A DNA stretch of 35,384 nt from a virus. The notes beneath the pieces are model-generated. The model was not told the DNA's origin. It worked only from the letters and a program-made list of their open reading frames with translations, and did not search any database. The first letter of the stretch is position 1, and the number at the start of each line of letters is the position of its first letter. Both the position numbers and the translations under genes were made by a program. The stretch is from positions 1-35,384 of IMG/VR virus record IMGVR_UViG_3300031673_000241; one strand, written 5' to 3'. Shown one piece after another: positions 1 to 35,384 of the stretch.

Positions 1-186
1 ATTGATTTAAAAAAAGCCAAAGCCGTTGCTGAACGGGCTGGGCGCATCGGGCGCCGGTCGGCCGGTAAATTAAGTGTGCTTGGAACTCTTGCGGATTATA
101 AAGACTTTCAATCACAAATGCGCGCAGCAAAGAAAATTAGAGATGATTATAAAAATAAAGGACTACTCCCTGGAGGATCAACGTAA
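1..186 (+). CDS. C-terminal 61 residues of an unidentified late protein (partial)
   Basis: An open frame enters from the left edge and ends at TAA 184-186. The visible part is Lys/Arg/Ala-rich and looks helical, with basic clusters such as AERAGRIGRRSAGK and MRAAKKIRDDYKNK, and ends LPGGST. No domain is recognisable from so short a tail. It lies directly upstream of the nozzle-like gene with a 3-bp gap, and its last codons contain the GGAGG (172-176) that serves as ribosome binding site for that gene. By analogy with podovirus order it could be a head-tail connector or another small virion protein, but that is inference. Confidence 0.75.
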   Translation: MDLKKAKAVAERAGRIGRRSAGKLSVLGTLADYKDFQSQMRAAKKIRDDYKNKGLLPGGST

Positions 187-189
187 TTA

Positions 190-2673
190 ATGGGCCTTCC
201 CACATTACCATATATTGATCTTTTAAACTTTAAAGGTCTATTTACAAAGTCTAGTCCTGATATTCTTCAGGCTGAACAACTTCGTATTGCCGAAAATTGT
301 GATCTCTTTGAAACTTATGGTGCCCTAACAAAAGTTAAGGGCAACACTCGAATATTATCTACACAGTACGCGGAAAATGGTGTAATTCAAAAAATTCCGT
401 GGATTGATTTTTACAAAACTTCAGATCTCGATGGTCAGATCCTTCGTCATACTTTAGTCGCAGCAGGTACGATTCTTGGTAGAATCGACGGTAGTAGTAT
501 TACTACGCTGAAGACGGGTAGGACGGCGGATCTTTTTCATTCATCAGACCAGCACGAAAAATTCACATATATTACAAATCAAAATCCAGATCTAGTAGGA
601 CAGGGGGATGATCTTGTAAAATACGACGGTGCGGTAATTACCAATTGGGGCCTTACAGCTCCGGGCGGCACTCAAACAGTTCGAGAATCCTTCAATACGT
701 CTTCTACTTTTCAGACTAAACCAGCCAGTCAAATGACTGTTACGGATGATAGTACTATTACATGGGACGGTGCATCTACTAGAATTGATAAAGATGTAGC
801 GGGTTCTAGATTATTCTATATTGAAAAGAAGTTAGACAACCAATTTTATGCAAGCTCCGACGCTAGACCCTCGCAGTATACTGCGGCTAATAGAGTGAGC
901 TTCTTCACATACATCCCAAGAGGACAATTAACGGCCGACAGCATCGACCCTAGTTCATTTAATACTGGAGAAGCTGCGATGGCTGTTTGGGTTAGCCCAG
1001 ATGGTGACACCGTTGAAAATAACCACTGGAAGTTCTACTTCGCTATTGGTGAATTAGTTGAGGGGTGGAATAAACTAAACCTCGACTTCAGTGGGGCCCC
1101 TGTTGGTCCAAGGGGACACTTTTATCCTGAAGATCAAACTATTAAGAGGGTGCGTTGGGACTTCAGACTTAATGATGAGACTCACACGCGCACGGGAATT
1201 CGTCTAGATAGATTCCATAGTTTGGACGAGGGTAACCCTATTGCAACCGTTTCTGGGGTTGGGACGCAAACAGGGGTTTATCAGTATGTTGTAACCTATG
1301 TTTCCAAGTATGGACAGGAATCTAACGCCGGTCCTGCCAGTGCTGCGGTTACAGCCGCCAGCCATGCACAAATTGATTTAACAAATATCCCCGTATCTGA
1401 GGATCTTCAGGTTACTGCGAGACAAATTTATAGAACTGTAGCCGGAGGTAGTTTATTCTTATTCTTAGATCGAATTGAAAACAACTCAGCGACTACCTAT
1501 ACAGATATCATTCCTGACGGCAGTCTAGGAACGTCTACCCCACCACAGGTTGGGGATTTCTCTGATGATAACAGCCCCCCACCTAAAGTAGGAATTTTCA
1601 AGGTATGGAAGGATACTGGTTTCATGGCCGGAGATCCGCAGAACCCCAATTCTCTATATTATAGTGAAGTTAATGAACTAGAAAGCTGGCCTCTACTTAA
1701 TGAGTTCCAACTAGATGATAAAATTACCGCGATTTATGAAACATATTCTACCTTAATTGTGGAAACAGAAACAGGAAAGTGGCAAGTTATGGGGGATAAC
1801 CCCGATTTCGCTGTAGACAAGCTTGTTGATAATATGGGATGTGTAGGTCGGAGGGCCGCAGGAAAGAGTCGTATGGTTGGTTATGCGGTTGACAAAGATG
1901 GGCTTCGTCTGTTTGATGGTAATAATACAGAAAAAATTAGTGAACCGATTAGAGATAAGTATGACGCATTACCAAAGAAAAATATTGATTTAATGCACAC
2001 AACCCACAGTAAAAGAAGAAATGTTATCCTCCAGTTTAACCCAGATACTACATCGCCGATTCCTGAATATGATAGTATTTTTTCATATCAATACTCTATT
2101 GATGATGTAACAAAAGGTTATTGGACTACATTAAATATTCCTTCAGATATAAATATTCTAGATACCGTTGAAATTGAAGACACGAATAGTGATTTCCATC
2201 TATATGCTTCGGACGATTCTGGTATGGTTTATGAGTTCTTTACCGAAGGCCAACTTAACTGGACGGGTCCGACCGGATCTTCAACCCCTATTAAAACTAA
2301 ATTCCAGACCCCTTATCTACGTTTGGGTGGGCCCCTCGGTCAAGAAGGAGGTTTCTCGGGTCGAGTACAACCACGCTATATTGAAATACGTGTAGAAAAT
2401 AATACAGCAATTAACTGGACGGTAACGGTTGAATCTGCTGAGGGCTCCTCGCAGGTTCAAGCTCTTGATTCTCAAGATGTGGTTATGACATTTGGGACAA
2501 ATAACTCACTTATCCGACAATCCCTTAAGCCTAATTTTCACCCTGGAGAGTTTGTAAGAATTACAGTTGAGAACAATGAAGCCGATGTAGATTGTCGAAT
2601 TACTGGCATTCGAATCGCTGCTCAACTTCACCCATTCCCAGGGCAGGTAATTAATGTTAAAAGTGTTACATAA
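190..2673 (+). CDS. Tail nozzle/hub-like structural protein with inserted beta-sandwich domain
   Basis: This 827-aa protein is probably a virion component at the tail tip, of the nozzle/stabilisation type (T7 gp12 or P22 gp10 role). Residues 1-160 and about 465-760 show propeller-like beta repeats (KWQVMGDNPDF, GYAVDKDGLRLFDGNN). Residues about 165-348 look like an inserted jelly roll of the carbohydrate-binding or galactose-binding type (VEGWNKLNLDFSGAP, then IKRVRWDF and GIRLDRFHS). Residues about 348-455 resemble a fibronectin/Ig-like domain common in such phage proteins (GVYQYVVTYVSKYGQESN, TARQIYRT). The start is the ATG at 190, 13 bases after GGAGG. It ends in TAATG, coupling it to the next gene. 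The nozzle role is inferred from fold pattern and gene order; no match was computed. Confidence 0.6.
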   Translation: MGLPTLPYIDLLNFKGLFTKSSPDILQAEQLRIAENCDLFETYGALTKVKGNTRILSTQYAENGVIQKIPWIDFYKTSDLDGQILRHTLVAAGTILGRIDGSSITTLKTGRTADLFHSSDQHEKFTYITNQNPDLVGQGDDLVKYDGAVITNWGLTAPGGTQTVRESFNTSSTFQTKPASQMTVTDDSTITWDGASTRIDKDVAGSRLFYIEKKLDNQFYASSDARPSQYTAANRVSFFTYIPRGQLTADSIDPSSFNTGEAAMAVWVSPDGDTVENNHWKFYFAIGELVEGWNKLNLDFSGAPVGPRGHFYPEDQTIKRVRWDFRLNDETHTRTGIRLDRFHSLDEGNPIATVSGVGTQTGVYQYVVTYVSKYGQESNAGPASAAVTAASHAQIDLTNIPVSEDLQVTARQIYRTVAGGSLFLFLDRIENNSATTYTDIIPDGSLGTSTPPQVGDFSDDNSPPPKVGIFKVWKDTGFMAGDPQNPNSLYYSEVNELESWPLLNEFQLDDKITAIYETYSTLIVETETGKWQVMGDNPDFAVDKLVDNMGCVGRRAAGKSRMVGYAVDKDGLRLFDGNNTEKISEPIRDKYDALPKKNIDLMHTTHSKRRNVILQFNPDTTSPIPEYDSIFSYQYSIDDVTKGYWTTLNIPSDINILDTVEIEDTNSDFHLYASDDSGMVYEFFTEGQLNWTGPTGSSTPIKTKFQTPYLRLGGPLGQEGGFSGRVQPRYIEIRVENNTAINWTVTVESAEGSSQVQALDSQDVVMTFGTNNSLIRQSLKPNFHPGEFVRITVENNEADVDCRITGIRIAAQLHPFPGQVINVKSVT

Positions 2674-3713
2674 TGTCCGAATACAGACGAGCATTTCCAA
2701 ACCAAGAGACTAATAACCTTAAAGAGTGGACACCCGGTCGTCACTCTCAGTTAAGATTATTTGTTGCTCATCTTGAAAATGCATTCAATTCTAGTCTCGC
2801 TGCTCAGGTTTCTCAATCTAATAAAAGAGTGTTCTCTCCATTCATACCAAAGATTCCAGATCAGGATATTAATTCTGAGGTAGAGTATCGAGAAATCCGA
2901 TTAGCATGGGCCGCGCCCAAAGGACTCAAACAATTTTTATTTTATGAAACCCAAATTAGTGAGACACCAAATTTCGCAAATTTAGATTCATTTGTTACAT
3001 CCGATCCTTTCTATGTGTTCCCAAACTTATTAGATGGACGAACCTATTATATACGGATCCGAGTTGTTACAAAAAATCAATTATTCGGCCCCTGGTCTAA
3101 TAATATTGTAGCGGTTGTTCCATTCTCACAGGCGTATGGATATTTTGATGGGTCAGCGTTTACGGCGCCTATCTTTCTATCAGAGGAATTCCAGCCTATT
3201 TTTGAAATAGACTATAATGCAATTGGAGGGAGAGCGTATTACTCTATAGATTATGAAATCTCTATTAATGTAACTGGGAGTCCAATATATAATGTTGAAT
3301 GGACGGACGTAGAACTTCAATGGATTGTAGAAGATAACCAAGTTGGACAAAATTTTTTTGTTACATCTTATGGGACAAATAATACCGCAGCGTTCCCTCT
3401 CGGGTCTATTCTAGAAGTAAAAACAGCGGATATCGGGGACTTTACGACGCCCGATTCCTTACTTATGACTGGCCCATTTAAATTAATTCGTAGGGGAGCG
3501 TTTGTACAAAAACTTTCAACTTTAGTTGCAGGCTCTAACGTAATTCAATTAAAGGCCCGGGTTATTAATTGGCACCCCGAGCCTAATGACTGGATTTTTA
3601 ATGATACTCCGGCGGACTCAGACGATGCCGACCCAATTTCTTCTGTGGTTTATGGCTCTCCAGCAACAATTACAACAAAGAATTTTAATATTTTTGAAGT
3701 ATTAACGAGTTAA
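2673..3713 (+). CDS. Fibronectin III-domain virion protein, first of three
   Basis: A 346-aa protein with a helical N-terminus (residues 1-60), a fibronectin type III-like domain at about 70-150 (EIRLAWAAPKGL, then LLDGRTYYIRIRVVTKN and GPWSN, the usual B, E and F strand pattern) and an all-beta C-terminal region of about 190 residues. It starts at the ATG in TAATG, sharing one base with the previous stop and with no strong Shine-Dalgarno, so translation is probably coupled. It is likely a tail or fibre-attachment protein. The two following genes have the same helical-plus-FnIII start, so the three look like diverged copies. No enzymatic motif is visible. Confidence 0.6.
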   Translation: MSEYRRAFPNQETNNLKEWTPGRHSQLRLFVAHLENAFNSSLAAQVSQSNKRVFSPFIPKIPDQDINSEVEYREIRLAWAAPKGLKQFLFYETQISETPNFANLDSFVTSDPFYVFPNLLDGRTYYIRIRVVTKNQLFGPWSNNIVAVVPFSQAYGYFDGSAFTAPIFLSEEFQPIFEIDYNAIGGRAYYSIDYEISINVTGSPIYNVEWTDVELQWIVEDNQVGQNFFVTSYGTNNTAAFPLGSILEVKTADIGDFTTPDSLLMTGPFKLIRRGAFVQKLSTLVAGSNVIQLKARVINWHPEPNDWIFNDTPADSDDADPISSVVYGSPATITTKNFNIFEVLTS

Positions 3714-3715
3714 AC

Positions 3716-4594
3716 ATGGCCGGAACGGACTTTTTAAGAACATTCGCGAAACGATTTACAAACTTCACACACAGCCAGCAACAGGAGTTTGAACGTGCAT
3801 TATTAGAAATGCAGGACTCAAAAGAACTATCAAGTTTAGAGTCTTCATTATCTTTACTAAAACGAAAAGTAGACCAAACTTTACCTATTCCTGTTTTAAC
3901 TGTACGCGCAACAATTCGTGGGGCAGTTATTGAATGGGATCCCCTACCAGACCAGAGAATTAATTTCTATGAGGTAGATGTTTCTACAACACAAAATTTT
4001 AGTACTTTTGACACTTTTCCTACTTTCGGTATAATTACAGTACTTGATGGGTTAACCGCTACAACCTTTGTAAGAGTACGAGGAATTAGAAAAGACGGTA
4101 CAACAACCCCATACTCAGAAAAATTAGGAGTGACTCCTAGTCTATTTGATATTACAACTCACACACAAGAAGATTTCTATGTAAATATTATTGGAACAGA
4201 TCCAGTAGTTGTTCTGGGGGGGTCAGAATTAGATTATACCCCAATTAACTCAAATGGAAATTCAATGGTGTGGGGGTTCATTTCACTTTATGCAGATCCG
4301 GCTGTTGGTTTATTTGGGATAGATCAAATTACTGGAAGTGTGGTCGTTAAAGTTATTGATACGGATGGGATTTCATTGGTTGCAGAAGGAACAGAATGGT
4401 TGGAGACGTTTGGAGAATTTCATAATTCTTTTGCTATTGGACCATTCATATTAGAACACCCCCTATTAGGTCAGTCTCTCAACGTAAGATTAGAAGTACA
4501 AGATACAACGACTCTTAATGATGGGTCTGCGCGGGCGGCCGATAGTACAGTGGTGTGGTGGGCGCACCTTAACGTTTTGGAGCTTGGCATTTAA
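3716..4594 (+). CDS. Fibronectin III-domain virion protein, second of three
   Basis: A 292-aa protein. Residues 1-60 are helical and probably coiled coil (QQEFERALLEMQDSKELSSL, then ESSLSLLKRKVDQ). A fibronectin III-like domain follows at about 60-140 (GAVIEWDPLPDQRINFYEVD, LTATTFVRVRGIRKDGTTTP). The remainder is beta-rich with no known motif and ends VVWWAHLNVLELGI. It sits 2 bp after the preceding gene and 4 bp before the next. Its architecture parallels the flanking genes, suggesting duplicated tail-fibre or collar modules. Function is inferred from domain type and late-operon position only. Confidence 0.6.
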   Translation: MAGTDFLRTFAKRFTNFTHSQQQEFERALLEMQDSKELSSLESSLSLLKRKVDQTLPIPVLTVRATIRGAVIEWDPLPDQRINFYEVDVSTTQNFSTFDTFPTFGIITVLDGLTATTFVRVRGIRKDGTTTPYSEKLGVTPSLFDITTHTQEDFYVNIIGTDPVVVLGGSELDYTPINSNGNSMVWGFISLYADPAVGLFGIDQITGSVVVKVIDTDGISLVAEGTEWLETFGEFHNSFAIGPFILEHPLLGQSLNVRLEVQDTTTLNDGSARAADSTVVWWAHLNVLELGI

Positions 4595-4598
4595 TATA

Positions 4599-6641
4599 AT
4601 GGCTAGACGAAGATCATATTTTGCTAAACGCATTCAACGAATGCAAGGGCTACCCACGGATGAAAAAAGTCTGCTCCTTAGGGTGGGTGAATTAATTGAT
4701 GCGGCCATTAACAATAGAACCCCCACTAATCCAAATACAAAAGGTCGCACCCGTATAGATAGAAAGCTTCCCCCTCCTTCTGTTATTACACATGAAACCG
4801 GCATACGAAGTGCAAAGCTTACGTGGCCCGCTGTAAATAGTTCAATTTTACTTCACTATAAAATTGTTGTTACTAATATGGACGGGGAGGGGACCACAGA
4901 AACCTTCATATCTTATACTAATACATTTTTCTTTAAGGGACGCAAGGGTGGAAACTATAAGGCTCTGATTCACTCTGTTGGAAGAAATGATACACAGTCC
5001 CCCCCAGTGTCTATTGATTTTTATGTAACAGAAGACGTGATGCTTCTGGAAGGTGCCCGGAACGACTTTAATACAATCGGTACACTGGTTAATCACACAA
5101 TTTATCATAATACAGGGCATGTTATTTTTGCGTGGTGTTCCTTTACTCTAGACCGATTAATTGGCGCTGCAAGTACTGGAAATAATTCCTGCACGGCTAA
5201 CTTATATCGGGCGGACCCCAAGAAGCCGTTTAGTTCGGCTGTACTTCTACAGTCTGTCCCCCTGTTTCAGGCAACCGAATCGGCAACTAATTTAGATAAT
5301 ACTGCTTTGGGTGTAGGGATTATACGGCCCGGTCTTGACCCCCCCGCATCTACTGATTTAGATTATGCCAGAGGTACGACATTTGAAACTTGTTTTGCTT
5401 TTATGTTTGCCCCAATTCCTGTAACAACTGAAACAGCGGAAAAAAATCTTACATATTGGTTAGAAATTGTAGGTCGAGAAGTAGAAAATGACGTAGCGAG
5501 TCTTTCTCTTCCGATGTGGAGTGCTAACGAAGGCGAATCAGATCAGATCCCCAGTAATATTCCCGACGCTTCTGAGCCAGCGGTTGTTGAATTTGATAAT
5601 AGAGCAGTTGAAATGCACTTAAGTACAATCGGGCAAGGGCAATCGAATATAGCAGATGAGTATTTACGGGGACGAGTTCCCGCAAACTTTAGATCTATTT
5701 CAGATCATTGGACTTTTGCTTGCTGGATCAAGTGGCTCGCGTGGCCCGAGATTGGTCAAACTTCTACTATTTTTAATAGTTTTTCTCCACAACAAGATAT
5801 TAACAACCGTAGCTTTAATGCGATTAATATTATTTTACAGAGAAATACTGGAGCCTCAGGATTGCTTCTAACTCGTGTGAGCATCGGCGGCGGCAGAACA
5901 GATCCATCTGACCTCGCACCCGCTACAGGAGCATGGGCCAAAAATGATTTTTATCAGAATCAAAATCCTAGTCAATTAGATGATATTGATCTTGCAGATT
6001 GGAACGCAGGCTCCCAAAATGTTATTTGGCCTCTTGGATTAGATGAATGGTACTTTTTTATTTGTGATTATGATAATGTAAATGGAATTAATGTATATAA
6101 TCCACAAAACGGTTTTAATACTTTTACTCCAAACTCCAATAGTACGATCGGACTTGATCCCCCTCCAAATCTTAAAGATCCGAGAGATGTTGTATTTGGT
6201 TGTGACGCTAATGCTTTGTATTTTACAACCGGGGATCGTTCTCTGTATAGAGGCCCCACGTCGAAGGGGAATCAACCGGCTGTCTGTAGAATACACTCAG
6301 CAGGAATGTGGAATGCAAGACTCACACAAACTGAAATGAGTTATTTATATAACGGACTAGACGGAGTTAAAGGCCCAGCGGGTACAATTCATTGGTTAAA
6401 TAATTCACTTGGTGGCCCCCATACATATGAAAAAGGTCAAAATTTAATACATTATTGGCAAATGGGGATTGTTAGCTCGGAGTTGAAATATGTTGCCCGA
6501 GACACTGGATTTAATCAATTAGGAAGTGGTGGGGTACCGGGGGGTGGAGATATTGATTGTTCTGAAGATGGTGAAATTAACACCGACTTCACAGTTGTAC
6601 AAAATGTGGTCGCGGACTTTCCTAACGGCCCGGGATCTTAA
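4599..6641 (+). CDS. Tail fibre/receptor-binding candidate with FnIII and LamG-like domains
   Basis: I place the start at ATG 4599 (MARRRSYFAKRIQ), giving 680 aa and a 4-bp gap after the previous stop; a longer in-frame start at 4518 would overlap the previous gene by 77 bp and add an unlikely leader. A basic helical N-terminus leads to an FnIII-like domain (about 50-140; SAKLTWPAVNSSILLHYKIV), then a beta-rich middle. The C-terminal half (about 335-640) looks like a LamG/concanavalin-like jelly roll: HWTFACWIKW near its start and the typical closing pattern AGMWNARLTQTEMSYLYNG, then LIHYWQMG. Such domains bind carbohydrates, so this is the best receptor-binding candidate here. It is the last of three serial FnIII proteins and is followed by the promoter-like gap. 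Confidence 0.6.
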   Translation: MARRRSYFAKRIQRMQGLPTDEKSLLLRVGELIDAAINNRTPTNPNTKGRTRIDRKLPPPSVITHETGIRSAKLTWPAVNSSILLHYKIVVTNMDGEGTTETFISYTNTFFFKGRKGGNYKALIHSVGRNDTQSPPVSIDFYVTEDVMLLEGARNDFNTIGTLVNHTIYHNTGHVIFAWCSFTLDRLIGAASTGNNSCTANLYRADPKKPFSSAVLLQSVPLFQATESATNLDNTALGVGIIRPGLDPPASTDLDYARGTTFETCFAFMFAPIPVTTETAEKNLTYWLEIVGREVENDVASLSLPMWSANEGESDQIPSNIPDASEPAVVEFDNRAVEMHLSTIGQGQSNIADEYLRGRVPANFRSISDHWTFACWIKWLAWPEIGQTSTIFNSFSPQQDINNRSFNAINIILQRNTGASGLLLTRVSIGGGRTDPSDLAPATGAWAKNDFYQNQNPSQLDDIDLADWNAGSQNVIWPLGLDEWYFFICDYDNVNGINVYNPQNGFNTFTPNSNSTIGLDPPPNLKDPRDVVFGCDANALYFTTGDRSLYRGPTSKGNQPAVCRIHSAGMWNARLTQTEMSYLYNGLDGVKGPAGTIHWLNNSLGGPHTYEKGQNLIHYWQMGIVSSELKYVARDTGFNQLGSGGVPGGGDIDCSEDGEINTDFTVVQNVVADFPNGPGS

Positions 6642-6643
6642 AA

Positions 6644-6672
6644 TTGATATTTTCATTAAATATTCAGATAAT
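6644..6672 (+). promoter_or_regulatory. Sigma70-like promoter candidate before the internal virion genes
   Basis: The 46-bp gap after the TAA at 6639-6641 holds TTGATA (6644-6649) and GATAAT (6667-6672) with a 17-bp spacer, five of six matches to each consensus hexamer. The same element, TTGAT-N16-CAGATAAT, occurs on the other strand before the SSB gene. A start site 6-7 bases downstream would fall at about 6678, right at the Shine-Dalgarno AGGAG (6678-6682), so the leader would be very short. It could instead be a binding site for a phage regulator. Confidence 0.45.
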
Positions 6673-6687
6673 TAATTAGGAGTAAAA

Positions 6688-7899
6688 ATGGCTATTTTTT
6701 CAAAAGCAAAAGAAAAACAGCGAGCACGTAATGAGGCTGCTCGCCAAGGGCTACTAAGTTACATGGCTGTTGAGTCGGTTGAGGCTGAAAAGTCTCGAAC
6801 AATGGCAGCCGAACAAGCCCGCGGTAATGTATTTAACATGTTGGGAGCCCCTGGAACATATGATCTTCCAGGCACCGCTGGTAGTACAGGGACACCGGGC
6901 ACGTATGATGATGTTTATAAAACCGATGAACAACATTCGGCACAAGCCAAAGGATTATTACAGTATAAACTATCTGGAGGTGTGGGCAAAAAAGGCATAG
7001 GAAGCTCTGCGGCTCAAGATGAAATTGATGATGTGCGAAAAGGCATTCTAGATCCTAAGAAGTTTGCAGCTCAGGCATCTCAATCGGCCTCTTTCCGCAT
7101 TCAGAGTAGACAAACTGCCGAATCTGAGCAATTGTTAGCTCAACAGGGCCCCGCTTGGGAAAAACTAAGCCAAAGTACTTTAGGTCAAATTCACGAAGGC
7201 GCAGCAACAGCGATGAAAGAAACAATGCGGGATCTTAAAAATAGATCTGCTAAGGGCGGGACAGCTAGGCGTGCCGCGATGTCAGAAGCTACAGAAATTC
7301 GTGCTAAGCACGATGTTGCATTTCAGAGAGTGAATGAAACTTGGAATGCCAACCTTCAATTACATGATTATATTAGACAAAATGCTGAACGAGTGTCAAT
7401 GGGGAATCAAAGATTCCTCGATGGGCTCCCAGGTATTAGAGATAATTATCAACAAACAATGAATAGTTTAGCTAATTCTATGACTGCGGCCACACAGGCT
7501 GCTAGTTCTATGTCCCAAGCAGGATATCAGGCTCGGGCTGCCGTCGGAGATAGTAAGTTTGTAGAACAACTTATTATTGGTGCCGTTGGGGTAGTCGCAG
7601 GATACGCAACTGGAGGCGCTACAAACGCAATGTTCACTTCTGGTGGAGCATTTGGTAATATGGCTGGTAACTCTGCTGTTCCTGGTGCTGCCAGTTCTAG
7701 TGGTGGTTCTGGTTTCTTTAATGCTGGAGGAATAGGTGGACTGATGAGTGGTGCTGGTAATCTATTAAATGCTGGAAGAGAGTTCTTTACGCCCGGAACT
7801 GCGACAGAGGGGGGCGCAGCGGTCGTCGCCCCAGGAGTAACGCCGTCGGGATCACGACTTCCTAGTATGCCAAGCGGCGTAGTTGGAGGAAACCTATAA
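6688..7899 (+). CDS. Internal virion protein candidate, T7 gp14-like position
   Basis: A 403-aa protein starting at an ATG 5 bases after AGGAG. The N-terminal 50 residues are charged and helical (SKAKEKQRARNEAARQGLL). A long helical Ala/Gln-rich middle follows (about 100-290). From about 291 there is a hydrophobic stretch (LIIGAVGVVAGYATGGA), then a Gly/Ala/Ser-rich C-terminus that could insert into or lie along membrane. Size, composition and position just before the gp15- and gp16-sized proteins match the first ejectosome protein of short-tailed phages. No sequence motif proves it. It overlaps the next ORF by one base (TAATG). Confidence 0.5.
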   Translation: MAIFSKAKEKQRARNEAARQGLLSYMAVESVEAEKSRTMAAEQARGNVFNMLGAPGTYDLPGTAGSTGTPGTYDDVYKTDEQHSAQAKGLLQYKLSGGVGKKGIGSSAAQDEIDDVRKGILDPKKFAAQASQSASFRIQSRQTAESEQLLAQQGPAWEKLSQSTLGQIHEGAATAMKETMRDLKNRSAKGGTARRAAMSEATEIRAKHDVAFQRVNETWNANLQLHDYIRQNAERVSMGNQRFLDGLPGIRDNYQQTMNSLANSMTAATQAASSMSQAGYQARAAVGDSKFVEQLIIGAVGVVAGYATGGATNAMFTSGGAFGNMAGNSAVPGAASSSGGSGFFNAGGIGGLMSGAGNLLNAGREFFTPGTATEGGAAVVAPGVTPSGSRLPSMPSGVVGGNL

Positions 7900-9365
7900 T
7901 GGCACAACCAAATCAAAAAATGCCAGTACAAACACCTCAACAACCGGCTAGAAATCCTGATGAGGTTTTACCTCCCGCTAACCCACAACAGCAACAGCAA
8001 CAGCAACAGCCTCCGGGTGAGATGCAACGAACAATTAGCACGGGTCTTACAAATATGGGGTTTGCGTTCTTAGGTTCTGCGTTCGCGCAAGAATTTAATA
8101 ACCCTGCTCTTGCTAAGCCATTTGAACAAATGGGTGCAAATATTACTAATACTCTTCACGATAGATGGTGGAAAGCAGAGTATGATAATTTTATTTCACA
8201 AAATGGAAGACCTTATCAAGATAAAATGATGGCAATTAGAACAAAAATGTCCGATACAATGAGTATGATTAATCGAGGGGTATATACTGATGCCAACGGT
8301 GTAACACAAAATCTTGATTTAGATTCTCCTGCTGGGAAAGAAAGAGTAAGTTTATTAAGACAAGAAGCTTTTACTTCAAGTCTTTCGGGAATTAGTAATC
8401 TTACAGACCAGTATGCTCAGTCTGCTGGTAAGTATGCAAACAACCCATATATTAATAAAGAAATTGAGGGTGTGGTAACAAGACAAAGTGAATCAATTTC
8501 TCAACAATTTGGACCAACTATGGTTCAAGCAAATGAAGCATCTAGAGCCCAAACAAGACTCATGGACAGTCAGGCTCACAAAGAAGACAGATTGCCAGCC
8601 GACAGAAGTAAAGGTTCCGAGACTGATAAGCTTAAGAATGCTACAATCGGTGACCTTATTCAGAATAAGGGAATAGATTGGACTGCCGATTATCTACCTA
8701 ATACCCCACAAGGTAGAGAAAAGATAGCAGCATTCATTGGTGGAGCTAGAGCAGAAGTTACACAACAAATTATTGAAACACAAAAAAAGCCAGACGGAAC
8801 TCCATACAGTGAAACCAATGATGCAGAAGAATTAGGAAGAATGGTTGATACTCTGAATCCTAGAGTGATGAGAATTGCTACTGGTCGTGCCCTTAAACAA
8901 GTACGCCCCGATTTAGCTACTCCCTGGTCAGAGAACAACCCCACGTTCTTCCCTCATAAGGATATTGAAAAGGACTCTAGACCTCTTAATAGAAAAAACA
9001 CCGAAATCAGACAGAAAGACTACGTGGCAAACGCCATTCAAGTTATGGATGATATCGTTTATAACGAAAATCCAACTTCGTTTGATGGAACAGTTGATGC
9101 TGTTATGGCAGAAATCAACCGACAGCTTACAGAAGAGTTTGGCCTTTCTACCAGTACAGATATAACAAAGAAAAAGATTAGAACAGAAGTTATAAATACA
9201 ATTAATAATATGTCTAAGTTAAAGACGCTTAATCCAAATATTTATAACCACTTTAGTAAATCTGGTAAGGTGTCTACTGGACGCAGGGGCTCGCCGATGA
9301 GGGGGAGATCTGCGCGGCAGCGTGAGCGGTATAAGAAAGCAGGAATTTTAGTAGATGGCAGTTAG
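7899..9365 (+). CDS. Internal virion protein candidate, T7 gp15-like position
   Basis: A 488-aa protein with GGAGGA eight bases before its ATG. The first 45 residues are Pro/Gln-rich, including an eight-Gln run, followed by a short hydrophobic patch (GLTNMGFAFLGSAFAQEF). The rest is mostly helical and polar, rich in Gln, Asn and Arg, and ends with a very basic segment (GRRGSPMRGRSARQRERYKK). No catalytic motif is visible. Its place between the gp14-like and the 1206-aa protein suggests the second ejectosome component. It overlaps the next gene by 11 bp. Confidence 0.5.
   Translation: MAQPNQKMPVQTPQQPARNPDEVLPPANPQQQQQQQQPPGEMQRTISTGLTNMGFAFLGSAFAQEFNNPALAKPFEQMGANITNTLHDRWWKAEYDNFISQNGRPYQDKMMAIRTKMSDTMSMINRGVYTDANGVTQNLDLDSPAGKERVSLLRQEAFTSSLSGISNLTDQYAQSAGKYANNPYINKEIEGVVTRQSESISQQFGPTMVQANEASRAQTRLMDSQAHKEDRLPADRSKGSETDKLKNATIGDLIQNKGIDWTADYLPNTPQGREKIAAFIGGARAEVTQQIIETQKKPDGTPYSETNDAEELGRMVDTLNPRVMRIATGRALKQVRPDLATPWSENNPTFFPHKDIEKDSRPLNRKNTEIRQKDYVANAIQVMDDIVYNENPTSFDGTVDAVMAEINRQLTEEFGLSTSTDITKKKIRTEVINTINNMSKLKTLNPNIYNHFSKSGKVSTGRRGSPMRGRSARQRERYKKAGILVDGS
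7986..8009 (+). repeat. Four-unit CAACAG repeat encoding eight glutamines
   Basis: Four exact tandem copies of CAACAG, in frame with the gene at 7899, encode an octaglutamine run inside a Pro/Gln-rich N-terminal linker. Such repeats can change length by slippage in whole codons without breaking the frame. Confidence 0.9.
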
Positions 9366-12300
9366 AAATAAAGCAAATTTACTCGATGAAGAAGAACTTA
9401 TACACCCTCAGGGTGACGAGGCCCCTGCGTATGATACAAATCTTACTGGGCTAAAGAAGAGAACGTCCGACGCGAAAGATATTCGAGATCGTGGTGCTCG
9501 AAAAAGTAGAAACAATAATACAAATTTGCTTGAATCTCCTGACGCGCAGGATAGAATACTTACCCGTTCGCCCCAAGAAAAAAGAGAAAAATATGATCTT
9601 ATTCATAGAAAGAATAGAACCGATCTTCTAGAACCAACAAATCTTCCTAGAGAATTAAGTCTTGTTACTACGCCAAATGCTGGGCGAGAGGTTGATATAG
9701 AAGAAGATCAAGGTCTTGATGTTGATGTTATGGACTTTCTATTCGGTGGTGAAATGGCCGTTGTTGGACTCAAATACGATAACAGCGGTTTTCATCACGA
9801 TTGGGAAAGCGCGAAGCAACAATGGAGTGAAGAACCTCTTTGGTTAAATCTTCTTAATACTACATCACTGGTCGGGGGGATGGCTTTTCCTCTAGGCCGA
9901 GCAGCCTGGGCGTTTAAGAATGTTGGCAGGGGAGCTAGTTTATTAAAGAGAACGGCAGGAATAACTAAAGCTGACGAAGTTGCTAGGTTTAAAAACTTAG
10001 GATTGTTACATGAGGCTGAAAAAATAGAGGATGTTGGAGAATCCGGGTTAAAAAGACTTAGAAACCTAGAAATTTCACAAAATAAAACTCAAGATTTAGC
10101 TGAAAAATTAAATAAGAATATGCTTGGCGAAACTGAAGATTTTACCCTAATGGATAAAGTTAAAATGCAGTTTGCAAGTCGATTCACTAACAATTATTTT
10201 AAATTAACTTCAGAGGTTGCTGATGGTGGTGAAACTGCTACAAAAGCATTCCACAACAATCTTGATTCATTATTTAAAGCAGAGAATTTTGGGAAGTTTT
10301 TTTCGGAAGCTCCCGATGCTGCTGCTGGTAAAAAGATCTATGCTCACTGGGTGAATAAGATGCGCCCTGGGCTTATTAAGGGCGCCGCGTCGCTCACACC
10401 CTCAGAATTAAAATGGGCCGACGGCATGGAATTAGCCATGCGATCCCACCAAGCAGATGCTTTAAAGCACGGCCTCATTACCGACGATACAATTAAGAAA
10501 GTCGGCGAACTCCACATTCCAGCATTGGACATAAAAACCCCCAGACCAGACGTGTCTGTAAGTCGGAAGTATGTCCCACTTGGGCACAAAGACGGTGAAA
10601 CGTTTTTGCGTGCATTTGATATGCCCAGACTTGATAGTAAATCATTAAAGCCTAGAGGGAAGGATCTCCCTGAGGTAGCACAACGATTAATGAACGGGGA
10701 ACTAATTACAGACCCAACAGAGTTAACAACTCGGGGTCTTATTATGGACCGTTTACTGTTAAATAATTATAAGACAGTACGAGATATTGCAACCAATAGT
10801 GAATTCGCCGTTTCTGCTAGAGACGTTATGTTTAAATATGGAAGTATTCGGAAGGCCGAAGCCGCTGGATTTGTTAGCTTAGAAACATTAGAGCCTGGGA
10901 TTGCTACAACTCTTAAGCGTATGATTAAAAAGAGTAAGCCCGATTGGCTAGATGATGCCGATGAGCTTCCTATGATTAAGAAATCCGTATTCGAAGATCT
11001 ATTTGCTCCAGAAGGAATCTTCGGACAAACACAGATGGCCGCAAATGCGTTCGATGTTGCTACTGCGATTTTCAAGACTGCAAAGACGGCTTTATCACCC
11101 CCAACTCATCTTCAGAATCTCGCATCTAACTTTGTAATGCTAAGCCAGGCGGGATTCAATCCTCTTAAGCCTAGAAATATCCGACTTCAAAGTAAGATGG
11201 CTGGTGCCTTTGAAAAAATTGCGATTGGGGAAAAGCTTCGCAAAGAAGGTGGGGTTGGTAAAAAAGGAATTGAAAATCTTGGGATCAACCTTGGAAAAAT
11301 TGATATAGATGGAAAAGTCTTTAATCTTAATGATGAGATTTTTGATCCTGAGGTATTAAAGCTTCTAGAAGAATCCGCTTTTGAGTCGGTAGAAGGTTTT
11401 TCTAATCTAAAGAATATGGTAGATAGTCTAAGACCAGAACAAAGAGCCACTAAAGCCCTTGGTGAAGGATTCCTTAAAGCTAAAAAAGCCCTTCAGCTTG
11501 GAGATAAAGAAGGCTTCCGTTGGTTCGACCAAATGACAAAAGCCTATCTTGCTGAAGATATGGTTCCTAAAATGTCCTATTACATGAGTCTCCGGGCAGA
11601 AGGGCTTACAAAGAAAGCCGCTATCCTTGAAGTAGGTAGACGACTTCCTATGTATCAAACAGTAGGATCCTCTATTAGACAGGGCCGAAAGTGGGCGTTT
11701 CCTTGGTTAACGTTCCCCACCGAAGCTGTAAGAATTACTAAAAATAATCTAATGGATCATCCTCTTAGAATGATGCCTTGGTTACAAATGCCCGATATTA
11801 TTCAATCTGCTTTAACACTATCTGGACAAGCCCCAGGTGCAGACGACGTTGAAGAAACAAAGCGTCAGCTTCCTATGTGGGCCCAAAAAAGTGAAACAGT
11901 GGTTGCTGGAGAACACAGTGGAGCGATTGGCGGGGGTATAACTGGTGCTCTTGTTGGTGGAGTAGCCGGAGCCATTAAGGGTGGGGGAGCTGGTGGCGCC
12001 GCAATCGGAGCTGGTTTAGGTGCTGCTGCCGGTGCAGGATTTGGATTTGCAACAGAAACAGACGACGATAGACTACGAGGAACAGTATTAGACTGGCTTC
12101 CTCATGCAGCCTTTATGCTAGGTTCTACAAGCCCTGAAATGGGTGGAGATATTCTTCCGTTCAAAGATATTGGTGGGGCACTAGAGCAGTCGCCCGCGGC
12201 CCCATTTGCTATCTTAAAGCCCTTAATTGAAATCATGGAAGGTAAAACTTCTTGGGGTACAGATATTGGTGTGGAAGATACCGGAGACTATTTCTCTAAA

Positions 12301-12975
12301 GCCCTTGCTGGGTATATTGGATTCGTATCCCCTCCTATAATTCAGAAGTATGGATTTAAAACAACAACTCCTGATGTTTCAGCGTCTCTTGCTTTAACTG
12401 GAAAATCTGCCCCGGGAGATATTACAAATATTTCTAGATTACTCGTTGATTCGGGTATTGCAGTTGATCCAATTTCAGGTAAACCCGGAAACCTTTCAAC
12501 AGATCTTTTCTTAAAGAACTTTGGTATTTGGAAGTCTTGGGCTGCTGATCCGGCTCAACGTCTGGCTAATGAAGAAACAACCGAACGACACTTCCAAAAA
12601 ATAAGGTCAACAGTTTCTAAGAACCTTGCCTACCATCTTGAGAATGGAAATGACAAGGAATCTAAAAGACTATTGACCGTAGTGTTTTCTACTTTTGCGA
12701 AACAACACACAGATAATCCGCGAGAAGCACAAGCAAAATACTCTAAGTGGGTTGAAAGTAAAATGAACTCTATTGGTAAACACCCCAGATTAAGGGGATG
12801 GTCGGAAGCAGAATTAAAGGCTCGACACGCAGAAGCATCCCGGTTTGCCGGGAAGGAACGTGGTCGTGCGCGAGAAGAGATGCTTGACTTCTTAGGTAAG
12901 CAAGTTGAACAACGACAAGTGACTAGAGCGCAAGCAGAACGAATGAAAGCCTCCCAGAAGAAGGATCTTCTCTAA
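9355..12975 (+). CDS. Large internal virion / DNA-ejection protein candidate, T7 gp16-like position
   Basis: A 1206-aa protein, last gene of the late block. Residues 1-120 are charged. A hydrophobic stretch lies at about 160-185 (LWLNLLNTTSLVGGMAFPLG). A long helical region follows. A strong glycine zipper sits at about 853-900 (ITGALVGGVAGAIKGGGAGG and further GxxxG-like repeats), suited to membrane insertion or helix packing. The C-terminus is highly charged and helical and ends KASQKKDLL. These traits and the gene order fit the large ejection protein that helps build the trans-envelope DNA conduit. No lytic transglycosylase motif is evident at the N-terminus, unlike T7 gp16. Its TAA shares bases with the stop of the convergent minus-strand gene. 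Confidence 0.55.
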   Translation: MAVRNKANLLDEEELIHPQGDEAPAYDTNLTGLKKRTSDAKDIRDRGARKSRNNNTNLLESPDAQDRILTRSPQEKREKYDLIHRKNRTDLLEPTNLPRELSLVTTPNAGREVDIEEDQGLDVDVMDFLFGGEMAVVGLKYDNSGFHHDWESAKQQWSEEPLWLNLLNTTSLVGGMAFPLGRAAWAFKNVGRGASLLKRTAGITKADEVARFKNLGLLHEAEKIEDVGESGLKRLRNLEISQNKTQDLAEKLNKNMLGETEDFTLMDKVKMQFASRFTNNYFKLTSEVADGGETATKAFHNNLDSLFKAENFGKFFSEAPDAAAGKKIYAHWVNKMRPGLIKGAASLTPSELKWADGMELAMRSHQADALKHGLITDDTIKKVGELHIPALDIKTPRPDVSVSRKYVPLGHKDGETFLRAFDMPRLDSKSLKPRGKDLPEVAQRLMNGELITDPTELTTRGLIMDRLLLNNYKTVRDIATNSEFAVSARDVMFKYGSIRKAEAAGFVSLETLEPGIATTLKRMIKKSKPDWLDDADELPMIKKSVFEDLFAPEGIFGQTQMAANAFDVATAIFKTAKTALSPPTHLQNLASNFVMLSQAGFNPLKPRNIRLQSKMAGAFEKIAIGEKLRKEGGVGKKGIENLGINLGKIDIDGKVFNLNDEIFDPEVLKLLEESAFESVEGFSNLKNMVDSLRPEQRATKALGEGFLKAKKALQLGDKEGFRWFDQMTKAYLAEDMVPKMSYYMSLRAEGLTKKAAILEVGRRLPMYQTVGSSIRQGRKWAFPWLTFPTEAVRITKNNLMDHPLRMMPWLQMPDIIQSALTLSGQAPGADDVEETKRQLPMWAQKSETVVAGEHSGAIGGGITGALVGGVAGAIKGGGAGGAAIGAGLGAAAGAGFGFATETDDDRLRGTVLDWLPHAAFMLGSTSPEMGGDILPFKDIGGALEQSPAAPFAILKPLIEIMEGKTSWGTDIGVEDTGDYFSKALAGYIGFVSPPIIQKYGFKTTTPDVSASLALTGKSAPGDITNISRLLVDSGIAVDPISGKPGNLSTDLFLKNFGIWKSWAADPAQRLANEETTERHFQKIRSTVSKNLAYHLENGNDKESKRLLTVVFSTFAKQHTDNPREAQAKYSKWVESKMNSIGKHPRLRGWSEAELKARHAEASRFAGKERGRAREEMLDFLGKQVEQRQVTRAQAERMKASQKKDLL

Positions 12976-13157
12976 TCTTCTAATATTTCATTACCTTCCT
13001 CATCTAATTGAACTTCATGGAAGCCGTGTTCCCCGTATTCTCCGGGGAGTGCGGCTTCATCTTTTTCTGCGTCTTCTGTAAAAAGCATAGAGGTGCGACA
13101 AAATGTACACGTTAAACCATAAGATGTATTGCGTCCGCATTTGCATTTAATAATCAT
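12972..13157 (-). CDS. Small zinc-ribbon-like protein, 61 aa
   Basis: This short protein begins with a cysteine motif (KCKCGRNTSYGLTCTFC), four Cys suitable for one zinc, followed by an acidic tail ending DEEGNEILED. It is the last gene of the long minus-strand block, starts 11 bp inside the end of the preceding glycosyltransferase, and its stop overlaps the stop of the converging late gene (12972-12975). Its middle codons also encode, on the opposite strand, the probable late terminator. Function is unknown; a protein- or nucleic-acid-binding adaptor is possible. Confidence 0.65.
   Translation of the reverse strand: MIIKCKCGRNTSYGLTCTFCRTSMLFTEDAEKDEAALPGEYGEHGFHEVQLDEEGNEILED
13020..13066 (+). 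terminator. Rho-independent terminator for the late + strand transcript
   Basis: Stem arms GAAGCCG (13020-13026) and CGGCTTC (13052-13058) pair perfectly. Inside them TGT and GTG can form three G-U wobble pairs in RNA, then TCCCCG (13030-13035) pairs with CGGGGA (13043-13048) around a 7-base loop. ATCTTTTTCT follows on the + side, giving a U-rich tail. There is no U-rich tail in the minus direction. The hairpin lies 45 bp after the stop of the 1206-aa gene and inside the antisense of the 61-aa gene. Confidence 0.7.
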
Positions 13158-13905
13158 GTTGTAACTTTTCTAATTCAGGGTTCACTGGAAAATTTGCTAT
13201 GGGTTTCCTTAAGATAGGGAGTACATCTAACAAATTATAAGGAATCAACTGCCCTGGTTTATAGGTTGACTTCCCCTTTCGACGTTCACGACTAGGAACA
13301 TCTTTTTCTAATGGTGACCGTAGGGTGTTGTGAAAGTGGTAGCAGGTTATCGCGTCGAGATAAAATTCTCTAGAGGTGTTTTGGTTAAATACTGGTTCTT
13401 CTCCGGGGTGTGTTCCTTTCCAAATTGCTGTTTGATGATAAAGTCTATGATGAGATCTTAATTCACTATATCTTGTTTGTAGATCGGTGCCTATTTCAAT
13501 TCGTTTAACAACACCGTAGATTTTATCAATAGAATATTCTGCAAAAAATGATTTATAGGCAAATTGTGTCCACTTACTATCAGCAATATAATTAATATCA
13601 TCTTCGTTATACACCTCATCGCCGTCAATTATAAGATACCACTCTGATAGCGATTCAGCTATCATAGAGTTGCGAAATATCCCCTGGATCTGTGGGTGAG
13701 GTGTTTCTGTAAATGATCTGATATAGAATTCCGCTCCGCGTTTCTTTTCAAGTTCAACAAATCTATCTATAATATTAGGGGTTTCGTCTTTACTCCCAAC
13801 ATCGTAAATTACATAGCGATTAAACTTTCCCCTAAGACACTCTAATGAATAAGGAAGCCAATATTGGTCGTTAAGAACTAGAATATGAGGAACTATTTGG
13901 TGCAT
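13147..13905 (-). CDS. Family 2-like (GT-A fold) glycosyltransferase, 252 aa
   Basis: The protein opens HILVLNDQYWLPYSLECL and continues with a nucleotide-binding strand (YVIYDVGSKDETPNI). It has a clear metal-binding DxD motif at residues 94-96 (WYLIIDGDEVY). These are marks of GT-A glycosyltransferases that use nucleotide sugars. The C-terminal part has several His/Trp residues (RLYHQTAIWKGTHPGEEPVF) that may shape the acceptor site. The acceptor and sugar cannot be told. It is coupled to the upstream 144-aa gene by TGATG. It belongs to a four-gene glycosyltransferase island. Confidence 0.8.
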   Translation of the reverse strand: MHQIVPHILVLNDQYWLPYSLECLRGKFNRYVIYDVGSKDETPNIIDRFVELEKKRGAEFYIRSFTETPHPQIQGIFRNSMIAESLSEWYLIIDGDEVYNEDDINYIADSKWTQFAYKSFFAEYSIDKIYGVVKRIEIGTDLQTRYSELRSHHRLYHQTAIWKGTHPGEEPVFNQNTSREFYLDAITCYHFHNTLRSPLEKDVPSRERRKGKSTYKPGQLIPYNLLDVLPILRKPIANFPVNPELEKLQHDY

Positions 13906-14339
13906 CAGTTATAATTTCCTTTTAAGGCTTCCGTTGTGGCCTTGATAACCAGCGTCATGGCCTCGTTCTCGGCCCGCAGCGCCTCGTTCTCGGCCTCAAG
14001 CTTATTCACGTCGGCGGCGAGTAGACGTAGAGTGAACGCTGCGGAGTCCAAGATTCGTGACGCCTCGTGGTTCTTCGGGGGAATGACGCTGCGAAGCTCT
14101 GAGGCCAGCCGCCGCGCCTCTTCGGTGTTGGGGGTCATCGTGGGCTCCTTCCGCACCGGCTTATCGTACTCAGATTGAAGAGTAAGCCCAGAAGGTAAAG
14201 GTACCCAAGTCGGCTCGATATCTTCCGGATTCCACATTCTTTCCCACAAAGTTTCCCCTACTATCTCACAATGAGATGAAGGTCTAAATAATCTTCTCCA
14301 CCACGGACACCAACAGACTTCTGTAATTTTACTAGGCAA
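13905..14339 (-). CDS. W-rich / coiled-coil protein, apparent composite gene
   Basis: A 144-aa ORF with two dissimilar halves. Residues 1-65 are Cys/Trp-rich (EVCWCPWWRRLFRPSSHC) with AT-leaning codons like the neighbours. Residues from Met68 (MTPNTEEARRL) on are Ala/Glu/Leu-rich, end in a leucine-zipper-like coiled coil (KLEAENEALRAENEA) and use strikingly GC-rich codons. GAGGAAAT precedes the ATG at 14339. A second in-frame ATG begins the GC-rich half after GGAGCCCACG, so that half could be a separate small gene that became fused. No known family is recognised. It overlaps the CgeB-like gene by 8 bp. Confidence 0.6.
   Translation of the reverse strand: MPSKITEVCWCPWWRRLFRPSSHCEIVGETLWERMWNPEDIEPTWVPLPSGLTLQSEYDKPVRKEPTMTPNTEEARRLASELRSVIPPKNHEASRILDSAAFTLRLLAADVNKLEAENEALRAENEAMTLVIKATTEALKGNYN
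13960..13995 (-). repeat. Two copies of a 15-bp repeat with 21-bp period (coiled-coil heptad)
   Basis: The 15-mer gcctcgttctcggcc occurs at 13960-13974 and again at 13981-13995, a 21-base period that equals one protein heptad. On the minus strand it encodes the repeated EAENEA segments of the coiled coil. It sits in the GC-rich patch and probably arose by local duplication. Confidence 0.85.
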
Positions 14340-15255
14340 AGCAAATTTCCTCTATTTGTTGTACCCTATGTTTAATAAGGTGTTTTTCTTTCACTAAATG
14401 ATAAGCTTTCGTAGCCATATTAGCTGCTATGTCGGCCTCTTCTAGTACCCAATCTACCTGAAGTCCTAATTCTGGTAAACTTGAGTAACCTAAGAAGTGA
14501 GTTCCTTCTTCAAATAATAGTGCCATTCCATCCTCAGGATCCCGATCAGAAATTAATGGTCGTCTCATTAACATAGACTCTAAGACCCGTTGGTTGGGCC
14601 CGTCGTGCTTCTGCCCTCGATTGAATAAGACCCTACAATCAGCCATTGCTATTGCAGTAGAGGGCCATCTTGCTCTATTATGCTGACCTATTTCTCTTAT
14701 ATCAACAGGGTACTCACGACTAAGACATATAGTAGCGAGATCATTAGCGCGATCCAATCCTCCTTTCGAGCCAAAGAATCCGAAATACATCTTAGGAAAA
14801 GTCCACTGGCGAGTATGTTGAAGGTAATCAAACCATACATCGTCGCTAGCATTGGGACACCAATGAGCAGATGGTAGATTTGAAAAAAGATCCCGCTTAC
14901 GGTACACAGCAAAAAAAACGTGCTGATAATTCTTAGCAAGACGACGATGGAGACTCGGATAGCCGTGGGTATCAATAAGCCTGACGGCACTTGGGATTGG
15001 GCATGTCGAATCATTGTACTGAAAATGGAGTTTCCCATCTTTACCTCTACCACAATCTATATCTAAGAATAGATCGTGTTGTTTAATTTCTTTCTCAGGC
15101 ATTTCCTCCATGCTCTGATAGCCACGGTGGCCTTTACCTACGAGGGTGACTTGATGATTCATAGCAAATTCTCTAGCAAAAGAATTAGAATATGTGGGCA
15201 TCGGTCTACCTTGCTTATCAACATCATATCTATAACAGAGGATTACTTTAGCCAT
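14332..15255 (-). CDS. CgeB-like GT-B glycosyltransferase, 307 aa
   Basis: The N-terminal half has a Rossmann-like arrangement (KVILCYRYDVD; HDLFLDIDCGRG; SAVRLIDTHG). The C-terminal half has the pattern of CgeB-type or GT4-type transferases: FPKMYFGFFGSKGG, then DCRVLFNRGQKHDGPNQRVLE, where DGPNQRVLE occupies the E-x7-E position, and RRPLISDRDPEDGMALLFEE, followed by a helical tail (TKAYHLVKEKHLIKHRVQQI). It likely transfers a sugar from a nucleotide donor; acceptor unknown. GGGAG stands seven bases before the ATG. It lies between a tiny Cys-rich gene and the composite gene in the glycosyltransferase island. Confidence 0.75.
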   Translation of the reverse strand: MAKVILCYRYDVDKQGRPMPTYSNSFAREFAMNHQVTLVGKGHRGYQSMEEMPEKEIKQHDLFLDIDCGRGKDGKLHFQYNDSTCPIPSAVRLIDTHGYPSLHRRLAKNYQHVFFAVYRKRDLFSNLPSAHWCPNASDDVWFDYLQHTRQWTFPKMYFGFFGSKGGLDRANDLATICLSREYPVDIREIGQHNRARWPSTAIAMADCRVLFNRGQKHDGPNQRVLESMLMRRPLISDRDPEDGMALLFEEGTHFLGYSSLPELGLQVDWVLEEADIAANMATKAYHLVKEKHLIKHRVQQIEEICFA

Positions 15256-15411
15256 TTAACAACTCCCATCGTGTGTCATTCTACAATAAGGACAAACACC
15301 CTTTGCACGACACTGACAGTAATCACAGCCTATTTCATCTATTGCTTCTTCAAGTTCTTTAATATGTGCTTTTAATTTTTTATTCTCTGTAAATAGTTCT
15401 TCTCTAGTCAT
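15256..15411 (-). CDS. Tiny coiled-coil / Cys-rich protein, 51 aa
   Basis: A short ORF fills the gap between two glycosyltransferase genes exactly, with its TAA adjoining the next gene's ATG and a 10-bp gap after the upstream stop. Residues 1-26 form a charged helix (MTREELFTENKKLKAHIKEL). The C-terminal half has six Cys (CDYCQCRAKGVCPYC and a final C) that could bind one or two zinc ions. Its own Shine-Dalgarno is weak (TAAAG). The tight fit and the zinc-like pattern argue that it is real. Function unknown. Confidence 0.6.
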   Translation of the reverse strand: MTREELFTENKKLKAHIKELEEAIDEIGCDYCQCRAKGVCPYCRMTHDGSC

Positions 15412-15421
15412 ACTTTACACG

Positions 15422-16189
15422 TCATTCTAAAACTAGTGGATGAAATACATATTCAGTCTTTTCTAAGTCTTTACGGATCTTTGCATTTTTTTGGAGTTGT
15501 CGTTTAATAACTTGTGGTTCTTCCACCCATCGTCCCCCTTCAGTATCCCCTATTTGCTTAAATTTAACCTGGGCCTCTCGTATGTCAATCCATTTGAGTG
15601 GATGTTTGATGAGCCCTGCTTTATATACTCGCGATGAGAATTCTCCGTGGGCGTATCCTGCTCCTGAAAATAAGGGGTTGAAAGCACCCACCGCTCGCAG
15701 GACTGAAGATGTAATAAAAGTAAGGTCACCACGAGGACTAGGACCATAGATAGGCGTAAGGGAATGTTTCTGCATATATTTTGAAAAATTAGACACAGTT
15801 TCTTCCACCTGCTTGTCTTGTACTCTGCAAAAATGGTGGATATTGGATCTTCTTGCTGCTTCTTCATATGTTTCAAACCATCCTTTTTCTGTTGGGATTA
15901 AATCATCTTCCAAGATGCACATATATTGGCAATCTTGCATAGCCCATAAAGCCCTATTTTTATTAGCTGCAACACCCTTGTTGGGCCCACGGATTAAAAT
16001 AATATCTTTGGGAAGATGATCTATTATTGACTTCACCCCAAAAGCCCCGGTTCCTTTCGTAGATCCATCATCACAAACAAACACTTTAGTCCCCGGTGCT
16101 GTCGTATCTAAAACTGCTTCTACTATTTCTGTAAGGTTGTTTAATCTATTATAATGACAGATTGCAACCGCTCTTTTTATTTCAGACAT
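15422..16189 (-). CDS. Family 2 glycosyltransferase, 255 aa
   Basis: A GT-A fold transferase: RAVAICHYNRLNNLTEIV at the N-terminus, the donor-binding strand VFVCDDGSTKG (about residues 37-45), GPNKGVAANKNRALW, and the metal-binding EDD at 94-96 (MCILEDDLIPTEKGW). LRAVGAFNPLFSGAGYAHGE resembles the acceptor-side motif of the GT2 family. I choose ATG 16189 because AGAGG lies nine bases before it; a TTG two codons upstream (16195) is possible. The start overlaps the end of the three-domain transferase gene by 8 bp. Confidence 0.85.
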   Translation of the reverse strand: MSEIKRAVAICHYNRLNNLTEIVEAVLDTTAPGTKVFVCDDGSTKGTGAFGVKSIIDHLPKDIILIRGPNKGVAANKNRALWAMQDCQYMCILEDDLIPTEKGWFETYEEAARRSNIHHFCRVQDKQVEETVSNFSKYMQKHSLTPIYGPSPRGDLTFITSSVLRAVGAFNPLFSGAGYAHGEFSSRVYKAGLIKHPLKWIDIREAQVKFKQIGDTEGGRWVEEPQVIKRQLQKNAKIRKDLEKTEYVFHPLVLE

Positions 16190-19100
16190 TATCAATTACC
16201 TCTTCTAATGCATCTAAATAAGGATCGGGATCGGCATATCTACAGGCTGTTTCATACCCATTTTTAACAATTTCTGAAAATAATTGAGGGTTCTTTATAA
16301 GCTTATCGGCTGCTTTTACCATTTGAGCGATGTTACCAATATTAACTTCTAAACAATTTTTCCCGGCTTCTACGAATTCTGCCCCGGTGTTGGTTGTAAT
16401 AACAGCGGTACTCGCGGACATGGCCTCTAAGACAATTCTTCCTAAACCTTCTGTATGGGAAGCTGAAAGCCAAATATCAATTTTATGCATAGTATTAGCC
16501 ATCTGTTCTCTATTAGGAGATATTACATATCCCATCCACTTTGGCTTCATCTTAGCGAAGTCAGGCCATTCACCGATGGCTACAATTTCCACCTTATCTT
16601 TATAAGCCATTTTCAGGGCCTCGACTACTTTCATTGCGTCACCCGTTCCCTTTAATGGGTGTTGGTGTGCTAAGAAACCAATTCTCACTGTAGAATTAAT
16701 AGACCCATACTGTCTCATATTGGGAGGGCAATTAAATATTTCATGCCCATAGTGGAACCACCCAATCCTTGTTGCTTCCCTAGCCGGGTGAGTCCAACCA
16801 TCTCCCACCATAGGATTTTCACAAGCATCTTTTAACCAATTTGTACTTGTAACAATCGCGTCCCACGGAAGCTTCAATCCATTATCTTCTAATGACTGGA
16901 ACCGCTTATTGTGGGATAGTTTAAGCATGATCTTTTTACGGGCAGACTTAAGCCCCGTAAAGAATTCGTTTTGATCGTTATCAGAATTACTAATTAAAAT
17001 ATGAGATTTTTTAATCTTGCGCCAATTTAAATTAATAGGGACTTCACTTAAATTTACAACCTCTGGATTAATATCTGGGTAAATTGTATATAGATCAACA
17101 TCATGTCCCCTGCGTTGTAACCCATTAGCTAGATGTATAATCGTTGTAGGTCCACCATGTTTCCGCAAGTGCGGTGTAATTACAGAGATTTTTCGCGGTC
17201 GAATCAGCAGCCGTAGCTTCTTTTCTAGAAGATTATTAAATTGATTAACTGCATCTTCTCTCATCTGATTAACTTGTGGTGCTGAATTTTTTAACTGTTG
17301 GAGCTTTTCAGGGTTGTTGAATAATAGATCAAAAATTTCTATTGCAACTTCTTCAGGGGGGGTGTTATTAGGAAGAATTCTTGAATTATCTTCATTTGCA
17401 TATTCTCGAATCCCTCTGTTATCCCAAGATACAACGGCTGCTCCAGAAACCATAGCCTCTAAAGAAGGCATCCCGTATGAGTGTATTATAGCAGGATCAC
17501 AGAAAATATCCACTTCTGTACTAAGTAGTGAAGCTAAATAAGACTGACTAACGTTTCCTAACCCAATAATAGATGGGCACTCTGAAACAGCATCTACCCC
17601 ATAAGCCATAATTCTTAATTCTTTTTGGTGTTCCTTACCTAGTGCAGATAGTTTCTTCGCTACTTCAACCCCGCGAGTATAACCCTTAAAAGGATATTGG
17701 GTCTGAAGGGAGAATAACACGGTTGGCCTCTCATCTCCATTGTCCCGCGATCTAGTGTGGAAAAGTCTTTTATCAACTCCGGGTCTTACGAATCCTAAAG
17801 TATTTACTTTATATTCTTCTTGAATCTTTTTATTAAGAGATTCGGATCCTGCGATTACATATTGAACCTTAGAAAAGGCATCAATCATCCCTTGCTTCAT
17901 TTCCTCAGGGCACAATTCAGGATCATCACTCTGAGCGAACAGAACTGAGCGGAGGTGGAAATTCTTCTTTGTAAGTTCAAAAATGGGTTTTACAATCTCG
18001 CAAGTAGCCGCAACTACTACACCTTTTTCAAAAACTCGCTCGATAAATTTTTCTTCAAATTCTTCAATCGAATTGAACACAATTGGACTTGCTCTCAACT
18101 CACCAAGAACGGGGATAACAGATTCCTCTGGATTTCTTTTAATTAGAACAACTTTAGCATTAACTCCATTCTCAATATGCTGATTTACGATATCAGTAAT
18201 AAACTTCATACCCCCACAAAATGCGGTACTGTACACTACAAATGCAATATTATAGGGGCTATCAGTAGTTGAAACATCTGTAGGAAGGTTAGCACGATAT
18301 GGAGACATAATCTTCTCAGCATCAAAAGATTTACCCCAGTGTCGATATTGGGGCCACAACTGGTGGAACCGTGCCGAGCCGGATTGTCTTTTTGCGTTGT
18401 GCTTAGCTTGGCCCAAGGAACTAAAAGAGGTTCCCCTTTCATGAAACAAATAAACATCATCAGCTAAAACCGCTCGCCACCGAGGGTACTCACCATTTTT
18501 AATGTGAGTGATTGTTTTCATCCACAGATCGGTTTCTTCCCCATAATTTTCATATCCTTCATCAAATTGCCCGATTTCATCTAGCAATTCGCGCTCTAAC
18601 ATGAAACAAAACCCTGTTGGCATAATCTCAGGGTATTTATGAGATGAGGTTGCTTCAAATCCTCGGTTCATATCTTGGTATGAAAATCCTTCCTGCATAT
18701 TTACATTAATAAGCGCCGTATTGTTTGTCATAGGATTAACGATCTTATTTTTAGGGTCGGCTTCTAGAGCCAGAACCATTTTCGATAACCACCCCTTTGT
18801 TACAATAACATCTGAGTTTAAAACACATATATAAGGATTTTTACTGTTATTGATTCCACGGTTGACTGTGGCTGCAAATCCTTTATTTTTATTGTTCCAA
18901 AGAATTCGAGCATTTTCTTTTTCATTTAAAAGAGTAATTAGATGGGGTTTAATCCAAGGATCGGTTGATTTGTCGTCTACAACAGTTAGATTAAAGGGCC
19001 AGTCAGTGTGTTTATAGATTGAGTTAATACATTCTTCAACAACCTGAAAGTTATTAAATACTGGTACAATAATATCTACTGGGAGGATTCCCTTCTTTGA

Positions 19101-19328
19101 AATTTGTGCTAGGCTTTTAGCTCGGGTTTTATTAGATTCCGCGAGTCTTCTTGCTCCCTTAAGAGTAGACTGCATAAAGCCGTGAAGTTGTTTCTGAATT
19201 ACATTAGGTAACGTAACTTCACCACCAGAGGCGCCGTCTTGAAGTAGCTGACCCTCAAAGCTTTCTACTATGGCTTCTTCGGGATCCTCCCAAATAGGGA
19301 TCCCACTATCTGTTGATTTAAATGGCAT
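16182..19328 (-). CDS. Three-domain glycosyltransferase fusion (GT2-GT4-GT4), 1048 aa
   Basis: Residues 1-80 are a leader without known motif. Residues about 83-335 form a GT2 domain (VDIIVPVFNNFQVVEECINS, LTVVDDKSTD, NKGFAATVNRG, NSD at 171-173 as the DxD site, EETD at 264-267). Residues about 355-700 form a GT-B domain (YNIAFVVYSTAFCGGMKFI, RPGVDKRLFH, SYGMPSLEAMVSGA) in which the first Glu of the E-x7-E motif is His616. Residues about 711-1048 form a second GT-B domain (ITPHLRKHGGPTTIIHLANG, IGFLAHQHPLKGTGDAM, SHTEGLGRIVLEAM) with E960 and E968 intact. It probably adds several sugars in sequence to one acceptor. Start: ATG after GAGGA with 7-base spacing. It overlaps the dNMP kinase gene by 11 bp. 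Confidence 0.88.
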   Translation of the reverse strand: MPFKSTDSGIPIWEDPEEAIVESFEGQLLQDGASGGEVTLPNVIQKQLHGFMQSTLKGARRLAESNKTRAKSLAQISKKGILPVDIIVPVFNNFQVVEECINSIYKHTDWPFNLTVVDDKSTDPWIKPHLITLLNEKENARILWNNKNKGFAATVNRGINNSKNPYICVLNSDVIVTKGWLSKMVLALEADPKNKIVNPMTNNTALINVNMQEGFSYQDMNRGFEATSSHKYPEIMPTGFCFMLERELLDEIGQFDEGYENYGEETDLWMKTITHIKNGEYPRWRAVLADDVYLFHERGTSFSSLGQAKHNAKRQSGSARFHQLWPQYRHWGKSFDAEKIMSPYRANLPTDVSTTDSPYNIAFVVYSTAFCGGMKFITDIVNQHIENGVNAKVVLIKRNPEESVIPVLGELRASPIVFNSIEEFEEKFIERVFEKGVVVAATCEIVKPIFELTKKNFHLRSVLFAQSDDPELCPEEMKQGMIDAFSKVQYVIAGSESLNKKIQEEYKVNTLGFVRPGVDKRLFHTRSRDNGDERPTVLFSLQTQYPFKGYTRGVEVAKKLSALGKEHQKELRIMAYGVDAVSECPSIIGLGNVSQSYLASLLSTEVDIFCDPAIIHSYGMPSLEAMVSGAAVVSWDNRGIREYANEDNSRILPNNTPPEEVAIEIFDLLFNNPEKLQQLKNSAPQVNQMREDAVNQFNNLLEKKLRLLIRPRKISVITPHLRKHGGPTTIIHLANGLQRRGHDVDLYTIYPDINPEVVNLSEVPINLNWRKIKKSHILISNSDNDQNEFFTGLKSARKKIMLKLSHNKRFQSLEDNGLKLPWDAIVTSTNWLKDACENPMVGDGWTHPAREATRIGWFHYGHEIFNCPPNMRQYGSINSTVRIGFLAHQHPLKGTGDAMKVVEALKMAYKDKVEIVAIGEWPDFAKMKPKWMGYVISPNREQMANTMHKIDIWLSASHTEGLGRIVLEAMSASTAVITTNTGAEFVEAGKNCLEVNIGNIAQMVKAADKLIKNPQLFSEIVKNGYETACRYADPDPYLDALEEVIDNV

Positions 19329-19908
19329 TATTTTTTCCTCGTTCGCGCAAATCTGCGCGTCGTAATATCTCTACAATTTGATCTATACGTAGTTGTAATC
19401 CCGCAATATCCCCCGATTCGGCGATAATTGTGTAATCAAATTTCCAATGGTCTAACGCAATCTCAGAAGGATGAAAATCAAAATTTGGAAAACCATAATT
19501 ATTTCTAATAATTCTTACGGTATGTCCGTGCTCAAAATACTCAACAGCTTCTATTTCATTCGGGAATCGGCAATCGGTAATAACAAAATCTTTAACCCCC
19601 TGTTTATGTAATTTATCAATCTTTTTGAATGCAATTTTAACCCAAAAATCTGCATCAACAATCGCTCTAAAACATTCGGTGCCAATTAACTGTATTAGCT
19701 GTCGCGGTGTTCTTTTCCATAGAGGGTCTTTCAGATCTTTTTCTGCATCACCATAAAGCTGCCCGTGCGTCAATCCAAGAAGTTGCTTTCCTATTAATTC
19801 TTTTAATGGCTCTGCATAAATAATTTCAGTAAACCCGTGCTTCTCTACAAGCTGCTTGGCTACAATACTTTTTCCGGCCTGTTTCTTACCACTCAAACCA
19901 AGGATCAT
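19318..19908 (-). CDS. Deoxynucleoside monophosphate kinase-like P-loop protein
   Basis: A 196-aa P-loop kinase. The phosphate-binding loop is GKKQAGKS (residues 7-14) directly after the first strand. GFTEIIYAEPLKELIGKQLL and RQLIQLIGTECFRAIVDADF match phage dNMP kinases in the T4 gp1/T5 style, with an R-rich lid region and the substrate-side strand FVITDCRFPNEIEAVE. The expected reaction is phosphorylation of dNMPs to dNDPs with ATP, in the cytoplasm. It follows ThyX with an ATGA overlap, in keeping with dTMP as one substrate. An adenylate-kinase-like role cannot be excluded. Confidence 0.8.
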   Translation of the reverse strand: MILGLSGKKQAGKSIVAKQLVEKHGFTEIIYAEPLKELIGKQLLGLTHGQLYGDAEKDLKDPLWKRTPRQLIQLIGTECFRAIVDADFWVKIAFKKIDKLHKQGVKDFVITDCRFPNEIEAVEYFEHGHTVRIIRNNYGFPNFDFHPSEIALDHWKFDYTIIAESGDIAGLQLRIDQIVEILRRADLRERGKNNAI

Positions 19909-20534
19909 TTAAGCCACCCGAACCCTGCTAGAGAGCCATTAAATTGGTTAGTGCCTGTAACTAGGCACAACATCTTATCTGCAACGTCTTGGATTTCTTG
20001 TTGAGAGTTTGCATGGCCTCTTAGATTTATAAAGTGCATAAAGGATCTAAAATTAAATGAAACATCCATCGTTACTTGATTGGCGTAGGGAAGCAAGAAT
20101 CTTGCAGATTCCTTGGCTCTTTTTCTGGAGAACCCATATCGACTTGTTAGTAGTTCGATTGCTGCATGATAATTAATATAAGCTTTGTCTATATGATTCT
20201 TATACACATTAACCAATTCTTCCGGCCAATCCCGAGGTACATAAAATCTGTCTTCTTTTAATTCTTTATAGCGTGCGGATTCTGCATTAATACTTACGCC
20301 CACCCGATGCTTAAGTAATTGGATGTGTGTAGCTGTTTCACAAGTAACTAAAAAATGTAAATAACTTTTTTCAAATGGAGTATGGTGCCCATTCTCAGCA
20401 AGCATCTTTAACATCTTATCAATTCTACCTGCTTTGTCTGGGGTAAGGTCGCGATTGGTAGAAGTCCAGGCACTTAAGGCGTGCGTTTCATCCCCACCAT
20501 AATACCCAAGTAATTCTACTTTATTTTGAGTCAT
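19905..20534 (-). CDS. thyX: Flavin-dependent thymidylate synthase
   Basis: A 209-aa ThyX, close to the family's usual length. It makes dTMP from dUMP using FAD, NADPH and methylenetetrahydrofolate. Signs: GHHTPFEKSYLHFLVTCETA near residues 49-68, then the signature region HIQLLKHRVGVSINAESARY, and late conserved residues (ARFLLPYANQ, MHFINLRGHANSQQEIQ). The canonical signature is RHR followed by seven residues and Ser; here it is KHR with eight residues before Ser. GAGGAA precedes the ATG by five bases. It overlaps both neighbours by 4 bp (ATGA), in a nucleotide-metabolism cluster with dNMP kinase and RNR. Confidence 0.93.
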   Translation of the reverse strand: MTQNKVELLGYYGGDETHALSAWTSTNRDLTPDKAGRIDKMLKMLAENGHHTPFEKSYLHFLVTCETATHIQLLKHRVGVSINAESARYKELKEDRFYVPRDWPEELVNVYKNHIDKAYINYHAAIELLTSRYGFSRKRAKESARFLLPYANQVTMDVSFNFRSFMHFINLRGHANSQQEIQDVADKMLCLVTGTNQFNGSLAGFGWLK

Positions 20535-20731
20535 AATGATTCCTCATGATTACAATTAGGACAAGAAACAGATACATCATAAATTCCACCAGAGGGGCAC
20601 CCTCTTATTCTTAGAGAATAAGAATAATTATCCCAATCTGTTCCCTCCCACGTAAGTTTAAAGTCGGTCTTACAACGAGGGCAACGAACTATAGTCATTT
20701 CCTCGTCGCGGTTTATTTTTTCTTCTTCCAT
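20531..20731 (-). CDS. Small zinc-ribbon protein, 66 aa
   Basis: Two Cys pairs, VRCPRCKTDF and VSCPNCNHEE, frame a beta-rich middle (TWEGTDWDNYSYSLRIRGCP), the pattern of a four-Cys zinc ribbon. Its ATG lies inside the end of the 58-aa gene upstream (19-bp overlap) and its stop overlaps the thyX start by 4 bp. A shorter start at 20698 would have its GAGGA only one base away, so the longer form is preferred. No specific function can be assigned. Confidence 0.65.
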   Translation of the reverse strand: MEEEKINRDEEMTIVRCPRCKTDFKLTWEGTDWDNYSYSLRIRGCPSGGIYDVSVSCPNCNHEESL

Positions 20732-20889
20732 TTTGTTTCAAAATGTTCCTTTAAATCCCACTCGGTTTCACAGTGTTTTCCCCAGTGGTTCCAGCATATT
20801 TCTACTTCTTTATGTGGATAATTAGGGAACGCTGCGTAGATTATAGAACTCGGTTGTTTACACTTAGAAACTTCGCAAGTCAGGGGCAT
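20713..20889 (-). CDS. Small Cys/His protein, 58 aa
   Basis: An ORF starting MPLTCEVSKCKQPSSIIYAA and continuing with EICWNHWGKHCE, so CxxxxC and CxxHxxxxHC groups could bind zinc. It ends in a basic run (ETKWKKKK). It fills the stretch between the deoxyribosyltransferase-like gene (26-bp overlap) and the zinc-ribbon gene (19-bp overlap). AGG lies eight bases before the ATG. The overlaps are longer than usual here, which lowers confidence, but the paired Cys and the clean fit support a real gene. Function unknown. Confidence 0.6.
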   Translation of the reverse strand: MPLTCEVSKCKQPSSIIYAAFPNYPHKEVEICWNHWGKHCETEWDLKEHFETKWKKKK

Positions 20890-21292
20890 ATCCTAAACCT
20901 AATAGGTGCTTGAAAATTATTTGCTTGGCATCTTTAAAGCTTGTTACTGTATGATGGCTGTGGTATTGCATCCACGGGCTTAGTTTAGCACCTTCGGGAG
21001 TAACTGTCACCACAAACTTTCCGGTTCTAAAAGCATGAAATACTTCCATCGACGTACCGGCACTAGGCTGAGGAGCATTTACAATAAGAATATCTGACTG
21101 TGCAACATCAATAAGATCTAATTCCACAATTTCTCTAAAACTCTCTTGTTCTTTTCCTCGATAATCTCTTCGCATAGGATCAAGAATTTTAAAGTCCTTG
21201 AAATAGAAGTCTTTTTTAATCTCTTCTCGCCAATCCTTTGATTCAGCGTCGCTACATCCTAATATCGGTCCACATAAATATAACGTTATCAT
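20864..21292 (-). CDS. Nucleoside 2-deoxyribosyltransferase-like protein, 142 aa
   Basis: The N-terminus TLYLCGPILGCSDAESKDWR, the pattern ELDLIDVAQSDILIVN (D59 and D62) and SAGTSMEVFHAFRTGKFVV follow the nucleoside 2-deoxyribosyltransferase fold. Glu83 in GTSMEV matches the position of the catalytic nucleophile of that family. Members move deoxyribose between bases or hydrolyse nucleotides. Here it stands between thyX and RNR, so base or nucleotide salvage is plausible, but the substrate cannot be read off. Its ATG follows AAGGAA and overlaps the previous stop (ATGA). Confidence 0.75.
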   Translation of the reverse strand: MITLYLCGPILGCSDAESKDWREEIKKDFYFKDFKILDPMRRDYRGKEQESFREIVELDLIDVAQSDILIVNAPQPSAGTSMEVFHAFRTGKFVVTVTPEGAKLSPWMQYHSHHTVTSFKDAKQIIFKHLLGLGYAPDLRSF

Positions 21293-21429
21293 ACTTTTCC
21301 TTCCATTCTTTTTTCAAGACAATCAGAACACTCCACACGTTCAGGATTACGTTTACAATGTTTATAGATTTCTTTACTTTTTGTTACTATTCTTTTTTTA
21401 CAAAAATAACATCTTATTTTATATTCCAC
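21289..21429 (-). CDS. Tiny zinc-finger-like protein, 46 aa, probable GTG start
   Basis: The coding stretch contains RCYFCKKR and VECSDCLEKR, two CxxC pairs 24-30 residues apart. The best start is GTG 21429-21427: GAGGG ends five bases before it and the overlap with the RNR gene is then only 11 bp. An ATG at 21453 would give 54 aa with 35 bp of overlap and a weaker ribosome site. Its stop overlaps the next gene by 4 bp. Likely a single zinc-binding module; function unknown. Confidence 0.6.
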   Translation of the reverse strand: MEYKIRCYFCKKRIVTKSKEIYKHCKRNPERVECSDCLEKRMEGKV

Positions 21430-23023
21430 AAACTCCCTCTTTACAGTTTTCATCAACAACCGCAATTGCATTGTGCTTAATTGCCGTCTCATATTTGATA
21501 GGGGTAATAGGCTGCCCTGCTCTTGCCCCATCTGGATAAACCGTAATCCCTCTAAGCTTGGGTAGATACTCTAATAGAATCTCAGCAAACTTCTTAGCAT
21601 TAGAATTTCCAGGCTCTCCCCATTCAGGGAGATTGATTGTACTGGAAATAGCTTGATCTACGAAAGATTGAACATATGCCTGCATCTGAATGCGACGCTC
21701 TACCTTCCCTGAAAGCTTGATAGAATCCTCGATATCATTAGGGTCGCTAATAATCCCTTCTTCTAGAAGCTTCTTTACCGTAGGATCAACCACATATTCT
21801 TGTTGCCAGACTCCATCATTTCCGAGGTATCGTCGTTTGTATGCGACACAAAAGACGGGCTCAATTCCGGTAGATGTTTCTCCAATAATTCCAATTGTTC
21901 CAGTAGGAGCAATAGCGCGGACAGCAACGGGTCTAACTCCACCCAATTTCTTAGAAAATTTGGTTGCTTCGTCGTCGCTAATATTAGCCCACGCAGACAA
22001 CCACTTACCTAGCTCTCCATTGGGCTCATATCGCTCCCCATTGCGTAAACACCACTCATGTAGACCCATGATACCTAATCCGATTCTACGTTGCTTCTCG
22101 CGGATTGTGTAGAAATCTTCATGAGGAAGCCAGCTACGATAGGTACCAAGATAGAGAAACCGTGTGGCGATTCTGGTCACTCTTTTCAACTCATTTACAT
22201 CTTTAATTCTAGAAAGATTAATAGACCCTAAGTTACAAACATCGGAATCTATCTCTGAAACAACCTCACAACAAGGATTTCTTAATACTTCATTAGACTG
22301 CTTCTTTAAATTAATAGAGAATCCGGGCTCTCCTGTCTTGCACATACTCTTACAAATTCTATAATAAAGATTCCAAACAGCGTCGTCTTTTGTTACTTTC
22401 TTAAAAAATTCATCATCAAGATTTACTGAAATATTGGTCATGTCCATCGGCGCCGGGAAATTGAAATCAGCTTCCTTCATTGCCTGTATAACAGTAGTCC
22501 AGTTCTTAACTGTAATGAATTCTTCAACATCTCCGTGATTCCAAGGAAGCCCTGCCCATAGAGCGGATCTTCTTTTACCACCAGCCATAACGTGTCTAGC
22601 AATCTCATTAATCATCTTCATAAGAGAAAGGGGTCCAGAAGCGATTCCTCCAAATCGCTTAATGGGAGTACCTTTAGGACGGATATCTCCGTAATAGGTA
22701 CCAACTCCACCTCCCGTAGATAATGCAGTAATGTGCTTACCTAAAAGAGTGGACCACCCTTCTCTTGAATCTTCTGCTTTTAAAAGAAAACAATTATTAA
22801 ATTGTTCAATTTCTTTACTGGCTTGGGCTAAATATCTCCCACCCGGAATAAACTTCCTAGTAGAAATAACCTCAGCAAAATCATCATATAAATCTTTATG
22901 ATCCGAACCTGCAACAGCTTTTGCAACTCGTTTAGCGCAATCCTCCCAGGTTTCATCTGGGTGGATTGCATAAGTTCTCTTAAATATTAAATTGGCGAAA
23001 TCGCCTAATGGCTCAGTACCCAT
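21419..23023 (-). CDS. nrdJ: Class II (adenosylcobalamin-dependent) ribonucleotide reductase
   Basis: A 534-aa RNR catalytic subunit that reduces ribonucleotides to deoxyribonucleotides. Motifs: redox Cys78 (FNNCFLLKAEDS), the glycine loop TGGGVGTYYGDIRPKG, the finger loop NPCCE at 249-253 with Cys251 as radical site, the partner Cys263 (DVCNLGSINL), and APTGTIG with GIEPVFCVAYKRR. The C-terminus ENCKEGVCGI carries a Cys pair that could shuttle electrons. There is no ATP-cone and no small-subunit gene nearby, which together with compact size points to class II. The start shares TAATG with the exonuclease stop, and AAGGAAAG lies upstream. Confidence 0.88.
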   Translation of the reverse strand: MGTEPLGDFANLIFKRTYAIHPDETWEDCAKRVAKAVAGSDHKDLYDDFAEVISTRKFIPGGRYLAQASKEIEQFNNCFLLKAEDSREGWSTLLGKHITALSTGGGVGTYYGDIRPKGTPIKRFGGIASGPLSLMKMINEIARHVMAGGKRRSALWAGLPWNHGDVEEFITVKNWTTVIQAMKEADFNFPAPMDMTNISVNLDDEFFKKVTKDDAVWNLYYRICKSMCKTGEPGFSINLKKQSNEVLRNPCCEVVSEIDSDVCNLGSINLSRIKDVNELKRVTRIATRFLYLGTYRSWLPHEDFYTIREKQRRIGLGIMGLHEWCLRNGERYEPNGELGKWLSAWANISDDEATKFSKKLGGVRPVAVRAIAPTGTIGIIGETSTGIEPVFCVAYKRRYLGNDGVWQQEYVVDPTVKKLLEEGIISDPNDIEDSIKLSGKVERRIQMQAYVQSFVDQAISSTINLPEWGEPGNSNAKKFAEILLEYLPKLRGITVYPDGARAGQPITPIKYETAIKHNAIAVVDENCKEGVCGI

Positions 23024-23775
23024 TATATTTTCTTTCCTTTTTCAAATCGTGATGTAGCCATTGTATGATACTTACCACATTTTGTACACTGTGCTTGTGT
23101 TTTCTTATATCCACTCGCTGTAACTCGTCTCTTGCTTACTTTCATTTTCCCACCGCAGCTAGGACAATCATTTAAATTAATAGCTACGCTAGATCGTGCT
23201 GGGATATAAGGGTCCATTTTCTTATATATCTTCTCTAATAGGATAACATCCTGCTTACAGTATGCCATCATCTGATTTAAAGCTTTAGCATCTTTATCTA
23301 AAACAATCTTCTTCCACAAGTCATATCCGGAAGATTTCTTCTGCCCTAAACCTAAAAATTGTGCAATATAATCTAGTTTATTAGAGTTGAAATTAAACTT
23401 ACCGCGAGCCTTCTGTAGTGTATCTATACTTACATAGTCAGGAGCCATTAGGATTCCATGTTTAATACATCTTGTTCTAATCCATTTAATATCAAATTGA
23501 TCTCCATTATGGGCTACGATCTCATCGGCTTCATTCATTATTGGGAGGAATTTTTCTAATAAAGCTTTATCATCTTGCTTACTATCCCAAGGAATGCAAT
23601 GTACTTGCTTCTCGCCTTCCCACTTATACCCTATACAGATGATCGCTCGTTCTTTAACAATACTTTGATGGGTTATTGTTAACTTATACCCGGGCCGCCA
23701 AAATAACCCCACGTTTGGACTAGTCTCAATATCGAGGAAGAGGCGGCGTAAAGCCGGTGGTCTTGGTTTACTCAA
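23023..23775 (-). CDS. DEDDy 3'-5' exonuclease with C-terminal zinc ribbon
   Basis: A 250-aa RNase H-like exonuclease. Metal ligands: D15 and E17 (FLDIETSP), D95 (AHNGDQFDIKW), and Y172/D176 (AYCKQDVILLE), the complete DEDDy set. A zinc ribbon follows (C204, C207, C230, C233; CPSCGG and CTKCGK). It probably trims DNA ends or single strands during replication and repair; an RNA substrate is possible. The start codon is TTG (23775-23773), eight bases after AGGAG. There is no ATG ahead of the DIET motif, so the TTG is well supported. It overlaps the neighbouring nuclease by 4 bp. Confidence 0.85.
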   Translation of the reverse strand: MSKPRPPALRRLFLDIETSPNVGLFWRPGYKLTITHQSIVKERAIICIGYKWEGEKQVHCIPWDSKQDDKALLEKFLPIMNEADEIVAHNGDQFDIKWIRTRCIKHGILMAPDYVSIDTLQKARGKFNFNSNKLDYIAQFLGLGQKKSSGYDLWKKIVLDKDAKALNQMMAYCKQDVILLEKIYKKMDPYIPARSSVAINLNDCPSCGGKMKVSKRRVTASGYKKTQAQCTKCGKYHTMATSRFEKGKKI

Positions 23776-24452
23776 TTTAAATTCTCCTGTGCTGGAATCT
23801 TCTCTAGATAGTCCGCAGCCTTTCTCATAAGCTCTGGATTATCTTTAAATTTTGATATAGCTGAGTTGCAGGCCCAACACAATATCCCTCTAACATCTTT
23901 TCGCACTTCTCTAGGATTTCTTTTTTTATCGTTTTTTCTATGTTTATGATCCACATGGAGTCTAGTTTTCCCTGGTGGCCTACCACATATCCAACACACA
24001 CCATTTTGATGTGCTAAAATCTTTTCATATTCATTTAATGTTATACCATATCTTCTTATAAGAAAAGCATCTCTTCTTTTACTTTCAGTATATCCGGCAT
24101 TACCCATTGTATTACTAACAATTTCAGAAACACATTTTTTACAATGATATTTATTTAGTTTTGCATTTGTTTTATCTTCGGTTTCTTTAGTGAGGAGTAT
24201 ATCACATCGGGAACAATGTTCTTTACATCTAGAACATATGGCATCTTTTACACCCCGTTCTTTATAGAAAACTTCTTTACATCTAGAACACTTACGTTTT
24301 CCTGCACGTAATCTACTAGCTTGCTGTTTAGCTTTAGCTTCTGGAGTTCCTTTTGCATTAACCCCCTTCTCGCGGCGCAATTCCTCGCGTCTTTTCCGTT
24401 TATCCATTACCCCCAATTGTAGCATATCCTCAGATCTTAGCCACAACCTCAT
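23772..24452 (-). CDS. Endonuclease VII-like nuclease with N-terminal Cys-pair array
   Basis: Residues 135-215 match the recombination endonuclease VII type: YGITLNEYEKILAHQNGVCW, zinc Cys 153/156 and 192/195 (CWICG, CWACN), and the DH of LHVDHKH (168-169). In T4 this enzyme resolves branched DNA and Holliday junctions. Ahead of it lie four CxxC groups (55/58, 73/76, 80/83, 104/107), an unusual zinc-knuckle array, after a very basic helix (MDKRKRREELRREK). Start: ATG 24452 overlaps the protease stop (ATGA); an ATG at 24407 (Met16) after GGGGG is an alternative. It could also be a mobile HNH-type gene, though its place among recombination genes favours a native role. Confidence 0.8.
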   Translation of the reverse strand: MRLWLRSEDMLQLGVMDKRKRREELRREKGVNAKGTPEAKAKQQASRLRAGKRKCSRCKEVFYKERGVKDAICSRCKEHCSRCDILLTKETEDKTNAKLNKYHCKKCVSEIVSNTMGNAGYTESKRRDAFLIRRYGITLNEYEKILAHQNGVCWICGRPPGKTRLHVDHKHRKNDKKRNPREVRKDVRGILCWACNSAISKFKDNPELMRKAADYLEKIPAQENLN

Positions 24453-25042
24453 TCATTTTCCCATATCTCATCAACGATACCACATTGTAGCATTTCTTTC
24501 GAGTCGAGCCAAATTTCTCTTCTCACGCCCTTAATTCCGTCGAGCCACCACTTCTTTATGTGTTTAGTGTGCTTTTCCATTAGATCAGCCCAACGCTCTT
24601 GATATTTTTTAGCAATATTAACTGCTGCTTCTGATGTATAAACATCTGCTCTACCAGGATCTAATGATATAGCGTGAGCCATAAAGAAACAATTTGATGT
24701 AGCAAATCTGGTTTTTCCACACGCCAAAATTAATCCACCAGCCGAAGCCACTTCTCCGAATCCAATTGTATCGACTTCATTGTTTAAAGTTTGGATAACG
24801 TCATACAACCCAAACATTTCAGCTACGTCACCACCTGGGGTGTTGATCCATAATTCAATAGGCTTATCGTTTTTATCTTGATCGAGGTATAATAGACCTC
24901 TAATGGCTCTTTCTATAGGTCCAGGTTTGTCACTTTCTCCGGCAGAATCCATAGGAGAATGGAGAAATACTTTTCTATTCTTAATATCCATTCCATATTC
25001 AAATAATGCTTCAATTATATCATTCTTAGTTGGTACGGCCAT
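24449..25042 (-). CDS. clpP: ClpP-like serine protease
   Basis: A 197-aa ClpP/crotonase-fold protease. INTPGGDVAEMFGLYDVI is the oxyanion and substrate strand, Ser100 lies in GEVASAGGL, His123 in FMAHA. At the place of the catalytic Asp (RREIWLDSKEMLQCGIVDEI) there is Glu176. Phage ClpP homologues usually mature heads and sit beside capsid genes; this one sits between nuclease and recombination genes. It may process a virion or replication protein, or may use host ClpX/ClpA, which cannot be told here. GAGGA precedes the ATG by eight bases, and the ATG directly abuts the SbcC stop. Confidence 0.85.
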   Translation of the reverse strand: MAVPTKNDIIEALFEYGMDIKNRKVFLHSPMDSAGESDKPGPIERAIRGLLYLDQDKNDKPIELWINTPGGDVAEMFGLYDVIQTLNNEVDTIGFGEVASAGGLILACGKTRFATSNCFFMAHAISLDPGRADVYTSEAAVNIAKKYQERWADLMEKHTKHIKKWWLDGIKGVRREIWLDSKEMLQCGIVDEIWENE

Positions 25043-26917
25043 TTATACAATCCTCGATAATCCATTCTTTTTTTCAATATGGATGCGGTTAGGGATAAGG
25101 CCCTTTAAGCCTTCTTCATTAGAAATAAATAAAATACTAGATTTTTTCTTACTAAGATGAGAGGTTAAGAAGTTAATTACATTCTCACAGTTTCTACTGT
25201 CTAAGTTTGTGAATGGTTCATCTAATATCATTAGCTCTGATGTTCCCGCTGTCTGACTTTCTGCTAGGTCTGATAGGGCAAGTCCTACAGCAAAATTAGT
25301 TATTTGCTGCTCTCCACCAGATAATAAGCTAAAGATGTTCGCACCAGTATTGGAAGACACTGTTGCGTTGAATTCGTCTCTCGTATCCCCAGATTTTAAT
25401 ATCTTAGTTGTTGAAAATTTTACACTAATTTGACCGTTATTAAGAAGCTGTAGATACTCGTTTGTTCTGTCAGTGAGGAATGGACAAGCCTTTTCAAACA
25501 ACAAAACCTTTAGATCTTTATGAAACGCTCCCACCCAAAAGGTTACCCGTTCTAACTCAGACTGTAGATCCTGGCGCTGGGTAATTTTCTCATCTAATTC
25601 TTTCTTAATATCCTGTACCTCTACGGTAGTGGTATCTAGAATTTTTTGGTATGGATTTTCTTTTGTTTTTAACTCGTCTAACTTCTTAAGTTCGGTATCT
25701 TTATTTAAAGACAATAAAATACTTGTCTCGTATACTAAATATTTTTGGTGTTTCTCTAACGAGAGGGTGTAGGAATCCTTATTGCCGATCTCGTTTTCCC
25801 ATTTTGCTGTATTCTGACGCTGGAGTAATAAATTCTTTATTAATACTTTCTTATCTTTTTCTAATTGTTCTAATATATAATCTAAAAGCGACCAATCTTT
25901 TTGTATTAATTTTAATTGTTTTTCTTTTATATTAAGATCAATTACTTGATTACATTCTAGACATTTTTCAGTGAGGTTGGTTAATTTATTAATTTGTTTT
26001 TTATTTTCAGATTGTTTATATTTATTAATACCTAACTTCTGATCTATTTTTATAATCTTATCTTGAATAGTTGTTGTTAGAGAAACAGATTTTTTCAGTT
26101 CGATTCCCGCCGACACAAGATCTGTTTTCTCTATTGCCTTTAGTAGGTGCCCCATTTCTATTTTTGTACGAAAAATTTCCAGTTCAATTTTTTCATACTT
26201 AGAGTCTATTATTGCTATTTCTTTTGTTTGCTCCTTGATATATTTATGTTGATTATATATCCACTCATTAATCAACTCTTGGAGCCCCACGAGATTCTTT
26301 TCAAGGGTACCTAACGATCCTTCAGTTTGGTTGATTAATGCTGTTAATTCTACAATCCGATCTTCAATAAGCCGTTTAGCAATCCGGGCCTGTTCTTCCC
26401 ATTCAACTAATTCTTCAATAGGAAGAATCTCTTCGATTACGTCCCGCTGCTCAGATTGAGTAAGATCAAAAAATGCTTTAGCTCTACCTTGTCCAAAGAA
26501 ATCTGTTTGAACAAAAGATTTAAAGTCTTTACCAAGAATATGGTTAATTGCCTCTTGGGTGTCTTTTTCTGTTCGAAAGGTAAGGATACTCCCCTTAGAG
26601 GTTAAGCTAAGTTTATTGGGGTTGCGCTGCCTGTGGATAGTATAAGGAGTATCATTAGAGACTAGACTAATTTGAACACCACTCTTTTTCTTAGGGCGGT
26701 GTCGATTTACAACATCATTCCCTGTCGCCCCTCCGAGGGTCTGACCATATAATCCCCAAAACAAAGCGTTCCTAACAAAACTAGACTTCCCCGCACCGTT
26801 GGCATCTCCCTCATCATGAGAGTACCCGGTTACTAAAGTGAGCCCCATGTTATGTAAATAGTGATTTATACTATCTATGGAGAATAGATTATCAATCTGG
26901 ATGTTAGTGAAGTACAT
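25043..26917 (-). CDS. sbcC: SbcC/Rad50-like recombination ATPase (T4 gp46-like)
   Basis: A 624-aa SMC-like ATPase. The Walker A loop is DANGAGKSS (38-46), then a long coiled coil broken by a zinc hook CLEC at 319-322, then the ABC signature LLSGGEQQI and Walker B ELMILDEPFTNLD near residues 540-580. It pairs with the SbcD-like nuclease encoded just upstream to resect DNA ends and feed RecA. The coiled coil is short compared with cellular SbcC, as in phage forms. It overlaps the SbcD gene by 14 bp; its own ribosome site is weak, suggesting coupled translation. Confidence 0.92.
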   Translation of the reverse strand: MYFTNIQIDNLFSIDSINHYLHNMGLTLVTGYSHDEGDANGAGKSSFVRNALFWGLYGQTLGGATGNDVVNRHRPKKKSGVQISLVSNDTPYTIHRQRNPNKLSLTSKGSILTFRTEKDTQEAINHILGKDFKSFVQTDFFGQGRAKAFFDLTQSEQRDVIEEILPIEELVEWEEQARIAKRLIEDRIVELTALINQTEGSLGTLEKNLVGLQELINEWIYNQHKYIKEQTKEIAIIDSKYEKIELEIFRTKIEMGHLLKAIEKTDLVSAGIELKKSVSLTTTIQDKIIKIDQKLGINKYKQSENKKQINKLTNLTEKCLECNQVIDLNIKEKQLKLIQKDWSLLDYILEQLEKDKKVLIKNLLLQRQNTAKWENEIGNKDSYTLSLEKHQKYLVYETSILLSLNKDTELKKLDELKTKENPYQKILDTTTVEVQDIKKELDEKITQRQDLQSELERVTFWVGAFHKDLKVLLFEKACPFLTDRTNEYLQLLNNGQISVKFSTTKILKSGDTRDEFNATVSSNTGANIFSLLSGGEQQITNFAVGLALSDLAESQTAGTSELMILDEPFTNLDSRNCENVINFLTSHLSKKKSSILFISNEEGLKGLIPNRIHIEKKNGLSRIV

Positions 26918-27935
26918 ATTTTTTAGATCTTATTTTTTCCCCGGATTCAATATAACTATTTTCTAAATTCTTTTCGAATATCTCTAAGGCTTCTTGAACA
27001 GATAATGGGGCCTCCAATCGGGTTCGACGTTCCTTATCCATCCCATGTACTTTTGGGGAAAACTCAACTGATCTAGCTCCCTTTTGAAAGAGATTAATTT
27101 TCTGTTGTTCTATATTATTAAAGTTGTTTGTAATTTTTATGAAATTATTATTTACAGCGTCGATTGGATCAAATCCATTTTCCATCTCTATAAACTTTGG
27201 GGATTCTTTATACTCAATAAATTCCCAAGTATCTGTATCAGTATCTAAAACAATGAAACCTTTTTTATCCCCGGCATCACTCCACGTATACTGCATTGGG
27301 GAACCAATGACAATAAGATTTTCGGCTACCTCTTGATGCCTATGATAGTGTCCAGTGAATGCAAATTTAATCTGTTCTGGTATGATATCTGGAGATAGGA
27401 ATTCATTAGGAATCTCAAATCCCGAGCCTACCTTTACACTCTTTACACCCTGGTGCATGAATAGATACTTAATATTAGGATTTTTAGTTACCTGTTTTAG
27501 ATTATCTTTAAACTCTGCTTCGCAATCAGTATATGAAATAAATCCAAATTTCCAATCAGTGTCGAAATCATTTACAACCGTCCATCCCGTACCGTCTCGT
27601 CTTTTAGTATATCTTAAAAAGTTAAGAGCATTAATATTATTACTTTTCATATCGTGGTTGCCAACAAGAGTCGTACATTTTTTTGTGACTTGAGCAAGCT
27701 CATTAAACTTACCAGCAGCAACATTTAATACTTCCGTAGCAATCTTTCCATGAGTATGAAATACGTCCCCACCACATATAGCCCAATCAATATTATGTTC
27801 GGAACAATATTGTATAATGTGATTAAAGAAATAACATTGATCTATAAGTCTATCATTATATCCGGTAGCTAATAATTTAGATCCATAGGTCCAGTTATGT
27901 AAGTGTACGTCGCTGAAGATTAGAACCCTACTCAT
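26904..27935 (-). CDS. sbcD: SbcD/Mre11-like nuclease (T4 gp47-like)
   Basis: A 343-aa metallophosphoesterase with all five family motifs: SDVH (D9, H11), GGDVFH (D57), GNHD (93-95), MHQG (H161) and GHYHRH (H196, H198). It acts as manganese-dependent nuclease together with the adjacent SbcC-like ATPase, opening hairpins and resecting double-strand ends. The C-terminal 90 residues are charged and probably hold the SbcC-binding helices. It overlaps the RecA gene by 8 bp. Confidence 0.92.
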   Translation of the reverse strand: MSRVLIFSDVHLHNWTYGSKLLATGYNDRLIDQCYFFNHIIQYCSEHNIDWAICGGDVFHTHGKIATEVLNVAAGKFNELAQVTKKCTTLVGNHDMKSNNINALNFLRYTKRRDGTGWTVVNDFDTDWKFGFISYTDCEAEFKDNLKQVTKNPNIKYLFMHQGVKSVKVGSGFEIPNEFLSPDIIPEQIKFAFTGHYHRHQEVAENLIVIGSPMQYTWSDAGDKKGFIVLDTDTDTWEFIEYKESPKFIEMENGFDPIDAVNNNFIKITNNFNNIEQQKINLFQKGARSVEFSPKVHGMDKERRTRLEAPLSVQEALEIFEKNLENSYIESGEKIRSKKYVLH

Positions 27936-28998
27936 ATTGCATCGCAGTCCAGGGACGTAAGATCCCTTGTTCAGTTGCCCACGATAGCATCATCTCGTAT
28001 GCTTTTTGTGGGCCTCCTAACTCTAATACTACCTGCTTCCAATCCTTTTTAGAGAATTCTACTACTTGAGGGTGCTGTAGAGTATAGGATTGTGAGGATT
28101 TAGGATGCACTACAAAACCACACTGTATGGCCCCTTCTAATAATTCCGTGGTTAAATCGAATCCATTATCATTTAGTAAGTGAACATCTTTAATCTTTGG
28201 ATGCTCTAACCGGGACTTTTTAAGTTTTTCAATATTGATATTTACTTTTTGACCTAATCTAAGATCTCTATCTTTATCATCTTTAATTTGGCCGGTGGCT
28301 GCAAACTCACAACGTAAGGTAGAATAGAATTTAATTGCGTGGCCTCCTGCTGATTGTGATTGTTTCGCAAAGGCCATCGCACCTATTTTATTAATAGCAT
28401 GGTTAATAAAGATCAGACAAATTTTACTCTTGGCTACATCTTTCATTAACTTTTTCATGCCACCTCGAATAACTCTAGCGTCCTGACCTACTCGGGCTTC
28501 TTGCCCATATTCTTTTTTATCTTCGTGTTCTGTTGTAACTCCTGTAATAGAGTCTACTACAGCCACGAAAGGCTTATTATACCCAGCATTTATTTTTCCT
28601 TGAATCGTTGAATCAAGCTGTCTAAAGATGCCTTCGACGGTATTTACCTCTCCAATCAGAAAATTAGTATCAATATCAACCCCGATCTGCTCGGCCCGCT
28701 CATCATCCCAAGCATATTCGGCATCAATATACAAGCCGCCGCCGCCCATGCGTTGCGCTTGTGCAATCGCATGGAGGGCAGCGGTTGTTTTACCTGACCC
28801 TTCGAAGCCAAAATATTCAATAACTCTTCCTGCTGGTAATCCGGGTCTACCAATAGAAAGATCTAATCTTGGTATTCCTGATGGAATACCATATGGAACA
28901 CTTCCGTTTAGACTAATGTCCCCAGCCTTATGAATACTAGAATCTTTATCTTCTTTAGCAGATTTTTGTATTGTTTTATAGATAGCTTCAAAGGACAT
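27928..28998 (-). CDS. recA: RecA/UvsX-type recombinase
   Basis: A 356-aa RecA-family ATPase. Walker A GFEGSGKT (64-71), catalytic Glu94 (YIDAEYAWD), Walker B VAVVDSIT (Asp149), and the L2/switch region ending AMAFAKQSQSAGGHAIKFYS. It forms filaments on single-stranded DNA and carries out strand exchange, driving recombination-dependent replication with the SSB, the UvsY-like protein and SbcCD encoded nearby. The N-terminus is short and the C-terminal part is rich in Lys then Gln. The gap to the HTH gene upstream is 3 bp. Confidence 0.95.
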   Translation of the reverse strand: MSFEAIYKTIQKSAKEDKDSSIHKAGDISLNGSVPYGIPSGIPRLDLSIGRPGLPAGRVIEYFGFEGSGKTTAALHAIAQAQRMGGGGLYIDAEYAWDDERAEQIGVDIDTNFLIGEVNTVEGIFRQLDSTIQGKINAGYNKPFVAVVDSITGVTTEHEDKKEYGQEARVGQDARVIRGGMKKLMKDVAKSKICLIFINHAINKIGAMAFAKQSQSAGGHAIKFYSTLRCEFAATGQIKDDKDRDLRLGQKVNINIEKLKKSRLEHPKIKDVHLLNDNGFDLTTELLEGAIQCGFVVHPKSSQSYTLQHPQVVEFSKKDWKQVVLELGGPQKAYEMMLSWATEQGILRPWTAMQYE

Positions 28999-29001
28999 TA
29001 A

Positions 29002-29334
29002 TTATGGCCTAAGAATTCTGAATTGTGTTTCTTCAACCTTCTCACAAGTAGCATAAGAGGAGTCTTCTGGTACATCAATGGGAACAACTACCTCAAAGGC
29101 ACCTTCCCCAACTTTTGGTCTTGATGTACCCTCTGTTACTGTGGCAATAGCTTCGCTAGCGGTAGTTTTATGTACCACCTTCTTCCTACGTCCCTTGGGT
29201 CGAACCGTTGCACCATGAGCGTGCAGGGCTCTAGATACTGTAGGAATACTGCAAGAGTATTCTTCAGCTAATTGCTTAAGAGTTGCGCCCGCTTCATACT
29301 TTTTAACTACTTCATCTAAATTAACGTTTTTCAT
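29002..29334 (-). CDS. Helix-turn-helix DNA-binding protein, 110 aa
   Basis: Residues 5-45 form a resolvase/Hin-type HTH: KYEAGATLKQLAEEYSCSIP followed by TVSRALHAHGATVRPKGRRK, with a basic wing. The C-terminal 60 residues are Thr/Val/Glu-rich without a known motif. It could regulate the phage operon, for example at the bipartite element before SSB, about 800 bp away on the same strand, or act with RecA or SSB. No catalytic domain is present, so it is not a resolvase. GGAAGGAT precedes the ATG. Confidence 0.75.
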   Translation of the reverse strand: MKNVNLDEVVKKYEAGATLKQLAEEYSCSIPTVSRALHAHGATVRPKGRRKKVVHKTTASEAIATVTEGTSRPKVGEGAFEVVVPIDVPEDSSYATCEKVEETQFRILRP

Positions 29335-29337
29335 TTC

Positions 29338-30150
29338 TTATCCTTCCACCGGAATGGGAGGAGCCGGGATATCTGTATTCTCCGACTCGATAGGTGCCTG
29401 TGGGGCTACTTCGTCACTCTTAACAATATTTTGGAATTCTGGTGTACTATTCGGGTTTTCGTCATAAGCATTATCTAATTCAGTCTTGAAAATCTCAAGA
29501 TACTCCTGCATTTCTTCATAGCTGGCTGGAGTAAACGTAACGTCTAAATCATGAGGAACAAGCGATCTGCCATACCCATTTGTATCTAAGTAATCAAGAA
29601 TACTACGAGACTGTTGATTAGGGACACCCTTGACCGTGTACTCAGTGTCCATTCGACCCTGACCCGTTCTGGTAATACGAAGATCATAACCTTTTTCAAG
29701 ATTAGTAATATCTCCCCATCCACCGGCATGATCTTGATCGTGGTCTAGAATCTGGCGAAAGGTTTTAACCCCACACTTTAGAATCTTAACACAGTTATCA
29801 ATTTTAGGGGCTCCATCTGGAGTATCCTTAACTACAACATTGAAGAGATAAGATCTACGAGGACGGAATTCCCGTGCTCTCTTAATATTCTCTTCACCCT
29901 TTAATTCATATAGCCGACGACCCTCTTCCTCAAAAGGACAAGGATCTCCATTAGTGGCCGGACTTACGATGGGCTTCTTCTTCCCATCAACAGTTAACCA
30001 AACCTCTTTAACCTCACGGAACCATCTCCCTCTATCGGAATATGCAGGAAGAACGCGAAGGTGCGTTGCACCCTTTTTCAAAAAGATAAAATCTTTCTGA
30101 TCCTCTTCGATTGGCTTATTAGTGTGAAAACCTGATGTTTCTACTGGCAT
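29338..30150 (-). CDS. ssb: Single-stranded DNA-binding protein, T4 gp32-like
   Basis: A 270-aa protein of gp32 type. The N-terminal region and OB-fold core are visible (FIFLKKGATHLRVLPAYSDR, NGDPCPFEEEGRRLYELKG, RRSYLFNVVVKDTPDGAPKI, CGVKTFRQILDHDQD). The C-terminus is acidic and Pro-rich (VKSDEVAPQAPIESENTDIP), the usual docking tail for partner proteins. The zinc site of T4 gp32 is not complete: only one Cys of its CxxC pair remains. It covers single strands for PolA and RecA. The strong AAGGAGA (30155-30161) and the promoter-like element upstream fit a highly expressed protein. Confidence 0.82.
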   Translation of the reverse strand: MPVETSGFHTNKPIEEDQKDFIFLKKGATHLRVLPAYSDRGRWFREVKEVWLTVDGKKKPIVSPATNGDPCPFEEEGRRLYELKGEENIKRAREFRPRRSYLFNVVVKDTPDGAPKIDNCVKILKCGVKTFRQILDHDQDHAGGWGDITNLEKGYDLRITRTGQGRMDTEYTVKGVPNQQSRSILDYLDTNGYGRSLVPHDLDVTFTPASYEEMQEYLEIFKTELDNAYDENPNSTPEFQNIVKSDEVAPQAPIESENTDIPAPPIPVEG

Positions 30151-30154
30151 TGTA

Positions 30155-30190
30155 TCTCCTTATTATCTGTTTTTATTTATTACAAATCAA
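30155..30190 (-). promoter_or_regulatory. Promoter candidate plus strong ribosome binding site before SSB
   Basis: The 43-bp gap between the UvsY-like and SSB genes is the longest in the minus-strand block. Read on the minus strand it has TTGATT (30190-30185), 17 bases, GATAAT (30167-30162), then AAGGAGA (30161-30155) four bases before ATG. The element TTGAT-N16-CAGATAAT is identical in layout to the one at 6644-6672. A start site 6-7 bases after GATAAT would fall inside the Shine-Dalgarno, so either the true start lies closer or the element is a regulator site rather than a classical promoter. Confidence 0.42.
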
Positions 30191-30193
30191 CTG

Positions 30194-30631
30194 TTAATAT
30201 CCGCCACCTGTCTTAGCAATTTCTGTTCTTTGCTTATAGGCGAGTGCAATTAAACAATCAACTTTCTTTTGTTGTGATCGAAATAAATTTTCAATTTTCT
30301 GAAAATCTCTTTCTGCTTGTATCTGTAATTGTATTTTATTTTGTCGTATTTCGTTACATATTACCTGTTCTTTAATTCCTCCTTCTGTTATCTTGGCCTT
30401 CTCAGAATAGGCAACGGACCTAATTCCCATAGAAAGCTCAGCGTCGGTTTTTTCAACAGCGGCCTTTGCGTTAGCCGCTTGGGCCTTCAAATCAGACGCT
30501 AGATTCCCGTAGAATGCAAGATCTCGGCCAGCCCGGCACAACTCACCGTCTACATCATCTTCGTTGAGCACAAACGATTCTAGGTCGGTCTGAATCGTCT
30601 CTCCGTTGAGTATTACTTGGACTTCTGACAT
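30194..30631 (-). CDS. Helical protein, possible UvsY-like recombination mediator
   Basis: A 145-aa protein with an acidic N-terminus (ESFVLNEDDVDGELCRAGRD) followed by an almost wholly helical body (NLASDLKAQAANAKAAVEKT; QIQAERDFQKIENLFRSQQK) and a KTGGGY end. Size, helix content and position beside the gp32-like SSB and the RecA gene match UvsY, which loads UvsX on SSB-coated DNA. Sequence resemblance to T4 UvsY by eye is weak, so this is a contextual guess. The preceding gene lies 12 bp upstream. Confidence 0.5.
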   Translation of the reverse strand: MSEVQVILNGETIQTDLESFVLNEDDVDGELCRAGRDLAFYGNLASDLKAQAANAKAAVEKTDAELSMGIRSVAYSEKAKITEGGIKEQVICNEIRQNKIQLQIQAERDFQKIENLFRSQQKKVDCLIALAYKQRTEIAKTGGGY

Positions 30632-30643
30632 GAATTTAATCCT

Positions 30644-31105
30644 TTACGGTAATATGGCTCCCAGAATCTCACCCACTAACTTAAATGGAAAAAGAACAAC
30701 AGCTCTTGTAGTTTTCCATACTTCGTGTTCAGTTACTTTCTCTGCAAACGAAGGATCTTCATTACGGTCAAGGTTAACAATTTCAAGAGCGATTTGTCTT
30801 TCGGCTACTGCAAGATTAGCATCCTTAGCAACTTCATATTGCATTTGAAGACGACAAATCTCAGCCATTTGTACAACAGACCCTCCAAATCCTGCTCCAC
30901 CGCCCTGCACGGCTCTAGAACACGCTTCTCCTATTCCGATAGATAGATATGTCGCAGCGCCACCATCGTTGTCTTCTCGATTATCTACATTTACATTAGT
31001 ATTACTACTATTATCAACATCACTATTATCGTTATTGTTATCACCAGCCATCGCGATTAATGGGAGAAGTAAGATTACTCCTGCGATCCCCAGATTATTT
31101 TTCAT
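30644..31105 (-). CDS. Exported Asn/Asp-rich protein, 153 aa
   Basis: Residues 1-20 are a clear signal peptide: MKNN, then LGIAGVILLLPLIAMA, cleavage expected after A18-M-A20. An Asn/Asp-rich low-complexity stretch (about 21-48) follows, then a Gly-rich region with C62, C84 and a helix, and an amphipathic or hydrophobic end (TTRAVVLFPFKLVGEILGAI). The two Cys could form a disulphide in the periplasm. It lies inside the replication operon, sharing 4 bp with polA, though its product should leave the cytoplasm. It could act in superinfection exclusion, lysis or envelope change; nothing in the sequence decides. Confidence 0.75.
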   Translation of the reverse strand: MKNNLGIAGVILLLPLIAMAGDNNNDNSDVDNSSNTNVNVDNREDNDGGAATYLSIGIGEACSRAVQGGGAGFGGSVVQMAEICRLQMQYEVAKDANLAVAERQIALEIVNLDRNEDPSFAEKVTEHEVWKTTRAVVLFPFKLVGEILGAILP

Positions 31106-33714
31106 GTTCTCAAAATATCCTTAGGTTTTTTACTATCGGATTCTGCTTCACTCCACGTTTCCCCTATTCCGATTGCACAGGGGAATGAGTAATCTTGTAA
31201 TTCTTTTATAGGTCTGGTCGCGGCTTTATAGATCATCTGTACGAACCAATCCACATATTTATCATCTACTTCCCAAGCCGCAGAGTCGTGAACTGTATTC
31301 ACTAAAAATATATCACTTTCCGAGATTCCTTGGGTTCTCCAATTTTCAATCCAAGTATGTATTAGATTGATTGTTCGACAAGTAATCCCGCTGGCTGTAC
31401 TCTGAATAGAGAAGTTTTTAACTTCTCGTTCGGCTGCCTTGCGTTTATATTCTTCTTTTTCAAGTAACGCAATACCCATTCGACGTTCGCGACCGTATGG
31501 TGTAGCAAAAACTCCGTCGTTTTGTTTTGCATATTCAGGCACCATATCTAAATAAGAAGTTAAATTAGGGAATTTAAGTCGGAAATTCCTCATTCCCTTA
31601 TTAAAAATGGCCCAAGTCAGTGGCCTAACAATTCCATTCCTATCTTCCCATTCACCCTTCTTAATTAAATCATGGCCTTCTGATCCATAAGCAAGACCGA
31701 AATTAACCGCTTTACCTAATTGCCTATTCTTATCACTTACTTGGTCTAAGTTTAATCCAAGCATGACCGCTGCGGTCGCTGTATGAATATCAATACCATC
31801 TGCGAATAATCGTAAGAGTTCCTTATCTTCGGATAAAATAGCCAAGACACGTAATTCCACTTGACTATAGTCAAAATAAACTAATTTTTTACCTAAAGGA
31901 ACCGCGAAGGCATCTCGTAAATTTGCTCGCCCTGCGGCTGTTCGTTTCTTATCACTATTAGGAAGCTGATGGTAGATACGACAGGATAGCCGCCCCGATT
32001 CAGTTCCGTGAATCAACCAACTATAGCGCACTCTATTAAGCGTGTCAACATCGGCAGAAATATTTTCTAAATAGGTTCCTAAGATCTTGATAACATTACG
32101 AAATTCTAAAATCTTCTTAGCGAATGGTACCTTATCGGCAATAGCAAGTAATACTTCTTTTCCTGTACTGTATCCGGTTGCCTTTTTAGGATCTAGAATC
32201 TTATTTTTGTGCCCCATTTGAATGAGAGCTTCTTTCACATTCGTAGGGCTACTTGGATTAAACGTCGGCCAAGTAAGATTTTGTAGCTCCACTAGCAGTC
32301 TCTCTTTATCCGACGTATAATCTTTATGTAAGATTTTTAGTGTGTCTTTTCGAATATAGTGACCGTGCCATTCAGCATCGGCTAGTGTATGGATTAGAGG
32401 CTCTGTTTCTTCTTGATAAAGTTTCCATAAATGAGGCTTAGCAAGAAGCTGATTGTAATATAATTTAGTTAACTTCCAACAACACTCCGCGTCATTCGCG
32501 GCATAAGGCCATAAGATATTATCTGGGATATAATCATATGTTTTTCGTAATTTCGTTCCCCGGCCAACTATCTCATGTAATTTAGAACTATAGTCACCAA
32601 CCCCAAATTCAATATCCGCTAAGTATTCTAAACCATGAGGTTTTTGTTCACTTAGAATGTGGTGCATAAGCATTGAATCAAATATAAATCCTTTTACTTT
32701 GATTCCGGTATGCTTACGAACAGTATTGAGGTCATATTTTGCGTTATGTGCAGCCTTAGAAATAGTAGGATCTTTAAATACATTCTTGAGAATTTTTATA
32801 ACAGATGCTTGATCCTCAGGGCCCCAATATTTTTTTAACTTCCAATCCAGCCCGTCCGGGTCGTGCTGATAGATAGGAACAATAGCTGTATTGGGTTCAT
32901 CCCCAGGTGGCCCCCAACAAAAACTAAAGCAAGTTAAAGGCTCCCTATCCCAGGGTAAGGATCGAGACTCAGTATCAAATGCAAAAAACTTATCTAATTT
33001 TAATTTCTCTGCAATCTGTCTAACATCCTCTACTGATTTAGCCAGTATATAACTGGCTTTATAATCTTCAACTTCTGCTTTCCCAGTGGTTATTAACTTT
33101 AGCGCCGTCCGATAATCATCTATAGCTCTTTGTTCTATTTGAGGATTTGTATTGTGCTTAAAGAACCCAGGGTCATAGGAAGGAATTACCCAATACGATT
33201 GCCCGGATTTATTATCTGGTAGGGGGAGATTAAAATGCTTTCCACGTATAGTGTTGATACCTCCCTTGTTGTGGAGGTTGAATAAACGCAAAACGCCCGA
33301 GCCCAAAGTCATTATAACTTTAGGTCGGGCGAGTTCTATTTCATCATATATATGTGGGAGACAAGCCTTGATTTCTTGAACCGTCGGCTTGCGCTTGGAA
33401 AAGCACTTATTTAAATAAGTAACGTAAACCTTGTCGCGAGAGAACCCTGCTTTTTTAGCAAAGTCTAAAATCTTTTCAAAGTTACTATCAAAACCAATAT
33501 GGCCCTTTAAATCATCATACCTATTGGGCCGGTCAACAACAATAAACAGATCATAATCATGATCTAGATCATTATCTGCATAGGGCTGTCTGCGTTCTCT
33601 AGAAATTTCAATCGAATTCAGGGACTTCCCTTTGATTTGGACTTGAGAACAATCAAATGCTAATTTGCATCCTGGGGTTCCTCCTTCTTCCGATCTACAT
33701 GGAACTGTTGGCAT
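31102..33714 (-). CDS. polA: Family A DNA polymerase with N-terminal UDG-like domain
   Basis: 870 aa. Residues 1-210 resemble a family 4/5 uracil-DNA glycosylase: possible iron-sulphur Cys (C6, C16, C104, C118; NKCFSKRKPTVQEIKACLPH), ARPKVIMTLGSG, and PSYDPGFF in place of the usual HPS/HPA motif. Residues about 240-415 are a DEDDy proofreading exonuclease (D247, E249, D328, Y404, D408). The polymerase follows: motif A FDYSQVELR (D615), motif B RQLGKAVNFGLAYG with K668 and F672 (the E. coli Phe762 position), motif C VHDS (D810). This is the replicative polymerase. UDG-PolA fusions are known in SPO1-type phages, to my recollection. Confidence 0.93.
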   Translation of the reverse strand: MPTVPCRSEEGGTPGCKLAFDCSQVQIKGKSLNSIEISRERRQPYADNDLDHDYDLFIVVDRPNRYDDLKGHIGFDSNFEKILDFAKKAGFSRDKVYVTYLNKCFSKRKPTVQEIKACLPHIYDEIELARPKVIMTLGSGVLRLFNLHNKGGINTIRGKHFNLPLPDNKSGQSYWVIPSYDPGFFKHNTNPQIEQRAIDDYRTALKLITTGKAEVEDYKASYILAKSVEDVRQIAEKLKLDKFFAFDTESRSLPWDREPLTCFSFCWGPPGDEPNTAIVPIYQHDPDGLDWKLKKYWGPEDQASVIKILKNVFKDPTISKAAHNAKYDLNTVRKHTGIKVKGFIFDSMLMHHILSEQKPHGLEYLADIEFGVGDYSSKLHEIVGRGTKLRKTYDYIPDNILWPYAANDAECCWKLTKLYYNQLLAKPHLWKLYQEETEPLIHTLADAEWHGHYIRKDTLKILHKDYTSDKERLLVELQNLTWPTFNPSSPTNVKEALIQMGHKNKILDPKKATGYSTGKEVLLAIADKVPFAKKILEFRNVIKILGTYLENISADVDTLNRVRYSWLIHGTESGRLSCRIYHQLPNSDKKRTAAGRANLRDAFAVPLGKKLVYFDYSQVELRVLAILSEDKELLRLFADGIDIHTATAAVMLGLNLDQVSDKNRQLGKAVNFGLAYGSEGHDLIKKGEWEDRNGIVRPLTWAIFNKGMRNFRLKFPNLTSYLDMVPEYAKQNDGVFATPYGRERRMGIALLEKEEYKRKAAEREVKNFSIQSTASGITCRTINLIHTWIENWRTQGISESDIFLVNTVHDSAAWEVDDKYVDWFVQMIYKAATRPIKELQDYSFPCAIGIGETWSEAESDSKKPKDILRT

Positions 33715-33720
33715 TATTTT

Positions 33721-33951
33721 CTATCCGTTTCCTCTTTCTTGTAATACTTTTAATGTAATAAATCTTTCTACTACTTTTTCTGGTACTAATTCAGAACAAT
33801 CAGCACAAACTGAGTTAAGCTTTCTAAATATTATTGAGGCAGCAGGGGAATAGGAACCTTGTCTCCCACCACATCCATCATGTCTTAACCATAGACTCCC
33901 ATCATATATTTGAATAAAAAAATCATCGACTCTATAAATAATTTTACGCAT
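33721..33951 (-). CDS. Small protein with CxxC, 76 aa, unknown
   Basis: A beta-rich start (KIIYRVDDFFIQIYDGSLWL) is followed by RHDGCGGRQGSYSP and a CADC pair (VCADCSELVPEKVVERF), then a helix. C27, C49 and C52 with His24 could bind zinc. The ATG lies inside the last codons of the primase gene (8-bp overlap) and the stop is 6 bp before polA. No family recognised. Between primase and polymerase it may be a replication accessory factor. Confidence 0.6.
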   Translation of the reverse strand: MRKIIYRVDDFFIQIYDGSLWLRHDGCGGRQGSYSPAASIIFRKLNSVCADCSELVPEKVVERFITLKVLQERGNG

Positions 33952-34789
33952 AAATTAATTCTTTTATTTCTTTTTTAGAGTAATTATCAGGTTGCCCTTT
34001 GATTATAATTTCTTGTGCTGGAATACCAAGTGCTTGTAAGGTTCTAGTTGGTCTAGTATAGTTAGCCCCTTCGTCCCAAAGTATATTCACTTTTTTACAC
34101 TTTGATCTAAGTATTTGTTTACATTGTTTATTACTTAAGTAGCTTCCAAAGTTCGTTGTTATTTGTAAATCTTTAAGCCATATAGCATTGAATGTATTTT
34201 CAACTAATGTCAGGGTATCCCATTGTGATGCTATATCCCAATTAAATAGAAAGTCAGTAGTCTTTACTCCATGACAATATCTATATCTTTTAGCACTCCC
34301 CTTAGTAAATCCATTTTCAGCAGGTTCGGAGCGATCCACGAATCGTCTCACATAGTTTAGCAGAGTTCCACCTTCGTGTACAGGGATCACTATACTGATA
34401 TCATCAGCCTGAATATCAAACTCAGCAATATCTGAAAGTTCTACACCTCTATTAAGAAGACAATCTATTGCCCAAGTATCATTTCTTTCTAGAATAGACC
34501 AACACCCTTTAGGTATTGCCACCTCAACTGGCCCTTTAGCTTTTGCATTATCAATAGAAGGAATATATCCAGCCATCTCTGGACTGTAACCGATGAGATA
34601 GATAAGATCATCAAGTGAGGGTTTCTTATGACACTTAGCCTTGTGGCAATATCCTACATTCTTATCAATATTGAAATAGAAATTATCGTATCCACAATAA
34701 GGGCAGGGGAACCTCAATTCATTATGGCTACTATTACTTACTGCAAAATTACCAAGGAGCCAGTGGACTATATCCTTTTTATTTATCAT
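33944..34789 (-). CDS. DnaG-type primase with zinc-binding and TOPRIM domains
   Basis: A 281-aa primase. The N-terminal zinc-binding motif is CPYCGYDNFYFNIDKNVGYC with a further Cys (C29, C32, C48, C53). The TOPRIM region spans about 190-245: TLTLVENTFNAIW with Glu197, and KVNILWDEGANY with Asp239; the second Asp of the usual DxD is not present. It should make RNA primers for PolA. No helicase domain is fused and no separate helicase lies in the window, so the helicase must be encoded elsewhere or come from the host. Confidence 0.8.
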   Translation of the reverse strand: MINKKDIVHWLLGNFAVSNSSHNELRFPCPYCGYDNFYFNIDKNVGYCHKAKCHKKPSLDDLIYLIGYSPEMAGYIPSIDNAKAKGPVEVAIPKGCWSILERNDTWAIDCLLNRGVELSDIAEFDIQADDISIVIPVHEGGTLLNYVRRFVDRSEPAENGFTKGSAKRYRYCHGVKTTDFLFNWDIASQWDTLTLVENTFNAIWLKDLQITTNFGSYLSNKQCKQILRSKCKKVNILWDEGANYTRPTRTLQALGIPAQEIIIKGQPDNYSKKEIKELIYA

Positions 34790-34976
34790 CTCGACTCATT
34801 CGTTTAACGTGTGCTATAACTTGAGTACGGTGAATCCAATCAGGGCCCGGATCAGAAAGAGCGCCATCAATCATTCGTTTAATATGCCCACATACTCTCT
34901 CGAAATTGGAGGTACCTTCGGGATCAGAACATAGTCTATTACTAGATACTTCTTTACGAATTTGTGCTAGTGTCAT
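34779..34976 (-). CDS. Small helical protein, 65 aa, unknown
   Basis: A short basic protein (MTLAQIRKEVSSNRLCSDPE, then VCGHIKRMIDGALSDPGPDW and VIAHVKRMSRDDK). It overlaps the primase gene by 11 bp and the preceding gene by 23 bp. No motif is recognised and its ribosome site is weak. Operon placement and clean fit support it as a gene. Confidence 0.55.
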   Translation of the reverse strand: MTLAQIRKEVSSNRLCSDPEGTSNFERVCGHIKRMIDGALSDPGPDWIHRTQVIAHVKRMSRDDK

Positions 34977-35253
34977 TTTCTTTAGCCTCTACTACTTTCT
35001 TTTCAATTATAGCATCCATAGGGTCAGCTTCTAATTCTTCCCATATCCATTTTATTTCAGTTTTACCTCCATGCCCATGAACATTAATAGCATTCTTAAT
35101 ACTTCCATAAATATTAGTGCTACCATTTTTACCTAACCAACGTATAATACATGTACCGTCGCTGGATTCAAAGACTTCAGCTATTTCAGATCCTTTACCA
35201 GAGACACCATGTACATCTTCGTGTCGTACTATTGTACCTACTCTTATACTCAT
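34954..35253 (-). CDS. Small SH3-like beta-barrel protein, 99 aa
   Basis: Residues 1-70 show short beta strands and Gly/His-rich turns: RVGTIVRHEDVHGVSGKGSE, CIIRWLGKNGSTNIYGS and INVHGHGGKTEIKWIWEEL, which suggests an SH3-like barrel. The C-terminus is charged. AGG stands 11 bases before the ATG. Its place ahead of the primase suggests an early gene; no function is known. Confidence 0.6.
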   Translation of the reverse strand: MSIRVGTIVRHEDVHGVSGKGSEIAEVFESSDGTCIIRWLGKNGSTNIYGSIKNAINVHGHGGKTEIKWIWEELEADPMDAIIEKKVVEAKENDTSTNS

Positions 35254-35265
35254 TTAACTTTTTAC

Positions 35266-35384
35266 CTATTTACTCTTCACGATGGCGGCGTCAATCGCAG
35301 CGAGCAGGGCTTCGGCTTCGGTGCCGCCCTGCGCTAGTACGCACCCGTCGATCTCAGCGTGCCACCGTCCACTTTCCAGCTTGC
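35266..35384 (-). CDS. C-terminus of a GC-rich gene (partial)
   Basis: An open frame runs in from the right edge and ends at TAG (35268-35266); 38 codons are visible. The residues (GRWHAEIDGCVLAQGGTEAE, then ALLAAIDAAIVKSK) look like the end of a small alpha/beta domain, with a faint likeness to HicB-like proteins. Codons are markedly GC-rich compared with the next gene, as in the patch at 13930-14165. The function cannot be judged from this fragment. Confidence 0.6.
   Translation of the reverse strand, partial: KLESGRWHAEIDGCVLAQGGTEAEALLAAIDAAIVKSK

Follow-up and report, generated by a model that had tools for sequence, protein, structure and literature searches.

A GT2-GTB-GTB glycosyltransferase fusion and its conserved gene cassette in an uncultivated lineage of tailed phages

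Glycosyltransferases (GTs) that combine several modules in one chain are already known from bacteria and giant viruses. Among the latter, the chlorovirus proteins A064R and A111/114R are three-domain enzymes that build the glycan of the capsid protein, and A111/114R has been proposed to add three of its core sugars (PMC9614988). In bacteria, WbdA carries two or three mannosyltransferase modules, one for each type of linkage, while ORF6 of the Klebsiella O7 locus joins a methyltransferase-kinase to two GT2 modules (PMC11231755). Mycobacteriophages glycosylate their capsid and tail-tube proteins with GTs of their own, such as Che8 gp110 and Corndog gp38 (PMC12363180). For the most part, accounts of phage-encoded glycosylation involve a single GT or a small number of separate ones.

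The protein analyzed here is a fusion of one GT2 and two GT-B domains, encoded in a window of 35,384 bases that comprises a whole IMG/VR virus record. Its closest working analogue is the three-domain chlorovirus A111/114R. Like A111/114R and A064R of PBCV-1, it is virus-encoded and consists of three fused modules, which in the chlorovirus enzymes act on one defined glycan (PMC9614988). Those enzymes, however, come from an algal virus, have smaller domains and, as described, lack the GT2-GTB-GTB order; moreover, the third domain of A064R is a methyltransferase. Their acceptor is the N-glycan of the major capsid protein, whereas for the phage fusion a virion protein is the putative acceptor. WbdA and O7 ORF6 likewise fuse several GT modules in one chain, but they are bacterial rather than phage proteins, serve as O-antigen polymerases, and differ in the type and order of their modules. 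The best fold match in the PDB, over about 900 alignment columns, was the multi-domain capsule multienzyme of Actinobacillus pleuropneumoniae (8qoy), with a TM-score of only 0.23 and 12% identity, which indicates a different arrangement of domains. The virion-glycosylation genes of mycobacteriophages are also phage GT genes, three of them in a row in Che8, but they encode separate proteins and include no three-GT fusion. New in the present case are the GT2-GTB-GTB arrangement and the cassette that accompanies it, both fixed throughout a lineage of uncultivated phages, and a GT4-like module with histidine in place of glutamate.

Domain architecture and presumed active sites

The fusion gene (16182..19328) lies on the minus strand, which the preliminary description had not specified, and forms a single ATG-initiated reading frame of 1048 aa. 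Pfam detected Glycos_transf_2 (PF00535, 8.5e-23) at aa 86-253, followed by two Glycos_transf_1 stretches, the best match of which (PF00534, 3.2e-23) covers aa 883-1026. Four regions, all encoded on the minus strand, were delimited from these matches, from PDB profile matches and from the structure model: a variable, mostly helical N-terminal segment of low model confidence (aa 1-82; 19083..19328), a GT-A (GT2) domain (aa 83-345; 18294..19082), a first GT-B (GT4-like) domain (aa 355-706; 17211..18266) and a second GT-B (GT4-like) domain (aa 707-1048; 16185..17210).

Compared as family profiles with solved structures, the three parts of the protein each matched known GTs independently. The top match of the GT2 third was chondroitin synthase (2z86/2z87; 4e-22), that of the middle third a GT4 enzyme of the BshA type (2jjm/3mbo; 1.4e-7), and that of the last third 5i45 (2.6e-17). 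An AlphaFold model computed from 36 homologues (pLDDT 88.5, pTM 0.81) contains three GT folds; it was used in place of an earlier, poor model from seven sequences (pLDDT 63, pTM 0.30). In the 36-sequence model, pLDDT is mostly about 85-97 in both GT-B domains and mostly 81-94 in the GT-A domain, with weaker stretches near residues 261-270 and 301-320, and the middle domain is folded into two alpha/beta halves, as in the GT-B fold. Fold searches listed GT-B enzymes (such as BshA, MshA and PimA, with TM-scores, normalized by target length, of about 0.44-0.72), together with proteins from giant viruses and uncultured phages that contain several GTs; none of the structures listed matched the whole three-domain arrangement. 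Profiles, model and homologues thus agree with the preliminary description in placing one GT2 and two GT-B glycosyltransferases in this one protein.

The presumed active sites were examined in an alignment of 41 sequences, which, together with the sequence itself, also bore out the motif details given earlier (NSD at 171-173, His616 and E960/E968). In the N-terminal domain, the PF00535 match spans the nucleotide-binding region, and both the DxD-like motif and the acidic motif of GT2 enzymes are present, N171-x-D173 and E264-E265 being kept in 40-41 of the 41 sequences. In the DxD-like motif N171-S172-D173 (18810..18818, minus strand), N and D occur in 41/41 and S in 39/41 sequences; the presumed catalytic motif is E264-E265-T266-D267 (18528..18539, minus strand). 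Residues D118, D119, N171, D173, E264 and H296 are invariant in this domain. The C-terminal domain has the attributes of family GT4, namely the PF00534 match, the phosphate-site lysine (K893) and an E-x7-E motif (E960-x7-E968; 16425..16451, minus strand), both glutamates of which occur in 41/41 sequences; its invariant residues are G726, K893, E960 and E968. The middle domain resembles GT4 enzymes in fold and profile, with G372, G373 and E624 invariant, but it carries H616-x7-E624 (17457..17483, minus strand; H616 at 17481-17483, E624 at 17457-17459) instead of the canonical E-x7-E and was therefore filed as GT4-like rather than as canonical GT4. In the alignment with 2jjm, the two glutamates of E-x7-E correspond to His616 (first position) and E624 (second position). 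Positions E265, D267, K548 and H616 each vary in one to three of the 41 sequences.

Since position 616 is His in 40 of the 41 sequences and Gln in the remaining one, His616 is, on the alignment, a fixed feature of the family and not a sign of decay. The median dN/dS of close pairs was 0.123 for the GT2 domain, 0.132 for the first and 0.134 for the second GT-B domain, values which, as pairwise Nei-Gojobori estimates on non-independent pairs, indicate similar constraint and are no formal test. The N-terminal segment, by comparison, gave a dN/dS of 0.228 and a mean pairwise identity of 0.32; mean pairwise identity was 0.62 in the GT2 domain, 0.50 in the middle domain (the lowest of the three GT domains) and 0.54 in the last. 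A decaying middle domain is disfavoured by a dN/dS equal to that of its neighbours and by the retention of His616 and E624. In a count of His- and Glu-type motifs among 46 genomes of the phylum of the metagenome-assembled genome (MAG) described below, the patterns matched almost nothing.

Relatives, gene cassette and phage genomes

Relatives of the fusion protein are encoded by 49 viral contigs, which stem from 27 metagenome datasets. When genome contigs were scanned, a further relative turned up; its contig, of 119.6 kb, is assigned to a deltaproteobacterial MAG in GenBank. The viral-contig searches used the C-terminal domain, a 1206-aa neighbour and then an alignment; a first scan of viral contigs with the whole protein had returned no relatives. 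All 41 complete relatives are single ORFs with the same domain order and are 40-52% identical to the window protein, while the other nine run off their contigs. The order thus recurs in other phages, and the sequencing join envisaged at the outset, by which an assembly artefact would have fused neighbouring genes, is refuted by these 41 single-ORF relatives, which come from many datasets as well as from a MAG in GenBank; we consider it practically negligible. When 50,697 GenBank phage records were searched by tblastn, no match extended over more than 23% of the protein; the matching parts, about 25% identical, lay in the GT2 domain or close to it. The MAG contig may be read in three ways: as a prophage, as a phage binned by chance, or as a hint to the host.

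In the window, genes for a DNA polymerase, a UvsX-like recombinase, SbcCD, ribonucleotide reductase, ThyX and a nucleotide kinase occur together with structural-type genes for an internal-virion-type and a tail-type protein. The polymerase, UvsX-like, SbcCD, internal-virion and tail-type genes identify it as a tailed phage and support the term phage used in the preliminary description. The record has no terminal repeat and is probably a fragment; by megablast, its first 25 kb matched none of the 50,697 GenBank phage records. One relative's contig (G001, which carries locus L094) measures 119,599 bases; its first 40 bases recur at position 119512 and its last 40 near the start. It is probably complete, given this repetition of the start at the end. 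The contigs G002, G003 and that of L135 are of similar size to G001 (119.6 kb). The ThyX gene of the window (19905-20534) encodes a protein 63% identical to that of one relative and about 26-30% identical to those of the nine others matched, a split that suggests two types of ThyX in the lineage.

The fusion gene heads a cassette of four GT genes with six GT domains, the order of which is kept in 25 loci (near-duplicates, such as L092 and L094, included). The second gene (15422..16195, minus strand), which overlaps the fusion gene, encodes a GT2 protein of 257 aa (PF00535, 3.1e-13; phrog_2456, 8e-22) and the third (14332..15255, minus strand) a GT-B-like protein of 307 aa (PF13524, 4.4e-14), both in 25/25 loci. 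The fourth (13147..13905, minus strand), present in all 22 loci that reach so far, encodes a GT2-like protein of 252 aa, for which the PF00535 score (7.6e-4) lies under the Pfam cut-off. The cassette is convergent with structural genes: the gene for a 1206-aa protein of the structural module (9355..12975, plus strand) follows it, in the same orientation, in all of these 22 loci. At the other end, a deoxynucleoside monophosphate kinase gene (19318..19908, minus strand; phrog_139, 1.4e-42) overlaps the start of the fusion gene but adjoins it in only 5 of the 25 loci, and is thus a neighbour that lies outside the module in most relatives. An ORF of 144 aa between two cassette genes of the window (13905-14339) has no relative in the 25 loci.

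In several relatives the cassette contains additional genes. An IMP dehydrogenase and a HAD phosphatase are encoded in that of L112, with similar genes in L133; proteins that appear, from their sequences, to resemble peptide deformylase occur in L118, L120, L121 and L128; and a UDP-glucose/GDP-mannose dehydrogenase is encoded inside the cassette of L128 (L128:16914-17756). A second glycan locus lies beside the terminase gene of G001 (16000-26202) and includes genes for a sulfotransferase, an epimerase, methyltransferases and GT2 proteins. Epimerase-family genes were detected in 5 of the 9 contigs searched.

The cassette proteins have no strong transmembrane segment. The GtrA flippase (PF04138) was absent from nine contigs, in a search whose control was positive in 8 of 14 genomes, and the cassette does not have the composition of a Gtr cluster for O-antigen conversion, in which GtrA occurs beside GtrB and a membrane GT. 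The matches of the GT2 domain to PHROGs include weak ones to GtrB-like O-antigen conversion families. The nearest GenBank relatives of the second cassette gene are mostly mycobacteriophage GTs of about 24% identity, many of them encoded towards the right end of genomes of the Cheoctovirus type. Direct comparison of the cassette profiles with Che8 gp108-gp110 gave nothing significant, with marginal scores for the GT2 domain only; in view of this result and of the low identity, the link to mycobacteriophages is only a hint.

Proposed function and competing explanations

Because the three-module enzyme always lies beside three more GT genes, the virus probably makes a short, defined chain of sugars, which may be placed on the virus particle itself. 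In the reading that we prefer, and to which we give about even weight, the fused GT is an assembly line for several sugars of one phage-specified oligosaccharide, the likeliest acceptor being a virion protein. An assembly line for a defined oligosaccharide had been suggested in the preliminary description; it appears plausible and is strengthened by the conserved six-domain cassette. The fusion protein would be a soluble three-module GT, each module of which would take an activated sugar and add one residue (or one type of linkage), and several successive sugars would thereby be added to the growing chain. The three neighbouring GTs would add the remaining sugars or attach the first one, and the product would be a defined, phage-specified oligosaccharide, carried most likely by a virion protein. 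The activity of all three modules, the sugars, the order of their addition and the acceptor are elements that we infer. The virion is the preferred acceptor owing to the fixed position of the cassette beside structural genes, the lack of membrane segments and of GtrA, and the precedents cited above, although position beside structural genes is no proof of a virion target.

The predicted GT folds, the constrained presumed active sites in all three modules and the fixed order of fusion and cassette support such an assembly line, and the sugar-modification genes elsewhere in the relatives (epimerase, sulfotransferase, methyltransferases and dehydrogenase) likewise count for it, whereas the missing canonical first glutamate of the middle domain counts against it. 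Tentatively, the proposal may be extended to the whole of this large lineage of uncultivated tailed phages, with genomes of ~120 kb to judge from complete-looking members: as a core system, they may share an oligosaccharide assembly line in which three of the six GT domains are fused and a GT4-like module has His for the first Glu of E-x7-E, and may use it to decorate their own virion with a lineage-specific glycan.

The main rival explanation, which we regard as rather unlikely, is that the cassette remodels the host surface (LPS, capsule or another envelope glycan), for instance to block superinfection. Host glycans are the target of many phage GTs, the cassette proteins could use host lipid-linked sugars, and the weak GtrB-like matches of the GT2 domain would fit. 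The absence of GtrA from nine contigs, in a search whose control worked, and the lack of transmembrane segments speak against it, as does the large replication module of the window, where no integrase was seen; to a phage of this kind, lasting seroconversion would presumably bring little benefit. The middle GT-B domain might, on the other hand, be non-catalytic, binding a glycan or the acceptor or only holding the other two modules, which seems unlikely. The replacement of the first glutamate and the lowest conservation among the three GT domains favour this possibility, but the other residues presumed to form the donor pocket are retained (E624, G372-G373, R534 and, as K or R, K548) and His616 is itself constrained. 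In a dead site subject to drift, the retention of such residues would be unexpected, although a binding site might keep them; constraint is no proof of catalysis, as a binding site would be constrained likewise. The earlier suggestion that one domain had become structural is thus disfavoured, His616 being fixed and the middle domain as strongly constrained as the others.

That the GTs glycosylate modified bases in the phage DNA is improbable. Phages RB69 and Thanatos, which bear sugars on cytosine, provide a precedent (PMC6024577, PMC12838424). In the window, ThyX, the nucleotide kinase and other nucleotide genes adjoin the cassette. The known base hydroxymethylases belong to the ThyA-type family, yet genes of this type were absent from the nine phage contigs in a search with a working control, for which reason DNA glycosylation is disfavoured, though base modification might proceed by a ThyX-based route. 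A search for TET/JBP proteins gave no matches, but neither did its positive control.

That both the fusion and the six-domain cassette to which it belongs are fixed suggests a defined glycan as a core trait of the whole phage lineage, and concrete proteins and residues are now at hand for testing. If active, the His-for-Glu module would be informative on the chemistry of GT4 enzymes.

Intein-like inserts and long cellular proteins

Two homologues of the fusion protein, L124 (aa 279-668) and L133 (aa 268-657), carry an intein-like insert of 390 aa at exactly the same spot of the GT2 motif, EE|(T/S)D. The insert lacks an N-terminal Cys or Ser, its block B reads GHxW, block F contains a Cys, and a Thr stands close to the end, features that resemble those of class 3 inteins. 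It also includes a LAGLIDADG domain. The two inserts are 69% identical, against 46% for the exteins, which fits horizontal movement.

Three long proteins from Calditrichota MAGs (L137, L138 and L140; 2166-2882 aa) were rejected as relatives, since they match through the GT2 domain only and are built differently. They contain several GT2 domains and TPRs, some of them also GT-B domains, and sulfotransferase domains are present in L137 and L138.
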